A stretch of 64,000 bases of DNA from Pedobacter sp. KBW06 (GTDB lineage: Bacteria > Bacteroidota > Bacteroidia > Sphingobacteriales > Sphingobacteriaceae), in NCBI RefSeq assembly GCF_003852525.1, contig NZ_QAJL01000006.1:311501-375500 (forward strand). The letters are read 5' to 3'. Shown here in pieces: positions 1 to 64,000 of the stretch (the first letter of the stretch is position 1; each line of letters opens with the position of its first letter). A model generated the notes under the pieces. The model made no database searches. It was not told the DNA's origin and saw nothing but the letters and a program-made list of their open reading frames with translations. The position numbers and the translations under genes are program-made.

Positions 1-827
1 CAGGACTGAAATTGCTGATGCCCGTAATTGTGGTCCTTCCGGGAATTGCCGCCTATGTATTGTACAAGGAAGGCTATGGAGATTTTAAAACGGCTATGGT
101 AAAAGACGGATCTTTAAATGCAGATTCTGCCTATCCTGTCTTGTTAAACCTGCTTCCTTCAGGATTGAAAGGGCTTTCTTTTGCCGCACTGACCGCAGCA
201 ATTGTGGCTTCACTGGCCGGTAAAGCAAACAGTATTGCCACCATTTTCACACTGGACATCTACAATAAGGTGATCAATAAAGGAGCGAATGAGCACCGGC
301 AGGTGGTGATTGGCCGGATTACGGTGATCGTTGCGATGTTGCTGGCCATTATCATTGCGCCCCAACTGGGAATTGATAAAAAAGGAGGTTTTCAATTTAT
401 TCAGGAGTATACCGGATTTGTATCGCCGGGCATCTTTGCGATGTTTATCCTTGGATTTTTCTGGAAAAGAACCACTTCCAATGCAGCCCTTTTTGCGACC
501 ATCGGAGGATTCCTGCTTTCTGTAGGTTTTAAGGCCCTTCCCAATTTCTGCAATCTGGAATGGCTGAGCAATTTTGGCTTCGCAAAACTGGCAGAACAGA
601 AAGATGGCAGCATGTTGTACGAAATCCCCTTCCTCGACAGAATGGGCTTTGTGTTCCTCATCTGTGTGGTCAGCATGGTCATCATCAGTTTATTTGAAAA
701 CAGAAATGGGGTAAATCCCAAAGGATTGGAAGTTGACCGCAGCATGTTTAAAACCAACGCAGGTTTTGCTGCAGGCGCTTTGATCATTACAGGCATACTG
801 ATTGCGCTTTACAGCATTTTCTGGTAA
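1..827 (+). CDS. Sodium/solute symporter (SSS/SGLT family), C-terminal part
   Basis: The reading frame is open to the left window edge, so the N-terminus is missing; about 275 residues remain. The protein is a run of hydrophobic helices with short polar loops. It includes a conserved SSS-type stretch (SFAALTAAIVASLAGKANS) before a helix ending in TLDIYNK, and later GFFWKRTTSNAALFATIGG. These are typical of the late transmembrane helices of Na+/sugar or Na+/solute cotransporters of the SGLT type. Role: inner-membrane, sodium-coupled import of a small organic solute. The substrate cannot be read from this fragment. A strong hairpin follows 13 bases after the stop. The nearby SusC/SusD loci suggest a sugar as cargo, but this is only inference. 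Confidence 0.85.
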   Translation, partial: GLKLLMPVIVVLPGIAAYVLYKEGYGDFKTAMVKDGSLNADSAYPVLLNLLPSGLKGLSFAALTAAIVASLAGKANSIATIFTLDIYNKVINKGANEHRQVVIGRITVIVAMLLAIIIAPQLGIDKKGGFQFIQEYTGFVSPGIFAMFILGFFWKRTTSNAALFATIGGFLLSVGFKALPNFCNLEWLSNFGFAKLAEQKDGSMLYEIPFLDRMGFVFLICVVSMVIISLFENRNGVNPKGLEVDRSMFKTNAGFAAGALIITGILIALYSIFW

Positions 828-840
828 ACCGGTAAAAGTT

Positions 841-873
841 GTTGAAGGATGGACAAAACCTCCATCCTTCAAC
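841..873. terminator. Bidirectional terminator hairpin
   Basis: A perfect 12-bp inverted repeat (GTTGAAGGATGG / CCATCCTTCAAC) with a 9-nt loop sits between two convergent genes, the symporter and the DUF218 protein. There are T-rich flanks on the minus-strand side. It probably ends both transcripts. Confidence 0.7.
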
Positions 874-880
874 AGCTTGT

Positions 881-2140
881 TTATGGATCCATAGGCTCAT
901 CGAAATCAATTTGAAGGGACATCACATTTGGGAAAAATTCCAGTGCCGTGTCCGACAAACGTTTTCCGATCCGATAAGGTTCGTATCCCAATTCTTTGAT
1001 GCAGCGTTGCGGCATCACCTCACTGATGTACCTGCTTTGAGAGTTGACCGTTACCGTTAGTGCGGCCTGATCCATAGGTATGCCATACCTGAACATGATC
1101 CGTGCTGCATTGCGCAGATTCGTCGTCGTATGTCTGGCATGAGGCTCCATAATGATTACACTTTCAGGAATTTGCAGGGTATTCATCAAGAATCTCTTCA
1201 TCTCATATGCTTCACTGTATTTCGTTTTGTAGGGATGAACCCTCCCACCCGACACCATGATAAAAGGGGCCATTCCATTCTTATATTGCGCTGCTGCCAG
1301 CCGGCAACGCAACATTCCTCCGGCACTTAATTCGGTATCCTGTTCCTCCGGGCCTTCACCCGGCACCAGGATCAGGCTGTATTTGTATTTACTAAAATTT
1401 GTCTTTTTGATAGCGCTGAGGCTTGCTTTGTTTACCGTAGTCATCATTGGCTCATAATCTCCCGCATCTTTCCGTTCGTTAATTTCCAGGGCAATCAATG
1501 CAAATTGCATAGCTGGCTCAAAGAACAAACTGTTAACGGTATTCAAACTCAGGAGGGCATTCGTATTCACCAGCTCCGGGTAGCTTTTATCCTTCACATT
1601 AAATCCTATAGAATCTATTTTCGGATAATTGGCCTTCGCTCCCTCCACATAGACCGCTATGGTATGGTTAATCGCCTTCGCATCCTGAGCCCAGGCTTTG
1701 GCCAGCATTTCTTCAGGCTTGAAATGACCGTATAAGGCATAACAGCCGGAAGGAATAATGTCATTATTCACCAGGGCATTTAAAGCGGCATCTTGTTTAG
1801 AGATCTGGCCTAAACGAACACTTACCGCCGCAATTTCATCTTCAGTGAATTTAAAAGCAGCTGCAAAACAAGCAATGCCGGTAGCACAGGATTTAAGGGC
1901 ATCTGCTATTTTAAGGGTTTTGTTTTTAAACAAAGTACTCAACTCAGGGTCATTTTTAATCGCCTGTTTCACCCTTTGATCCTGCTGCAGCAAGGTAAGC
2001 AGGTAAAAGTTTTTATACTGAACAGGGTTAAAGGTAGTTTTGAGCTGATATTGTGGGTTTGGCTGCTGCTGTGCTTGCGCGCAGATGCTTATCGTGCAAA
2101 GACAGCCACAGATTAAAAGGAAAATGGATCTCATGTTCAT
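881..2140 (-). CDS. Exported DUF218/YdcF-family protein
   Basis: 419 residues with an N-terminal signal peptide (hydrophobic residues 5-20, then AQAQ). From about residue 254 the sequence matches the DUF218 (ElyC/SanA/YdcF) fold: a hydrophobic strand ending in VPGEGPE, then SAGGMLRCRLAAAQY, the FIMVSGGRVHP strand, and EPHARHTTTNLRNAA. The first ~230 residues match nothing I recognise and carry four cysteines. DUF218 proteins are often envelope-associated and their chemistry is poorly known, so no reaction is assigned. Start could equally be the Met at residue 3. It is transcribed alone, convergent with the symporter, and separated from SusD upstream by a terminator. Confidence 0.75.
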   Translation of the reverse strand: MNMRSIFLLICGCLCTISICAQAQQQPNPQYQLKTTFNPVQYKNFYLLTLLQQDQRVKQAIKNDPELSTLFKNKTLKIADALKSCATGIACFAAAFKFTEDEIAAVSVRLGQISKQDAALNALVNNDIIPSGCYALYGHFKPEEMLAKAWAQDAKAINHTIAVYVEGAKANYPKIDSIGFNVKDKSYPELVNTNALLSLNTVNSLFFEPAMQFALIALEINERKDAGDYEPMMTTVNKASLSAIKKTNFSKYKYSLILVPGEGPEEQDTELSAGGMLRCRLAAAQYKNGMAPFIMVSGGRVHPYKTKYSEAYEMKRFLMNTLQIPESVIIMEPHARHTTTNLRNAARIMFRYGIPMDQAALTVTVNSQSRYISEVMPQRCIKELGYEPYRIGKRLSDTALEFFPNVMSLQIDFDEPMDP

Positions 2141-2207
2141 TGCTGTTTATAGGTGGTGTGCTTATGATGGCTTCGTTTCTGATCAGGTTAAACCGATCTA
2201 AAATAAA

Positions 2208-2234
2208 AGGCCGGTACTTTGATCGTACCGGCCT
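2208..2234 (-). terminator. Rho-independent terminator after SusD
   Basis: A 10-bp perfect stem (AGGCCGGTAC / GTACCGGCCT) with a 7-nt loop lies 15 bases beyond the SusD stop. On the minus strand it is followed by TTTTATTT. It closes the first SusCD transcript and insulates the DUF218 gene. Confidence 0.8.
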
Positions 2235-2249
2235 CTGTTGGCTAAGCGC

Positions 2250-3620
2250 CTAGTTATAGCCAGCGTTCTGCCAGCCGTTTTTATTATTGATGTTGTCAAT
2301 CTCTACCTGAGGAACCGGATAAATGCTCCTGAAAGCAGGGATACCAGGAAAAATAGTTGCCATTTGGCTTGTTCTTACGATATCAAACCAACGGTCTGCT
2401 TCCAAAGCCAGCTCCAATCTTCTTTCCAGATATACTGCGGTACGGAATTCATTCTGCGAAGTCAGCGTCAATGCCGTTTTCACAGAAGCACCTGCATTTG
2501 AACGCACCGCGTTGAGTGCTTTAAATGATTCGGTGTTTCCGTAGGAAACTTCATTTAGTGCTTCGGCGTACATCAATAATACCTCTGCGCAACGGATTAC
2601 CGGGAAATCACTACTCGTTTCATTGTTGGCCTGTGGTGCATTAAATTTCCCCGGGCGTCCACCTGTACCTGTTATGGCCACTAATGCTTTGCGGTTATCC
2701 GTCGCCTCAAATAAGGCCTGAGGGATGGCGATGATATTGGTGTTGTTGTTATTTCTGTAACGGTTATCCTGGTGAACAAACTCTTTTAGTCCGCCTGCAA
2801 GGTATTGAACCGCAAAAATAACATCCTTACTCGTTTTCAGGTTATTGGGAAAGGTACTTGTTTGCGGCACAGTTCCGATTACAGTACCCGCATAAATCGC
2901 TGCAACAACCGGCTGCAATGCAGTCACTGCAAGATCAAATCTTTTCTGATACAGGTAGACTTTGCCCAATAATGCCGATGCCGCATAATTCGTTGCCCTG
3001 CCGCGTTGGGCATCCGGCCATGAAGCAGGTAATTTTGTTGCCGCATCAGTCAGGTCGTCGATCACCTGCTGATATACCTGTGCAGCAGTAGCGCGGGTAT
3101 TTTGTCTGGCTTCTTCCGTTTTTTGAACTTTAAGCACCAGAGGTACATTGCCCCAAAGGCGGGTTAAATTAAAATAGCTTAAAGCCCTGATAAATTTCGC
3201 CTGTCCGATGATCTGGTTTTTAGTCGTTTCATTCATACTGATTGCCGGGGCACGGTCTAAAATAATATTGGAACGGTATACCGCCCGGTAACTTCCCATC
3301 CAGACACCGGCAAGAATATTATTGGCGGAAGTTTCGGAGAACACTTCAATCTGGTTGCGGACACCAGCACCTGATCCCGGATCATTATCGATCAGGTTAT
3401 CGCCCCTGAGTTCGCCTAAGGTCAGGAAATGGTTTCCATAAAGACTATCAGTCTGCAAAGCATCGTAACAGCTGATCAGACCACCCTGTAAGCCCTTCTC
3501 ATCATTATAAAAGGTATTTTCCGTATAAGAATCAAGCGGTTTTAAATCCAGGAACTTTTTACATGATGTAGCCGTGATCATTAAACCACAAGTAAGGATT
3601 GCTATGATATATGTTTTCAT
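2250..3620 (-). CDS. SusD/RagB-family outer-membrane nutrient-binding lipoprotein
   Basis: 456 residues. The N-terminus is a lipoprotein signal with lipobox (ATSCKKFLDLKP), the hallmark opening of SusD/RagB proteins. The usual alpha-helical body follows, with the RALSYFNLTRLWGNVPLVL segment and a C-terminal region with EALNEV and an LALEADRWFDIVRTS-type motif. SusD is the surface lid of a SusC channel and captures oligosaccharide or other nutrient ligands. It starts 13 bases after the SusC stop, so the two are co-transcribed, and a terminator follows. At 456 residues it is on the short side for the family. The ligand is unknown. Confidence 0.93.
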   Translation of the reverse strand: MKTYIIAILTCGLMITATSCKKFLDLKPLDSYTENTFYNDEKGLQGGLISCYDALQTDSLYGNHFLTLGELRGDNLIDNDPGSGAGVRNQIEVFSETSANNILAGVWMGSYRAVYRSNIILDRAPAISMNETTKNQIIGQAKFIRALSYFNLTRLWGNVPLVLKVQKTEEARQNTRATAAQVYQQVIDDLTDAATKLPASWPDAQRGRATNYAASALLGKVYLYQKRFDLAVTALQPVVAAIYAGTVIGTVPQTSTFPNNLKTSKDVIFAVQYLAGGLKEFVHQDNRYRNNNNTNIIAIPQALFEATDNRKALVAITGTGGRPGKFNAPQANNETSSDFPVIRCAEVLLMYAEALNEVSYGNTESFKALNAVRSNAGASVKTALTLTSQNEFRTAVYLERRLELALEADRWFDIVRTSQMATIFPGIPAFRSIYPVPQVEIDNINNKNGWQNAGYN

Positions 3621-3633
3621 CTGTTTATATTTT

Positions 3634-6600
3634 TTATAAAGTGATATTAATGCCTATTGATGTTGTTTTTGCAGTTGGATATACGCCATAATCTTCTCCG
3701 TTTGTTGTAGCATCTGCCCTGTTGGTCACCTCCGGATTATACCCTGTGTATTTGGTAAAAGTAAAAGGGTTCTGCATCGACACGTATAACCTGACTTTAG
3801 TTAAAGATGCGCGCTTCACGAAGTTCGCAGGAAGTGTATAACCCAAAGCAATGTTACGGATGCGTAGATAAGATCCGTTTTCTACATGCCAGGTAGAGGT
3901 TGTACCGTTACTTCCTTTAGATGCGCGGTTTGCCCTTACGTCCTGACCACTGCCTGGATTACTTTCTGAAACCCAACGGTCCAGAGAACTCACCATATTG
4001 TTCATGTTTCCTTCTTTATTTGCAAAATACCTGCGGGATAGGTTAAGAATTTTGTTGCCATAAACACCTTGCATCGATACATTCAGGTCAATCCCCTTGT
4101 ATTCTGCAGAAGTGGCAAAACCGTAAGTAAACTTAGGCAGGTAATTTCCTACAATTTCACGGTCTTTGGTCAGATCAATGATGCCATCGCCATCCACGTC
4201 TTTAAATTTAAAATCACCCGGCTTGGAGGTATTCAGGTCATAATTCCCCTGGGTATCGGTATAATGAGGATAAGCATTCACTTCTGCCTGATTTTTAAAT
4301 ACCCCTAAAACTACCGGCAAATAATAAGAGCCGATGGGCTCACCAACCCTGGTAATAAAGTAAGCATTAGCTACGGACCCCGCTTTGATGATGTCTGCAT
4401 TTCCCGGCCCCAACTCTACTACTTTGTTGATATTTTTAGAGAAGTTTCCACTTGCTGTCCATTTAACACTACCAAACTGCTGTTGTGTACCTAAATTAAT
4501 GTCGATCCCTTTATTGTTCACTTTACCAATATTTTTCAATTCCGTAGCAAAGCCCGTAGAGATAGGAACCGGAACATCCAATAAAAGGTTATTGGTGTTA
4601 CTGTTGTAAACATCAACGGATAAAGTCAGCTGATTCTTAAAAAAAGCAGCATCAAAACCCAGGTTCAGCTGTGCTGTTTTTTCCCATTGCAGGTTGTCGT
4701 TGGGCTGGGCTATCGGAGCTGCGCCATTGACCACTGCGGGAAGTGTACCACCAAATACATAACCATAATTATACATTGTACCCTGGGCAGCATAATTCGG
4801 AATATTAAAGTTTCCCGTTAAACCGTAACTCGCTCTTAATTTCAGGTCAGATATGGTTTCTGATTTTTTAAGAAAATCCTCTTCCGATAATCTCCAGCCT
4901 ACAGAAGCTGAGGGGAAATAGCCCCATTTGTTGTTTTTCCCAAATTTTGAAGAACCATCCGCCCTCATTGAACCTGTAAACAGATACTTTCCTTTATAGC
5001 TGTATTGCAATCTGGCGATTCCTGAAGCCAATGCCCATTGTGTTCTCGTACCCGTTCCATTGGTCACGATCCCTGCCTTTATAAATTCTACCTGATCACT
5101 GATAAAACCTTTGGAAGCAAAAGCATAATTGCCACTTAAGTCATCTTTTTGAGTAGACCAGCCGATTAAGGCATTAAAGTTATGATCTCCTATAGTTTTG
5201 GCATAGTTTAAGGTTTGCTCCAGCAACCAGTTCGTTTCTTTTATCGTACGTGAAGAACCTGTTGCATCTGACAATGGATTACCTGCGGTATTGGACTGTG
5301 GAAGTGTAGATGGTCTGAACATGTCTTCAGAACTACTGGATAAGTCAATACCCAGCTGCACCTTATATTTTAAATCCTTGATTATTTCTGCTTCCAGAAA
5401 TGCGCTACCCGTCATCCTGGTCGCAGCTACGTCGTCTTTCTGAAGCATCGCCAATGCAACCGGGTTCCAGGCCTGTGTTTCACCGTTGCCCGTTGCAGTA
5501 GTATTGTTTGGTAAAGTGGTGATGGTGCCCGGGCTCCAGGAGTTTTGAGCAAAATTATAGGTTCCATCTGCGTTATAAACCGGGAAAATTGGTGAATAAT
5601 GCAGGGCAGATGCCACAATACCTCCACCATTTGCGTTGTAAGCACCATTGGCGTTTACTTTCTTTTCATTGATGACTGAAGGGCTGAAATTAACCCCATA
5701 TCTGACTACTCCTTTTTTTCCTTCCAGGTTTAACCTTCCGCTATACCGTTTGAACCCACTATTTAAAACGATCCCGTCCTGATTAAAATACTCTAATGAA
5801 CCGTAGTATTTTAAAAGCTCACTTCCGCCTGCTGCAGAGATCGAATGGTTTTGTATCGGTGCGGTCCTGAAGATCTGATCCTGCCAATCGGTATTCGTCA
5901 GTCCCTGCTGACCTTGCAGATAAGGCAAAACCTCCAGAGGCATCACCGTATTCGTATTGTTACCGGTATTGAATAAACGTACGCCATTGTTATCGTTCAC
6001 ACTAAAGTTGACCACAGGTGAGCCTAAAGCTACATTCTTTCTGTTGATTGCTTCCATTGCATCGGTATAGGAATTATTTCTGGAATCCAACACCATTTGT
6101 GCGTACTGGTAAGCATCCATCATCTCTATTTTGTGCGCCAGCGTCTGCCAGCCGGTATAGCTGTTTACGCTGATCGTGGAGACGCCGTTCTTACCTTGCT
6201 TTGTAGTGATCAGCACTACCCCGTTGGACCCTCTGGAACCGTAGATTGCAGCAGATGAGGCGTCTTTTAACACCTCAATAGAGGCGATATCATTGGTATT
6301 TAAGGTATTGATGTTGTCATTCGAGATGGGCACACCATCAATTACATACAGGGGATTTGAACCTGCGGTGATCGTACCAACCCCACGAACTTTAATTGCC
6401 AGCGGGCTGCCGGGACTTCCGGAGCCCTGGGAAACCTGGACACCCGCCATCTTGCCGACCATCGCCTCTGCCGCATTGCTAATGGGCTGGTTTTCGAGAT
6501 CAGCCGCTTTAATGCTCGCAATAGAAGTTGTCACATCCTTCTTCTTCTGACTTCCATAGCCCACAATCACCACATCCGTTAAGGAGGTAGAAGTGGGATT

Positions 6601-6927
6601 CAACTGAATCAGCAAGGTGGCCTGTTCGCCTGCCTTGAGTACATAATTGTCTATTGTTTTGGTCACATAACCAATAAATGAGGCGCTGATGCTGTAAGGT
6701 ACATTTGCAGAAAGGCCTTTGATCTGAAACTTGCCTTCAGAATTCACCATGATGCCCTTTTTTTCATTGGTTTTTGTATTGAGTAAAAGTATGGAGGCGC
6801 CCAGCAAAGGGAGCCCGGTCTCATCTTTTACAATCCCTGTGATCTCCGATGTCTGGGCCCAGGACTTTGCCGACACTGATATCATCAGCAGGCAAAAGAA
6901 CAAATGTGTAGTAAATTTTCTAAGCAT
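3634..6927 (-). CDS. SusC/RagA-family TonB-linked outer-membrane transporter
   Basis: 1097 residues from the chosen start. A longer frame exists (to 6975), but the Met at 6927 begins a clear signal peptide (hydrophobic core, then SWAQ), so it is preferred. Domain order: signal peptide, carboxypeptidase-regulatory-like domain (about residues 27-110), the SusC signature around VVIVGYGSQKKKDVTT, plug domain with NPLYVIDGVP and a GSRGSNGVVLITTK stretch, then the long beta-barrel ending in SIGINITL. It is the TonB-dependent channel partner of the following SusD. There is no STN signalling domain between the signal peptide and the regulatory domain. That is unexpected, because an ECF sigma/FecR pair lies directly upstream on the same strand. 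Confidence 0.93.
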   Translation of the reverse strand: MLRKFTTHLFFCLLMISVSAKSWAQTSEITGIVKDETGLPLLGASILLLNTKTNEKKGIMVNSEGKFQIKGLSANVPYSISASFIGYVTKTIDNYVLKAGEQATLLIQLNPTSTSLTDVVIVGYGSQKKKDVTTSIASIKAADLENQPISNAAEAMVGKMAGVQVSQGSGSPGSPLAIKVRGVGTITAGSNPLYVIDGVPISNDNINTLNTNDIASIEVLKDASSAAIYGSRGSNGVVLITTKQGKNGVSTISVNSYTGWQTLAHKIEMMDAYQYAQMVLDSRNNSYTDAMEAINRKNVALGSPVVNFSVNDNNGVRLFNTGNNTNTVMPLEVLPYLQGQQGLTNTDWQDQIFRTAPIQNHSISAAGGSELLKYYGSLEYFNQDGIVLNSGFKRYSGRLNLEGKKGVVRYGVNFSPSVINEKKVNANGAYNANGGGIVASALHYSPIFPVYNADGTYNFAQNSWSPGTITTLPNNTTATGNGETQAWNPVALAMLQKDDVAATRMTGSAFLEAEIIKDLKYKVQLGIDLSSSSEDMFRPSTLPQSNTAGNPLSDATGSSRTIKETNWLLEQTLNYAKTIGDHNFNALIGWSTQKDDLSGNYAFASKGFISDQVEFIKAGIVTNGTGTRTQWALASGIARLQYSYKGKYLFTGSMRADGSSKFGKNNKWGYFPSASVGWRLSEEDFLKKSETISDLKLRASYGLTGNFNIPNYAAQGTMYNYGYVFGGTLPAVVNGAAPIAQPNDNLQWEKTAQLNLGFDAAFFKNQLTLSVDVYNSNTNNLLLDVPVPISTGFATELKNIGKVNNKGIDINLGTQQQFGSVKWTASGNFSKNINKVVELGPGNADIIKAGSVANAYFITRVGEPIGSYYLPVVLGVFKNQAEVNAYPHYTDTQGNYDLNTSKPGDFKFKDVDGDGIIDLTKDREIVGNYLPKFTYGFATSAEYKGIDLNVSMQGVYGNKILNLSRRYFANKEGNMNNMVSSLDRWVSESNPGSGQDVRANRASKGSNGTTSTWHVENGSYLRIRNIALGYTLPANFVKRASLTKVRLYVSMQNPFTFTKYTGYNPEVTNRADATTNGEDYGVYPTAKTTSIGINITL

Positions 6928-7016
6928 AGTCTGTTTTTTTTGGTTGTTTTTTTGGCAAAAGAATCCCCTTCCCACCTTTTGCTATGGGTTCAATTTATTT
7001 TAATATGGTTTTGGAT

Positions 7017-8042
7017 TTACTTTCTAATCAGGTAACCTTCAGCTGTTTTAGTTTGGTTAAGTTTGTTTAATTCGGCAATTTCTTCTAAAATAGAAGCTAT
7101 GGATTGGGTTAGTTTTAAGCTCCCTGTAAACGACATTTCGGCTATGTCAGCACGGTCGTAAGCAATCTTCACATGGTAGTATTTTTCCAGTTTATGAAAA
7201 ACATCAACCAAAGGCTCCTGTGTAAAGTTTAGCTCTTTGACGGCATTTTCCTTTCTTGCGAATAAAGATCTGGAATCCGAAACACGTACCCGGTTGATCT
7301 GACTGTTGTATACCAACTCTTTCCCCGGAAGCAACACCTCGTTAAATGGTGAAATGTGGTGCGTGGAATCTACGTTTTTCACGAGCACCTTACCGGTATG
7401 CAGCTGCACTTTAATAAACTTGCTTTTGCCTAGGGCAGTAATGGTAAAGGAGGTTCCTAAAGCCGTGGTGGAAATTCCTTTGGCATAGACTACAAAAGGA
7501 TGTTTACTGTCTTTAGCCACCTGGAAAAAGCTCTTTCCGTTTAAATATACTTCCCGCTTATTTTTCACGAAAGGAACGGCATACCTCAATTCAGCTCCCG
7601 GAAAGATGTTGACTGTTGAACTATCCGGCAGGGTAAATGACTGATTGTTTTCTGTATAATTTGTAATTGATTTCCAGCTGATGGCATTTAGGTCTTTAGC
7701 ATTTGAAATCTTGTTTTTGGCAAGATTGAGATCTGCCGGGGTATTCTTCCAGTTAAAGAGCGCAATTAAAAGTACGGCAAGGACAACTGCCGCTGCCGAG
7801 CTGATTTTAATCCATTTTAAACGATACACCTTAGCCAGGGTTTGTTTTTTTATCACTTTAAACATTTCCCCGCTCTTTACTTCAGCGATTCCGGCATCCG
7901 TGGTTTCATCCCAGTCGGCTTTGCTTAACAAATGGTCTGGCAGGTCGTCAAGATCCCTTAAATAGCCCGACACCTGAAGCCTTTCTTCGGGGCTGCAGGT
8001 TCCTTTAAAATATTTATCTAACAACTCATCAGACACATTCAT
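7017..8042 (-). CDS. FecR-family anti-sigma factor
   Basis: 341 residues. The cytoplasmic N-terminus (about 1-85) has the short acidic helical region that binds sigma factors in this family (DELLDKYFKGTCSPEERL). One transmembrane helix follows near residues 82-100 (AAAVVLAVLLIALF). The periplasmic FecR domain comes next (FTLPDSSTVNIFPGAELRY, then REVYLNGKSFFQVAKD), with a C-terminal DUF4974 segment ending YLIRK. It should hold or activate the ECF sigma factor encoded 60 bases upstream in response to an outer-membrane transporter. It lies between sigma factor and SusC, the usual Bacteroidota order. The adjacent SusC lacks the domain that normally touches FecR. Confidence 0.92.
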   Translation of the reverse strand: MNVSDELLDKYFKGTCSPEERLQVSGYLRDLDDLPDHLLSKADWDETTDAGIAEVKSGEMFKVIKKQTLAKVYRLKWIKISSAAAVVLAVLLIALFNWKNTPADLNLAKNKISNAKDLNAISWKSITNYTENNQSFTLPDSSTVNIFPGAELRYAVPFVKNKREVYLNGKSFFQVAKDSKHPFVVYAKGISTTALGTSFTITALGKSKFIKVQLHTGKVLVKNVDSTHHISPFNEVLLPGKELVYNSQINRVRVSDSRSLFARKENAVKELNFTQEPLVDVFHKLEKYYHVKIAYDRADIAEMSFTGSLKLTQSIASILEEIAELNKLNQTKTAEGYLIRK

Positions 8043-8102
8043 ACTACTAATACGATTGAATCAGGGATAAACCCGTAACGGGTAAAAAATATTTTTTTTT
8101 AA

Positions 8103-8651
8103 TTAACGCAGGTATTCCGCAAGAATGAGGAACATGGGCAGATAAGCATATCCATCCAGCTGTTTTACAGCAAGTGAAATGTGTTTTTCTACCGTTCTCG
8201 GCGAAATAGAAAGCTGCTCGGAAATCTCTTTATAAGAGTAACCCTGTAATCGGCTTAAAATAAAAACTTTTTTGCGTGTCGGAGGAAGGACACTTAAGGC
8301 GACTTCTAATTGCTGACTGGTTTCAAATTTCTGATTCTGGTCAACAGCTTCTTCGGAAAGGTTGTGGTAATAAAGCTTGAGGTTCCGCTCCTCATTACTC
8401 AGCTTTTTGAAATAATCGAGTAAGGTTGTTTTTGCAATCCTGAACAATTGTAAGTCGAGCTCATGTTCTTCAGAAAGGGTATGCTTAAAATTCCATAATT
8501 TGATAAAAGCAAGCTGAGTCAGCTCCTGAGCAATATCTTCGGATGCTGTCTTCTTTAAAAAGTAGGCATACACCTTTTTATGACATAGTGTAAAAACTAT
8601 TTCAAAAGATACATGATCCCCTTCTTTTATATTATGGATATAGTTCAACAT
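8103..8651 (-). CDS. ECF-type RNA polymerase sigma-70 factor
   Basis: 182 residues. Region 2 is visible as the helix with ELTQLAFIKLWNF. Region 4 has a helix-turn-helix (GYSYKEISEQLSISPRTVEKHISLAVKQL) near the C-terminus. Length and layout fit the Bacteroidota ECF sigma factors that are paired with FecR and control SusCD loci. It is first in a same-strand series of sigma, FecR, SusC and SusD and most likely switches on the transporter genes downstream. A TAGTTTTG box on the minus strand lies about 32 bases upstream of the start. Confidence 0.93.
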   Translation of the reverse strand: MLNYIHNIKEGDHVSFEIVFTLCHKKVYAYFLKKTASEDIAQELTQLAFIKLWNFKHTLSEEHELDLQLFRIAKTTLLDYFKKLSNEERNLKLYYHNLSEEAVDQNQKFETSQQLEVALSVLPPTRKKVFILSRLQGYSYKEISEQLSISPRTVEKHISLAVKQLDGYAYLPMFLILAEYLR

Positions 8652-8951
8652 TGCTGCACAAAACTATTTGCTGCATATTAGCCAAAACTAAATATAGTGT
8701 TAATTCTGATTTAAATATGCGTTGTTTTCTGAATCGCGATTAAAATTTCGCGGAGCGGCAATAAAAAGGAGCAGCTGATTATCAATAGCCAGCACTGCCC
8801 ATGACAGTTGATACAATTTAGATTGATATCATTGTATACACACCCGAAACCAATATATAACCTTAATAATATCTATTTAAATGGCACGACCGGTATTCCC
8901 CTGTTATGCCGTCGGATTTAATAAATAGTTATGAAATTATAATTTTATAAA
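8652..8951. promoter_or_regulatory. Divergent intergenic region between ECF sigma and GntR regulator
   Basis: 300 bases of AT-rich sequence with no ORF. For the minus-strand sigma gene a Bacteroidota -7-like box TAGTTTTG is present (plus-strand CAAAACTA at 8683-8690). No clear -33 TTTG is seen at the right spacing. No TAnnTTTG box is visible for the plus-strand GntR gene. This is the natural place for both promoters and possibly a regulator operator, but no convincing operator palindrome was identified. Confidence 0.4.
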
Positions 8952-9986
8952 ATGGGTAGGACGAAACTATTTGACCATATAAAAATTGACGAACATTCGT
9001 CGACACCTAAATATTTACAGCTTTCAGATGCCATCATAAATGCCATCGAATCGGGGATTTTAAAATTAGACAATGTCCTCCCCTCCATTAATGAAATCAG
9101 CTGCAGGCTCGACATGGCCAGGGACACTGTAGACAAGGGATACCGGTATCTGAAAAGTACAGGCGTGATCATTTCTGTCCCGGGGAAAGGTTTTTATGTG
9201 GCTGAGATCAAACCAAAGCGCAGATTTAAAGTACTTTTGTTATTCAACAAACTGAGTACACATAAAAAAATCATTTATGATGCTTTTATAGAAGCGCTGG
9301 ACACTGATGTTTATGTAGACTTCTATGTCTATAACAATAGCTTCATGCTGTTTAAAAGACTGCTTACAGAAAAGCAGTTGACACAGTACTCACATTTTGT
9401 GATTATCCCACACTTTATCAATGGCCATGGGTTTAACATGGAGATCATCAACGCACTGCCTAAAGAAAAGCTCATTTTAATGGATAAGCTTGTTCCTCAG
9501 GTCAGCGGAAATTACGGTGCTGTCTATGAAGACTTTGAACAGGATATTTATAATGCGCTGCAAAAAGCACTTCATGACCTTTCCAGGTATAAAACATTAA
9601 AAATCGTCTTCCCTCAAAAAAGCTATTTCCCTAATGAAATTCTGGGAGGGTTCCTGAATTTCGCACAGGAATATGCCTTTTCACATGGAATCGTTACCGA
9701 TATCATGAAGGAGCCGGTCAACCCGGGCGATGTATTTATTGTGCTGATGGAGGACGATCTGGTGCTTTTGCTGGAACGGATCGTGAATATGAAACTGAAG
9801 ATAGGCAAAGATGTCGGGGTCATCTCCTACAACGAAACCCCAATTAAGAAAATTTTGCTAAATGGTATTACTACCATTTCAACTGACTTTACCTTTATGG
9901 GAAGTACTGCTGCAAAAATGCTGATGGAAGGACCAATGGAAAAAATAGCCATCCCCTTTAAGTACACCAAAAGAAACTCTTTATAA
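8952..9986 (+). CDS. GntR-family transcriptional regulator with LacI-like ligand domain
   Basis: 344 residues. The N-terminal ~70 residues are a GntR winged helix: PKYLQLSDAIINAIESG, then LPSINEISCRLDMARDTVDKGYRYL, then a wing ending GKGFYVAE. After about residue 75 the protein becomes a two-lobed periplasmic-binding-protein-like domain (FKVLLLFNKLSTHKKIIYDAF and a C-terminal lobe with VGVISYNETP), as in LacI/GalR-type ligand sensors. This pairing is common among Bacteroidota regulators of sugar-utilisation loci. It is transcribed away from the sigma/FecR/SusCD unit and could regulate that locus, the second SusCD locus, or both. The ligand is unknown. Confidence 0.88.
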   Translation: MGRTKLFDHIKIDEHSSTPKYLQLSDAIINAIESGILKLDNVLPSINEISCRLDMARDTVDKGYRYLKSTGVIISVPGKGFYVAEIKPKRRFKVLLLFNKLSTHKKIIYDAFIEALDTDVYVDFYVYNNSFMLFKRLLTEKQLTQYSHFVIIPHFINGHGFNMEIINALPKEKLILMDKLVPQVSGNYGAVYEDFEQDIYNALQKALHDLSRYKTLKIVFPQKSYFPNEILGGFLNFAQEYAFSHGIVTDIMKEPVNPGDVFIVLMEDDLVLLLERIVNMKLKIGKDVGVISYNETPIKKILLNGITTISTDFTFMGSTAAKMLMEGPMEKIAIPFKYTKRNSL

Positions 9987-10033
9987 GGTTTATTGCCCTC
10001 CTTTCTTAGCAGGTTCCGATTCCTACAGTACAA

Positions 10034-10079
10034 AACCTGAAAGCCTCAACTTCTAAGGGAATGTTGAGGCTTTCAGGTT
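10034..10079. terminator. Long convergent terminator hairpin
   Basis: A perfect 17-bp inverted repeat (left arm AACCTGAAAGCCTCAAC) with a 12-nt loop lies between the converging GntR gene and the minus-strand lipoprotein operon. The minus-strand 3' flank reads TTTTGTACTG, which suits termination of the SusCD-2 operon. It may serve both directions. Confidence 0.7.
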
Positions 10080-10107
10080 AAAGCTATTGCATTGAAATGA
10101 GCTGCTC

Positions 10108-11214
10108 TTAATTATAGGGAATGTAAAGTGTGATCTCCCCCAGAACGGTGTAAGACTGAGGGCCCGATACTCCGACAACTTTAAAATACCTTGCTGCTGA
10201 AGGGTCGGTCATCGTAAATAGCTGCTGATCATTAATTTTCCGGTTAAAGTCAAATACCCCCTGATTGATCCAGTTCACATTATCCGTACTGGTAAAGAAC
10301 TGCAGCTTATCCGGAGCTCTGTCGTCATCTTTCATCCTCCAGATGCCTAGCTTTTTAATGGAACGCAATGCCCCAATATCTATTGTACAGTGGTGAGGAT
10401 ACCTCGAGCTGCCGGCATTGGTATGCCAGCGGGTGCCTGCATTATCGTCAATAAAATTAGTCACTTTGTTTTCATCTCCGGGATGCTGAGAGGAAAAATC
10501 AATAATCTTCCATTCCGATTTATCCAACAGGAGTTCTTTGGTACTGACGTATGGGGTATAAAAGAAATCTATTCCTGTGGTATCCGGCAGGAAGAGGGTT
10601 CTATACCTGAATTGTGTGCCCACCTTATAATCATCGACGTTAAACTCGCTGATGTTTACCCGAACCCTTTTGGTCGTTAACTGCCCGCTGTTATTGGTGT
10701 ATTCGATCTCTGTTGCGTATGCGCCAGTCGCGATATCGGCTGCTTCCCAGGTCGTAAACAACTTATTGCTCGTCTTTAAAAGCGCAGCTTTCAGTGGCCG
10801 CAGCAATAACCTGTCCTGATAGGCATCTCCATATATTGCCCCTGGAACTTCTACGGGTACGGAAGAGTTTCCGGCCAGGTCGTAAGTCTTGATGATGAAA
10901 GTATAAAAGTTCTCCGGTAGATTATTGAACATATAACTGATCGTATCTTTCTCATTGGAGATGGGAATTTCTACGGAATCAGCATAATTGTTCCAGTAAA
11001 TCTTTGCTTTAACTGTTTTGGGATCTGCATTTCTAAGCCAGTAAAGCCTGCCTCTTTTGTTTCCGGCCTGAAACCTGGCCCCGTTTGCCCTTCCGGGATA
11101 ATATTTACCACCGGGAACAACAAATTGTTTGTAAGTGCTGTCCATCTTTTTACATCCGGAAGAAAAGGCACATCCGGCGAGCAGGAGGAATACATAGTAA
11201 AATCTGGTTTTCAT
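10108..11214 (-). CDS. Surface lipoprotein: DUF4998-like region plus C-terminal F5/8 type C (discoidin-like) domain
   Basis: 368 residues with a lipoprotein signal (lipobox around FSSGCKKMD). Residues about 30-230 resemble the DUF4998 type of Bacteroidota uptake loci. The C-terminal ~140 residues look like a discoidin/F5/8 type C carbohydrate-binding module: NKVTNFIDDNAGTRWHT, CTIDIGALRSIKKLGIW, FFTSTDNVNWINQG, then an AARYFKVVG strand. It is the last gene of the SusC, SusD, DUF4959-like series, 24 bases after the previous stop. It is probably a surface glycan-binding protein that helps the SusCD-2 channel. No catalytic residues are evident. The DUF assignment is by resemblance only. Confidence 0.75.
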   Translation of the reverse strand: MKTRFYYVFLLLAGCAFSSGCKKMDSTYKQFVVPGGKYYPGRANGARFQAGNKRGRLYWLRNADPKTVKAKIYWNNYADSVEIPISNEKDTISYMFNNLPENFYTFIIKTYDLAGNSSVPVEVPGAIYGDAYQDRLLLRPLKAALLKTSNKLFTTWEAADIATGAYATEIEYTNNSGQLTTKRVRVNISEFNVDDYKVGTQFRYRTLFLPDTTGIDFFYTPYVSTKELLLDKSEWKIIDFSSQHPGDENKVTNFIDDNAGTRWHTNAGSSRYPHHCTIDIGALRSIKKLGIWRMKDDDRAPDKLQFFTSTDNVNWINQGVFDFNRKINDQQLFTMTDPSAARYFKVVGVSGPQSYTVLGEITLYIPYN

Positions 11215-11238
11215 TTGAATATTTTAAGTTAGGCCCAT

Positions 11239-12414
11239 TTATAATTTTCCCCAGAAACTCAGTTCTGCGATGGTAATCTGTGCTCCGCCGCCATAGGTCT
11301 CCAGTGTCTTGAAACGCAGGTATCTATAAGCAAGCGGGATCTCCTCTAGGTCAAAATCTTCCCCCTGTGTATGACCATAATTGTTGTCTTCCGCAGTTGC
11401 TCTGCCCAATGGTAATCCCGAAGGTTTGAAGGATTTAAATGTTCCCAGGAGTTTCCAGTTGGTAAATGCCCCATCCAATCCCGGATCATTTGTGCCCCAT
11501 AATTCAAACCTTTTCACATTGGCACCGGTATAGGTATAATCCGGGTGCCGCTGATGCATTTTCATCCTGCTGATGACCACGGCTCGTCCAAGATCGAAGG
11601 TAAACCATTGCGGCGTGCTGGTATTGTGACGTGAAGCAAATACACCATTGTCTACTTTATCATCCCACATCCGGTCCATCGGATATTGTGATTCTACAGG
11701 TTCGTACTCATCTGTCGGAAGTTTCAGTGCTTTAAACGGCTTGGGAACTTTCTGTTCAAATAAAGGGGCTATGGTTTTGACCAGGCTTTCGGATTTATTA
11801 TTCCACCTGTCTCTCAGGTAAACCGAAAACTTCTTCGGTGCAGACGTTAAGCCCCTCACCGCAAAAGTACCTGCAACAGTCTTGGTATAAAAAGTCTGAA
11901 CCGGCAATAAAACGTCATTCCCAACTGTGTCTGCCATCACTACTATCGCCATGTTGGCAGCGAATTCATTCTTAAATTTGATTTTTATCCCCCCAAAGCC
12001 CGGCTCCATAACCAGCTCTTTAAATGAGCTTTCTATTGGCGGCGTGAGCGGCGTGACTTTCACTTCTACCGGTGCGGAGGCTTTTTCATTTTTGCCTATA
12101 CTGTAAACCTTAACCGTATACTCCCTGGTATCGCCAAAGCCCTCCAGCTTAAGGCTATCCGTATAAAACGATGATTTACCCTCCCTAAACACTCCTGGCT
12201 GGATTTCGTAAACCGCCTTTACATAAGAAAGGTTTGGGTCTGCCGGCAATTTATAAGTCAGTATTGCCCCTCCGGGTTTGCTTTCAGATTTGATGCTATA
12301 CACCTGCGCCGGTGCTGCTGCATTGGGATCAAGATGATCCAGCCTGTCTTCGGTTTTACATTGCAGCAGAAGCAAAGACAGGCATCCTGCGATTAAATAC
12401 ATTAGTTTTTTCAT
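11239..12414 (-). CDS. Surface lipoprotein of the DUF4959/DUF5126/DUF5000 type
   Basis: 391 residues with a lipoprotein signal peptide (hydrophobic LSLLLLQC followed by KTEDRL). Two fibronectin-like beta regions follow (about residues 30-120 and 125-230). The last third is discoidin-like: RMWDDKVDNGVFAS, WFTFDLGRAVVISRMKMHQR, FELWGTNDPG, then YRYLRFKTLE. The three-part layout matches the DUF4959-DUF5126-DUF5000 proteins that usually follow SusD in Bacteroidota polysaccharide-utilisation loci. The function is not proven, but glycan or nutrient binding on the cell surface is likely. It is co-transcribed with SusD (15-base gap) and with the F5/8C lipoprotein downstream. Confidence 0.8.
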   Translation of the reverse strand: MKKLMYLIAGCLSLLLLQCKTEDRLDHLDPNAAAPAQVYSIKSESKPGGAILTYKLPADPNLSYVKAVYEIQPGVFREGKSSFYTDSLKLEGFGDTREYTVKVYSIGKNEKASAPVEVKVTPLTPPIESSFKELVMEPGFGGIKIKFKNEFAANMAIVVMADTVGNDVLLPVQTFYTKTVAGTFAVRGLTSAPKKFSVYLRDRWNNKSESLVKTIAPLFEQKVPKPFKALKLPTDEYEPVESQYPMDRMWDDKVDNGVFASRHNTSTPQWFTFDLGRAVVISRMKMHQRHPDYTYTGANVKRFELWGTNDPGLDGAFTNWKLLGTFKSFKPSGLPLGRATAEDNNYGHTQGEDFDLEEIPLAYRYLRFKTLETYGGGAQITIAELSFWGKL

Positions 12415-12429
12415 TTTTCTGATTTTACG

Positions 12430-14352
12430 TTACCAACCAATATTCTGTACCAGATTTTTATTAATTAACAGGTCCCGGTCCCGGATTGGCCAGAAATAAT
12501 CCTTCACACTAAAGTTCTGCACAAACATCACCCTTCTGCGGTAATAATAGTCCGGATTAGACTGTTCTATATCCCAGCCCTGTATCGGCTTCCTATATTC
12601 GGCAACTGCCTCTTTCCACCTCCTGATGTCCCAGAAACGGGCTCCTTCAAAAGCCATTTCAATGAGCTGCTCCTGGTGAATGATCTGGCGCATCCCCGTT
12701 TGGGAAGTATATTTTGAGGGGTTGGTGGAGTAGTTATCCCATGAAAACTCCACCGTCGGAAGTTTGGCACGTTCCCTTACCGCATTGATGTATTTGAACA
12801 TCTGGGTTCTATCTCCATTGGCTTCATTTAATGCCTCGGCATAAAGCAGGAACAACTGGGCCAGCCGGATGATTGGCCAGGGATATTCAGTTACCTTGTA
12901 ATCGTTTACGCTACTTCCCTGTACGTTTTCCCAGTGCACATATTTCTTCACATAATAGCCTGTTGGCGATCCGTAATCGGCCTCCACTTTTCCATTCGGC
13001 TGTCCTTTTCTTGAAGAGACAAAAAAGAGAGAATTTGGATCAGCATCATTCTCCGATCCCTGTCCATACCAGACCCCACCGTCAAAACCAAGGTTAGCAT
13101 AAAAACGGGGTTCTCTGTCAAAATTCAAGGCAGAAGTCACATAGTCTTTCCTGATGTACCGTTCCTCTTTTGCAGTTGCAGTACGCAGCAATAAATTGCC
13201 GGTATTCCAGGTCTTGTCTTCGTTTATAGGAACCCCTTTGTCTGAGTAGAACATTTCTGCGATTTTAATGGGTGGCGCCAGTTCGGAGATGATCCTTGGA
13301 TTGTCCAGATAGCGGTGATCTACTTTTACCGCGGCCACTTTCTGGATCAGGTTGGAGATGCTTTGGGTATTGGCCCAAATGATTTCCTCATTCCATCGCT
13401 CTGCAAAGGCGTTTCTGATGCTCAGTCCCGTTCTGGTAGAATCCGAAAGCTTAAACCTTGGAACCGGCGGATTAAATTTATACAGTTTATTCCCTGCCAA
13501 TTCGCAGATGTCGATTGCTTCTTTACAGGCAGCTGCCGCCAGCGTCCATTTCTCCAAAGACACTGCAGGATTAAACAGGGCTGTGCCGTCCAGGTTTTTC
13601 AGGGAAGTCAGGTCTGTGTTCCCATTAAAAAGCGGACTTGCAGCGGTGACCAATACTTTTGCTTTTAATGCATAGGCCACAGGCTGAGTAATCCGTCCCA
13701 GCATTTTATTCCGGTTTCCAACGGCCTTTGGCAGGTCTGCTTTTGCCTCATCCAGGAGGCTGACAATATATTTAAAGCAAGTATCTACCGGAGCTCTCGG
13801 CACTTTGGTATTTTCAATGACTTCGTCGATTTTAAAGTTTTCTTTTAATAGTGGAATCGGGCCGTACATTCTGACCAGGTAAAAATGATAGTAAGCTTTC
13901 AGCGTTTTTACTTCCGCAATCCATTCCAGTTTCTCCAGTTCGGTGAGGTCGGGTACTTTTCCAACATTTTCCAGAAACACATTACAATCTCTGATGGCGC
14001 GGTACATATCGCCCCAATAAAAACCTACGATCGGATCTACCGTTGCCTGTCCTCCCCTTGCCAATCCATCAAAAATATAATGGTTAAATTCAGGCCGGCC
14101 GGATTGGTAAAGTGCCCAAATTTCATCCCCTCCAAGGATGGCCGGGTCGGCACCCAGGTTTCCATCCCTGGGCATGTAAGAATAGCAGGTGTATAAATAC
14201 TTTTCTGCTTCGGTGCGCATCGCGAAGGCGTGGTCTATGGTAGGGATATTATCAGGGATCACATCCAGGTACTTTTTACAAGAACTGATCATAAAAAGTA
14301 CCGCAAGAACCGTGATGATGAGGATCCGGCTTTCTTTTTTAATATTTCGCAT
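12430..14352 (-). CDS. SusD/RagB-family lipoprotein (second locus)
   Basis: 640 residues, longer than the SusD of the first locus. The signal ends in a lipobox (FMISSCKKYLDVIPD), followed by the usual N-terminal helices with MYRAIRDCNVFLEN and LKAYYHFYLVRMYGPIPLL. The C-terminal SusD block is present: WPIIRLAQLFLLYAEALNEANG, then EQLIEMAFEGARFWDIRRWK. It binds substrate at the outer face of the partner SusC. It lies 15 bases after the SusC stop and is followed by two accessory binding lipoproteins. Large SusD proteins with DUF4959-type neighbours are typical of glycan-uptake loci. The specific glycan cannot be read. Confidence 0.93.
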   Translation of the reverse strand: MRNIKKESRILIITVLAVLFMISSCKKYLDVIPDNIPTIDHAFAMRTEAEKYLYTCYSYMPRDGNLGADPAILGGDEIWALYQSGRPEFNHYIFDGLARGGQATVDPIVGFYWGDMYRAIRDCNVFLENVGKVPDLTELEKLEWIAEVKTLKAYYHFYLVRMYGPIPLLKENFKIDEVIENTKVPRAPVDTCFKYIVSLLDEAKADLPKAVGNRNKMLGRITQPVAYALKAKVLVTAASPLFNGNTDLTSLKNLDGTALFNPAVSLEKWTLAAAACKEAIDICELAGNKLYKFNPPVPRFKLSDSTRTGLSIRNAFAERWNEEIIWANTQSISNLIQKVAAVKVDHRYLDNPRIISELAPPIKIAEMFYSDKGVPINEDKTWNTGNLLLRTATAKEERYIRKDYVTSALNFDREPRFYANLGFDGGVWYGQGSENDADPNSLFFVSSRKGQPNGKVEADYGSPTGYYVKKYVHWENVQGSSVNDYKVTEYPWPIIRLAQLFLLYAEALNEANGDRTQMFKYINAVRERAKLPTVEFSWDNYSTNPSKYTSQTGMRQIIHQEQLIEMAFEGARFWDIRRWKEAVAEYRKPIQGWDIEQSNPDYYYRRRVMFVQNFSVKDYFWPIRDRDLLINKNLVQNIGW

Positions 14353-14367
14353 GACTAAAAATTTAAA

Positions 14368-17300
14368 TTAATTAAAGGTGATGTTTAAGCCAAGGTTGAA
14401 AACCTTTTGAATCGGGTAGCCCAGTCCATTTCCTGACATCTCCGCATCCCACATTTTAAACTTGCTCAATATGAACAGATTGGTTCCGCTGGCATAGAGT
14501 CTGAAGTTGGAGACCCTGATTCTTTCCAGGAATTTCTTTGAAAAAGTATAGCCCAGTTCCACCTGTTTTAGTCGCAGGAAAGCTCCGTTTCTCATAAACC
14601 AGGTGCTTTGGTTATTGTTGTTGGCATTTAACGTTGGACTTAACCTTGGCCATATCGCATAAATATTTCTGTTGTCCTCAGACCAATGGCTATCCGCATA
14701 AGCTTTCAAAAGCTGGGTTTGATTATTAAAAGGTGAGGTAGCGCCCTGATCTATCCAGAAAGACTGATTGGAAGAGCCTTGTGCAAAAGCTGAAATGTCA
14801 AACTTTTTGTAGCTGAAAGAGAAGCCAAAGCCATAGATGATTTCCGGAACTGTCGGACTACCTATAGGCACCTTATCCGCTTCATTCACCTTCCCATCGC
14901 CGTTTACATCCAGGTATTTGATGTCTCCACCGCCATACTTCCCTACAAACTCCTGTTTAGGAGAATTCAGTGCATCATTATCGTCGATAAACAGCCGTTC
15001 CGCAATGTATCCGTATTCCTGCCGGATCGACTGCCCGATTCTTGACCTGTAGAATTCCGGGTAATTCGGCTCCTCAAAAGCGACAAATTTACTTTTCGCA
15101 TAAGTCATGTTCCCTCTTACGGAGATCCACATGTCTTTATTCCAGCTGTGCTGCATGTCGAGGGAAAGGTCAATCCCGTTTCCTTTGGCTTTTCCAAGAT
15201 TCGCCTTTGGTACTGCAGATAAACCAACATTACTCGGAATGGCCGAGCGATCCATTAAGATCTTGTCCCTGTTTTCAGTATAATATTCCAGGATCAAATT
15301 GGCTTTTCCAAACAAACTCAGCTCCATCGCAATGTTTTGCTTCTTCGATACTTCCCAGGTAATCTCATTATTGGCATACCTCCGGATCTGCACCCCAGGC
15401 CTGAATTCGTCCAGGTCCCTTCCAAATCTCGCCCCCCGGTCGTTGTTATTTAAATCCACATTCGACAGGTAGAAAAAGCGGTCTCTTTCATCCCCTATCT
15501 GATCATTTCCGACCAGTCCATAGGTGTACCGAAAGCGAAGGTTCGTGATGACCTTTTTTAGAGGCTCAAAAAAACGTTCATTAGAGACACTCCAGGCCAT
15601 ACCCGCGGAAGGAAAGAATCCATAGCGTTTGGATTGAGAGAAACGTTCGGAACCGTTGTATCCAAAATTAAATTCTGCGAAATAACGTCTGTCAAATGCA
15701 TAGGTAGCACGACCGGACAGGCCCAGATTTCTAAAGGGAAGCGATTGCTGGAGGTCTCCGGCATTGGCATTCAGGCTTTCCCTGGTAATGAAAACCAACA
15801 GGCCGCTAACGCTATGTTTCGCTCCAAAAGCAGCATTATAATTTAACATAGATTGTGTATCGAAAGTAGACCTGAGGTCCTTACCTCCCTGTTCAAAACC
15901 TAAGTATTCTGTACCGTTCTCATTGATTTTGGAAATCTGATATTTATCGGTAATGCTGTCATAACCTGCCAGCTGATAATAGAACGGATCATATCCTCTG
16001 CGGTATCCGAAAGAAGCAGTCCGGGTTAAATTGACCATAGACCTGACTGACAGGCCCTTCAAAATCGCATCCAAGCCCTGTTTAACTTCAAACTGCGCCA
16101 GCATTTGCGACCTGGATTCATCTTTATACCCCCGCACCAGATCTACATATGGATTTAAATAGGCATTATCCTTACCATAATTTCCAAACATGATGTGTTT
16201 GACAAACCTGTTCTGATCATCTGCAGGATAGTAAGCAGGAAATAGTACGGGATTAGAGCGGACTACCCTTCTGTACATTTCCTCTCCCCCTTCGAGCGGG
16301 CCGTTATAATCGTCAAAATTGCCACTTAACCGAACAATCAGTTCTGTAGATTTGGTCAGATCGATATTTACATTGGAACGTAAGGTATAGCTTTTAAGGT
16401 CGATGTTATTGTTGAAATTATTCTTATTGTCGACCTTGAGTACACCATTGTCTTTATTATAGGCACCGGACACAAAATACCGGGCCACCGTTCCCCCTCC
16501 GCTCACACTCAGGTTATAACGCTGGTTAATCGCATAGTCCTTAAACAACAGCTTTCTCCAGTCGTTGGCGGGATACACCAATGGGTTCTTACCGGCCAGC
16601 GTATTGGCAATTTTTTCGTCCGTATACAACAGCGTTCCCAGGGGATCTCTGGTTGAAATGGCTTCATTTGCCAGTTTCATATACGTAACCGGATCAGCAA
16701 ATTTCACATCACTGGTGGAAGTTGAAGCTGAACTTTCTGCACGGAATGAAATCTTGGCCTTCCCTGCAACCCCTTGTTTTGTTGTCACCAATATTACCCC
16801 ATTTGCGCCCCTGGCACCATAAAGCGCCGTTGCCGTCGCGTCTTTCATAATGGAAAATGTAGCGATATCATCCGGCTGTAACCTGGCCAGGTCTGTGGTA
16901 CTCAATTCTATGGCATCGATTAAAATCAGGGGTTTGGTATTGTTGCCGAAGGTGGTAATCCCACGGATAAAGAAATCGGCATTGTCTCTGCCCGGCTCTC
17001 CGCTTCTCTGATAGGCAATCATTCCTGCCACTCTGCCCGCTAAAGATGTGGTCAGATTACTGGAAGGTATTTTAAGGTCGCCCGGTTTTACTGTAGTGAT
17101 AGAACCGATCACACTTTCCTTTTTTTGCACACCAAAGGCAACGACAGCGACTTCCTCGAGTTCTTTTTTGGGATCGGGTAAAAGTTTCACGTCTATTACT
17201 TTCTTTTCTCCGACGGTTATTTTCTGGCTCAGGTAACCAATAAAAGAAAATACCAGAATTTCTGAATCGTTGTTGCTTTGTATCGTATACTTTCCATCAG

Positions 17301-17487
17301 AATTGGTTACGGCACCTCTCTGGCTTCCCTCGATCTTAACCGTAACACCAGGAAGGCCCAGCCCCGACTCATCGTAGACCGTACCCGTTATGATCCGCTG
17401 TGTGGGATTCCAGAGACCAGAAATCCTTTTAGCAGAAACTTGAGTACTCAGCAAAAGGGACACCATGAGCATCAATATTATTCTCAT
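14368..17487 (-). CDS. SusC/RagA-family TonB-linked transporter (second locus)
   Basis: 1039 residues. Signal peptide (residues 1-19, ending VSAK), a short linker, then the carboxypeptidase-regulatory-like domain from RIITGTVYDESGLGLPG to about residue 110. The SusC motif follows (EVAVVAFGVQKKESVIGS), then the plug with PLILIDAIE and GARGANGVILVTTK, then the barrel ending in FNLGLNITFN. It lacks an STN domain, so it is not expected to signal to a FecR protein. It heads a four-gene minus-strand operon of SusC, SusD and two lipoproteins that ends at the 10034-10079 hairpin. The divergent neighbour is the DUF1349 gene across a 393-base region. Confidence 0.93.
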   Translation of the reverse strand: MRIILMLMVSLLLSTQVSAKRISGLWNPTQRIITGTVYDESGLGLPGVTVKIEGSQRGAVTNSDGKYTIQSNNDSEILVFSFIGYLSQKITVGEKKVIDVKLLPDPKKELEEVAVVAFGVQKKESVIGSITTVKPGDLKIPSSNLTTSLAGRVAGMIAYQRSGEPGRDNADFFIRGITTFGNNTKPLILIDAIELSTTDLARLQPDDIATFSIMKDATATALYGARGANGVILVTTKQGVAGKAKISFRAESSASTSTSDVKFADPVTYMKLANEAISTRDPLGTLLYTDEKIANTLAGKNPLVYPANDWRKLLFKDYAINQRYNLSVSGGGTVARYFVSGAYNKDNGVLKVDNKNNFNNNIDLKSYTLRSNVNIDLTKSTELIVRLSGNFDDYNGPLEGGEEMYRRVVRSNPVLFPAYYPADDQNRFVKHIMFGNYGKDNAYLNPYVDLVRGYKDESRSQMLAQFEVKQGLDAILKGLSVRSMVNLTRTASFGYRRGYDPFYYQLAGYDSITDKYQISKINENGTEYLGFEQGGKDLRSTFDTQSMLNYNAAFGAKHSVSGLLVFITRESLNANAGDLQQSLPFRNLGLSGRATYAFDRRYFAEFNFGYNGSERFSQSKRYGFFPSAGMAWSVSNERFFEPLKKVITNLRFRYTYGLVGNDQIGDERDRFFYLSNVDLNNNDRGARFGRDLDEFRPGVQIRRYANNEITWEVSKKQNIAMELSLFGKANLILEYYTENRDKILMDRSAIPSNVGLSAVPKANLGKAKGNGIDLSLDMQHSWNKDMWISVRGNMTYAKSKFVAFEEPNYPEFYRSRIGQSIRQEYGYIAERLFIDDNDALNSPKQEFVGKYGGGDIKYLDVNGDGKVNEADKVPIGSPTVPEIIYGFGFSFSYKKFDISAFAQGSSNQSFWIDQGATSPFNNQTQLLKAYADSHWSEDNRNIYAIWPRLSPTLNANNNNQSTWFMRNGAFLRLKQVELGYTFSKKFLERIRVSNFRLYASGTNLFILSKFKMWDAEMSGNGLGYPIQKVFNLGLNITFN

Positions 17488-17880
17488 ATTTATATTTTTT
17501 TTAAACGTTAATGGATTGGGGGGCAGGTCAAATGATCGGAAGAAAATTCGCGCCCCTCAGATTTGGGAGGTTCAATAAGGTCAGGTACTACTTATTTCAT
17601 AAACACACTCCTTCCTTTGAAAAGATTTGCATTACACATTCGGATACTTGATTGGTTTATATTTAGTTGGTTGTACAATGATATCCCAAACCCCCAGTTT
17701 CGGCAACAGGTACAGTTCTGCTCCAAATGATCAGCGTGAGTCCTCCCTTTCGCCTGTTTTCCGGGAATGGAGGGACCAGACCAGGATGATTATGGTTATT
17801 AATCAGTATTGCAGCGCCATGGACCACAATCTAGATTTGCGGAGTAAATATGACATATGGTTATTAACTCAAAACAACAA
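17488..17880. other. Divergent intergenic region between SusC-2 and DUF1349 gene
   Basis: 393 bases with no convincing ORF. The small open frame at 17627-17884 has no protein-like features and overlaps the DUF1349 start. The region should hold the promoter of the minus-strand SusCD-2 operon, but no clear box was found for it. The plus-strand promoter for DUF1349 is listed separately. Confidence 0.5.
17808..17839 (+). promoter_or_regulatory. Predicted Bacteroidota-type promoter for the DUF1349 gene
   Basis: A -33-like ATTG at 17808-17811 and a full TAnnTTTG -7 box (TAGATTTG, 17832-17839) are separated by 20 bases. The ATG is 41 bases downstream. Spacing and sequence fit the sigma-ABfr consensus of Bacteroidota. 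Confidence 0.5.
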
Positions 17881-18534
17881 ATGAAAAAGATTATTTTAAG
17901 TGTAGTAATGTTCGCAATGGCGCAGGGGGGCTTTGCACAACGTCTGGAAAAGATGCAGTGGTTTAACGAGCCCCAAAAATGGGAGATTAAAGACAATACC
18001 CTGAATATGTTTGTCACCCCTCAGAGCGACTATTGGAGAATTTCACATTATGGCTTTACGGTTGATGATGCGCCATTTTATTACAGCACCTACGGAGGCG
18101 AGTTTGAAGTAAAGGTGAAGATTACCGGGAATTATAAAAACCGTTTCGATCAGATGGGTTTAATGTTACGTACGGACCATGAAAATTACATCAAAGCGGG
18201 AATTGAATTTGTAGATGGGAAATACAACCTAAGTACCGTAGTGACCCATAAGACGAGTGACTGGAGCGTAATCACACTGGATAAAGCACCTGAATTTATA
18301 TGGATAAAAGCGGTAAGAAGACTGGATGCTGTTGAAATATTTTATTCTTATGATGATAAAACCTATACCATGATGCGGAACGCCTACCTGCAGGACAACA
18401 GACCGGTAATGGTTGGCTTTATGGCGGCTAGTCCCGATGGAGTTGGGTTCAATGCCAAATTTGAAGGCTTTGCAGTAAAACAACTGGCCGATCAGAGAAG
18501 GTTAGAGTGGCTGAAGAAAAATGCCAATCGATAA
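17881..18534 (+). CDS. Exported DUF1349 (concanavalin-like) protein
   Basis: 217 residues from the ATG at 17881, which begins a clear signal peptide (MKKIILSVVMFAMAQGG then FAQ). The upstream in-frame Met is rejected because the predicted promoter and signal peptide both favour this start. The mature protein has the DUF1349 pattern: DYWRISHYGFTVDDAPFYY, EVKVKITGNYKNRFDQMGLML, YIKAGIEFVDGKYNLSTVVT, then WSVITL and an IKAVRR strand. It is a beta-sandwich related to concanavalin-like lectins. Function is unknown; sugar or cell-wall binding is possible. It is monocistronic, with a promoter box before it and a hairpin after it. Confidence 0.85.
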   Translation: MKKIILSVVMFAMAQGGFAQRLEKMQWFNEPQKWEIKDNTLNMFVTPQSDYWRISHYGFTVDDAPFYYSTYGGEFEVKVKITGNYKNRFDQMGLMLRTDHENYIKAGIEFVDGKYNLSTVVTHKTSDWSVITLDKAPEFIWIKAVRRLDAVEIFYSYDDKTYTMMRNAYLQDNRPVMVGFMAASPDGVGFNAKFEGFAVKQLADQRRLEWLKKNANR

Positions 18535-18562
18535 GATTTCAAGTATAAGACAAAACAAGCTT

Positions 18563-18586
18563 TTGCTCCTCAGTTTTGAGGAGCAA
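18563..18586 (+). terminator. Terminator hairpin after DUF1349 gene
   Basis: A perfect 10-bp stem (TTGCTCCTCA / TGAGGAGCAA) around a GTTT loop, 28 bases after the stop. It is followed by TGCTTATT, so the T tract is weak. Confidence 0.55.
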
Positions 18587-18709
18587 TGCTTATTCGGGCC
18601 CGAAGATTAATCCGGGAAAGATTATTTTCCGGGATTCACCGCAGAGCAAATTCCAGCCCTTACTATAATAAAGGTGGCAGGGAATGAATTCTGAACATGC
18701 AACACCGCC

Positions 18710-19786
18710 ATGAATCAAACAAAAAAACAGCCGGAAAATGGTATATTGACGGCGGCAAGGTTTGATCAAATCATGAAGAACATATTATCCAATATAAAAA
18801 CCCTATTATTAATCATTTTGGGTATGAGCCTTTTTACACTTGTGTTTTTTAGCCATTTTATTATCCCCATCTTCCCGGTTATTGTAGCTATTTTTATAAT
18901 TTATGTAACCAGAACCCAACGCCTGTTATTAAAAACAAAGCAAACACCCATTTATAACCTTAATACCGGCCTGGTAAAAATACAAGGGACTGTGGAGGCC
19001 CTGAAGATCCTGGAAACACCTTTTTTTAAAGCGCAATGTATCTGCTACAGCTATGAAAACGCAAGCGTCTCGTATACTGAAGATGGTAGCGACCATGTCA
19101 CCAATGCCACACAAAGCAATGATTTTCAAGACTTTTATCTTGTAAACGAAACAGGCAGGATAAAGGTAATTGCAGACCATTTAAACCTTTCATTTTTACC
19201 TGCACAGGTCAAAACAATTCATAGCATCAAACAAAACGAAAGCGACATCAGGCATACTGAAAGAACATTAAAAAATGGCGATCTGATCAACGTTATGGGA
19301 AATGCTGTAAAAAACGAACAGCAGCATTTCGAGTTAAGGGCTGAGCCTAAAAGCCCTCTGGTGATCAGCACCTCCGCCATTGAAAATCGTACTGAAAAAG
19401 GATTCAGAGCCATGAGGTATTTAACGCCCTATATCCTCCTGATGTACATTTCTGTAAATTATTTCCTATTTTTTGCCCCTGTAAAATTACATCTGGAGAA
19501 AAATACGGCTTTCATCCTGTTTAGCTTTTTTGGAATGCCAATACTGGCTGTTATTCTGGGTCTGGCAGGCAACAGAATGTATGGATTTCTAAAGGTTTTT
19601 TTCTCCAACCTCGCAGGTATTTGTTTTAGCGTTTCGATACTCAGCTTCCCCCTATTATGCCTGCTCTTTGCTACAGAAACAGAATTTTACCGGATTATAT
19701 GCATTTGGCTAAGCGTATTTTCCTGTACCACCCTGGCTTTTGTCATCAATTACAGGAAGCTGGATGAAATTTTCAATACGGATTAA
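18710..19786 (+). CDS. Membrane protein with a GIDE-like domain
   Basis: 358 residues. A hydrophobic hairpin lies near residues 30-68 (TLLLIILGMSLFTLV and IIPIFPVIVAIFIIYV), and further transmembrane segments fill the last ~120 residues. The soluble middle part (LVKIQGTVEALKILETPFF, CICYSYEN, then RTLKNGDLINVMGNA and SPLVISTS) resembles the GIDE/BAM region of mitochondrial E3 ligase MUL1 and its bacterial relatives. No RING domain is present. The start may be the Met at 18773. No function is assigned. It stands alone between two terminated or promoter-bearing units. Confidence 0.6.
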   Translation: MNQTKKQPENGILTAARFDQIMKNILSNIKTLLLIILGMSLFTLVFFSHFIIPIFPVIVAIFIIYVTRTQRLLLKTKQTPIYNLNTGLVKIQGTVEALKILETPFFKAQCICYSYENASVSYTEDGSDHVTNATQSNDFQDFYLVNETGRIKVIADHLNLSFLPAQVKTIHSIKQNESDIRHTERTLKNGDLINVMGNAVKNEQQHFELRAEPKSPLVISTSAIENRTEKGFRAMRYLTPYILLMYISVNYFLFFAPVKLHLEKNTAFILFSFFGMPILAVILGLAGNRMYGFLKVFFSNLAGICFSVSILSFPLLCLLFATETEFYRIICIWLSVFSCTTLAFVINYRKLDEIFNTD

Positions 19787-19878
19787 CCATCTTCTCTCAT
19801 CTCGTCTTAATATAGTTCTTATTGTGCCCTAATCTCTTTCTTTTTTCTTTGTAAGAAATAAAAAAAGGTATTTCATAC

Positions 19879-22041
19879 ATGATCAAACACAAGAACAGTA
19901 TTATTCCAGCCCTTGTCTTAAGTCTTTCTTTTTCAGCCAATGCGCAGCAAACACAGCAAGACAGTTTAAAAAACCACCATTTAAAGGAGATCTCTATCTT
20001 CTCAAAATATTACAAGAAGTACAAATCCTCTCAACTGTCTGATATGTTGCGATTGACCACTCCCCTGTTAAATATCCCACAGAACATTCAGATTCTTAAT
20101 TCGGAGATTCTCAGAGATCAGGCTGTTTACAATATCAATGAAAGTGTGACCCGCAATGTCAGCGGCACACTACGGGAAGAACTTCACAATGGCATCTCGC
20201 CGGATATTTACTCCCGGGGAGGCTATATTAGTGCACAAAGAAACGGCGTAGACATGCGCCCGCTTGGCAAAGGACCATTATCAGATGACGTCTCTATTAT
20301 AGAAAGTATTGAGTTTTTGAAAGGGCCCGGGAATTTCATGCACGCAATGAGCGATCCCTCCGGCTCCTATAATATCGTCACCAAGAAGCCTACAGGTCAA
20401 AGCAGAAAAAGTGCAGACATCTTATTGGGAAGTTTCAATATGCTTCGTGCGGCGCTGGACCTGGACGGCAAGTTAGACCAGCATAATAAACTCCAGTACC
20501 GGGTTAATGTAATGGGAATGGGCGCCAATGGATTTTTAAAACACGATCGAAGCAGCAGAATTCTACTTGCTCCTTCCTTAAAATACAACTTCAACAGCAA
20601 TGCCTCTTTAACGGGAGAATACATTTACCAGCACCTCAATTACCTGATGTTGAGTGAAGCCCAGTCTTCCCCATATGGCTACGGCACACTCCCGGGAGAT
20701 TTTAGTATGACAGACCCCAGTATCCGGCCTTTCATCGGAAAAGACCACAATGCCTTCCTGACCTTTCAAAATAAGTTCAAAAAAGACTGGCAGCTGACCG
20801 CTAAAGTATCCTATGTAAACAGTGCTTATGATGGTACCTTGTTCTGGGTATACGGTGCTAACCCTGCAAATAAAGACATACTGGATCGGAACCTTGTTTA
20901 CGATTCCAACAAATACACCATTTTTTCCACTCAGGCCTACCTGAATGGTGCTTTCAAAACAGGAAGCATCAACCACAAATTTATTGCGGGGCTGGATGTA
21001 AACAATAAGTCTTCCCGCAGCCGGGATACCTGGGGAACGGCCAGCACAATTTATCCGCTCAGCATCTCCAATCCTATTTATGCAGATGTGACCCTAAACA
21101 ATGGAATTGGAGGGAATTTTGAATCGGAGAACAGTTCATCGGCTGTTGCCAATAAAATCCATAGAAGATTGAATTATGCCTCTGTTTATGCGATGGATGA
21201 ACTGGCCTTACTGGACGAGAAATTAAGAATTTCGCTTGGTCTGCGTCTGACTTCCTCAGATGGAGAAACAGATGATTATGGCCAGCAAAGTAAATCCAGG
21301 GATTGGGCACTTACCCCCCGCCTTGGCCTGAGTTATGCACTTGGCAGCAGTTCTTCAGTATATTTTCTATATGACCAGACTTACCTTCCCCAGGCTGGTA
21401 TGTCCATAGAAAAAAAGGCGCTTAAACCGCTAAAAGGAACCAATTATGAAATCGGTGTCAAGAGAGACTGGGCAAATGGCGATTGGAATACTACGTTATC
21501 GCTATATACCATAGAACGAAACAGGTTGGTTACGCCCGATCCGATATCCAATTTGCTCTATCAAACCGGCAAAAGCCAGTCTAAAGGTGTGGAGTTTGAT
21601 CTGAAGGGCCGGATTGCAAAGGGATTAAATGTGATCCTTAATTATGCCTATACAGATTCCAAAATTACTGAAGATGAACAGCATCCCGCAAACATTGGCA
21701 AAGCGACCCCTAACCGGGTGAAACACATTCAGAATACCTGGATCAATTACTTGTTGCCCATTGAGAAAGTGAAAGGATTAACTGCATCTATCGGATATCA
21801 GCTATTGAGCGGAAGAACCGAGCGCTTTACGAGTACCAGCCCCGATCAACTGAAAGACATTTTCAGACTGGACAGTGGAATAGGCTGGAGCAATGAAAAA
21901 TACAACGTCAATCTGCTGGTCAACAATGTACTGAATACTAAAATGTATTCCACTGCCTGGAAAAATAATGCGGGAGATATGTACTATTGGGTACAACAGG
22001 CTCCTGTGAATGCCAGACTCTCCTTACGTGTTAATCTTTAA
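19879..22041 (+). CDS. TonB-dependent siderophore receptor
   Basis: 720 residues. A signal peptide ends FSANAQQ. Then comes a short TonB-box-like segment (HLKEISIFSKY), then a plug domain with TTPLLNIPQNIQIL, SRGGYISAQRNGVDMRP and IESIEFLKGPGNFMHAMSDPSGSYNIVTKKPTG, as in FhuA/FhuE/FpvA-type receptors. A 22-strand-type barrel follows and ends in aromatic/Leu (NARLSLRVNL). There is no N-terminal carboxypeptidase-like or STN domain, unlike the SusC proteins nearby. It imports ferric siderophore or a related chelate. The gene 10 bases downstream encodes a matching periplasmic binding lipoprotein, so the pair forms an uptake unit. No clear Fur box or TAnnTTTG box was found upstream. Confidence 0.9.
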   Translation: MIKHKNSIIPALVLSLSFSANAQQTQQDSLKNHHLKEISIFSKYYKKYKSSQLSDMLRLTTPLLNIPQNIQILNSEILRDQAVYNINESVTRNVSGTLREELHNGISPDIYSRGGYISAQRNGVDMRPLGKGPLSDDVSIIESIEFLKGPGNFMHAMSDPSGSYNIVTKKPTGQSRKSADILLGSFNMLRAALDLDGKLDQHNKLQYRVNVMGMGANGFLKHDRSSRILLAPSLKYNFNSNASLTGEYIYQHLNYLMLSEAQSSPYGYGTLPGDFSMTDPSIRPFIGKDHNAFLTFQNKFKKDWQLTAKVSYVNSAYDGTLFWVYGANPANKDILDRNLVYDSNKYTIFSTQAYLNGAFKTGSINHKFIAGLDVNNKSSRSRDTWGTASTIYPLSISNPIYADVTLNNGIGGNFESENSSSAVANKIHRRLNYASVYAMDELALLDEKLRISLGLRLTSSDGETDDYGQQSKSRDWALTPRLGLSYALGSSSSVYFLYDQTYLPQAGMSIEKKALKPLKGTNYEIGVKRDWANGDWNTTLSLYTIERNRLVTPDPISNLLYQTGKSQSKGVEFDLKGRIAKGLNVILNYAYTDSKITEDEQHPANIGKATPNRVKHIQNTWINYLLPIEKVKGLTASIGYQLLSGRTERFTSTSPDQLKDIFRLDSGIGWSNEKYNVNLLVNNVLNTKMYSTAWKNNAGDMYYWVQQAPVNARLSLRVNL

Positions 22042-22050
22042 ATCGCCATC

Positions 22051-23067
22051 ATGATGAACAAAACTATCGCAACGCTACTGCTCCTAAAAATGATGATCTT
22101 CCCTGGCTGTACCAATCCTGCTAAGGAAAATTCCCCAAAAGGGAAAGCAATAGTTGTAAAAGATGCTACCGGCATCACCGTAGCGCTCGACAAGCCTGCC
22201 GAACGAATTGTCTGCCTGTATGAACCTGCACTCGATGCACTTTATATGCTGCATGCAGAAAACCGCATCGCCGGTATTTTTAACGATGTGTATACCAGCG
22301 AAGAATTGTATCCTTATTACTCCAAACTGGACGACAGGATCCGGAAGAAACAGCTGTCGACCCCCGGGAGTAATGGCAGCGCCAATATTGAGGGCATTAC
22401 GATGCTTAATCCTGATCTTGTGATTGTACAATCGGCACATGAAGATCTTGCACAGGCTTTAAGATCGGTTGGCATCCCTGTTTATACCACAAAAGTGGAA
22501 CAATATGCAGAGGTGTTTCAAACCGTCCAAGACCTTGCAGTGCTGACCGGGACCCAGAAAAGAGGCAATGAACTGGTGTCTTATGCCAAAGATGAGTATA
22601 CCATGATGGAAAACAGGGCCGATACCATCACTTCCAGAAAAAAGGCTTATTTCTCCTGGGCCTATGGCCGTATTTTTTCCACCACAGGACGCAATAGTAT
22701 GATGCATTTTTGCCTCGAAGCAGCAGGTGTTGAAAATGTATGTAAGTTTGACTTAGATCAACCCAATATCAATGCAGAAACATTGATCGGCTGGAATCCG
22801 GATATGATCATTATGTGGAACGACAGTCCGAATGAATTCTACAAAAAGAAAGAACTGGGCGAGGTTTCGGCCATAAAAAACAAGCAGATCTATAACCTGC
22901 TGCCTATGTTTTTCTATAACCCGCATACGTTAAAATCTCTGAATACTGCGATTAGCATCCACAATTGGGCCTATCCAAATAAGGAGGTCGATATCAAGGA
23001 TAAAATAACACAAATTACCTTACAGCTCTATGGAGAAAAAGGTAAAAAACTGATTCCCTTAATTTGA
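22051..23067 (+). CDS. Periplasmic iron-chelate/cobalamin-type binding lipoprotein
   Basis: 338 residues. The signal peptide carries a lipobox (MIFPGCTN). The mature part is a class III (BtuF/FecB/FhuD-like) binding fold: DATGITVALDKPAERIVCL at the start, NPDLVIVQS, and a later GWNPDMIIMWND. It should capture the chelate delivered by the TonB receptor just upstream and pass it to an ABC transporter. No FecCD-type permease or ATPase gene lies in this window, so the inner-membrane partner must be elsewhere. It is co-transcribed with the receptor. A 15-bp hairpin follows its stop. Confidence 0.87.
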   Translation: MMNKTIATLLLLKMMIFPGCTNPAKENSPKGKAIVVKDATGITVALDKPAERIVCLYEPALDALYMLHAENRIAGIFNDVYTSEELYPYYSKLDDRIRKKQLSTPGSNGSANIEGITMLNPDLVIVQSAHEDLAQALRSVGIPVYTTKVEQYAEVFQTVQDLAVLTGTQKRGNELVSYAKDEYTMMENRADTITSRKKAYFSWAYGRIFSTTGRNSMMHFCLEAAGVENVCKFDLDQPNINAETLIGWNPDMIIMWNDSPNEFYKKKELGEVSAIKNKQIYNLLPMFFYNPHTLKSLNTAISIHNWAYPNKEVDIKDKITQITLQLYGEKGKKLIPLI

Positions 23068-23082
23068 TAAAAAATCATGGAA

Positions 23083-23117
23083 GAAGCGGTGTATGGTGAA
23101 AAACCATACACCGCTTC
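23083..23117. terminator. Bidirectional terminator hairpin
   Basis: A perfect 15-bp stem (GAAGCGGTGTATGGT / ACCATACACCGCTTC) with a 5-nt loop lies between convergent genes. T runs follow on both strands: CTTTTAAA on plus and GATTTTTTATC on minus. Confidence 0.85.
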
Positions 23118-23120
23118 CTT

Positions 23121-26100
23121 TTAAACCTCTTTCAGCAATTCTCCGTCTTTCCTGATTTTGCCTGCCTGTACGTTCTGCTCCAGCACCAGCAGCAGTTCGT
23201 TCTTAATTTCTTCGGTAACCCTGCTGAAACCAAATAACCTCGCGATTAAAGGAGCTGCTACTTCCGGCTGAATGGCCACAGATTCCTGCACCACTTTCTG
23301 CACCGCCTGACTCATTTCTTCCGGAGCAATGTAAACCAGTTTTCTGGACGTACTACTTAAGCCCGATCTGTTACGGATGATGGCAGTTTCCATTTCGGGA
23401 TGCCAGAGAAAGTCGTCCTTTTTATTGATTAAACCGGAACTTACGGCATAAGTAGTGGCTGCTTCTAAGGTATATCTTGCCCTGGAGCCGATCTTGGAAA
23501 GACCTGCTGCCTCGGCGATTCTTCTGGCCATCTCTTCAAAATGTACCGGGCTTTCCTTTTCAACCACTTTGGCAATCCAATTGCCTATTTTATCAAAAGG
23601 CAACAGGTGCAACTCTTCGGTATTCTTACCCAGCGACAGTTTTGCTTGCTCATAGACTGGAATACTGAGGTCAATTTCCTCCGGTTCGGCTCTTAATAGT
23701 GTGGCTGGTTCAATATGGTTCTCTTCTTCCTCCTGATCATCAAGCGATGTTTGTGTTTTTACTTTTTCCAAAAAATCCAGCAGGCGCTGAAATTCCCGTT
23801 CGGGATTGCGATACCATTCGGTACTCCAGACCTGGTACATTTTCCAGCCAATTCCCTGCAGTACTTGTTTACGCAATCGGTCACGGTCGCGGGCAGATTT
23901 AGATTGGGCATAGGACTCCCCATCACAATCAATCCCCAGCAAATATCTTCCCGGGTGTTCCGGGTCCACTACCGCCAGGTCAAGATAAAAACCTTCAGAT
24001 CCTATTTTATTCCGAACCGTATAACCTGCAGCGGTTAACCGCTCTGCAACCATTTGTTCGAATGGCCGTTCAGTAAGGATCGGTACATCCTGATCTACCG
24101 CAAACTTACCATGCTGTGCAAAATACAGGAAGCTCTTTAAAGCCCTGATGCCAAATTTGGTGCTTGCGGTGGTAACGATATCATCGGAAGTAATGTTTGA
24201 AAACACCTCACAGCGGTATTTTGCTCTTGTGATCAAGACATTCAACCGCCTCTCCCCACCTTCATTATTTAGCGGACCAAAACTCATGGGGACCTTTCCA
24301 TCTTCAATTCTGCCATAGCCGATGCTGATAAAGATCACATCGCGTTCATCTCCCTGTACATTCTCCAGGTTCTTCACAAAGAATGGTTCCTCCACATGAC
24401 TCCTGAAAAAAGGCTCTGCTTCCGGATTCTTTCTGCGCTTGATCTCCAGCACATTTTGTATCGCCTGCATTTGCGAAGTACTGAAGGCCACTACGCCAAG
24501 ACTTTGTTTTGGGTTGCGCATGGCATGCTGGATAACCGCTTCTGCTACGGTTTCCGCTTCTATAGGGTTACTTCTTGTTTTACCCCGGTCGTACACCGCA
24601 TCCGGCAGGTGATGAAAAGCCAGTCCCATCTGCTTTTTGGAACCCGGGCTAGGGAAAATCACCAGTTTATTTTCGTAAAACTCCTGATTGGACAAACTGA
24701 TTAATGATTCATGGCGACTTCTATAATGCCAGCGCAACATGCGTTGCGGTGCACCCTGACTATCTGCCATTCCAAGAATGCTCTGCATATCGGCAGTTAC
24801 ATTGTCCTCATCTTCCGTTTCGGTATTTAGTTTATCAAAGAAACTTGTAGGCGGCAATTGTTTGGTATCCCCAACCACTACCAGCTGTTTTCCACGCAAT
24901 ACCGCACCCAATGCTTCCACCGGACGCACCTGACTGGCCTCATCAAAAATCACCAGATCAAAGTCAATAGCCCCCGGAGGGAGAAAGCTGGCGATCGACA
25001 TCGGGCTCATCATAAACACCGGCTTAATCGCCTGAATGGCCAGACCTGCTTCCTGCATCAGCTTACGGATCGGCATGTGTCTCGCTTTCCGGTTAAACTC
25101 CGTACGCAATACACTCATTTGTCCTCCGCCTTCAGATTTGGGCAGGGACTCAAAATGCGTCAGTGCCACACGGGCCCTGTTGTAAACCAAATTCAGTACA
25201 TCCAGTTTTTTAAACTTCTCTATCGTCTCTTCATGACCCGAACGCTCGAAACCACGTAAAGGCGGTCTTTCGGTCATGATCTGGGTAATCAGGTGTTCAT
25301 ACCATGTTTTTTGTAAGGAAACTTTTAAATAGGCCGCGGCTCCCTCCCATTCTGCAGCAAGTGTAGTCAGGTAAGCAAAGCCTTCCTGTTCGGTGCGCTC
25401 TACCAGGTTGTTCCACTGTACCGTGTGATGGAGTTCCACAAAACGATCAGACCAGCGTTGCAGCAAATCAAGTTGGGCATTGAAATTCAGGTCAGTCAAC
25501 CGCCTGTCTTCAGCAACCAGGTTACTGTCGAAATTCAGTTTTCCCAGGAGTACCTCAAAACTTTCCTGCTGTCCGGATGAGGCCGAACTTAGTTTAGCGG
25601 CCAATTCGGCAGCGCGTGCAGGGTTTTCATTTTTGCTCAGCACCTCCAGCATTGTAGCCGGATACACCCTATTGGAAATGTCACTGTGTACTTTAGAAAG
25701 GAATTGAAGAATCTCGTAGAGTTCCTTCCAGCGGGTTTTTAACTTCTGCCACCTCGAACCGAACACTTTTAGTGCCAGGGCTTCATGCTCGGTCACCGTA
25801 GCAGTCAACCTGCTGGCTTCCAGTATATCATCAGTATACCTGATTTTAGTGGCCAGATCGTCAGGTAATGGTACCAGAGAAAAGGAAGCCAGTTCCTTTA
25901 CACTTCTCTTATAATCGCCGATCAGGAATTTATACCATTTCTTTCCATGGGTCAGCAGGTTTTGTCTGATCTGCAACACGTTCTGACTCCAGGCTTCCGG
26001 TAAAAGAATCTGGTCGTAAGAATGTTTCAATATCGTCAGCCGATCGCCGGTCTCCAGCAACTCCCTCAGGTCTTCATAATTGGCCGTCCAGGCAATATCT

Positions 26101-27779
26101 TTTACTGCGATCTCTCTTAAATCCGGGCTTTCTGCAACCAGGTTCGCCGCAGCAACCAGGCCTTCAATCTCTGTGGAAATTACCGGTTCGGGCATCAGTA
26201 ATGATGCCGAAACTTCTTTGGCAGTATGTGCTAAATCTTTGGTGCTTTTAAGTGCCCTGTCTATCAAAGCCTGATAAGCTTCCTGTTCATGCGTCAGCAA
26301 GAGTTTAAGTTTGCTGCCGTAAAACAATAAACTGGCCGGAACTCCGATTTCTTTCAATCTCGCCTCGATCTCTTCCGCTCTTTTTTCCGCCTTGCTCATA
26401 CGGAGCATATCCCAGCTTTCGATATCGGAAACCGGCACATTAGCCAGTTTGATCTGCTTATATTGATCCGCGATGAGTTGCAGATAGCCAATTACTTTCT
26501 GTCCGGATAATCCACTCCTGCCGATCTCCTGATTGATCGAATTGCAATAGACGTTAAGTCTGTCCCGATAGGCATCCAGTTCGACCAGCTCATTTTCCAG
26601 ATGCGTTAAAGTGGGTTTCCCCAGGTCCAGAACGCGTTTTAATTCCGCATGTAACTCTCTTTTATTGGCCTTATGACTATGCAGTTCCAAACAGGCTTCT
26701 CCCAGATGAATGGAATCCAGCCGGCGCTTCACGACCTCCAAAGCCGCCATCTTTTCTGCGACAAACAACACTTTTTTACCATGCCCCACTGCATTGGCAA
26801 TCAGGTTGGTAATCGTCTGGGACTTGCCTGTTCCCGGAGGCCCCTGAATCACCAGGTTCCTTCCTTCATGAACGGCCAGCATTGCCAGTACCTGCGAACT
26901 GTCTGCATCAACCACATGAAACAGTTCATGGGCTTTGGTCTCTTTATCGAGATTGTGTTCAGAATTGGTAGTTGGTTCAGGTTCTGTAAAACCTGCACCA
27001 AATAAAGAAGTAAGAATCGTATGGTCATTGGGTTTACCATCTTCCGGCCATTTGCTGCTATCCAGATCATGATAGATCATAAATTTACCAAAAGAGAAGA
27101 AACCAAGTTCAATTGCATCCTCGTCTATACTCCATGCAGCATGATGTTTTACTCTTGCGGCGATGTCCTCCATGTAAGCCTTAATGTCAAAATCTTCCAT
27201 ATCTCCCAGATCCGGAATAGTGACGTTGAAATCTGTCATCATTTTGGCCTGCAGAGAGAGGTTGGCTCCAATGTCTCCACCTGTATATCTCAATCTGAAA
27301 CGTTCGCTTGCGCTGGACCTTTCGAGGGTTACCGGAAGTAAAACCAGGGGTGCCTGATGCGGCTCAGTTGTATTGCCCTGTTCATACCAGTTCAGCATGC
27401 CCAGCGACAGGTATAAAATATTAACACCTTGCTCCTCGATGCTCGTACGGGCAAAGTAATAGGTATTGAGAATCTTAGTTTGAAGTTTCTGCTCGGTATC
27501 GGCCGTTTGCAGTCTTGTATCATTGTAAGCGTATTCCAGCTCCTCTGCGCTGAGCTGGGGCATTTCAACCGTATCATCGTCCTCTTTTCCAGCGCTGCTC
27601 AGAAAAGTCATGGCTTTGTTTTGCCGAACGATAATCTCAAAAATTGAGGTTGATTTTTCCTGCACCACATGGATGCCTCTTGCCTTTTGTACCTTATAAT
27701 TAATTAGGGTATTGCGCATGCCCAAATCCAGCAGCTCTTTTCTTGAAGCTTCTAGTTTGGGAAGGATGGATTCCTGCAT
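23121..27779 (-). CDS. DUF4011/SF1 helicase with C-terminal Vsr-like nuclease and DUF3320
   Basis: 1552 residues from the ATG at 27779. An upstream in-frame ATG at 27836 is rejected because a promoter-like box lies inside that extension. Domain order: DUF4011 at the N-terminus (ESILPKLEASRKELLDLGMRN and TLINYK); helicase Walker A (QGPPGTGKSQTITNLIANA) near residue 312; Walker B DEAS near residue 950 with GDTKQLPP; later helicase motifs with VAFSTSQMQAI, NVQGDERDVIFISIGYG and NVLITRAK; a Vsr/DUF559-like restriction fold (LGIDCDGESYAQSKSARDRDRLR, GWKMYQVWSTEW) near residue 1283; and a DUF3320-like tail. It probably unwinds and cuts nucleic acid. Single-gene proteins with this layout have been linked to antiphage defence. 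No partner gene is seen, so defence is inference. Confidence 0.85.
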   Translation of the reverse strand: MQESILPKLEASRKELLDLGMRNTLINYKVQKARGIHVVQEKSTSIFEIIVRQNKAMTFLSSAGKEDDDTVEMPQLSAEELEYAYNDTRLQTADTEQKLQTKILNTYYFARTSIEEQGVNILYLSLGMLNWYEQGNTTEPHQAPLVLLPVTLERSSASERFRLRYTGGDIGANLSLQAKMMTDFNVTIPDLGDMEDFDIKAYMEDIAARVKHHAAWSIDEDAIELGFFSFGKFMIYHDLDSSKWPEDGKPNDHTILTSLFGAGFTEPEPTTNSEHNLDKETKAHELFHVVDADSSQVLAMLAVHEGRNLVIQGPPGTGKSQTITNLIANAVGHGKKVLFVAEKMAALEVVKRRLDSIHLGEACLELHSHKANKRELHAELKRVLDLGKPTLTHLENELVELDAYRDRLNVYCNSINQEIGRSGLSGQKVIGYLQLIADQYKQIKLANVPVSDIESWDMLRMSKAEKRAEEIEARLKEIGVPASLLFYGSKLKLLLTHEQEAYQALIDRALKSTKDLAHTAKEVSASLLMPEPVISTEIEGLVAAANLVAESPDLREIAVKDIAWTANYEDLRELLETGDRLTILKHSYDQILLPEAWSQNVLQIRQNLLTHGKKWYKFLIGDYKRSVKELASFSLVPLPDDLATKIRYTDDILEASRLTATVTEHEALALKVFGSRWQKLKTRWKELYEILQFLSKVHSDISNRVYPATMLEVLSKNENPARAAELAAKLSSASSGQQESFEVLLGKLNFDSNLVAEDRRLTDLNFNAQLDLLQRWSDRFVELHHTVQWNNLVERTEQEGFAYLTTLAAEWEGAAAYLKVSLQKTWYEHLITQIMTERPPLRGFERSGHEETIEKFKKLDVLNLVYNRARVALTHFESLPKSEGGGQMSVLRTEFNRKARHMPIRKLMQEAGLAIQAIKPVFMMSPMSIASFLPPGAIDFDLVIFDEASQVRPVEALGAVLRGKQLVVVGDTKQLPPTSFFDKLNTETEDEDNVTADMQSILGMADSQGAPQRMLRWHYRSRHESLISLSNQEFYENKLVIFPSPGSKKQMGLAFHHLPDAVYDRGKTRSNPIEAETVAEAVIQHAMRNPKQSLGVVAFSTSQMQAIQNVLEIKRRKNPEAEPFFRSHVEEPFFVKNLENVQGDERDVIFISIGYGRIEDGKVPMSFGPLNNEGGERRLNVLITRAKYRCEVFSNITSDDIVTTASTKFGIRALKSFLYFAQHGKFAVDQDVPILTERPFEQMVAERLTAAGYTVRNKIGSEGFYLDLAVVDPEHPGRYLLGIDCDGESYAQSKSARDRDRLRKQVLQGIGWKMYQVWSTEWYRNPEREFQRLLDFLEKVKTQTSLDDQEEEENHIEPATLLRAEPEEIDLSIPVYEQAKLSLGKNTEELHLLPFDKIGNWIAKVVEKESPVHFEEMARRIAEAAGLSKIGSRARYTLEAATTYAVSSGLINKKDDFLWHPEMETAIIRNRSGLSSTSRKLVYIAPEEMSQAVQKVVQESVAIQPEVAAPLIARLFGFSRVTEEIKNELLLVLEQNVQAGKIRKDGELLKEV

Positions 27780-27815
27780 ATATCGATGGTTAGGGGTAGA
27801 AAATTCTAATATCTC

Positions 27816-27823
27816 CAAATATA
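27816..27823 (-). promoter_or_regulatory. TAnnTTTG -7 box for the helicase gene
   Basis: The minus strand reads TATATTTG (plus-strand CAAATATA), 37 bases upstream of the ATG at 27779. It lies within the longer ORF extension, which supports the shorter start. No good -33 element is visible. Confidence 0.4.
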
Positions 27824-27968
27824 CTGGATATACCAATAAACGTGCCCATTCCCCTTTTGAAGATCAGGACATTTTTTTACCAGCGGATTAGGACTATTTC
27901 TTTCTTTTCTTGTCCTGATAGTGAAATAGGCAAGTTAGGCCGATGTGCGATGCGCATTAATATAACAA

Positions 27969-28004
27969 CCGGTGAACCTGCGGATGCAGGCCACCGGCTT
28001 TTTT
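27969..28004 (+). terminator. Orphan intrinsic terminator
   Basis: A two-part stem (CCGGTG / CACCGG outside, CCTGC / GCAGG inside, GGAT loop) is followed by CTTTTTTATG on the plus strand. No plus-strand gene ends just before it: the region 27780-27968 between the divergent helicase and DUF1801 genes has no convincing ORF. It may end a small RNA or act as an attenuator ahead of the DUF1801 gene at 28102. Confidence 0.55.
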
Positions 28005-28101
28005 ATGATTTGAAGGGGCGCTATCTATCAGGCCGTTAATCGACACCAGCCATAAAATGATCTTTTTTATTCCTATTTTAGGGATAAGATATCGAATTGT
28101 T

Positions 28102-28494
28102 ATGAATAAGGATATACAGCACTATAATGATGTTCAGTCGGTTCTAGATCGTGAAATCTGTCAGCTGCTATCAGCCGGGATTAATCTTCAGCTTAGCGAG
28201 AAAGAAAGTAAAATCTGGCATGCACATCCGGTCTGGTTTATAGATGGCAATCCCATTGTTGGTTATAGCAAGCTCAAAGCTGGTATCCGTTTGATGTTCT
28301 GGAGCGGTGCTGATTTTGAGGAAACAGCGCTAAAGGCAGGTACGGGTAAATTCAAGGATGCCTCGGTTACGTATACTGATATTGAACAGGTTAACCTGGA
28401 TGATCTCGCCCGCTGGATCGAAAAATCAAAGGTAATACAATGGGATTATAAAAATGTGGTGAAGAGAAAAGGCGTTTTAATACGTCTGGCCTAA
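28102..28494 (+). CDS. DUF1801 family protein
   Basis: 130 residues from the ATG at 28102. The longer in-frame start at 28057 is less likely because its extra 15 residues are unconserved-looking hydrophobics. The sequence has the DUF1801 pattern: ESKIWHAHPVWFIDGNPIVGYSKLKAGIRLMFWSG, then a C-terminal helix LDDLARWIEKSKV. The family is small, cytoplasmic and related to the frataxin-like/YdhG fold. Its role is not established. It is alone on the plus strand after an orphan hairpin, and convergent with the next gene. Confidence 0.7.
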   Translation: MNKDIQHYNDVQSVLDREICQLLSAGINLQLSEKESKIWHAHPVWFIDGNPIVGYSKLKAGIRLMFWSGADFEETALKAGTGKFKDASVTYTDIEQVNLDDLARWIEKSKVIQWDYKNVVKRKGVLIRLA

Positions 28495-28540
28495 TGGTAT
28501 CCTATCGATAGTTTTTTATTTCCCAACGAAATTAAACATA

Positions 28541-30139
28541 TTATGGCTTTTTTCTGGGGGTTTTCAGGAAATCACCCAGTTTATTTAATGTTTCCATCGA
28601 TCTGGCTGCTTTTTGTTTCTCTTGTTCTATAGCTTCAAGTCTTTCCTGCTCTTTTCTTCTCGCAGTTTCGGCCTGTTGCTGTTCCTGCCCCGCAAGTTGC
28701 TGCGCTCTGACCGCCCTGTCCATGAACCAGATCTCATCAAAATCACTGGGTTGTTCCACAATATTATTGTCCTTTTTTATCATGTAAACATATTTCGACC
28801 TGGAAGGGCTGTTCTGATATTGTGACAGGATGTCTTTCAGGTATTGTATATCCCTGGAGTAAAGATACATGGCGAGGCTGTTGTTATCATTTAATGAAAC
28901 TTTGTAGTTGAAGATACATACCGCAACAGGAGCGTTGGGAGTTTTAAAGTAAAATTTAAGTTTATCGGCAAGCGGATCAGAAACCCATTTTTTTAAACCA
29001 TTATCATACTTTATTCCATTTACATAATTGCCCGTTATCGTCTTTATCACCTGTTCAGGCGAGCCGGACTGATAAAGAGCAGCCAGGTTATCAAATCCCG
29101 GCGTCTTTGTATTCTCCAATCTTGAAGTCATATCGTCTTCCAATGGTTTAATCTCCAGCCATATAAACTTTGCACTGGAATAAACATTGCAGTGTATATT
29201 TTTGGATTCATAGAAATCGGCGCCGAGCTCAGGATTACTGCCGGTTTTGGTCCATTGCTGAATCCCAAGGGCTTTTTTCAGTTTGGAAAAGGTGATGGGA
29301 TCCTTACAGGTTAGTTCTATCCTATTCATTTTCCGTAGTGCTGAGGTCGTAATTGTCACCAAAAGGGAATTGCTGAATTGATAATTCCGGCTATAGCCCG
29401 ACAACTCTCCCTCCATTGCAAAACTCAGCTCATAGTCCTGATAAAGCAGGTTTAGCCCTATTTTTTTCATGAACTCTACCACTGCATAACCTACATCCTC
29501 GGCATTATCATGCACAATAATGTCCTGGGGATCGAACAGTCGCAATTCTTTGGGTACATAGGCGTAAGGACTGATCCGTTTTATGCTCAGCGCAAGCCCA
29601 TTCTTACCCGTTTCGTCTCCATCCTCATTCAGTGTTTTATAAGAAAAAGTCGTTGCGACCAGGTTTCCGTTCCTAAAGGTGGTATCGGTCTCATTCTGGG
29701 CTATGACCGGCCAGGCAATCAGTCCCAGCATTTTTTTTATGGCCTTAAAATGTCTTCCGTTACCATTGTTCAGTTCAAGGGAAATTTCAGTGATATAATC
29801 ATTCTTATCCGCAACAACCGATGCGTTGAGCGCTTTGTCGAAGATCAGCCTTTTCGAAGTTGAAGCTATGCTCCGGAGTTTCTTACCCTTCGCATCATAG
29901 TCGTAGGTAGTTGTTTCCTGAATATCCCTGAGTACGATCTGGAGCTTTTTAAGTTCATCATTGAAGATCTGTACCACCCCGTCAGGCGTCTGGCTAAAAA
30001 AATCAATCTTGTTCAAAACCGGCTCTTTGGTAACTTCCGGCTTCCCTTTAGGTTTTGCTGCAGTCTTTTTGACTTGTGCATTTAAATGGTTGAAAAACAC
30101 TACGCCCAACAGGACGCCAACGAGAACGAGCTTTTTCAT
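28541..30139 (-). CDS. Exported protein of unknown function
   Basis: 532 residues from the ATG at 30139, which begins a good signal peptide (MKKLVLVGVLLGVVFFNHLNAQ). The 11-residue upstream extension is discarded. The mature protein begins with a Lys/Pro-rich stretch (KKTAAKPKGKPE). Two or three mixed alpha/beta regions of similar flavour follow, and the C-terminus is a charged helix rich in Gln, Glu and Arg (about residues 470-520) that probably forms a coiled coil. I do not recognise a family. Its location is periplasmic or membrane-associated. It is monocistronic; the upstream region contains two near-identical 14-base repeats that may be an operator. Confidence 0.65.
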   Translation of the reverse strand: MKKLVLVGVLLGVVFFNHLNAQVKKTAAKPKGKPEVTKEPVLNKIDFFSQTPDGVVQIFNDELKKLQIVLRDIQETTTYDYDAKGKKLRSIASTSKRLIFDKALNASVVADKNDYITEISLELNNGNGRHFKAIKKMLGLIAWPVIAQNETDTTFRNGNLVATTFSYKTLNEDGDETGKNGLALSIKRISPYAYVPKELRLFDPQDIIVHDNAEDVGYAVVEFMKKIGLNLLYQDYELSFAMEGELSGYSRNYQFSNSLLVTITTSALRKMNRIELTCKDPITFSKLKKALGIQQWTKTGSNPELGADFYESKNIHCNVYSSAKFIWLEIKPLEDDMTSRLENTKTPGFDNLAALYQSGSPEQVIKTITGNYVNGIKYDNGLKKWVSDPLADKLKFYFKTPNAPVAVCIFNYKVSLNDNNSLAMYLYSRDIQYLKDILSQYQNSPSRSKYVYMIKKDNNIVEQPSDFDEIWFMDRAVRAQQLAGQEQQQAETARRKEQERLEAIEQEKQKAARSMETLNKLGDFLKTPRKKP

Positions 30140-30451
30140 CTCTTTAGTTTTTACTTTTTGACCAGCAAACATTTGGGTGCTCGTTTGCCTTATATAATTT
30201 AGCGATTATTTGATCAAATACCAAAAAATGACAACAAATATGATCAAATGCCAAGGACCTGCATAGCGCTTAAAAAGGCATGCCTGCTGTTCAGCTGATG
30301 GCGTTTTCGCATTTATCAATGTCTGTTTCAGGATCAACTTTGCCCGTTTCAACTGATTATGGATTTTACCGAGGCCAGTATAGCCATAGGTTTGACTAAG
30401 AAATCAAAGCGGTTTCTGATCAATAAAAGAAAAATTAAACAATTAAAAACA
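30140..30451. other. Divergent intergenic region between exported protein and cupin gene
   Basis: 312 bases with no real gene. It holds a direct repeat pair at 30211-30254 (listed separately). A TAGGTTTG box at 30387-30394 on the plus strand, 57 bases before the cupin ATG, may be its -7 element. No -33 match was seen. Confidence 0.4.
30211..30254. repeat. Two 14-base direct repeats at 30-base spacing
   Basis: TGATCAAATACCAA (30211-30224) and TGATCAAATGCCAA (30241-30254) differ at one base. They start exactly 30 bases apart, about three helical turns. The first is part of a TTTGATCAAA palindrome. They lie about 70-115 bases upstream of the minus-strand gene starting at 30139, a position suited to a regulator-binding site. 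Confidence 0.5.
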
Positions 30452-30889
30452 ATGGAAAAGCATAGAACTTTTTTAATGGGTGCAATCACTATTTTTAGTC
30501 TTACATTATACTTCAGTCCGGATCATGCCATAGCGCAGCAGCCTGGAATAAAGCGCACAGCACTTCAAAAACAAGACCTTAGCGTCCCTGGACACGAGGC
30601 TGTTCAGGTAAGGATAGATTTTGAAAAGGGAGCTTCATTCGGAAAACATTCTCACCCGGGCGAAGAGCTGATCTATGTTCTTGAAGGCGTATTCGAATAT
30701 GAGGTTGAGGGTAAGCCGCCGGTAAGGCTTAAAGCCGGAGAGGTGCTCTTTATTCCCGCAGGTACAATTCATGCGGCGAAGAATGTCGGTAGTAATAAAG
30801 CAGTTGAACTTGCAACCTACATCGTGGAAAAAGGGAAGCCAATAGTGGCATTTGCTTCCGGCCACAAGACAAGGAGATCAAAAACGTAA
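30452..30889 (+). CDS. Exported cupin-domain protein
   Basis: 145 residues from the ATG at 30452; the longer frame from 30359 adds an implausible N-terminus. A hydrophobic segment (residues 8-21) followed by AIAQQ looks like a signal peptide. The rest is a single cupin barrel: metal-binding motif 1 GKHSHPGEELIYVLEGVFEY and motif 2 GEVLFIPAGTIHAAKN. The two His, Glu and final His ligands are all present, so a metal is probably bound. Substrate and reaction are unknown. Small exported cupins of this kind are often of the DUF/quercetinase-like type. It stands alone. Confidence 0.78.
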   Translation: MEKHRTFLMGAITIFSLTLYFSPDHAIAQQPGIKRTALQKQDLSVPGHEAVQVRIDFEKGASFGKHSHPGEELIYVLEGVFEYEVEGKPPVRLKAGEVLFIPAGTIHAAKNVGSNKAVELATYIVEKGKPIVAFASGHKTRRSKT

Positions 30890-31003
30890 TTATCAGCGTG
30901 CTGCTCATGACAGTAGATAAATAAAGCCAACTTATAAATTAAGTTTGACAGTACCCCCCAAAGGCTTCACAAAAAGAAACCTAAAGCACGGTAGATTAAA
31001 AAT

Positions 31004-31032
31004 TCCGGATGACCAATTTGTAGTCATCCGGA
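31004..31032 (-). terminator. Terminator after the S9 peptidase gene
   Basis: A 10-bp stem (TCCGGATGAC / GTCATCCGGA) with a 9-nt loop lies 11 bases past the minus-strand stop at 31044. On the minus strand the hairpin is followed by ATTTTTAATC. Confidence 0.75.
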
Positions 31033-31043
31033 TTTCTGTATTG

Positions 31044-33347
31044 TTATTTGGCAGGCCCGGTAGTCACATTACGTAAGGGTGGTTCAGCATGAAGTAAATG
31101 TTTTACAAAAAAGTCTCTTTTACGGCGACGGCCATAGCTGCCACCATCACTATGCCCCATTCCGGGCACACATAGAAAATCAAAATCTTTATTTGCTTTT
31201 ATTAAGGCATCAGCCATTCGGAAAGTCGATTCAGAAGGCACATTTTCGTCTGCCTCCCCAACAATCAGCAAGAGATTTCCCCGTAGTTTTGCGGCATTGG
31301 TCACATTCGATTGCTCCTCATAATGCGCAGCCACGGGATAGCCCATCCACTGCTCATTCCACCATTGCTTATCTACGCGGTTATCGTGACACCCACAAGC
31401 AGAAACAGCGGCTTTGTAAAATTCAGGGTGAAACAGTAACGCAGCGGTTGAATTTTGTCCACCTGCAGATGTACCATAAATGCCTACGCGGCTAATGTCG
31501 GCATTGGGGTATTTTTGGGCCATGGCCTGCATCCATAAAATGCGGTCCGGAAAGCCGGCGTCTGCCAGATTTTTCCAGCATACATCGTGAAAAGCTTTGG
31601 AGCGGTTTGCAGTCCCCATTCCGTCGATCTGCACCACGATAAAGCCCAGCTCGGCCATGCTTTGCAGCTCACTGTATGGTGTAAAGCTTTTGGGCACAAA
31701 ACTATCCTGGGGACCCGCATAAATGTATTCAATCACCGGATAAGTCTTTGAACTATCCATTTTTGAAGGCTGGCAGACGATTCCCCAGATATCCGTTTGA
31801 CCATCTCTGGCCTTTGCCACAAACACTTCCGGCAACCTAAGTCCTGCCTCACCGAAAGCTTTGGTATCTCCACGCTCCAGCTCCAGGATGGTCTTTCCGT
31901 CCGAAGTTCTTTTCAACAGTGTTACCGGAGCCAGATTCACTTCCGAATAGGTATCTATAAAGACCCTTCTGTCAGGGGCATAAGATAAGCGATGGTTTCC
32001 TTTTTCCGGACTAAGTTCTACCTGATCTTTTCCATTAAAGCCAATCCTGTAATAATGGATAAAATAAGGATCTTCTGCTACATTTTTCCCACTGGCACTG
32101 TACCAAATCTCTCTTTTGGCAACGTCAATACTATCCACATCCCTTACGACCCAATTTCCTTTGGTTACCTGCTGCTGCTTTCCGGTAATGGTGTTGACCA
32201 GATAAATATGACGGTAACCTCCCTGTTCGCTGGTCCAGATCATTTCATTGCTTTCGGGCAGGTAATGGGTATATATCCTGTTTTCATAAATAAAGGTCTT
32301 TGTCTGCTCATCCACTATATTTTTTGTCTTCCCCGTTTGCGTATCTACTTCAATTACACGAAAGCGCTGATGCCCCCGATCTACCTTTTCGTAGGTAAAA
32401 TAACGGCTATCACCATGTCTCCAGTGCAGTGGCTGCGGGCCAAAGAAATCAATTGCTGACGCATCTACCTTAATGCACTTTTTTGTAGCTACATGAAAAA
32501 TAAAAGGTTCATAGCTGGTAAAATCATCCCCGGGTTGAGCATACTCCCGGGATTTCAACTGACCACGGGTGGTTCCCGGAACTGAGCTAAGGACATAATG
32601 AACCTCTTTAATTTTCTTCGGATAGATTTTGTAGCCGATGATGGTCTTGCTGTCCGGCGACCAGCTGAACTCGCCGTAAGGACAGGCTTCAGTTCCATCC
32701 TGCGTAAGCTGAAATTCCTGACCCGTCTTTTTGTCTTTCAGGAAAACATTTCCGGCCTTCAGCGACAAGCTTGCATTGCCGTCTGGTGAAATCAAAACAG
32801 AACGTACGCCCTCCCATCTCGACCGTGTTCGCTGTAAATCGGCTTTCGGATTGTAGACCAAACCAAGAGTGTCCTTTGTTGCTTTCAATGCATAGCTTTT
32901 AAGATCAGTCTCCAGCCATTGATTACCGGTTTTAAGTACAAGCCTGCTTCCTGAATTCCGGAAAAACATATCGCTGATCCTTAAACGTGCAGCAGATATG
33001 GACTTTCCTTGCAGCTGCTCTAAAGCTGCCGCAAGCAGGGTATGGTCAAATGCCTGCCGGCGCTTACCTGCAGTAACATCTACATAGATATACTCCCAGT
33101 TCTTGCCGTCGAGATTTTTCCTGTACCAGAAGCTCTGTTTATCTGGGTTCCAGTGAGGCGTAATGTCTGTGTTAACAGCAATTTTTCTTGCTGCAGTATC
33201 CAGAAGGCCGGCTTCCTGATAGGTTCTGGCCATCTCTACCGATGTGGGACTAAAAGGAACCAGTTCTCTTTTTTGGGCATGCACCGATACATTCATTCCG
33301 CAAATCATGCTAAAAGTACCGATGCTCAGGTAATGTTTTATTTTCAT
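31044..33347 (-). CDS. S9 family (dipeptidyl-peptidase IV-type) serine peptidase
   Basis: 767 residues from the ATG at 33347, which starts a signal peptide (ends MNVSVHAQ). An N-terminal beta-propeller domain of the DPPIV_N type spans about residues 90-480 (for example GEFSWSPDSKTIIGYK and FTYEKVDRGHQRFRVIEVD). The C-terminal alpha/beta hydrolase has nucleophile motif GIYGTSAGGQNS (Ser near residue 626), acid in VGEADENVP, and histidine in GMGHSDGGSYG. All three catalytic residues are present. It is a periplasmic or secreted enzyme that removes dipeptides, often Xaa-Pro, from peptide N-termini. A minus-strand TAACTTTG box lies 29 bases upstream of the start. It ends at its own terminator. Confidence 0.92.
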   Translation of the reverse strand: MKIKHYLSIGTFSMICGMNVSVHAQKRELVPFSPTSVEMARTYQEAGLLDTAARKIAVNTDITPHWNPDKQSFWYRKNLDGKNWEYIYVDVTAGKRRQAFDHTLLAAALEQLQGKSISAARLRISDMFFRNSGSRLVLKTGNQWLETDLKSYALKATKDTLGLVYNPKADLQRTRSRWEGVRSVLISPDGNASLSLKAGNVFLKDKKTGQEFQLTQDGTEACPYGEFSWSPDSKTIIGYKIYPKKIKEVHYVLSSVPGTTRGQLKSREYAQPGDDFTSYEPFIFHVATKKCIKVDASAIDFFGPQPLHWRHGDSRYFTYEKVDRGHQRFRVIEVDTQTGKTKNIVDEQTKTFIYENRIYTHYLPESNEMIWTSEQGGYRHIYLVNTITGKQQQVTKGNWVVRDVDSIDVAKREIWYSASGKNVAEDPYFIHYYRIGFNGKDQVELSPEKGNHRLSYAPDRRVFIDTYSEVNLAPVTLLKRTSDGKTILELERGDTKAFGEAGLRLPEVFVAKARDGQTDIWGIVCQPSKMDSSKTYPVIEYIYAGPQDSFVPKSFTPYSELQSMAELGFIVVQIDGMGTANRSKAFHDVCWKNLADAGFPDRILWMQAMAQKYPNADISRVGIYGTSAGGQNSTAALLFHPEFYKAAVSACGCHDNRVDKQWWNEQWMGYPVAAHYEEQSNVTNAAKLRGNLLLIVGEADENVPSESTFRMADALIKANKDFDFLCVPGMGHSDGGSYGRRRKRDFFVKHLLHAEPPLRNVTTGPAK

Positions 33348-33641
33348 GTGATAACTTAAATCAATCAAATATTTTCAAAGTTAAAGCAGGAATAAACTTA
33401 ATTATGGTCTGATATTAACCGATTCAACCCGCATTTACACCTATTCTGCCTACTCTAAAAAAAGCTTTGCTCATCCGCGTTGTCATACCTCTAAGGTTAA
33501 TGAGACACTGTTTCAGCGCCGTCAGAAAGAAGATACCAATCCATATCTTTGATTTTCATAGAGGATACCTGTTAATATCATGGGATTGTTAGCTAAAATA
33601 GACTTATAGAAACCTATGGATTCTCCCTAGTTTTATACAAT
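33348..33641. promoter_or_regulatory. Divergent intergenic region between S9 peptidase and arabinofuranosidase
   Basis: 294 bases with no gene. For the minus-strand peptidase, TAACTTTG (plus-strand CAAAGTTA at 33376-33383) fits the TAnnTTTG -7 box. For the plus-strand glycosidase, TATCTTTG at 33544-33551 fits the same box about 90 bases before its start. Neither has a clear -33 TTTG. Confidence 0.4.
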
Positions 33642-36600
33642 ATGAAAATGTACAAAATATTCCTGCGTGCCATCCTGTTTACTGTTGTTTTGAGCCAGAG
33701 TATAAACACCGCCCAGGCACAAAATGGAGACCAGATTTTGGATGGGATCGGTGAAACCGGAATGATTGCGCGTTATGTGCTTGACGGAAATGTCAAGGAC
33801 TGGTCCCGAAATAATTTGCACGCAAAATTTCAGGGTACAGAAGCGACTTTTATCAATGACAGCCGGTTTGGAAAAGTTTTGTCCCTTTCCGGAAAGCACA
33901 ATTCATTTGTCACGATCCCGGGAGAAGCATTAACAGCTATAGAATCGCTCAGCATATCAGGATGGATATACCTGCGTTCACAGCAACCCGGACAGCATTT
34001 TTTTGATTTCGGAAAGGATATCAGCAAACATTTTTTTGCAGCTCCGGTTGGTACAAATTCCGGGGAAGGATATCAGGCGTCAATAACAACGGGAAAAGGC
34101 AATAATAACGAAGCGGTTTCTCCCGCTATAACACTGAATAAATGGGTGCATCTTGCCATAGTAATAGACATTCCGTCAAAATCTATGCTGGCTTATGTTG
34201 ACGGAGCAGCCGTAGCCGAAACCAAAAACATTCCAATGGAGCTGAGCACTATATTTGGTCAGCAACCAGGAGAAAGACTACTTTACATCGGAAAATCGTT
34301 CTTGCCGGGAGCCCCCTATCTGGATGCCCTGATACATGATTTTCGAATTTACCGTGTTCCCCTGAGCAAAAGGCAGATTGCCGGAATTTATAACAATTCT
34401 CAAAGTGGTGCCAATCAAAGTTCTGTAAATACTACCGGGAAGCCTGAAGATGATCTTCCACATTTTTCTAAAACTGAAGCACAGCTTTATAACAGTTATT
34501 TAATACAGGTATCCGATACTGAAGTGGAAACAACAATTGGCAATTTGCCACGGTTACCTGCGTACGTAAAAGGAACTTACGAAAAAGGAAAGACCGGCCC
34601 AAAAGTACGCGTGCTCTGGCCTTCTCCTACCGACAATACCGCTGTGCTCCAACCAGGAAGCTATACCGTTACGGGGCATGTTGCGGGAACAGATTTTCAA
34701 CCAAAAGCGTTTATCACGATAAAGGAGTCAAAAAAATCAACTACACCAGCTTCAAAACTGCAGGCATTTGATCTGGATCAGGTTATATTAAAAACGGATG
34801 CCCATGGCCATGAAACCAAGTTTATTGAAAACCGGGATAAGTTTATCAAAACATTAGCTACGACAGACCCGAACTCTTTTCTCTATATGTTCCGTCATGC
34901 CTTTGGCCGCAAACAACCTGAGGGAGCACAGCCATTGGGCGTATGGGACAGTCAGGACACGAAATTAAGAGGCCATGCTACGGGTCACTACCTTACTGCA
35001 ATTGCGCAAGCCTATGCCGGCACGGGGTATGATAAGGTACTTCAGGCCAATTTCTCAAAAAAAATGGAGTATATGGTCAACACGCTTTATGAGCTATCGC
35101 AATTGTCCGGAAAACCAAAAAAGACAGGTGATACCTATGTATATGATCCAATAGCTGTGCCGCATGGTCCCGGCAAATCAGATTTTGATTCAGATCTTAC
35201 TGATTCGGGCATCCGTACCGATTATTGGAACTGGGGAAAAGGATTCATCAGCGCTTATCCTCCGGATCAGTTTATCATGTTAGAAAACGGAGCCCGGTAC
35301 GGCGGACAGAAGAACCAGGTTTGGGCACCGTATTATACCTTGCATAAAATTTTAGCCGGCTTAATGGACGTATATGAAGTAAGCGGTAATAAAAAAGCAC
35401 TTGAAGTTGCAACCGGCATGGGTGATTGGGTGTATGCCCGCCTGAGTCAGCTGCCAACGGAGACAAGAATAAGAATGTGGAATACCTATATCGCTGGTGA
35501 GTTTGGAGGAATGAATGAAGTAATGGCCCGCCTGTACCGGATTACCGGCAAGCCGAATTACCTGAAAACCGCCCAGTTATTTGACAATATCAAGGTGTTC
35601 TTTGGCGATACTGCACACTCACAGGGCCTGGCCAAAAATGTAGATAATTTCCGTGGATTGCATGCCAACCAACATATCCCTCAAATTGTGGGCAGTATTG
35701 AAATGTACAGTGTCTCCAAAAATCCGGAATATTACAAAATTGCCGATAACTTCTGGTATAAGACCGTCAACGATTATATGTACAGCATTGGCGGAGTTGC
35801 CGGTGCACGTAATCCCGCCAACGCAGAATGTTTCATCAGTCAGCCTGCAACATTGTATGAAAACGGGTTTTCTGAAGGGGGACAGAACGAAACCTGCGCT
35901 ACTTATAATATGCTAAAATTGACAAGTGACCTTTTTCTCTTTGACCAGCGGGCAGAGTTAATGGACTATTATGAGCGTGGCTTGTACAACCATATTCTGG
36001 CTTCAGTAGCCGAGAACAGCCCTGCAAATACCTATCACGTACCACTCCGACCAGGATCGATCAAACAATTTGGCAACGCGGATATGACGGGCTTCACCTG
36101 TTGCAACGGTACAGCAATAGAAAGCAGTACCAAAATGCAAAATTCAATTTACTTTAAAAGTAAGGACAACCAGGCACTTTATGTCAACCTGTACATCCCT
36201 TCAACACTAAAATGGGCAGAACGAAACGTGGTCCTGGAGCAGACCACAAATTTCCCAAAAGAAGACCAAACCAGTCTGAAAATTAAGGGTGCCGGAAAGT
36301 TTGACCTCAATGTACGCGTGCCGGGCTGGGCTACCAAAGGATTCTTTGTAACGATCAATGGTGTAGCACAAAAGCTTCAGGCTGAACCGGGCAGTTATTT
36401 AAAAATAAGCCGAAAATGGAAAGATGGCGATATCATCGAACTAAAAATGCCTTTCCAGTTCCACCTGGATCCGGTGATGGACCAGCAGAACATCGCCAGT
36501 CTGTTTTACGGACCAATTTTACTGGCAGCCCAGGAGCCGGAAGCAAGAAAGGAATGGCGTAAAGTAACGCTGGATCCGGAAGATATAGGCAAGTCAATTA

Positions 36601-36707
36601 AAGGTGATCCCAAGCAGTTAGAATTCAGGATTGATGATGTGGTTTTTAAACCATTTTATGAGACATACGGCCGTCATTCTGTTTACCTGGACGTGAAATT
36701 AAAATAG
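33642..36707 (+). CDS. LamG-containing GH127/GH146-type beta-L-arabinofuranosidase (DUF1680)
   Basis: 1021 residues. Signal peptide (ending TAQAQ), then a LamG/concanavalin-like domain about residues 40-250 (MIARYVLDGNVKDWSRNN, then LSISGWIYLRSQQPGQHFFDFG). A small beta linker with TVTGHVAG follows. From about residue 370 comes the DUF1680 (alpha/alpha) glycoside hydrolase: GHATGHYLTAIAQAYAGTG, YYTLHKILAGLMDVYE, GGMNEVMARLYRITG, GGQNETCATYNMLKLTSDLF and FTCCNGTAIESSTKMQ. The conserved Cys and Glu residues that bind zinc and act in GH127/GH146 enzymes are visible. The predicted reaction is release of beta-L-arabinofuranose from plant arabinan, pectin or hydroxyproline glycans. The Met at residue 3 is an equally good start. 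No SusCD pair is adjacent. Confidence 0.87.
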   Translation: MKMYKIFLRAILFTVVLSQSINTAQAQNGDQILDGIGETGMIARYVLDGNVKDWSRNNLHAKFQGTEATFINDSRFGKVLSLSGKHNSFVTIPGEALTAIESLSISGWIYLRSQQPGQHFFDFGKDISKHFFAAPVGTNSGEGYQASITTGKGNNNEAVSPAITLNKWVHLAIVIDIPSKSMLAYVDGAAVAETKNIPMELSTIFGQQPGERLLYIGKSFLPGAPYLDALIHDFRIYRVPLSKRQIAGIYNNSQSGANQSSVNTTGKPEDDLPHFSKTEAQLYNSYLIQVSDTEVETTIGNLPRLPAYVKGTYEKGKTGPKVRVLWPSPTDNTAVLQPGSYTVTGHVAGTDFQPKAFITIKESKKSTTPASKLQAFDLDQVILKTDAHGHETKFIENRDKFIKTLATTDPNSFLYMFRHAFGRKQPEGAQPLGVWDSQDTKLRGHATGHYLTAIAQAYAGTGYDKVLQANFSKKMEYMVNTLYELSQLSGKPKKTGDTYVYDPIAVPHGPGKSDFDSDLTDSGIRTDYWNWGKGFISAYPPDQFIMLENGARYGGQKNQVWAPYYTLHKILAGLMDVYEVSGNKKALEVATGMGDWVYARLSQLPTETRIRMWNTYIAGEFGGMNEVMARLYRITGKPNYLKTAQLFDNIKVFFGDTAHSQGLAKNVDNFRGLHANQHIPQIVGSIEMYSVSKNPEYYKIADNFWYKTVNDYMYSIGGVAGARNPANAECFISQPATLYENGFSEGGQNETCATYNMLKLTSDLFLFDQRAELMDYYERGLYNHILASVAENSPANTYHVPLRPGSIKQFGNADMTGFTCCNGTAIESSTKMQNSIYFKSKDNQALYVNLYIPSTLKWAERNVVLEQTTNFPKEDQTSLKIKGAGKFDLNVRVPGWATKGFFVTINGVAQKLQAEPGSYLKISRKWKDGDIIELKMPFQFHLDPVMDQQNIASLFYGPILLAAQEPEARKEWRKVTLDPEDIGKSIKGDPKQLEFRIDDVVFKPFYETYGRHSVYLDVKLK

Positions 36708-36730
36708 GCTGAGGCTGATGGCATGGAGGC

Positions 36731-37705
36731 TTAATAGCGTTCATAGAGATACTCATATACTGCTGTCAATTTGCCCTCAGCATTATAATTGTACACGATA
36801 TGGTTACAGCCATTGGCATTATTCCATGAAATGGTCTTTGAAAGCACTTTATCTCCTTTTTTTGAGATAAAAACGACCTTTTCTTTATCTTCAGACCTTA
36901 TGTTTTCGCTAAGAAATGTACCATCTTTTATATTGTAAAATTTCACGGAGGAATAAAAATCTGCTTGCTGACTTTCATATTCATACACCGTCTTTCGGGT
37001 ATCGCTCACTTCTTCAATGATACGTCCGGAATCATCATACTTAAATAAGATAATACCAACCAGATCTCCACTCCCATTTAACGTTTCTGCCTTTACACAC
37101 TGTAATTTCCGGTTCAAATGGAAAACATTGGAAACCATCACATTCTTTCTATCAACCGAGATTACAGAAAACTGATCTTTCCGGTACTTAAAAACATTCC
37201 TGGTTTTCCATCCATTTTTATCTGTACTGACGATGCTGTCAATTAGATTATATGCGTTTCTGTAATAGGTGTCTTCGGAAAACAACACTTTGTCAATATA
37301 GGTAGCGGATCTTTTTGTAAGTCCGTTTTTGTCGTACAACGTCTCCAAATGAGTGGTGCTTCTTTTGGTCCTGGCGCTATCTTCAAAAATTTCTATCACC
37401 ACTTTTCCATTTAAACAATTTAAAGCACCTGATTTTTTAGGATAAAAAGAGCTGTTTGCATTATTGATCAGCTGAAACGCATAATTCTCATCTATATGGG
37501 ATGCCTTCTCTAACTTTTGTCTTGATTGTTTTTGACGTGCTGCAATTTCGGCCTTACGGAGATCCTGAAAGGAGGCCTTAGGTTGTATTTTTTTAGCGCA
37601 GGAAGATAGCAGCAATATGAAAAACACCAGGCAGACTGAACTGAGCTCGATTTTAAAAACATTACATGTTCTTATGAGGTGGTTAATGCTCTTTATTCTG
37701 TTCAT
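36731..37705 (-). CDS. Lipoprotein of unknown function
   Basis: 324 residues. A hydrophobic signal after a longer basic N-terminus ends in a lipobox (FILLLSSCAKKIQ). The mature part has repeated short beta stretches with Tyr-rich turns (KRSATYIDKVLF, FKYDDSGRIIEEVSD, VYNYNAEGKLTAVYEYL). They resemble the YD/RHS-like or MORN-type antiparallel repeats found in many Bacteroidota lipoproteins, but no family is recognised. It is convergent with the arabinofuranosidase, with only 23 bases between stops and no obvious hairpin. Function unknown. Confidence 0.6.
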   Translation of the reverse strand: MNRIKSINHLIRTCNVFKIELSSVCLVFFILLLSSCAKKIQPKASFQDLRKAEIAARQKQSRQKLEKASHIDENYAFQLINNANSSFYPKKSGALNCLNGKVVIEIFEDSARTKRSTTHLETLYDKNGLTKRSATYIDKVLFSEDTYYRNAYNLIDSIVSTDKNGWKTRNVFKYRKDQFSVISVDRKNVMVSNVFHLNRKLQCVKAETLNGSGDLVGIILFKYDDSGRIIEEVSDTRKTVYEYESQQADFYSSVKFYNIKDGTFLSENIRSEDKEKVVFISKKGDKVLSKTISWNNANGCNHIVYNYNAEGKLTAVYEYLYERY

Positions 37706-37901
37706 TTAAGAAATACCTGTCACTAATTTTGAATTTATTCTCGTGTCCTTATCCTCCCGGTTTTGAAGCGAGGAAAATACCCTGAGTTCAAAGATGAATA
37801 ATATTTCTTTAACAAAACGCAACAAACTTCCCATACACCAATCTGCACTTTATGTTAAAACAGTTTTTTTATTACCTTCGGTGTTCATAAAATAACGCGC
37901 T

Positions 37902-38513
37902 ATGCAATATGATTTCTCTCAGCAAAAATTACTTGAAAAAAGACATTTCCGTTTCATGGAAGATGGTCTTTTTATCCACTCAAGTACTGCAGGAAAGACA
38001 CATGAGTACGAAATAAAATATGAAAACATTGGAACCAAGATCATCTATTGGAAAAACGGCTTAAGTATATACCTATTTATTGCTGGCTTTTTGACAATTG
38101 CATCCATTCTGCTTTGTTTCGATACAACCGAACCGAAAGTTGAGCTCAGTGCGCGTCTGCTATTGATTCCAGTGATTCTATTTTGTATCTCATTATATTT
38201 TATCACCTATAAAAAAGCCCGCTATATTACAAACCCGGATAATTCAAACCCAATCGAATTATTTAGCAACAAGCCAAATATTGAGGCCGTAGATCATTTT
38301 ATTAATGAAATTTTATCCAGACGTAAGGCATTTCTACTGCAACGGTTTGGACAACTGAATAAAAACCTCAGTTATGAACCACAATATTATTCCCTGACCT
38401 GGTTGTTGGATAATGAAGTGATCAATAAAGAGGAATACGATCAAAAATTGCAGGAATTGAATTCGTTATACCCTTCAGCTCTTATAATTAAAGGCTTTGC
38501 ATTTGAAAAATAG
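37902..38513 (+). CDS. Small membrane protein with SHOCT-like C-terminus
   Basis: 203 residues. A cytoplasmic N-terminal beta region (about 1-55) is followed by two transmembrane helices (SIYLFIAGFLTIASILLCF and LLLIPVILFCISLYFIT). A soluble tail ends in a helix pair around LTWLLDNEVINKEEYDQKLQEL, which looks like the SHOCT motif (short C-terminal domain) that often follows membrane segments. No enzymatic motif is visible. It is convergent with the PKS/NRPS operon (61-base gap), so it is probably just the flank of the cluster. Function unknown. Confidence 0.6.
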   Translation: MQYDFSQQKLLEKRHFRFMEDGLFIHSSTAGKTHEYEIKYENIGTKIIYWKNGLSIYLFIAGFLTIASILLCFDTTEPKVELSARLLLIPVILFCISLYFITYKKARYITNPDNSNPIELFSNKPNIEAVDHFINEILSRRKAFLLQRFGQLNKNLSYEPQYYSLTWLLDNEVINKEEYDQKLQELNSLYPSALIIKGFAFEK

Positions 38514-38574
38514 CGAAAATTCTTAACCATTTTCCCTACAAGAAAACAAAAGGACCTTGATTTGAAATAAAACC

Positions 38575-39324
38575 CTATTCAGATGGTCGGGAAGGCATTC
38601 CTGCGACTTCTTTGAAAGCAAGCCAGAACTCCTTTAAATCACAGAAAGTCTGCTTTGGAAGGACGATGGAACAAATATAATCGCCATGCCTGCAGGAGAT
38701 CGCCTTATACTGTGCACAATGGATAAATTCACTGGTATAGCAATGACCGGATTTTTCAAGTGACTGAATTTCCAGCACTTTAAAATCAATCATAAAACCG
38801 GTTTTTAAGATTTTGGACAGGGCTTCTTTTATGGTCCATACCGTTACACAACCGATCAGGGAATCCGGTTCAATAGCAGTAATCAACCCGAGCTCTCCAG
38901 CAGTCAGCTGACTTTGGAAAGCCTCTGCCTGAGCGGCGTCAATTTTTTCAATGTCAATGGCCAAAGGATGATCTTCCGGAAATGCCAGTGCAAGCCCAAG
39001 GTCCTCACAATGCGTAATGCTGACCTGAACATTCGACAGCAGCTTACTTTTTACCACAGGAAACTGAAAAATACCGGAATCAATAAATACGGCATCCATC
39101 TCCACTCCTTCTTCCAGCCTTAAGATGGCATGTTTTGCAGCTACCCTGCCCAATAAATAGCTGGCCCTGCGCCGATCAAATCTCAAAGAATCAAGATAAT
39201 CCCGTTCATTGGGATGAAGCACTGCAAAATATTGACTTAGGCCTGGTAAATCTTCTTTTATCATACAAAATCCAGCTTTAAAAGTCCGATCAGTTCTGTT
39301 TAACAGGAGAAGGCCATCATTCAT
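38575..39324 (-). CDS. Sfp-type 4'-phosphopantetheinyl transferase
   Basis: 249 residues. The family motifs are present in order: RRRASYLLGRVAAKHAI, VSITHCEDLGLALAF (residues 101-115), the Mg2+-binding LAIDIEKI (Asp124, Glu126), and WTIKEALSKILKTG (Trp163, Lys166, Glu167). It moves the phosphopantetheine arm of CoA to the conserved Ser of carrier proteins, which converts the ACP and PCP domains of the PKS and NRPS to active form. It is the last gene of the cluster, 44 bases after the acyl-hydrolase-like gene, so it is a dedicated activator. It also marks the probable downstream boundary of the cluster, because the next gene is convergent and unrelated. Confidence 0.92.
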   Translation of the reverse strand: MNDGLLLLNRTDRTFKAGFCMIKEDLPGLSQYFAVLHPNERDYLDSLRFDRRRASYLLGRVAAKHAILRLEEGVEMDAVFIDSGIFQFPVVKSKLLSNVQVSITHCEDLGLALAFPEDHPLAIDIEKIDAAQAEAFQSQLTAGELGLITAIEPDSLIGCVTVWTIKEALSKILKTGFMIDFKVLEIQSLEKSGHCYTSEFIHCAQYKAISCRHGDYICSIVLPKQTFCDLKEFWLAFKEVAGMPSRPSE

Positions 39325-39368
39325 TTCAATTTGTTGCTAAGTCGGCTAAATATATAAAACAAAAGAAG

Positions 39369-40334
39369 CTAATCAGGGATTAAATTTAAAATCCGGGATA
39401 GTTTATCCAGCTGTTCTGCTTCTCTTTTGTAGGGGGTCATGATGGGAATACTCTTCGATGCTGATGAAAGGGGCAGATTATACTTGACAAAAGTTGCCAG
39501 CGTCCCTGAAGGGCCAAGGTCAATGTAAAGAAAAGGCCCGGCCGTCTGCTCCATATAATTAATGGCCTTTGGGAAATCAATATAGCCCCTGGCAATGTCC
39601 GAAAAATAGCTCTGAGGCAAGGAACTGAGGCTTTCGCCTTTTAAACCTGAAATAAAACAAGATCCGGGATCCGGAAAAGTGCCAAGATGAGCGAGGGAAT
39701 AGTCAAAGGTCTTACACCCCATTTCAATGAGCGGAGAATGAAAAGGATATTTTACCGGAAGTAGTACATACTGAATTTTCTGCTGATCCAACACAGATAG
39801 AAAGGAGTCCAGATGTAGTGACGAACCGGAAACGGTAAAATGCCCTTCGAAATTATCCGTTGCCAGAAAAAGACCATGCCTTTCCAGCAAAGCTTCCGGA
39901 ATTTTTTCTTTTGCACAGATAATGGACAACATTACCCCCGTATCATTGCTTCTGCTGATTGATTTTGCCTGCTCAATCGCCATTTCCAGGGCGTTATCGG
40001 CAGTCCATATTCCCGCAACCACACCCGCAGCAAATTCGCCAAGACTGTTTCCCAGGACATAATCGCAGGTAATATCCAGTGCCCTCATCAGTTCGTACAT
40101 CGCGAGTTCAACTGCAACTATTGCTGGATGAGTGATCAGAATATCATCAAAAACAGCGGTTCCGCTATGGTATAGCTCATCGATTAAATTCCTGTTCAGC
40201 TGTTGTTGAACAATCGCATGACTGTGTTCCATGCTCGCCCGGAAAACAGGATGATTTTCAAAGAGTTTCTGCCCCATACACCGGGTCTGGCTTCCCTGAC
40301 CGGAAAATAGAAATGCGATTTTACCGTTGATCAT
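39369..40334 (-). CDS. Free-standing acyltransferase-like protein, probable trans-AT acyl hydrolase
   Basis: 321 residues from the ATG at 40334, which overlaps the upstream stop by ATGA. A longer frame from 40367 would run 37 bases into the upstream gene and is rejected. It has the malonyltransferase fold (IAFLFSGQGSQ; nucleophile Ser97 in GNSLGE; His199 in PFHS). Two family positions are altered: GHSLG is GNSLG, and the Arg that clamps the malonyl carboxylate is Gln122 (the other AT of this operon has Arg110). This fits the proofreading acyl hydrolases of trans-AT systems (PedC-like), which free stalled acyl chains from carrier proteins. An AT for a non-malonyl unit is the alternative. Confidence 0.8.
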   Translation of the reverse strand: MINGKIAFLFSGQGSQTRCMGQKLFENHPVFRASMEHSHAIVQQQLNRNLIDELYHSGTAVFDDILITHPAIVAVELAMYELMRALDITCDYVLGNSLGEFAAGVVAGIWTADNALEMAIEQAKSISRSNDTGVMLSIICAKEKIPEALLERHGLFLATDNFEGHFTVSGSSLHLDSFLSVLDQQKIQYVLLPVKYPFHSPLIEMGCKTFDYSLAHLGTFPDPGSCFISGLKGESLSSLPQSYFSDIARGYIDFPKAINYMEQTAGPFLYIDLGPSGTLATFVKYNLPLSSASKSIPIMTPYKREAEQLDKLSRILNLIPD

Positions 40335-41140
40335 ATGCCTTTTGCCTTCCGATAAGCATAGGTCCACAAAGAAGTATAGAGTTGAGGTAAAAACTTAAAC
40401 AGTAATTTTGACTCATTCCTCCACCAAAAATTAACGTTGGTATTCAGGCTGTCTTTGGCATGTACTTCATGCCACCAGCAAGTGGGCAGGTACAGCAGCT
40501 CTCCACAATTCAATTCAACTTCACTGAACTCGTTGAGTTGCTCCTGAACCTGCCTGTCGGAAGTATGCTCCCTCAGGTTCCGGATATTACCATAGGAAGA
40601 GGTGTGTCCCTGAAAGGTAGAAACCTTTTTAGCATGGTATTTTTTCCAGCCCGGCGGAGCAATGTAAAACACCTTCTTACCGGAGAGCTGAAAATTAAAA
40701 TTGTCATAAACATCATAATGGAGGCCGCTGGGATCTCCTCCAAAATTAACCCAGAAATTGATTTCTTCTAAAACGGAATAAGAGACCACATCCGGTGCAA
40801 ATTGTTCAAATACAGATCTCCCGATATCCTGACCAAGATTTCTGATATCAGACGCTACATTATAGGTATAATCCGGACTCTTTTTATAAGCATCCATATT
40901 TTTAACAATGGCAGAATAACTACTTTTCAGATAAGTAGCATTGTTTCTTGTCGCTGCGGGATCTGTCTTATGGTACCTCAGTAATGTGAGGGGATAACTT
41001 TCCAGCTTTTCCAGAAACTCATCTCTCTTTGTTTCCCAATTGCTCTCTGGCAACAAAACAAAAGGGGTATTCTTTTTCAGGTGTTCCTTAATCTGAAGCT
41101 GTGCTGCTTTACGAAGCCTGGGGATAGGGTGATTGTTCAT
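40331..41140 (-). CDS. JmjC/cupin-8-type Fe(II)/2-oxoglutarate oxygenase
   Basis: 269 residues. The double-stranded beta-helix core has iron ligands His141-X-Asp143 (GLHYDVYDNFNF) and distal His224 (CWWHEVHA). FQLSGKKVFYIAPP between them is typical of FIH-like JmjC enzymes. All three metal ligands are present, so it should be active. JmjC oxygenases hydroxylate amino-acid side chains, often on carrier-bound or finished natural products. Here it probably tailors the PKS/NRPS product, perhaps at the second amino acid, but the target cannot be read. It lies 32 bases after the AT-ER gene and shares an ATGA overlap with the next gene. Confidence 0.85.
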   Translation of the reverse strand: MNNHPIPRLRKAAQLQIKEHLKKNTPFVLLPESNWETKRDEFLEKLESYPLTLLRYHKTDPAATRNNATYLKSSYSAIVKNMDAYKKSPDYTYNVASDIRNLGQDIGRSVFEQFAPDVVSYSVLEEINFWVNFGGDPSGLHYDVYDNFNFQLSGKKVFYIAPPGWKKYHAKKVSTFQGHTSSYGNIRNLREHTSDRQVQEQLNEFSEVELNCGELLYLPTCWWHEVHAKDSLNTNVNFWWRNESKLLFKFLPQLYTSLWTYAYRKAKGI

Positions 41141-41172
41141 GATTTTAGAATTTTGAAATATTTATAAAGGGA

Positions 41173-43470
41173 TTAAGATTTAAAGGACTGATACATGTTC
41201 TCCAGGAGGCTGGCCGACTCCTCCATCATTTTTACCCCGATTTCATCTACATGCCGGTTGCGCCAGCTTTCCAGTGTTGTTCCTTTTACCCACTGGTTAA
41301 AAGCACCAAGTGCCGGACCACAATGGACCTGGAAATTAACCTGCTGATCTTTATTTCCCGCAAGGGAAAGCCGCATGCTGTAGCCAAAGTACCAGCGGAA
41401 CACCAGGGCCATTTTATGCCTTGGATTTTGCTCTGCCTTTTGTATTTCGGAATGTTCCCCTTTATTTTTAAAATAGGTAATGGTTTCTTCCCAGATTTCA
41501 GGAATTGGTTTTTTGAAATAATTCCGTTCCAGCTGCTCTACCGTTTTCTCAGGAATCTCATGCAATGCATTGTATTGTGTATAAAGCGCATATAACTTAT
41601 TTGCCCTTGCAGGAAACAATACTCCTTTTTTAAGCACCTGAACCTTTGAGCCGATTTCAAACATATCCCCGGCTGGTGCATAAGCTGTATCCTGAACATT
41701 GATCTCCTGCAGGAGGTCTTTTACATAATCACTCATATCAGCTTCCACGGTACATTGATTGATCGATCCGGTCAGCACAAAATCTGCCCCCATCACAAAG
41801 GCGCAGGCAATGGCCTGAGGTGTCCCAATCCCTCCTGCAAGGCCAATATTTATCGGTCTCTGGTACTGATATTCCTGTTGAATGTCTGTACGCAGTCTTT
41901 GTATACTCGGTAAAAGCACCAGGGCAACCCCACCATCGGTATGTCCACCTGAGTCTGCTTCCACACAAATGTCATAGCTCATCGGAACAGTTTTCGAAAG
42001 TTCAGCCTGCCCGGCAGTGATCAGTCCTTCACGAAGCAATTTATTGACAATCTTTTCCGGAGCAGGCCGCATAAATTCCTCTGCGACCTCCGGCCGTGAG
42101 ATCTTACCCAATATTTTATGCCTGCAAATGGTCTCCTTATTTTCCCCCTGCTGCAAACCGGATAAACGATAATAGACAAGAGATTCCGTCATCTGCATAT
42201 AAGCAGCGGCTTCAATATGTTTCACCCCTAACCTTAAATAGAGCTTTACCGTTTCCATTTCAAAGGAAGGATCGGTAATGCTGTGCAGTAAATTCAGTCC
42301 GAATGCCTGACCTTCTGTAAGCTCTGTCTGGATATGCCGGATATCCGCTTCTATTTTTTCAAGGGATAATCCGCCGGTTCCAAGGTAGCCCAGCATATTG
42401 GCTTTTCCCATCTTTACCACCAGTTCCCTTGAGGCAATACCCCGGTACATGGCTCCGGTCACATAGGCATATTTAATCTGATAATCTTCCCGGAATAGCT
42501 TACTTCCCAGTTTCATGGGCAGCGTCCTGCCGGATTTTGGCACTGGATTTTCATTTTCTGCTTTCAGCTGTCCATTCTTTACCGCTGTTCCATTTCGTTC
42601 AACGGCAATGGCATTGCTCTGTCCTAAAATTGGACTGCACTTTTCCCGGATCTCATGAACCATTTTAGAAAGAATGCTGCTGCCAATTTCCTGGTAATCA
42701 ATCACCCCTTTTCCCATTAGGAAACGGATGCTGTTGGTCCAGAGCACAGGGCTTGCAATCTGTGTGCTCAATAACCTCGCCGTCTGCTCTTTTTCATAGG
42801 GAATACCCAATGCATTTGAAATTACGGGAACCCCTGGGGCAGAAAATTCAAAGCCCTTTAAAAAAAGCTCAAAATCTGCTGCAGCCGGGGCCATATACCT
42901 GGAATGAAAGGCGGCACTGACCTGTAAAGGGATAATTCTGATTCCTTTACCTTCAAACTCAGCAACTACCTTTTTAATGGCCTCCTGTTTCCCGGCAATG
43001 ACGATTTGCGAAGGGGTATTAAAATTGGCAATATCTATTCCTTCATAATCCGGAGTACTCAGCATTTTTTTCAATTCGGCCATTTCAACGCCAACAACTG
43101 CCGCCATGCCTCCGCCAGAAGCTTCGGCCATCAGTTCTCCCCTCTTCCTGACCAGCTTTAAGCCAGTACTAAAATCAAAGACCCCCGCCGCCAGCAAGGC
43201 ATTGTACTCCCCAAGGCTATGGCCAACAAAGTACGAAGCGGAACAGCTTTCTTTGACCGCAGCATAACCAAAGGCGTTGACCACATATAAAGCCGGCTGC
43301 GTAAACTGGGTTTGCGACAATTGTTTATGCGGATCGGCGACACAAAGTTCCTGCAGGTCATACCCCAAGAGATCTGAAGCCTGCTGTGTCTCAGTTTTGT
43401 AACGGCTAAACAAGTCTTTCCCCATACCTTTATACTGGGATCCCTGACCGGGAAACATAATTGCTTTCAT
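41173..43470 (-). CDS. Trans-acting malonyl-CoA acyltransferase fused to PfaD-like FMN enoylreductase
   Basis: 765 residues in two domains. N-terminal AT (1-300): MFPGQGSQYKGMG, nucleophile Ser85 in GHSLGEY, carboxylate-binding Arg110 in RKRGELM, and His189 in AFHSRYM, all malonyl-type. C-terminal ER (about 315-765): a PfaD/nitronate monooxygenase-like TIM barrel with GYLGTGGLSLEKIEADIR, SGGHTDGG, a GLAGGIGTPQAIACAFVMGADFVLTGS flavin-binding stretch, and an ASxLLENMYQS tail. The AT loads malonyl units on all ACPs of the AT-less PKS; the ER reduces enoyl intermediates in trans. This fusion (PksE/PedC-ER-like) is a hallmark of trans-AT clusters. It overlaps the aminotransferase by ATGA. Confidence 0.93.
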   Translation of the reverse strand: MKAIMFPGQGSQYKGMGKDLFSRYKTETQQASDLLGYDLQELCVADPHKQLSQTQFTQPALYVVNAFGYAAVKESCSASYFVGHSLGEYNALLAAGVFDFSTGLKLVRKRGELMAEASGGGMAAVVGVEMAELKKMLSTPDYEGIDIANFNTPSQIVIAGKQEAIKKVVAEFEGKGIRIIPLQVSAAFHSRYMAPAAADFELFLKGFEFSAPGVPVISNALGIPYEKEQTARLLSTQIASPVLWTNSIRFLMGKGVIDYQEIGSSILSKMVHEIREKCSPILGQSNAIAVERNGTAVKNGQLKAENENPVPKSGRTLPMKLGSKLFREDYQIKYAYVTGAMYRGIASRELVVKMGKANMLGYLGTGGLSLEKIEADIRHIQTELTEGQAFGLNLLHSITDPSFEMETVKLYLRLGVKHIEAAAYMQMTESLVYYRLSGLQQGENKETICRHKILGKISRPEVAEEFMRPAPEKIVNKLLREGLITAGQAELSKTVPMSYDICVEADSGGHTDGGVALVLLPSIQRLRTDIQQEYQYQRPINIGLAGGIGTPQAIACAFVMGADFVLTGSINQCTVEADMSDYVKDLLQEINVQDTAYAPAGDMFEIGSKVQVLKKGVLFPARANKLYALYTQYNALHEIPEKTVEQLERNYFKKPIPEIWEETITYFKNKGEHSEIQKAEQNPRHKMALVFRWYFGYSMRLSLAGNKDQQVNFQVHCGPALGAFNQWVKGTTLESWRNRHVDEIGVKMMEESASLLENMYQSFKS

Positions 43471-44738
43471 AAGTATACCGGCTTTTTATTTCTCATCAAT
43501 TCAACAATACTGCTATTCAGGATTTCCAGACCTTCGTCCAGGCTTTCTGCTGATATCGTAAGCGGCGGAAACAATTTGAGTACCTGATCTTCCGCTCCGC
43601 AGGTTTCAATCACAAGGCCATTTTTAAAACAGGCTTTGGAAACCTCAACAGCCATGGCTTTGTCTTTAAATTCAAGTCCGATCATAAAACCACGCCCTCT
43701 TATACTCAGCTCTCCCGGGTATTCGTCCTTTATTTCCTGAAGAAGACTCACAATGGCTTTAGATTCCCTTTTTACTTTATGGCTGAGCTGATCATCTTTC
43801 CAATATTTTTCAATGGCGAGTGCAGCGGTGATGAATGCATAGTTGTTCCCCCTGAATGTACCGGTATGCTGCCCGGGTTTCCAGGCATCGATTTCCGGCT
43901 TGATTAGCAATAACGACATCGGCAAGCCGCATCCACTAATCGATTTAGATAAGACCACCATATCCGGCTGTATGTCTGCAAATTCAAAAGAGAAGAAATC
44001 ACCGGTCCTGCCGCAGCCACTCTGAATGTCGTCAATGATCATCAGGATCCCATGTCTGCTGGTAATCTCCCGCATATTTCGCAGCCATTGCTGTGTGGCA
44101 ACATTAATTCCACCTTCTCCCTGTATCGTTTCTAAAATGATGGCTGCCGGCTTACTTAAACCACTCCCCTTGTCGCTCAATAATTTATCCAGCAGCACAG
44201 AAGTATCAATGTCCGGCCCAAGATAGCCCGAAAAAGGAAGGAATGTAGTGGATTGCGAGAGGTCGTCTTCAAGCCCCTCCCGGTAATAAGAATTCGCAGT
44301 TAACCTCAATGCACCCTTAGAATGTCCATGGTAGGCGTTCGTAAAAGAAATGATTTGATTTCTCCCTTTCACGATCTGGGCAAGTTTTACAGCTGCCTCC
44401 ACCGCATTCGCACCCGTAGGTCCGGTAAACTGTATTTTATAATCCAGCCCCCTCGGTTTCAGGACATAACGGATAAAATTATCAATAAAACTTTCTTTGG
44501 CAACAGTGGCCATATCCAGCGAATGGACAATTCCATTTCGACTGATGTACCCGATCAGCGCCTCCTTCATGTCCTCGTCATTATGCCCGTAATTTAATGC
44601 ACCGGCTCCTGAGAAAAAGTCAACATACCTGTTATTGGCCTCATCGTATAAATAAGCGCCGGATGAAGTGCTAAAAGTTGCAGGAAAATTCCTGCTGTAA
44701 CTTCTAACCTGTGATTCGTGTTCTTCTATTGTTTTCAA
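43467..44738 (-). CDS. EctB/DABA-type class III aminotransferase (2,4-diaminobutyrate-forming)
   Basis: 423 residues, normal length for the family. It opens with ESQVRSYSRNFPATF and continues VDFFSGAGALNYGHND, the pattern of L-2,4-diaminobutyrate:2-oxoglutarate aminotransferases (EctB/DAT). The PLP lysine is Lys265 in VVLSKSISGCGLP, with IIDDIQSGCGRTG and GPTGANAVEAAVKLA also intact. The predicted reaction is aspartate semialdehyde plus glutamate to 2,4-diaminobutyrate. It lies 4 bases after the NRPS stop and overlaps the AT-ER gene by ATGA. It most likely supplies diaminobutyrate for the second A domain, whose pocket has two acidic residues. Transamination of a carrier-bound aldehyde is the alternative. 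Confidence 0.88.
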   Translation of the reverse strand: MKTIEEHESQVRSYSRNFPATFSTSSGAYLYDEANNRYVDFFSGAGALNYGHNDEDMKEALIGYISRNGIVHSLDMATVAKESFIDNFIRYVLKPRGLDYKIQFTGPTGANAVEAAVKLAQIVKGRNQIISFTNAYHGHSKGALRLTANSYYREGLEDDLSQSTTFLPFSGYLGPDIDTSVLLDKLLSDKGSGLSKPAAIILETIQGEGGINVATQQWLRNMREITSRHGILMIIDDIQSGCGRTGDFFSFEFADIQPDMVVLSKSISGCGLPMSLLLIKPEIDAWKPGQHTGTFRGNNYAFITAALAIEKYWKDDQLSHKVKRESKAIVSLLQEIKDEYPGELSIRGRGFMIGLEFKDKAMAVEVSKACFKNGLVIETCGAEDQVLKLFPPLTISAESLDEGLEILNSSIVELMRNKKPVYL

Positions 44739-44742
44739 AATA

Positions 44743-47700
44743 TTAAGAGGTTAAATAGGGTTTAAATTCTGTTTGGGTTAGGGTAATCCAGCGCCTGCAA
44801 TGTGGCTCCTTTACCATACTAAAATGCGTACCGGTCGCTTTAACAGTCCTGATGTCCTGGTAATATCTGCTCCAGTCCTTATCTCCATCCGGCTTTGCTG
44901 CGCCCTCATGGGCCAGAATGCTGATGACCGGATAGGGCAATTTTTCTTCAGGTTTGTAGCGTATGTTCATGCTGGTGACACAGGTCTGATACAGGCGTTG
45001 TAAATAAGCTGAGGAGATGTCGATGCCTCTTTTTTCCAGCTCGCCCATCAATGCCGCAGGACGATCGTTTTCCCTTGCCTGCAGCAACCCATGTATGAGT
45101 TCTTCCTTTCCGATGATGATCTGGTTACTGATCTGCTCCAGTCCTTTTAAAAAGTCCATTTCGATATCTGCCCGACTAAACCTGTTGTCGAGCAAACCGG
45201 TATATCCGTCAATTAAGAAGACATTGGCAATTTTGAGATCAGCGCTAAACTGAAGCTGTTTCAGCAATTCATAGGCAACCAGACAACCATAGCTATGGGC
45301 AACGAGGTTGATTTCCTGCTGATCAGCGATGCTGCGAATCAGCATCAGCTGTGCTTCGGCGATTTCCGGAATACTGTTGAGCGGCTGTTCATTTTCAAAC
45401 AGACCTTTCATCTGTAATCCATAGACATTTCCATTTCCGGGTAACGCCCCGGCAAGCTCAAAATAACCATCAGCAATGCCTGGCATACCAGGGATCACAA
45501 ATGAAACAATGGCGTTGTCGTCTCCTTTTCTTAGCTCAATCAAGTGTTTATCAATTGCAGAATTCCTGCTCAATACGTTTCCATTGTCGACCTCCGAGTG
45601 GCTCAATACCCTTGAAAACATTGATATGGTTGGATATCTGAACAAAAACTGCAATTCCAAGTGATCCAATTCAAATGCTTTCTTAATCATACCGTTCAAC
45701 CGGACACTCAGCAAAGAGTGGCCTCCCAATGCAAAGAAATCATCATGGATCCCAATCTCAGCAACTTCCTTTTTTAAAACCTTCGCCCAGATCTCAAGCA
45801 ACCTCGCTTCGGTCTCATTCCTTGCTCCTTCATAAAGCCCGCAATTTACTGCCGCTGCTTCCGCCCGACCGGCAAGATCTTTCCTGTCTATTTTTCCATT
45901 TGCAGTGAGTGGTAATTTTTCAAGCCTCACAAAAGCTGCAGGAATCATGTAGGCCGGCAACCTGTTCTCCAGATCTGTTTTCAATGCAGACGGTTCCAGA
46001 TGTTCCGGGCTGACGAAATAAGCGATCAGATATTTATCTCCTGATTTGTTCTCCCTTACCACAACAGCCGCAGCCGTTACCGAAGGGTTTCCCTGCAGGG
46101 TATTTTCAATCTCGCCCAGTTCAATTCTGTATCCACGGATTTTCACCTGGTCATCCTGCCTTCCCAGACATTCGATATTTCCATCCGGCAGCCAGCGTCC
46201 GATATCTCCGGTTCTGTATAGGCGTTTTCTCCGGCTCAGCTCCTCCTTATGGATCGCCTGCTCCTCATCCGGGACCGAAGTCCGGAACTTTTCACTGACT
46301 TCGCTGAAAAACGGATCATCCATAAATTTCTGCTCCGTCAACGCTGTATTGTTCAGGTATCCCCGGCCCACGCCAATTCCCGCAACACAGATTTCACCGG
46401 GTACGCCCACCGGGCAAAGTGCCATGTGTTCATCAACAATATATATGCGCATGTTCTGAACCGGGAAACCAATCGGAATGGTTTGGGTATAAGGCATGGT
46501 GTCGGTAAAGAAGAGGGTCACATCATCCGCAGCCTCAGCCGGTCCGTATGCATTCACTACTTTTATTCCCGGAAAACTCGCAAGCCAGCGCTTGAGAAGA
46601 CTGGAGTGAAAAGTCTCTCCGGTTACCAAAAGGTATTTGAGATTGGTGAAATGAATCCCTCCATTTTCTTCAATAATGTCAAGCAAACTATTTAAATAAG
46701 CAGGTACCAGCTGTAATATCGACACCTCACAGTCATTTACCTTACGCAGAAACACTGCCGGATCAAGGATTTCTTCCTTACCGAGGACCAGTGTGGTACC
46801 ACCTGTCATCAAAGCGGTCAGGGATTGCCATACTGATATGTCAAATGAAAAAGATGCATTTTGAACGATCACACTCTCCGACGTAAGTTCCAGCTGACTG
46901 ATCATGGCATACAAGTGGTTTAACATCCCCTCATGTGTGATCATCGTTCCTTTTGGCCGCCCTGTTGAGCCTGAAGTAAAGATCACATAGGCAAGGCTTT
47001 CCGGAGCATTGAGTTTTTCCGGATTTTCTTCGCTGCTGCTGTCTGCGACCAAAGCAAACAAATCCAGCTCCTGCTGATCAACCAGCACTTTACACTGGCT
47101 CTGCTCTACCATATACCTGATCCGGTCTTCCGGATATTCAAAATCAATCGGGATATAAGCCGCACCGGATTTTAAAACCGCCAGTATCGCCACAATTACC
47201 GCTTCACTGCGTTTGAGCTTGATCCCGATAAAATCGTCTGGTTTAATCTGATAAGCATTCCTTAAATAATTTGCCAGCTGATTTGAACGTTCATTTAAGG
47301 TTTTATAAGTCAGTTGCCTTCCTTCAAATGCCAGGGCGATACGATCCGGGGTCTTTAGTGCCTGTTCTTCAAAGAGGTCGACAAATGTCCTGCCCTCCGG
47401 ATAAGGCTCAAAAGTATCGTTCCATTCCACAAGCAATTGCTTTCGTTCTGCCGAAGTCAGCAAATCAATAGACGATAACAATCCTTCCGGATGTGCCAGC
47501 ACCTGATCTATTACGTGCTCCAGGGAGTTAAAAAATCTTTCTGCGGTATCACCGTCGTAATAAAATTCGTCGTATTTGATGCCTATGGTAAAGACTTCTG
47601 AAACTTTGCAATTGAACGCAAGGGGATAATGGTCTTCTTCCAGGGCCTCCAGGTTTTTAAATGAAGAAGACAGGTCTGTGATCGCTGATTCATTTACAGG

Positions 47701-50700
47701 GAAATTTTCATAGGCATACAAAACCTGAAATAGCTGCTCATTATTACTCAACTGTGCATACTGATGAATCAAAGATAAAGGGGTATGCTCATATTCCAGT
47801 TTCTCCTGAAGTGCGTTCTGGTTCCGGTGCAAAAAGTCAACTGCACTTTCATCGGCATCGATGTTAAAATACCCTGGCGTGGTATTGATGAGCAAGCCAA
47901 CCATATCCGACAAATCCATTCCCGGCAATGTCCGGCCTGAGCTGACATCTCCCAGCAGTATATTTTTTTCGCCGGAAAGCTTACACAACATCAGGGCCAG
48001 ACAACTTTGGATCAAGCTGTTCAAAGTGATGTGTTCAGTCCTTGAAAATATCTTTAACCGTCTGGTTAAGTCTTCAGAAACGAGAAAAGACAATTCCTTA
48101 AAGGACTGCCGGCTTTGGGGCATTTTGCTTTCCGACAAGCCAGACAATGGTAAAACGGCCCTGGTGCTAATGTCGGACAAATACCCGGACCAGAAATGTT
48201 CCGCTTTACCCGAATCCATTTGCTGAAGCGCCTCAATGTATTTGTAATAAGGAAGACTGGCAGTTAAAGCAAGCTGCTTTCCATTCTTTACCGCAATATA
48301 GGCAGACAATAATGCTCCGGAGAAGATGCCATTCGACCAACCGTCTAGTATAATGTGATGACGGGTTAAAATCAGTTTACTTTCCTGCTCCGAGTATTTT
48401 ACCACTGCGACTTTCAGCAGCTGGTCCTTGCTTAAATCCCAGCGCTGTGACCGGATGTCCTTCAGCAGTACCTCCAGCTGCTGGTTCCGCTCTGCGGGAT
48501 CATTGCCGCTTAAAGTATATTTCTCAATTTCTATCGTTCTTGCTTTGTATACCACCTGAACCGGAACAGGCATTCCTTCATGATAAAATGAGGTTCTTAA
48601 AACGTCATATTCATTGGCCACTTTCTCCAGGGCCGCCTCAAGCGCATTCAGGTCGATCTCTTCCGATAAAGTCAGGATCATCTGACTTTTGTAGATCATC
48701 GAATCAGGAGATAACATGGTTTCAAACAAGATGCCTTCCTGTAAAGCAGAAAGCGGATAGATGTGCAAGATCTCCTGCTGCCGCTCTTTGCTATGCGATT
48801 CGGCTAAGAACCCGTCCAGTTCTATCTGATCCCAGTTTAAGAGCGGAAAATCTGAAGGAGTAAAACCAAAATTGGAAGGACTTGCACAATGTTCGATGAC
48901 AGCAGTCAGCTGCTGTTCAAATACAGCAGCAAATTGTTCCAGCATCAATCCATTTTTCAATGCGTAATCTGTCTTAAACTCGAAATTCAAACCTTCTTTG
49001 TTTAGCATTCCGTTTACGAGGATATCCTCGCTCCTGTTCTCCGTTGCCACCATATTTCCAAAAGACTCTTCTGCAACCGTCAATAGCCCGGCAGCTTCAG
49101 GAGGCAAATTAAGATCCCCGAGGTAATTGAACATCAACTCCGGAACAGCTGCATCACGCAATCCCTGCGCTTCTGTTAAGTATTTCAGGATGCCATAACC
49201 AATGCCTTTATCCGGAACTGCCCTCAATATCGTTTTTACCGTTTTGATATACGATGGCAGATCTTTAGTTACAGGAGCTTCAATCAATACCGGAAAGATG
49301 CTCGTAAACCAACCCGTTGTGCGACTGACATCTATATCTTCAAATAACTCCTCCCTCCCATGTCCTTCCATGTACACCGGCATCAATTCTCTTCCGGACC
49401 ATTCGCGATAAGACAAATACAACGCAGAGATGATGAGGTCATTGATTTGAGTATGATAGGCCTGATTGCATACGGTGATGAGTTGCTGATACAGCGAAGT
49501 GTTGATCCTGGCAAATATCCGATTCGCTTTTTCAAGCGGTTTTTGAGTATCAACCAGTTTAGGTAAAGACTGGCTGGCAGCGGCCTGTTTTAGCCAATAG
49601 CTTTGCTCTTCCTTAATTTCCTCTTCAAAAGCATACCTTGAAAGTGATGCCGACCAATATTGATAGGAAGTAGTCCTGGCTGGCAAAACCGCATCCGCTG
49701 TTTTCAATAGCATCAAAAGATCGGAGATCAAAATCCGCCAGGAAACACCATCAATCACCAGATGGTGAATGCTGATCAGCAACCTGTGACTGGATTGCTC
49801 TTCAGCGAGTAACAGATGTCCTACGCGGATGAGCGGCCCTTCTTCAATATCGAGACTTGCATGTAAACCCCCGCTCACATTTTCGATAGCGGTATTCAGC
49901 ACGTCAGGGCTAACAGCGCTCAGGTCATAACTTTTCAGAAAGTCCGCTGGCAGTGCGTCTGCACTGAATTGCTGATGCCAGGTCTCTCCCTCTTTTCTAA
50001 AACGAAGCTGAAAAGCATCGTGCTGTGCACAGATCTTCGAAAAAGCGATTTTTAATTGTTCAGTACTGATGCGCTTATCTATTTCTAAAAGTACCGCATG
50101 ATTGAAATGACTGAGCTTCGGATGATTCAGCGAAAAATAATAATGCTGAACAGGAGTTAGTCCGACTGCTCCGGTTAATACCGCCGGCTCTTCATGGATC
50201 CGTTTCAGCAGGCTGTGGGGAGCAAGTTTTTCTATCGTCTGGTAATCAAAAAGCTGTCTGGTTGTCAAATGAATGTTCATTTGATTGGCCTTGCTGATCA
50301 CCTGTATGCTTTTTATAGAATCTCCTCCCAGTTCAAAGAAATTGTCGGAAACACCGATCTTATCCAGTCCAAGGACCTCTTTCCAAATTCTGACGAGATT
50401 TTTCTCCACATCATTACCCGGAGCCCGGTATTCCTGGTCTCCTCCATACCTGATTTCCTGTTGTTCCAGCACTTTGCGGTTCACCTTCCCATTCAGGGTC
50501 AGCGGAATTTGTTCGATCGGAATAAACAGGGATGGGATCATATAATCCGGCAGGGACTTCTGCAGGAAAATTTTCAATGCAGCAGGCTGCAGGTTTTCCG
50601 TCTGAACCGGTACATAATAGGCCAGCAATTGTTTACCTTCCCCCTGCTCCTTTACAATCACTACCGCATTTTGTATGGATTGATGTGCAGACAAAGCATT

Positions 50701-53700
50701 TTCTATTTCTCCAAGTTCAATCCGGTGTCCTCTTAATTTGATCTGATTGTCAATTCTGCCCAGGCATTCAATCTCTCCGTCAGGTAGCCACCTCGCCAGA
50801 TCTCCGGTACGGTATAACAGCTTACCGCTGTCAAAGGGGTTGTCGATAAACTTTTCGTCGTTTAATGATTTCCTGTTCAGGTAACCAGCCGTCAGCCCAT
50901 CACCTCCGATGCACAACTCGCCCGTCACCCCAATTGGCACCAGTTCATTTTCCGGACTGAGGATATAAATTTGTGTATTGGCAATAGGTCCGCCGATCGT
51001 AATCTGCTCTTCAGGCCCCAGCGCTTTTACGGTAGACCAGATGGTGGTTTCTGTAGGTCCATACATGTTGAAAATCCGGCTCTGCCCAGATTTAAAAATA
51101 TCGGCAGCCAGAGCAGGGCTTAAAGCTTCCCCGCCAATCAGTAACTTTTTCAGGCGCCCTATTGCCATTTGACCACTTTGATGAGTGATCAATTCCTGAG
51201 CAAATGAAGGGGTACATTGCAGGTGGGTAACGCCTTGTTGCCTGATATTTTCTTCAGGAAGCCAGGCTTTGTTCAACTTCTTTTGTAAAAAGCGCTCATG
51301 CAGTGCCGATTGTCTCAGCAGTTGCTGAAGTTTAACCAGATTTGGCAAATTAGACATGATGGTATCGTTGTCAATACCGTAATCCACCAGACAGGCAATT
51401 TCGTCGACCCCGATTTCAGTAAATTCCCAAACGCGGGACATACAGGTTTCAGGGGTTCCGAATAAACCACTCGTTTGGAAATACCGTTCAAAACCCATTT
51501 CAACAATGGCTTCCAAATCTTTGTCCATGTCCAGGCCGGCCTGTTTTGCCAAAGGTTTTATCAGATCCACAGAATGACGTAAATAGTTTTTGAAGGGCTC
51601 CCGGACCACCTCTTTGGTCAGCTGCAGGTCTTCAGAAACAAAGCTGTGCAGCATTAAAGCCACTTTACCATGATTTGCATCGAAACCATGCTCCGTTAAC
51701 GAACGGCGATACAGTTTAATTTTCTCGCCCAGCTCTTCTTTATTCTGACCCAGCAGGTGGGTTAAAAGGTTAGCACCTATAGAACCCGCATAAATGAAAG
51801 TCTCCGGATTCCCCGCCGCAGTGATCCATACCGGGAGAGATTGCTGTACAGGTTTAGGGTGGATTTGCACCTTAAAATCGTTTCCTGCACCATTTTTACG
51901 AATATATGTTGCGCCCTCCCATAAATCCTTCAGTTCCAACAGTTTCTCCCGCATCTTCTGATGACGTTGCTCATAGTCTCCGGGTGAAAAAATAAAATCA
52001 TTTGGATGCCAGCCTGAAGCAAAGGACAACTCCACACGGCCTTCAGAAAGGTGATCAACCATTGACCATTCTTCTGCAACCCTCACCGGATCATGTAAAG
52101 GAAGTACCACGCTTCCGGCACGAATCTTTATTTTACTGGTCAATACGGCCACAGCAGCAGCGGCGACGGATGGATTTGGAAACTGATCGCCAAAAGTATG
52201 AAAATGACGTTCAGGAATCCATACCCCGGATAAGCCATGCTGATCAGCAAACTGTGCCGCATTGCGTAACAATTCATATTTATTACAATGGGTAACCTCT
52301 TCCTGTGCCGCAAAAAAGAACAGACTGAAATCCATATTTGCCTTCTCTGTTTTGTAAACCGGCCGGTCGGGCTGAATCACTACTTTACTTCCCTTGCAGA
52401 TCGTCCAGAATAATTCCAGCACAGAAATGTCGAAGCTGATGCTGGTTACCGCCAGCCAGACTTCCTGACTTTCTTCATTTCCAACCTTCAGGTCCATCCC
52501 TTTAAAGAAATTCATCACATTCCGATGCCTTACGCCAACGCCCTTTGGTTTACCTGTAGAGCCTGAAGTATAGATCACATAGGCAAGAGATTCCGTGCTT
52601 TGTTTTGCTGCAGGGCGATCCAGGATAGGGTCTGTTAAATGACCGGTCTCTTGTACCATCAGTTCATTTTCCCAGGTATTTTCGTCCAGACACAAAGGCA
52701 AATAGCTGCCTCCGGCTGGAAAAAGTTCCAGCACTTCTGCTGATGCAAGTAAAAAACCTGCACCTGAATCATCCAGAATATATTGTAAACGGTCTATCGG
52801 ATAGCTGAAATCCAATGGCACGTAAGCGCTGCCGGCTTTCAAAATTCCCAGCAAACCAATCATCATCTCCAGTGAACGGTCCACACATATTGCCACCAGG
52901 GCATTGTCCTTTAACCCTTTAGTTCTGAGGTAGCGGGCCAGCTGTTCGGCTTTCCGGTTCAGCTCAAAATAGCTGAGTTCCTCTCCTTCATATACCAGGG
53001 CAATGCTTTCCGGAGTTTGTAAAACCTGTTTTTCAAACAATTCATGAACGAGTACCTCATTCAGATAAGCAACAGTGGTATTGTTCCATTCCGAAAATAA
53101 CTGCTGGCTTTCTGCCTCAGGTACAATGTCATAGTCTTTAATTTCCTTTTTACAATCTTCCTGAACTTCGGTCAGCAGTTTTTTGAAATAGCCCAGATGG
53201 CGTTTGATCGTCAGCTCATGGAATAAATGCCTGTTATATTTTAAATTGATCCGTAGTTCTTTTCTGAAGTCGCAGACCTCTATCAGGTAATCTTCTTCGC
53301 TCTCCTGGAACAAATCAGTCGGCATTTCTGCCTTTTCATAAATTCCTTCTTTTTTGTCAAGAATTGCATCAAAGAAATTCTGATACAGGTAACCCGCACG
53401 AAGTACAGACCCGTTTTCATGTGTCTGCCCCAAGCCAAATTCCGAAATCAGTTTTGGAAAAGGATAGGCAGCGTGATCAATACCATGAACAAACTGAAGT
53501 TTTACTTCGTTTACAAAATCATTAAAGAAAGTCTTAGCTGAAACCTGGTTCCTGACGATCATCATGTTGATGAAATAGCCAATCCCCTGTTCATGTTCCT
53601 TCTTCGGACGCCCGGCAGTTGGGGTGGTCAGAATGATATCTTCATCGCCGGTTATTTTGCTCAGAAATACATTGTATATGCTCAACAGCAATACCGACAA

Positions 53701-54744
53701 ATTGACTTTCAGCGCTCTGGCCAGGATCTTTAATCTGTCCAATGCCGCTGCATCCAGAATGAGCGTTTCTGAAGCCATTTCTCTGGAGTCCTGATCTTTT
53801 GAAAACAGCTGATCAAAAGGCAGGGACAATACAGGCAATGGTCCGCTTAGCTTCTCCTTCCAGAACAAATGATTTTCATGTGCTTTTTCGCTGTTCATGT
53901 AAGCTTGTTCCCAGTTCACATAGTCAAAAAAAGCAAGGTCTTCCGCTTGATCGCTGCATTTCTCTCCTTTCATCAGGTATTCTATTTTTTCTAGAAATGA
54001 TCTGACAAAAAAGATACTCGATGTTCCATCAAACACAATGTGATGAATCACAAAGAGCAGAGATGTGCTTTGTTTAACAGGATCAACGCTGGCATATAGC
54101 CTCAACAGACAATCATTTTTAAGGTCGAATGGTTTTCGCTGTAATGACAACCAGCCTTCCTGATGTGTTTCCTGGTTTCCATCCCTGCTGTATACCAAAG
54201 GGACGACTGCCTTTCCGTTTTTACTTTGATAAAGCTCAGCGCTTTCCTGATCGTTGTAAAAGTTCATCCTTAAAATGGGATGTGCAGTCAACATCAGTGT
54301 TAATGCTTCCGAAAGAATAGATTCCGGGACATCCAGGTTTAGTGTAAAAGCAACAGGAATATTATAGGCAGTATGGCCGGGATCAAAGTGCTGGATAAAA
54401 AACAAACCTTTTTGCCCCTCCGATAAAGGATACCGAATTTCCGGCCCGGTGGCCTCAACTTGCCCGGATTCTTCGCTTGCTGCCTTTGCCTTTTGCAGCA
54501 ATGCACTTTCCAGCAGGTTAAATAAGGCCCCGAAATCATCGGCGATAAACATCTGGCCCATTTTGATATCCAGATCGAAAGTTTCATTAAACTCCCTCAC
54601 AAACCTGATCATTTGTACCGAATCAAAATCATAGTCGAAAGGCAGTAACGAGCGGTCAATTTCTCCCAGTTCCATATGGAAGATCTCCGACACAATCGAA
54701 GATAATTGTGTCTTATATTGCGCTATTGTATCTTTTTCCATCAT
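44743..54744 (-). CDS. Non-ribosomal peptide synthetase: ACP-C-A(LLM)-PCP-E-C-A-PCP-TE
   Basis: 3333 residues. Domains by residue: ACP 1-90 (Ser42 in FDSV); C 103-530 (HHIVFDG 234-240); A1 545-1427 (TSGSTGKPKG 726-735, FDIS 771-774, a luciferase-like monooxygenase insert about 804-1145, GPTETT 1229-1234, NGK Lys1420); PCP1 (Ser1476, GGDS); E 1526-1955 (HHLVIDG, EGHGRE, NYLGDL); C2 1990-2430 (HHIILDG); A2 2455-2960 (TSGSTGRPKG, GPAEAADD); PCP2 (Ser3010, GGHS); TE 3065-3333 (Ser3151 in AHSYG, Asp3179, His3307). Pocket code A1 is D-I-L-Q-L-G-M-I-W-K, which is Gly. A2 is D-I-W-Q-L-T-A-D-D-K, with an acidic pair that suggests a basic residue. It receives the polyketide on its own ACP, adds two residues and releases the product. 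It starts 22 bases after the PKS stop. Confidence 0.95.
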   Translation of the reverse strand: MMEKDTIAQYKTQLSSIVSEIFHMELGEIDRSLLPFDYDFDSVQMIRFVREFNETFDLDIKMGQMFIADDFGALFNLLESALLQKAKAASEESGQVEATGPEIRYPLSEGQKGLFFIQHFDPGHTAYNIPVAFTLNLDVPESILSEALTLMLTAHPILRMNFYNDQESAELYQSKNGKAVVPLVYSRDGNQETHQEGWLSLQRKPFDLKNDCLLRLYASVDPVKQSTSLLFVIHHIVFDGTSSIFFVRSFLEKIEYLMKGEKCSDQAEDLAFFDYVNWEQAYMNSEKAHENHLFWKEKLSGPLPVLSLPFDQLFSKDQDSREMASETLILDAAALDRLKILARALKVNLSVLLLSIYNVFLSKITGDEDIILTTPTAGRPKKEHEQGIGYFINMMIVRNQVSAKTFFNDFVNEVKLQFVHGIDHAAYPFPKLISEFGLGQTHENGSVLRAGYLYQNFFDAILDKKEGIYEKAEMPTDLFQESEEDYLIEVCDFRKELRINLKYNRHLFHELTIKRHLGYFKKLLTEVQEDCKKEIKDYDIVPEAESQQLFSEWNNTTVAYLNEVLVHELFEKQVLQTPESIALVYEGEELSYFELNRKAEQLARYLRTKGLKDNALVAICVDRSLEMMIGLLGILKAGSAYVPLDFSYPIDRLQYILDDSGAGFLLASAEVLELFPAGGSYLPLCLDENTWENELMVQETGHLTDPILDRPAAKQSTESLAYVIYTSGSTGKPKGVGVRHRNVMNFFKGMDLKVGNEESQEVWLAVTSISFDISVLELFWTICKGSKVVIQPDRPVYKTEKANMDFSLFFFAAQEEVTHCNKYELLRNAAQFADQHGLSGVWIPERHFHTFGDQFPNPSVAAAAVAVLTSKIKIRAGSVVLPLHDPVRVAEEWSMVDHLSEGRVELSFASGWHPNDFIFSPGDYEQRHQKMREKLLELKDLWEGATYIRKNGAGNDFKVQIHPKPVQQSLPVWITAAGNPETFIYAGSIGANLLTHLLGQNKEELGEKIKLYRRSLTEHGFDANHGKVALMLHSFVSEDLQLTKEVVREPFKNYLRHSVDLIKPLAKQAGLDMDKDLEAIVEMGFERYFQTSGLFGTPETCMSRVWEFTEIGVDEIACLVDYGIDNDTIMSNLPNLVKLQQLLRQSALHERFLQKKLNKAWLPEENIRQQGVTHLQCTPSFAQELITHQSGQMAIGRLKKLLIGGEALSPALAADIFKSGQSRIFNMYGPTETTIWSTVKALGPEEQITIGGPIANTQIYILSPENELVPIGVTGELCIGGDGLTAGYLNRKSLNDEKFIDNPFDSGKLLYRTGDLARWLPDGEIECLGRIDNQIKLRGHRIELGEIENALSAHQSIQNAVVIVKEQGEGKQLLAYYVPVQTENLQPAALKIFLQKSLPDYMIPSLFIPIEQIPLTLNGKVNRKVLEQQEIRYGGDQEYRAPGNDVEKNLVRIWKEVLGLDKIGVSDNFFELGGDSIKSIQVISKANQMNIHLTTRQLFDYQTIEKLAPHSLLKRIHEEPAVLTGAVGLTPVQHYYFSLNHPKLSHFNHAVLLEIDKRISTEQLKIAFSKICAQHDAFQLRFRKEGETWHQQFSADALPADFLKSYDLSAVSPDVLNTAIENVSGGLHASLDIEEGPLIRVGHLLLAEEQSSHRLLISIHHLVIDGVSWRILISDLLMLLKTADAVLPARTTSYQYWSASLSRYAFEEEIKEEQSYWLKQAAASQSLPKLVDTQKPLEKANRIFARINTSLYQQLITVCNQAYHTQINDLIISALYLSYREWSGRELMPVYMEGHGREELFEDIDVSRTTGWFTSIFPVLIEAPVTKDLPSYIKTVKTILRAVPDKGIGYGILKYLTEAQGLRDAAVPELMFNYLGDLNLPPEAAGLLTVAEESFGNMVATENRSEDILVNGMLNKEGLNFEFKTDYALKNGLMLEQFAAVFEQQLTAVIEHCASPSNFGFTPSDFPLLNWDQIELDGFLAESHSKERQQEILHIYPLSALQEGILFETMLSPDSMIYKSQMILTLSEEIDLNALEAALEKVANEYDVLRTSFYHEGMPVPVQVVYKARTIEIEKYTLSGNDPAERNQQLEVLLKDIRSQRWDLSKDQLLKVAVVKYSEQESKLILTRHHIILDGWSNGIFSGALLSAYIAVKNGKQLALTASLPYYKYIEALQQMDSGKAEHFWSGYLSDISTRAVLPLSGLSESKMPQSRQSFKELSFLVSEDLTRRLKIFSRTEHITLNSLIQSCLALMLCKLSGEKNILLGDVSSGRTLPGMDLSDMVGLLINTTPGYFNIDADESAVDFLHRNQNALQEKLEYEHTPLSLIHQYAQLSNNEQLFQVLYAYENFPVNESAITDLSSSFKNLEALEEDHYPLAFNCKVSEVFTIGIKYDEFYYDGDTAERFFNSLEHVIDQVLAHPEGLLSSIDLLTSAERKQLLVEWNDTFEPYPEGRTFVDLFEEQALKTPDRIALAFEGRQLTYKTLNERSNQLANYLRNAYQIKPDDFIGIKLKRSEAVIVAILAVLKSGAAYIPIDFEYPEDRIRYMVEQSQCKVLVDQQELDLFALVADSSSEENPEKLNAPESLAYVIFTSGSTGRPKGTMITHEGMLNHLYAMISQLELTSESVIVQNASFSFDISVWQSLTALMTGGTTLVLGKEEILDPAVFLRKVNDCEVSILQLVPAYLNSLLDIIEENGGIHFTNLKYLLVTGETFHSSLLKRWLASFPGIKVVNAYGPAEAADDVTLFFTDTMPYTQTIPIGFPVQNMRIYIVDEHMALCPVGVPGEICVAGIGVGRGYLNNTALTEQKFMDDPFFSEVSEKFRTSVPDEEQAIHKEELSRRKRLYRTGDIGRWLPDGNIECLGRQDDQVKIRGYRIELGEIENTLQGNPSVTAAAVVVRENKSGDKYLIAYFVSPEHLEPSALKTDLENRLPAYMIPAAFVRLEKLPLTANGKIDRKDLAGRAEAAAVNCGLYEGARNETEARLLEIWAKVLKKEVAEIGIHDDFFALGGHSLLSVRLNGMIKKAFELDHLELQFLFRYPTISMFSRVLSHSEVDNGNVLSRNSAIDKHLIELRKGDDNAIVSFVIPGMPGIADGYFELAGALPGNGNVYGLQMKGLFENEQPLNSIPEIAEAQLMLIRSIADQQEINLVAHSYGCLVAYELLKQLQFSADLKIANVFLIDGYTGLLDNRFSRADIEMDFLKGLEQISNQIIIGKEELIHGLLQARENDRPAALMGELEKRGIDISSAYLQRLYQTCVTSMNIRYKPEEKLPYPVISILAHEGAAKPDGDKDWSRYYQDIRTVKATGTHFSMVKEPHCRRWITLTQTEFKPYLTS
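51310..52335 (-). other. Luciferase-like monooxygenase domain inserted in NRPS A domain 1
   Basis: Residues ~804-1145 of the NRPS lie between A4 (FDIS) and the part of A1 that restarts at GVTHLQCTPS. They form a complete bacterial luciferase-like flavin monooxygenase: MDFSLFFFAA start, GVWIPERHFHTFGDQFPNPS, IKIRAGSVVLPLHDPVRVAEEW, ELSFASGWHPNDF, LPVWITAAGNPETF. This is the natural-product LLM subfamily. Similar insertions in glycine A domains of myxothiazol MtaG and melithiazol MelG oxidise the glycine alpha carbon. Confidence 0.88.
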
Positions 54745-54766
54745 AAGTTTTTCGCTTATCTATCTT

Positions 54767-57700
54767 TTATACATTTTCATTATTGGCTGCTACGGCAGGA
54801 TCAACAACCGGATTTTTGTATTCCTCCAGGATAACGTGGGCGTTCATTCCACCAACCGCGTAACTGTTCAACCCGGCCCTTCTCGGATAAACACCATTGC
54901 TCCAGTAGCCTGATTCAGATTTCAGAATCATAGAATGCCCCGGATCAAGTTCCTTGTTCACAATATCGAGTCCTGAGATTCCGGGTATGGTTTTATTCCG
55001 GAATGCCATGATCACCTTAATGATGGATACGATTCCTGAAGCGAGTTCCGGATGCCCTACTGTCGGCTTCACACTTCCAATGTTCCACTTCTTTTCGGGA
55101 TTGGAGCTCAACTCCTTATAAGCTTCATTGATGGCTCCCAGCTCAATGGCATCAGCCATCCGGTTGGCTACACCATGGGCTTCGATATAATCAATGGTAT
55201 CAGAATTCACGCCTGCCTTACGGATACAGGCCTTGATCACTTCCTTCATTCCTTTTGCACTCGGCGTTTCCAGTGAAAAGCCCCGACCACCATGATAAAC
55301 AGCGCTTCCCCTCACCAGGGCCAGAATTTTGTCGCCATCTAACCTGGCTTTTTTCAGTGGCTTAATGATCAAAACTCCTGCACCTTCACTTTTAACAAAA
55401 CCGGTCCCTTCATCACCAAAACTTCTGGTCACCTGTCCGTTGCTCAGCAAACCGGTTAACTTACCCAGCGCATTTTCCTGAAGTGCAAGTCTGGAAATCA
55501 CATTGACACCGCCAACGATTGCCTGCTCACACTCACCGGTATAAATACTTTGAATCGCGCGGTGTAAGGCGACATATCCGCTCGTACAAGCCGTATCAAC
55601 AACCTCGCTTGGTCCTTTCAGGTTCAGCTGGAAGGAAACCTTGTTCGGGATGATGTAAGAGATGTCTTTATCAACACTTATGTTTCCCAATTCATCTGCT
55701 TCCGGAAGCAATTGCTGTGATCCGATAAATACACCTGTTCGTTTAGCTGAGAGCGCTTTCAGCGCAATTCCACTCTCCTCAATCGCCTGCCCCAGAACAC
55801 CAAATATCAATTTCTGCTGGCGTCCCATCTCCGAAAACTCTTCCGGCGTCAGGCCAACCTTGCGGATATGTGATTCCTGAAAAACCTCGGCAATCGCACC
55901 ATAATGAAATGAAGTACCTTTTGATTTAACTTCAACCGTTCCGTCCATTACATTTCCTGACATGATCTGCTCCCAAAGCTGTTCTGAATCCCCGGCACCG
56001 GAGAAAACACCTCCAAGTGCGACAATCGCAATGGCATCGTCGTCTTCCTCTGCAACTTCAGCCTGGTCTTCCTCCTCAGCCGAAGGAAGCGTTTTTTTCG
56101 AAATCAGATCATCCCCATACGATCCATGGATATATTCACTCAACTCTTTTATACTGGGATAATTGAAAATATCGGTCGACTTTAACAGGATGTTCAAGGC
56201 TTCATTGATGTTTTTTGTCAGGGTGGTTCCCAGGATGGAATCAAATCCGTATTCCGAAAATGGCCTGTCGTCTTCAAAAGCTTCTACCGGTAGTTTCACT
56301 GTTTCCGATGCAATACGGATCAGTTCTTCCGATAAACTATCCAGCCCCTGGCTCCTTAGTTTTGAGGTTTCCTGCTTTGCAGGCGCCTGCCCACTTGAAG
56401 ACCGGGCTGCAATGGATTCCTTCGGCTGCGAGGATGCTGTGATCAATTCCACTGCGCGGGGGATCGTAATTACGCCATCGCTCGCGGCAATGATGATCTG
56501 CTGTGGTAATGCAAGGCCTTCAGGATATATTTTAGTTTGTTCAAAACCCTGTTCAGCCAGAACTGCGGACCAACCCGCTCCCGACAAACCCGGACCGCCT
56601 TCCATACGGACTTCAGGATCCTCATACAACCACCAGCCATCTAATAGTCCAAAAGTGAGGGTGCTGTAAAGGTCTGTACGGGCGATTTCATTCAGCATCA
56701 GCAAACCTCCTTTTTTCAGTACCGCCTTGATATTGCGTAGTGCAATGCTGATATTTTTAGTGGCATGTACCACATTGGTTCCCAGAACAACATCAAACGA
56801 ACCTGTTGCAATCCCCTGAACTGCCGGCGATTCCTCAATATCAAATAAAGCTGTCTGAAGGTAAGGTGTCTGAGATTTGTAGTTCCGTTCTGCATGCAAC
56901 AGGAATGTCCTGGAAATATCGGTATACACATAGACGATCGAAGCTTCATATCCTGCTAACTTCCTGAACAACATCTCACTGGTTCCTCCGGTTCCGGCAC
57001 CGATTTCCATGATCCGAAGCTTATCCCCATTTTCTTTCTTGCCGATGGCGGCGATGATACTCTCTGCAACCTGCGTAGTTAATAATTCATTAAAGTAATC
57101 TGCGGTATGGTTACCGGTATATATTCCCTTTACATAAGCAAGGCTTCCATCCGGAAAAATAACATCCACCGCCCTTACTTTTCCTGTAAATATTTCTTTC
57201 AGTAAAAAGAGGCAACGCAATAACAAATCCAGGTGTGCTTTATAAACCGGTTGTTCCGCTGAAAGTTGCTCGATTTCGAAGTTCAGGTCAAAATCCGCCA
57301 GTTCATCTTTTATACCTGCCGATATTGAGATTCCATCTTTATCTATTTTGATGTGCGTCATTTCTTGCAGCCAGTCCAACATCGACTGGAATAACCGTGC
57401 GTATTTATCGCTGATTCCCAGTATGGTCCTCAGCTTGTTAACCAACAGCCTGCGATCCTCCTGCTGTAGCGGCCGGTTCGTTTCTTTCTGAACTTCCGCT
57501 TTGAAATTAAGTCCTTCAAGGCCCAGTTCCTGCAACACCTGCAAAAAGCTTTTGACACAAATCTGAAACATTCTGGATTCGTAGGGCTCTGCATGCCGGT
57601 ATTCAGGGACCTGAACTTCCTGTAACTGAAGATCCGTAAGCTCAGCTTTTATAATTTGCTGATTAGCCAACAGGCTATTAATTTTTGAACTGCTCTGTTT

Positions 57701-60700
57701 TGACAACTTCAATACCACTGCCTGTTCCTGATCATTAGCGATCAAAGTTTCCAGCACCTGCATTCCTTCAGCGATAGAAATGCTCTCTATACCTAGTATC
57801 AGCATCCGCTGCCGGTATTCTGCCGAGCTGACTACCCCAACTTCCCCCCAATACCCCCAGTTGATCACATGCGTCCGGATGCCCAGGCGTTGGGAAACCT
57901 GCCTCGCATAACTGTCTTTGTACATACAACCGGATGAATAATTCCCCTGTCCCGGGGCATTCCATTGGGATTGGGCCGAAGAATAAAAACAGATAAAATC
58001 CAGATTTTCTCCTTTAAAAGCATTTACAAGGTGATGGCTTGCAGTGGCTTTGGGGTCAAAAGAACTGCTGAAATCTGCTTCGGTCATGTTCGTCATGAGT
58101 TGATCATTCAATACCAATGCTGAATGGAAAAGGCCATGAATCAGCTTATGATTTTCTTTAATCTCCCGGAATGCAGCATCCACACTTTCCTTTTTGGTCG
58201 CATCACATTGGATATATACCGGACGCGGACCTTTTTTGGAAATCTCCTCCTGCGAAGCAGAGATCTTATCGTTAGCTGCGCTTCTGCCCAGCCAGATGAC
58301 TGTTGCACCGTATTTTTCAGCCAGATAAGCCGTAGTTACCTTTCCGATTCCTCCTGCTCCACCAAGAATGACATAAGTCCCGCCTTTCCGGAACCTGCTT
58401 TCTATATCTGGATTCAGCTGCAAAGGCGACAATACCCGGCGGTACAGATGACCACTACGGTAAGCCTGAAATACGTCCTGAACATCGTAGGGTGTACTGA
58501 ATAAACGTCTGAAACCATCCGGTTCCAGCACTTCGGTTTCCAGGTCCGTGACCCGTACCTGCCATTTTTCATATTCCCTGGCCAATGAGCCCAGTAATCC
58601 CGGAATCCCGCTTCCGCTTACCGATACCTGGTCACCGGAAACCACTTTTTGCGTATTGCAGGTAAACAGTTCCAGATAAAGTTCATTTTCCGGATCTGCG
58701 AGATCTAACAGTGTTTTAATGCTTCTGAACAGGTGTAATTCGTGCTGCCCATACTTTACATTGGTTTCGGCCTCCAGACCACCATCTAGGGTATCCGATA
58801 CAGATTTTCCGGAATCTGCTCCGATGAGCTCCCTATCCAGTCCGGCAGTAAAATAAATATGATCACCTTTATGGAGCGGGCCTTTTAAATCAGAAAGACT
58901 TGCCAAGATCTCCAGCTTTGCACCTTCAGATTCCAGCCAGGCAGCTAAACCTGCGGCAAACAGCCCCGGCGAGGCACCAGTAATGATCAAATAACGACCA
59001 GAACGGCCCTTTATCTCTTCCAATCCGGGATCTTTTAGCGCGCTCAGAGATTTTCGTTCCCATAATGGCATATATAAGATATCTGCAGAAAATCCGGAAC
59101 CTGTAACCGCGCCATTCATTGATTTAACCTGCTGATCCGGAATCCAATAACGTTCACGTGCAAAAGGATAAGTCGGCAAACTGATCTTTTGCGGCTTTTT
59201 GCCAGGGTAAAGCAACAGCCAGTCTATACCAATGCCTTTTACCCATAGCTCTGCCAATGCCGCAACTTCTCCTGCGGATATCGCTGCATGAATATAAGCT
59301 TCACCTGCTTTGCCATCCAGCACAAAACTGCCTGAATCTCTTTTGATATTACCGGTATAAAAATCACCGGGTTTTTCCTCCAAATAAGCATTCAGTTTCG
59401 CGCTCAGCTCATGGAGATCGCCTGCTGTCAACGCCAGCCTTTCTTCCATGGCTTCTCTGCCTGTCTGTAAAGTATAAGCGATGGAATGCAATTGTTCATC
59501 CGGATGGGATAAAAGGTGATCTGCCAGGTTTTTCACCTGGTCTTTCAATCTTGCTACATTCCTTGCCGACAACAATATGATTACCGGGCGGTTTCCATTA
59601 TCGTAAACCTGCTTTTCCGACCGGTATTCTTCCAGAATAAGGTGTGCATTACTGCCACCAAAACCGAAACTGCTTACCCCGGAAATTCTGGCTTTATGAT
59701 TGTCAGCAGCCCATTCAGTGGTATCTTTTTGCAGGCTAAATGGTGTCCCATCCAGCTGCAGATAGGCATTTGGCGTTTTTAACTGCGGATTTCCAGGTAA
59801 GATCTTATGTTTTAAAGACAATAGTACTTTAACCACACCAGCTATACCGGCAGCAGCCTCCAGATGACCAATATTTGTTTTTACACTGCCAATACTGCAA
59901 TGTGGAACAGCCGGAAAATCCAGTCCCCGTTCTTTATAAAGCGCTTTAAAAGCGAGTTTGAGTGCCTCTGTTTCGATCGGATCTCCCAGAGGAGTCCCGG
60001 TTCCGTGTGCTTCTATGTAACTGACATCCCGCGGATCTATATTTGCCGAACGATAGGCCTTCATTAACAACTCTTTCTGCGCCGCAGGATTAGGGGATGT
60101 TAACGAATTGGCTTTTCCTCCATGGTTTACAGAAGTTCCGCGGATTACAGCATAAATACGATCCCCATCTGCCTCTGCCTGTTTTAATGATTTCAAAACC
60201 AGCATGCCCACTCCTTCACCCCTCACATAGCCATTTGCAGCCTGATCAAAGGTTTTGCATCTCCCATCTTCGCTCAGCATTCCAGCCTGGCTTAGAGGTA
60301 ACAGTGTTTCCGGAATGATGTCTAAACTTCCGCCACCTGCAATGACAATCCTGCAACTCCCCGAACGAATGTTTTCTACCGCCCTGTGAATCGCAATGAG
60401 TGAACTAGAACAAGCCGTATCTACCGGTTCACTCGGCCCTGTTAAATTAAACAGGTAAGATATGCGGTTGGTCAGGATGGAATGGGAAAGTCCGGTAATG
60501 GACTGTGCCTCCTGACTTAAACCATGACGCTGAACCAACGAAGAATAATCATTAAAATAGGAACCAATGAAAACACCGGTATCAGATCCGGAAAGGTCTT
60601 TTACATTAATTCCTGCATCTTCCAGGGCATGATAAACGGTTTCAATTGCGATCCGGTGCTGAGGGTCCATCAATTCTGCCTCCATCGGTGATATATTGAA

Positions 60701-63700
60701 AAACAACGGATCAAACTTGTCTATATCGTCAATAAACCCACCCCATTTTGCTTTGGTTTTATGCTTGTCCTGCTTAGGATCTCCATAAAATGCCTTCCAG
60801 TCCCAGCGCTCTTCCGGGATTTCTACGATCAGGTCCTTATTTGCTTTGAGGTTTTCCCAAAAAGCCGCGAGATCCGGAGAACCGGGAAAACGTCCGCTCA
60901 TTCCAATTACTGCAACGGCGGTATTGTCCTGACGCGTTTCTTCCTGCCCCCTGCCAAACTTACTATTCCATGTAAACTGATGGTGCCGGATCAGAGGGGA
61001 TTTCAACATGGCAACTGAATTCAGTCCTTTCCCAGGTTGATTTATCAAATTGGTACTCCTTCCTGTAATCGGACTACCACCATGTTTCTGTATTAAACTG
61101 CCCAGATGTTCCTCCAGTAGAAATTGAGAAAAACGTCCCGCAGTGGGGTAATGATAAAATGAAGTAGGCAATAAGGCCAAACCATAATACTCATTTAACT
61201 GATGACAAAATCTGGTGATCAAAATAGAATCAAATCCATAATCACCTAATTCATCCTCAAGTTTTATATGATTTTCTTCAACTTTCAATACCTCTCCAAC
61301 AAGCGCGATGATGCTTTCCTCTACCTTTTTCTGTAGTCCTGCCGGAATATTTTTTTCAGATCCGAAACCAACCGGATCATCTATTTTGCCTGCAAGCTGC
61401 TGCCCATAGGATTTTTCTTTTAATCCATAAATCACCACACCTTGTTCTGACGATCCTGAAAGCAGGTTTTCAAATGCTGTAATTCCCATTGCCGATGGCA
61501 TAGGGAATATTCCCCATTTACTTCGCAGGTATTCCAGCTGATCCGGAGCGATCTGCATTCCTCCTTTTTCCCAGTATGGCCAGTTGATGCTCAGGGTATG
61601 TCCCTGTCTCAAACCACCTGCTTTTTGTTCATTGCGATATCTCGAATAATGGTCCAGATAGGCATTTGCCGAAGCGTAATCCGCTTGTCCTATATTTCCC
61701 GTTACTGCGGATAAAGATGAAAACAACACCATAAAATCCAATGGCTCAGTACTGCTGGCCTCGTCGAGGTGTTCAACACCGGCTATTTTACAAGCCAGCA
61801 CTTCATCGATCTGCTCATTTGTTTTATGAACAATCAGACTATCCTGAATCACACCTGCACCATGAATAATTCCGTTAACGGAAACGTGTTTCTCCCTGAT
61901 TTTTGACATCAAAGCCGCTACATCTGCTTTTTTACTCAGGTCACAGCGATGGTATTCCCAGTTTGGAATATCCGATAAGGCATCCTCATGTTCTCTACTG
62001 AGCTCCCTTCTTCCCGTAAAAATCAAACGGGTATTTTTGAAACCTGCAATGTACCGGCCGAATACTTTACCAATTTCACCCAAACCACCGGTGATCAGGT
62101 AAACGCCTCCTTCTTTAATTAACGGCTGCTGAACCTGATTTCCAAAGTCAAAGGGCCTGAATTGCTTGGTTTCTCTTTTTCCATGCTGATAGCGGATCTC
62201 AATGTCGGTGAGTGAAGGTTCCCGTTCATCTTCCAATATCCTCAGCAGCTCTTCACTCAGGTTAACCTCAAGTCCGTCAACCCCGATGATTTTTCCCTTT
62301 ATTTTCGGGCTCTCCTGCATCGCAGTCTTTAACAAACCGGCCACAAAGGCATATTCCAGATAATCTTCGTTTTTATATACAATCAGGAGATTTACGGATG
62401 ATTTTTGCCGGATCTTGTCTTTGATCTTTTGGAAAACTGCTTTAAAATAAGCGACTTTAGTTCCTGCCGGAACGAACGAAACTTCTGCTTCGAGCCCTTC
62501 TGAAAGCTGATCAGCAAGATTGGCAGAGCCTCCCGCCAGCAACACCTGAATTTCTGAAGAATGTCCAGCTGTATTGATCAGCTCCTGCTCCTTCCAGCTG
62601 TAATCATACAAATGAAGCGCCGGAACAGATCTCTGTTCGGTTGCAATCAGATGTTCGGTGCATTCCGCTGCCGCTACTTTTTCTTTCGGACCTGAATCCG
62701 GACCTGTGGCTTGCAAGATCATAAAATCTTCCATTCGCAAAGCCACTTCTCCTTGTTCATTGATAAGGTCGATATCAAATGAAACGACGGTGTTTCCTCC
62801 CGCATTATTTTCCCGCTTCCGCGCATAAGCCCACATCCTGCCACTGAGTTCCGCATGAATATTCACCACATTTACAAAAAACAGCAGCGATAAAGCACCT
62901 TTATCAGTCGCCGGCATCAAAACTTCGCAGGTCTGCAATGCGCGCTCCAATAGTCCGGGGCTCAGCACATAACCTTTCTCCAAAGGAAGTACGATTTCAG
63001 ACAATGCCTCATCTGTACTGTGGTACAGTTTTTCGATGCCCTGTTCTTTGAGATATGGGTAATATGCTTGCTTTACCCCGGCAAGACGGCTGGTCATCAG
63101 GTCAAGATCGTATGGCTCCGGAAAAGATAGCTGCCGGCTGCTTAAAATCCCCTGACCGTATCGTGTTTCTTCCGCGCCAGCTGTATAGACTTCATATCCT
63201 GCAGTATGCAGCTCAGATCCTCCTGCTTCAACAGAAGGATACAAACGGATGTTCAGTTCCACCGCTTTACTGCCTATTTTTAAAGGGTTCTGCCAGGAGA
63301 TTTCTCGGAGCTGGGTAATTTTTTGCCCTAAACTTCTTTCTCCCGCTTCCCTGGCCATCTCCAAAGCGACCAGCCCAGGCAGGATTTTTTCACCGGCAAT
63401 CCGGTCATCTTTCAAAAAGCTTTCCTGACCGGTAAAAATACTTGTGTATTTCTGTGCGCTAAGATCCGACTCGTTGCGGTGCAGCAACGGATGCAATTTT
63501 CCGGTTTGCGGATCTGATAGGTTTAGTGACTGATCAGGGATCCAGTAACGTTCACGTGCAAAAGGATAGGTAGGCAAACTGACCTTCTTTGGTTTCAGCC
63601 CTGGATAGAGCAACGACCAGTCGACATTTACACCTTTCACCCAAAGCTGTGCCAGGGATCCGGCTTCCTGTTCAGCAATGGCTTCCCTGATATAAGCCTG

Positions 63701-64000
63701 GCCTGCTTTGCCTTCCAGAATAAAGCCGCTTCCATCTTTTTTGATATTACCGGTATAAAAATCGCCGGATTTTCCCTCCAGATAGACATGCAGCTTTCGC
63801 TTCAATTCATTCAGGTCATTTGCGGTCATTGCCAGCCGCTCCTCCATCGCCTCCCTGCCTGTTTGCAGTGTATAGGCCATTCGATGCAAGTCCACATCAG
63901 GATGAAGTTCCAGATGATCAGAGAGGTTTTTCGCCTGCTCTCTTAATCTGGCGCTGTTTCTTGCCGATAACAGGATCACTACGGCTCCGCCAGGCGCAGC
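54767..64000 (-). CDS. Trans-AT type I polyketide synthase, C-terminal 3077 residues
   Basis: The frame is open to the right edge, so the N-terminus (including at least one more KS) lies outside. Numbered from codon 63979: post-KS linker 1-150 (LPTYPFARERYW); DH-like 160-430 with His replaced by Asp192 and the Asp by Glu345, so probably inactive; KR 440-855 (GGLGEIG, Tyr768, VIQD, B-type); ACP1 Ser918; KS 1018-1452 (Cys1190, His1325, His1372); linker 1467-1616; KR 1640-2095 (GGAGGIG, Tyr2014, LND); C-methyltransferase 2120-2510 (EIGAGTGG, His2405, Glu2431); ACP2 Ser2581; atypical KS 2646-3053 (Cys2798, EAHGVANR). No AT domain is present, so loading must come from the free AT-ER. It precedes the NRPS by 22 bases. 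Product: alpha-methyl-beta-hydroxy units. Confidence 0.95.
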   Translation of the reverse strand, partial: AAPGGAVVILLSARNSARLREQAKNLSDHLELHPDVDLHRMAYTLQTGREAMEERLAMTANDLNELKRKLHVYLEGKSGDFYTGNIKKDGSGFILEGKAGQAYIREAIAEQEAGSLAQLWVKGVNVDWSLLYPGLKPKKVSLPTYPFARERYWIPDQSLNLSDPQTGKLHPLLHRNESDLSAQKYTSIFTGQESFLKDDRIAGEKILPGLVALEMAREAGERSLGQKITQLREISWQNPLKIGSKAVELNIRLYPSVEAGGSELHTAGYEVYTAGAEETRYGQGILSSRQLSFPEPYDLDLMTSRLAGVKQAYYPYLKEQGIEKLYHSTDEALSEIVLPLEKGYVLSPGLLERALQTCEVLMPATDKGALSLLFFVNVVNIHAELSGRMWAYARKRENNAGGNTVVSFDIDLINEQGEVALRMEDFMILQATGPDSGPKEKVAAAECTEHLIATEQRSVPALHLYDYSWKEQELINTAGHSSEIQVLLAGGSANLADQLSEGLEAEVSFVPAGTKVAYFKAVFQKIKDKIRQKSSVNLLIVYKNEDYLEYAFVAGLLKTAMQESPKIKGKIIGVDGLEVNLSEELLRILEDEREPSLTDIEIRYQHGKRETKQFRPFDFGNQVQQPLIKEGGVYLITGGLGEIGKVFGRYIAGFKNTRLIFTGRRELSREHEDALSDIPNWEYHRCDLSKKADVAALMSKIREKHVSVNGIIHGAGVIQDSLIVHKTNEQIDEVLACKIAGVEHLDEASSTEPLDFMVLFSSLSAVTGNIGQADYASANAYLDHYSRYRNEQKAGGLRQGHTLSINWPYWEKGGMQIAPDQLEYLRSKWGIFPMPSAMGITAFENLLSGSSEQGVVIYGLKEKSYGQQLAGKIDDPVGFGSEKNIPAGLQKKVEESIIALVGEVLKVEENHIKLEDELGDYGFDSILITRFCHQLNEYYGLALLPTSFYHYPTAGRFSQFLLEEHLGSLIQKHGGSPITGRSTNLINQPGKGLNSVAMLKSPLIRHHQFTWNSKFGRGQEETRQDNTAVAVIGMSGRFPGSPDLAAFWENLKANKDLIVEIPEERWDWKAFYGDPKQDKHKTKAKWGGFIDDIDKFDPLFFNISPMEAELMDPQHRIAIETVYHALEDAGINVKDLSGSDTGVFIGSYFNDYSSLVQRHGLSQEAQSITGLSHSILTNRISYLFNLTGPSEPVDTACSSSLIAIHRAVENIRSGSCRIVIAGGGSLDIIPETLLPLSQAGMLSEDGRCKTFDQAANGYVRGEGVGMLVLKSLKQAEADGDRIYAVIRGTSVNHGGKANSLTSPNPAAQKELLMKAYRSANIDPRDVSYIEAHGTGTPLGDPIETEALKLAFKALYKERGLDFPAVPHCSIGSVKTNIGHLEAAAGIAGVVKVLLSLKHKILPGNPQLKTPNAYLQLDGTPFSLQKDTTEWAADNHKARISGVSSFGFGGSNAHLILEEYRSEKQVYDNGNRPVIILLSARNVARLKDQVKNLADHLLSHPDEQLHSIAYTLQTGREAMEERLALTAGDLHELSAKLNAYLEEKPGDFYTGNIKRDSGSFVLDGKAGEAYIHAAISAGEVAALAELWVKGIGIDWLLLYPGKKPQKISLPTYPFARERYWIPDQQVKSMNGAVTGSGFSADILYMPLWERKSLSALKDPGLEEIKGRSGRYLIITGASPGLFAAGLAAWLESEGAKLEILASLSDLKGPLHKGDHIYFTAGLDRELIGADSGKSVSDTLDGGLEAETNVKYGQHELHLFRSIKTLLDLADPENELYLELFTCNTQKVVSGDQVSVSGSGIPGLLGSLAREYEKWQVRVTDLETEVLEPDGFRRLFSTPYDVQDVFQAYRSGHLYRRVLSPLQLNPDIESRFRKGGTYVILGGAGGIGKVTTAYLAEKYGATVIWLGRSAANDKISASQEEISKKGPRPVYIQCDATKKESVDAAFREIKENHKLIHGLFHSALVLNDQLMTNMTEADFSSSFDPKATASHHLVNAFKGENLDFICFYSSAQSQWNAPGQGNYSSGCMYKDSYARQVSQRLGIRTHVINWGYWGEVGVVSSAEYRQRMLILGIESISIAEGMQVLETLIANDQEQAVVLKLSKQSSSKINSLLANQQIIKAELTDLQLQEVQVPEYRHAEPYESRMFQICVKSFLQVLQELGLEGLNFKAEVQKETNRPLQQEDRRLLVNKLRTILGISDKYARLFQSMLDWLQEMTHIKIDKDGISISAGIKDELADFDLNFEIEQLSAEQPVYKAHLDLLLRCLFLLKEIFTGKVRAVDVIFPDGSLAYVKGIYTGNHTADYFNELLTTQVAESIIAAIGKKENGDKLRIMEIGAGTGGTSEMLFRKLAGYEASIVYVYTDISRTFLLHAERNYKSQTPYLQTALFDIEESPAVQGIATGSFDVVLGTNVVHATKNISIALRNIKAVLKKGGLLMLNEIARTDLYSTLTFGLLDGWWLYEDPEVRMEGGPGLSGAGWSAVLAEQGFEQTKIYPEGLALPQQIIIAASDGVITIPRAVELITASSQPKESIAARSSSGQAPAKQETSKLRSQGLDSLSEELIRIASETVKLPVEAFEDDRPFSEYGFDSILGTTLTKNINEALNILLKSTDIFNYPSIKELSEYIHGSYGDDLISKKTLPSAEEEDQAEVAEEDDDAIAIVALGGVFSGAGDSEQLWEQIMSGNVMDGTVEVKSKGTSFHYGAIAEVFQESHIRKVGLTPEEFSEMGRQQKLIFGVLGQAIEESGIALKALSAKRTGVFIGSQQLLPEADELGNISVDKDISYIIPNKVSFQLNLKGPSEVVDTACTSGYVALHRAIQSIYTGECEQAIVGGVNVISRLALQENALGKLTGLLSNGQVTRSFGDEGTGFVKSEGAGVLIIKPLKKARLDGDKILALVRGSAVYHGGRGFSLETPSAKGMKEVIKACIRKAGVNSDTIDYIEAHGVANRMADAIELGAINEAYKELSSNPEKKWNIGSVKPTVGHPELASGIVSIIKVIMAFRNKTIPGISGLDIVNKELDPGHSMILKSESGYWSNGVYPRRAGLNSYAVGGMNAHVILEEYKNPVVDPAVAANNENV
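59132..59581 (-). repeat. Second copy of the post-KS linker repeat in the PKS gene
   Basis: Codons 1467-1616 of the PKS are about 70% identical in protein to codons 1-150 (63530-63979) with no gaps, 4398 bases apart. Both copies end in the same LPTYPFARERYWIPDQ. Long stretches are also alike at the DNA level. This fits module duplication or gene conversion. Confidence 0.7.
63530..63979 (-). repeat. First copy of the post-KS linker repeat in the PKS gene
   Basis: Partner of the copy at 59132-59581. It lies just after the KS that is cut off by the window edge. This is the remnant AT-docking type linker found after KS domains in trans-AT synthases. Confidence 0.7.

Follow-up and report, generated by a model that had tools for sequence, protein, structure and literature searches.

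The window, a stretch of 64,000 nucleotides of Pedobacter sp. KBW06 DNA, carries on its minus strand a non-ribosomal peptide synthetase (NRPS) gene accompanied by a polyketide synthase (PKS) gene and several accessory genes, as follows.

38575..39324 (-), phosphopantetheinyl transferase
39369..40367 (-), second acyltransferase or acyl hydrolase
40331..41140 (-), Cupin_8/JmjC-like protein, possible tailoring hydroxylase
41173..43470 (-), trans-AT fused to a PfaD-type enoyl reductase
43467..44738 (-), EctB-type diaminobutyrate--2-oxoglutarate transaminase (TIGR02407, 618 bits against a cut-off of 552)
44743..54744 (-), NRPS of 3333 aa in one open frame, ACP-C1-A1(LLM)-PCP1-E-C2-A2-PCP2-TE
54767..64000 (-), trans-AT PKS, incomplete at the window edge

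Within the NRPS, the domains are given from the N-terminus to the C-terminus.

54460..54744 (-), N-terminal carrier domain with FDS motif (PP-binding match)
53101..54432 (-), C1 condensation domain, on the LCL side of the classifier (242 against 159 bits)
52336..53079 (-), A1 before the insert, motifs A1-A4
51301..52335 (-), inserted FMN-dependent luciferase-like monooxygenase (LLM), TIGR04020, aa 804-1148
50440..51300 (-), A1 after the insert, motifs A5-A10, code DILQLGMIWK
50209..50424 (-), PCP1, GGDSI (PP-binding match)
48910..50172 (-), E domain, aa 1525-1945, catalytic motifs intact
47431..48765 (-), C2, DCL-type condensation domain (309 against 214 bits)
45865..47382 (-), A2, code DIWQLTADDK, probably for 2,4-diaminobutyrate, as judged from the code and the adjoining EctB-type gene
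45610..45852 (-), PCP2 (PP-binding match)
44746..45507 (-), TE, release (PF00975)

The Pfam-type domains of the NRPS were Condensation superfamily, AMP-binding, Bac_luciferase, PP-binding (three stretches) and Thioesterase. The same protein, with 87-100% identity per domain, was found in G986, a genome that belongs to a different species of this genus and consists of one contig; its presence there indicates that the window module is no assembly artefact. In G986, the PKS ortholog was a single frame that encodes 14010 aa and includes 11 KS domains. The EctB-type transaminase possibly supplies the precursor of the A2 residue. A plasmid search matched 2870 records, six of them covering at least 80% of the query, and a literature search on Pedobacter trans-AT PKSs found nothing specific.

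The first-pass annotation had read the A1 pocket by eye as DILQLGMIWK, the glycine code, and extraction by alignment with the insert excised, the tenth residue (K) being assumed, returned the same code. This code was identical in four published Gly/MOX A domains, and 66 of the 70 LLM-inserted A domains compared read DI[LV]Q.G..WK, the remaining four being unreadable. The flavin monooxygenase that had also been noticed within A1 was located between FDIS (A4) and NMYGPTE (A5); it scored 469 bits against TIGR04020 (cut-off 244), retained 62 of 64 conserved columns and had PDB 6ket, named PuwE, as its best solved match (1.4e-106). Judged from its code, A1 should load glycine, and the LLM should turn this glycine into chiral alpha-hydroxyglycine.

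Downstream of A1, the claim of a full E domain preceded by a PCP of the GGDS form was borne out by PCP1 (GGDSI) and by the E motifs HHLVIDG (His1660/1661), EGHGRE (from Glu1793), GWFTS and NYLGD, the latter in place of the commoner NYLGQ. All ten PDB sequences matching this domain at 1e-10 or better came from E-containing synthetases (BacC, TycA, TycB, PvdL and GrsA), with E-values of 1.5e-68 to 3.8e-61. In an AlphaFold2 model (pLDDT 85.7), solved E domains ranked above C domains and E-containing entries occupied places 1-13, so that the domain is predicted to fold as an E domain, distinct from C domains. Its context was also typical, with a GGDS-type PCP before it and a DCL C domain after it. 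It was nevertheless divergent: across 26 other E domains, 57 columns reach a conservation of 92% or more, and the window domain retained 47 of them, the lowest value among the 31 rows compared, although the altered columns excluded the catalytic His, Asp and Glu. The module was internal, as the earlier reading had stated: E-C2-A2-PCP-TE followed within one frame, and the MtaG-type terminal position before a TE was not found.

Gly-LLM modules with an E domain were observed in five loci, namely the window, its same-genus ortholog in G986, Rudaea and a relative, and a Bacteroidetes MAG (the loci other than the window and G986 being L067, L048 and L151). The E motifs were intact and the C domain after E was of the DCL type in all five, whereas in Gly-LLM modules without E the next C domain was LCL in 13 of 13 clean cases (nine in the same frame, four in the next ORF). 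The idea that E was gained once and never lost was rejected, since starred branches in both the LLM and the E tree forced at least two gains or losses. Convergent E residues were likewise discarded as a marker of a hydroxyglycine substrate: the three lineages shared two positions against a mean of 1.4 by chance, and 88 of 267 random triples reached two. No description of a Gly-MOX module with E was found in the open-access papers searched.

Several known systems share part of this architecture. MtaG and MelG, from myxothiazol and melithiazol biosynthesis, have a Gly A domain with a monooxygenase likewise inserted between a4 and a5, but they are terminal, cleavage of their hydroxyglycine leaves an amide, and the passages on them mention no E domain (PMC10204066). 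In solanimycin B, according to the same paper, module 4 of SolF is an internal Gly module whose FMO leaves alpha-hydroxyglycine inside the chain, which is then extended, but the FMO lies at a8-a9 and the cluster figure lists no E among the domains; in solanimycin A, the hydroxylation can be skipped (PMC10204066). Sky39 and EpcG (skyllamycin and epoxinnamide) are said to produce alpha-hydroxyglycine of (S) configuration in nonribosomal peptides, but are described as standalone glycine alpha-hydroxylases instead of A-domain inserts. The PuwE monooxygenase of puwainaphycin, the closest solved LLM, is proposed to help in making a 3-amino-2-hydroxy acyl chain; its substrate, however, is a beta-amino fatty acyl chain and it is located between PKS and NRPS modules. 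Module 2 of LgrA (linear gramicidin) is also a Gly module followed by PCP(GGDS)-E, but has no LLM and its E domain has lost the catalytic residues.

The observed domain order, the codes, the intact motifs, the DCL character of C2 and the finding of the module in further genomes would be best explained by a chain-extension module that oxidises glycine and then epimerises it, an explanation that we place slightly on the probable side. The N-terminal carrier domain would receive the polyketide, A1 would charge PCP1 with glycine and C1 would couple this glycine to the polyketide, after which the inserted monooxygenase would hydroxylate the alpha-carbon on the carrier, generating an N-acyl hemiaminal stereocentre that the amino acid itself lacks. 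The E domain would then act on hydroxyglycine, abstracting the C-alpha hydrogen by its usual His/Glu pair and inverting or equilibrating the hemiaminal centre to the D-like (R) form. C2, being of the DCL type, is expected to need a D-configured donor, and it would couple this D-like donor to the residue that is probably diaminobutyrate, before the TE frees a product that would retain the hydroxyglycine. This arrangement suggests that the handedness of the added oxygen is deliberately set, and comparison favours, short of proof, the E domain as what sets or equilibrates the centre. The hydroxyglycine kept in solanimycin B, the role proposed for PuwE and the defined configuration of hydroxyglycine in peptides such as skyllamycin also speak for this explanation. 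The broader proposal of a recurring module type, in which E acts on a carrier-made stereocentre that is then selected by a DCL C domain, giving (R)-alpha-hydroxyglycine, opposite to the skyllamycin-type (S), is more tentative and falls just short of probable.

The less likely, although still plausible, alternative is that an A-LLM unit was swapped into an ordinary C-A-PCP-E module and carried along E and the DCL C domain, so that the E domain would be not yet decayed, or a mere scaffold passing the PCP to C2, and the LLM would fix the configuration. The inferred gains or losses of E are such as A-domain exchange would give, and the Rudaea/G851 pair displayed such an exchange in the preceding module, where the A halves were 53% and 74% identical while C and PCP were 95% and 90% identical. 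Because the DCL C domain would be inherited in this case too, it cannot separate this alternative from oxidation followed by epimerisation. Behind plain glycine, three E domains had lost catalytic residues: LgrA (L180), whose E reads HQLVVDE and EKDGRE and has no NYLG, its close homolog L181, and a Paenibacillus module (L059). The LgrA Gly module, which we take to be position 2 of linear gramicidin, thus retains a dead scaffold, and the dN/dS of the dead LgrA E pair was 0.242. The contrast between these lesions and the intact motifs of the five Gly-LLM-E loci counts against the swap, as does the fact that the E domains of the window and G986 retained every motif at a dS of 0.42. Their dN/dS was 0.161, but since the dead pair was also below 1, such values do not prove catalysis and were dropped as decisive evidence of E function. 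For the window pair, dN/dS was 1.5-1.8 times as high in E as in C, at the top of the range for E domains in non-Gly modules (0.8-1.7) and close to the value for the dead pair (1.9), which favours the swap. Moreover, seven further LgrA-like proteins carried an intact E, six with the A2 code of LgrA and the seventh (L188) with a related code; if any of them loads Gly, an intact E needs no chiral substrate. These seven proteins count against oxidation followed by epimerisation, as do the divergence of the window E within its set and the skipped hydroxylation of solanimycin A.

It is improbable that the hydroxyglycine is transient, with a cleavage like that reported for MtaG and MelG, in which E might serve as the base, giving a polyketide amide plus glyoxylyl-PCP and finally a product without residue 1: a complete C2-A2-PCP-TE follows in the same protein and is under purifying selection (dN/dS 0.08-0.12), the likely precursor gene adjoins the NRPS, and hydroxyglycine stays in solanimycin B. 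Still less credible is a chiral amino acid loaded by A1 despite the Gly-like code and converted by E to its D-form, since A-domain codes, although predictions only, were uniform in every readable LLM-inserted A domain and matched the published Gly/MOX domains.

The first-pass annotation had called the action of E on a kept hydroxyglycine an unusual use of such a domain. That use is supported by the A1 code, by an LLM and an E that are both intact, by the internal placement of the module and by the DCL C2. Two points were revised: internal retention by a Gly-A/FMO module is already known from solanimycin B, and LgrA too has an E behind a Gly module, though a dead one. If true, oxidation followed by epimerisation would place an epimerase on a hemiaminal carbon made by the assembly line itself and show control of a labile stereocentre. 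It would also offer a product-prediction rule to test, by which Gly-LLM with E and DCL gives D-like (R) and Gly-LLM with LCL gives L-like (S) hydroxyglycine, while LgrA and the window module together make it testable whether an achiral substrate lets E domains decay.

A further E domain was considered for the LLM module of locus L045 and rejected, as it ends the upstream protein instead; by eye, that module ends in a reductase-like tail, without E.

The NRPS studied here occupies one frame of the window:

44743-54744, minus strand: NRPS frame, 3333 aa

Pfam and NCBIfam profiles revealed three Condensation-superfamily stretches, A domains, a luciferase-like monooxygenase (LLM), three carrier domains and a TE in this frame, and the HMMs built in this analysis gave the order C-A(LLM)-PCP-E-C-A-PCP-TE, with an extra carrier domain at the N-terminus. 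The LLM scored 469 bits against TIGR04020 (cut-off 244), preserving 62 of the 64 columns shared by at least 95% of 75 other inserted LLMs; its closest solved relative was PDB 6ket, named PuwE, a monooxygenase proposed to help in forming a 3-amino-2-hydroxy acyl chain (PMC4219810). The glycine code read in A1 by the first-pass annotation was recovered by alignment with the insert excised (DILQLGMIWK, final K assumed), and exactly this code is reported as common to four glycine-activating domains that carry a monooxygenase (MOX) (PMC12283262). PCP1 carried the motif GGDSI.

The E domain placed after this module aligned with those of BacC, TycA, PvdL, TycB and GrsA, and every E motif block was present. 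Its key residues were checked in the numbering of the NRPS protein (P0001):

His1660/1661, Asp1665, Glu1793, Asn1873: key E residues

An AlphaFold2 model of this domain, with an alignment of 27 E domains as input, reached a pLDDT of 85.7. Foldseek ranked TycB3-E first (TM 0.89), each of the entries ranked 1-13 contains an E domain, and C-domain and related entries ranked lower (TM ≤0.77) among the 50 matches listed. The domain was divergent: of 57 well-conserved columns it kept 47, the fewest in any of 31 rows, in a comparison whose residue numbers are the P0001 numbers plus 5.

The simplest reading using every intact part, which we hold with about even confidence, is that glycine would be hydroxylated on PCP1, E would invert or equilibrate the hemiaminal carbon, a DCL-type C2 would select the epimerised unit, and coupling to residue 2 would be followed by TE release. 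By the CIP rules, worked out in this analysis, S-hydroxyglycine is L-like and the R form D-like; the S form is reported from Sky39, and EpcG is proposed to act likewise (PMC9321520). Alpha-hydroxyglycine is described as kept in solanimycin B, where it is assigned to the Gly-A/FMO module of SolF, its hydroxylation being skipped in solanimycin A, and as cleaved in the case of MtaG and MelG, which bear a4-a5 inserts (PMC10204066). Some solanimycin-type clusters are reported to encode SolF without the monooxygenase domain (PMC9765074), and corallorazine-like clusters to carry MOx domains within Gly A domains (PMC11342130). No description of a Gly-MOX module with E was recognised among the open-access papers that the searches listed; the system of PMC12144821, the single hit of one search, has the LLM in a separate gene and E in a leucine module.

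The main rival, which we consider rather unlikely, is an A-LLM swap that left E idle.

The downstream C domains were examined with a two-HMM classifier (LCL, 43 of 47 held-out cases correct; DCL, 16 of 16 by leave-one-locus-out). After E-bearing Gly-LLM modules, the C domain was DCL in 5/5: window C2 (309 vs 214 bits for LCL), the ortholog in G986 of the same genus (299 vs 210), L048 (Rudaea sp.), L151 (genome G851), and the next ORF of L067 (a Bacteroidetes MAG). After E-less LLM modules, the C domain in the same frame was LCL in 14/14, comprising nine clean cases (L050, L056, L057, L059, L071, L080, L099, L103, L128) and, set apart from them, L065, with its LLM outside the A domain, and L078, L090, L095 and L104, with an unreadable A code and no PCP seen. 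C domains starting the next ORF after an E-less module were also LCL (4/4; L053 twice, L070, L118). This is the pattern that canonical NRPS logic would predict for a D-like residue after E; however, an inherited E-C pair would give the identical pattern. In L078, L090, L095 and L104, all myxobacterial, the LLM-inserted A domain was followed by C-A-PCP-E, whose E matched the EGHGRE pattern and not HHxxxDG.

Between the window and G986, dS was 0.26-0.56 by domain and dN/dS was 0.043 for LLM, 0.076 for TE, 0.083 for A2, 0.089 for C2, 0.107 for C1 and 0.161 for E. Between Rudaea and G851, it was 0.209 for E, 0.150 for LLM, and 0.07 (112 codons only), 0.38, 0.27, 0.17 and 0.18 for five C domains. 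Five myxobacterial comparisons gave 0.27-0.35 for E domains of non-Gly modules and 0.17-0.36 for C domains; in that set, HHxxxDG was unmatched in seven of nine E domains (the His-His and Asp columns being invariant in the four of these that were aligned) and EGHGRE in an eighth (L056). Intact LgrA-like pairs showed 0.18-0.22 for E and 0.20-0.21 for C, and the dead LgrA E pair 0.242 and 0.125, respectively. These values, the dead pair included, thus show that E is constrained, not that it is catalytic; the intact motifs are the stronger argument.

E domains after plain glycine modules served as controls. In L059 (Paenibacillus plantiphilus), a Gly-coded module without LLM precedes a PCP of the GGDS form and the remnant of an E domain (16 bits; HQWAADH, EGHGR absent); this module lies at L059:3-4034, and the same locus holds a Gly-LLM module. 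The second A domain of LgrA (linear gramicidin), used as query, found 9 genomes in 398 of the class of P. plantiphilus. L180 (LgrA) matched the query with 100% identity, and L181, a close homolog, has both its A codes; their E lesions differed (HQLVVDE, EKDGRE and no NYLG in L180; HHLVVDD, SGRGRE and HYSDD in L181):

Frame aa 1814-2231 (L180) and 1837-2254 (L181): lesioned E after Gly module

Six LgrA-like proteins (L182-L187) shared the A2 code of L180, with a different A1 code and intact E motifs, which were also intact in L188, with a related A2 code. This control is suggestive rather than clean.

A scan of genome contigs supplied the best 80 of at least 580 relatives as surveyed loci, with 84 LLM domains, 70 of them inserted in an A domain; the code DI[LV]Q.G..WK was found in 66 of these 70 and the other four were unreadable. 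The inserted modules were followed by the frame end (52), C (8), E (2), TE (1) or C without a detected PCP (4), no PCP being seen in three. Among the 52 frame-ending modules, 18 had a next ORF that starts with KS and four had one that starts with C; neither start was found within the limits used for the other 30. Gly-LLM modules in internal positions are thus common, but few of them carry E, the two surveyed cases being L048 and L067. Since KS starts the next ORF in 18/52, a hydroxyglycine-derived unit may be extended there by polyketide chemistry (L043, L044, L047, L055, L058, L060, L062, L076, L077, L083, L088, L092, L098, L107, L111, L112, L114, L119). TIGR04020 was found at 1e-90 in 7 of 299 genomes of Rudaea's order (Rudaea included; the source of G851), at 1e-100 in 5 of 145 of the window's genus, and at 1e-90 in 3 of 395 of a phylum sample. 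Among the five genus genomes, the E architecture was present in the window genome (G000) and G986, the module led into C in G061 and G897, and it ended after PCP in G173; no E was found in the fetched loci (L130-L132, L153, L154) of the two phylum-sample genomes besides G000.

The LLM tree placed the window and the Rudaea pair within one starred group of nine rows, not as sisters, and L067 elsewhere, its starred branches forcing at least two changes (quick method). The E tree grouped the window weakly with L067 (87/81), apart from the Rudaea pair, and also required at least two changes, with long branches. Since both trees force at least two changes, a single gain of E is not shown by them; E may have been gained twice, or gained once and lost once. 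Between the close relatives L048 and L151, an apparent A-domain exchange was observed in one module (A domain 53-74% identical; flanking C 95%, PCP 90%):

Frame aa 1614-2124 of L048: exchanged A-domain region

Upstream of the window NRPS lies a trans-AT PKS gene, whose ortholog in the single-contig genome G986 is one 14010-aa frame with 11 KS domains. The first domain of this frame, whose start lies at L162:2349-11348, is an AprA-MT2-like methyltransferase (PF23525), a hint that the starter unit may be branched and methylated. Downstream of the NRPS, the window encodes a diaminobutyrate transaminase of the EctB type (618 bits; cut-off 552), followed by AT-PfaD, a Cupin_8/JmjC-like protein, an AT and a PPTase, and frames of similar size in identical order were found in G986 (compared by size and order). 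The A2 code DIWQLTADDK differs by one residue from DIWELTADDK, and this similarity, together with the neighbouring EctB gene, suggests diaminobutyrate as residue 2. The diaminobutyrate-like code DIWELTADDK occurs four times in the other, very large NRPS of the window genome (contig C1:166001-219000, L124-L126), which contributed nine full E domains to the E tree.
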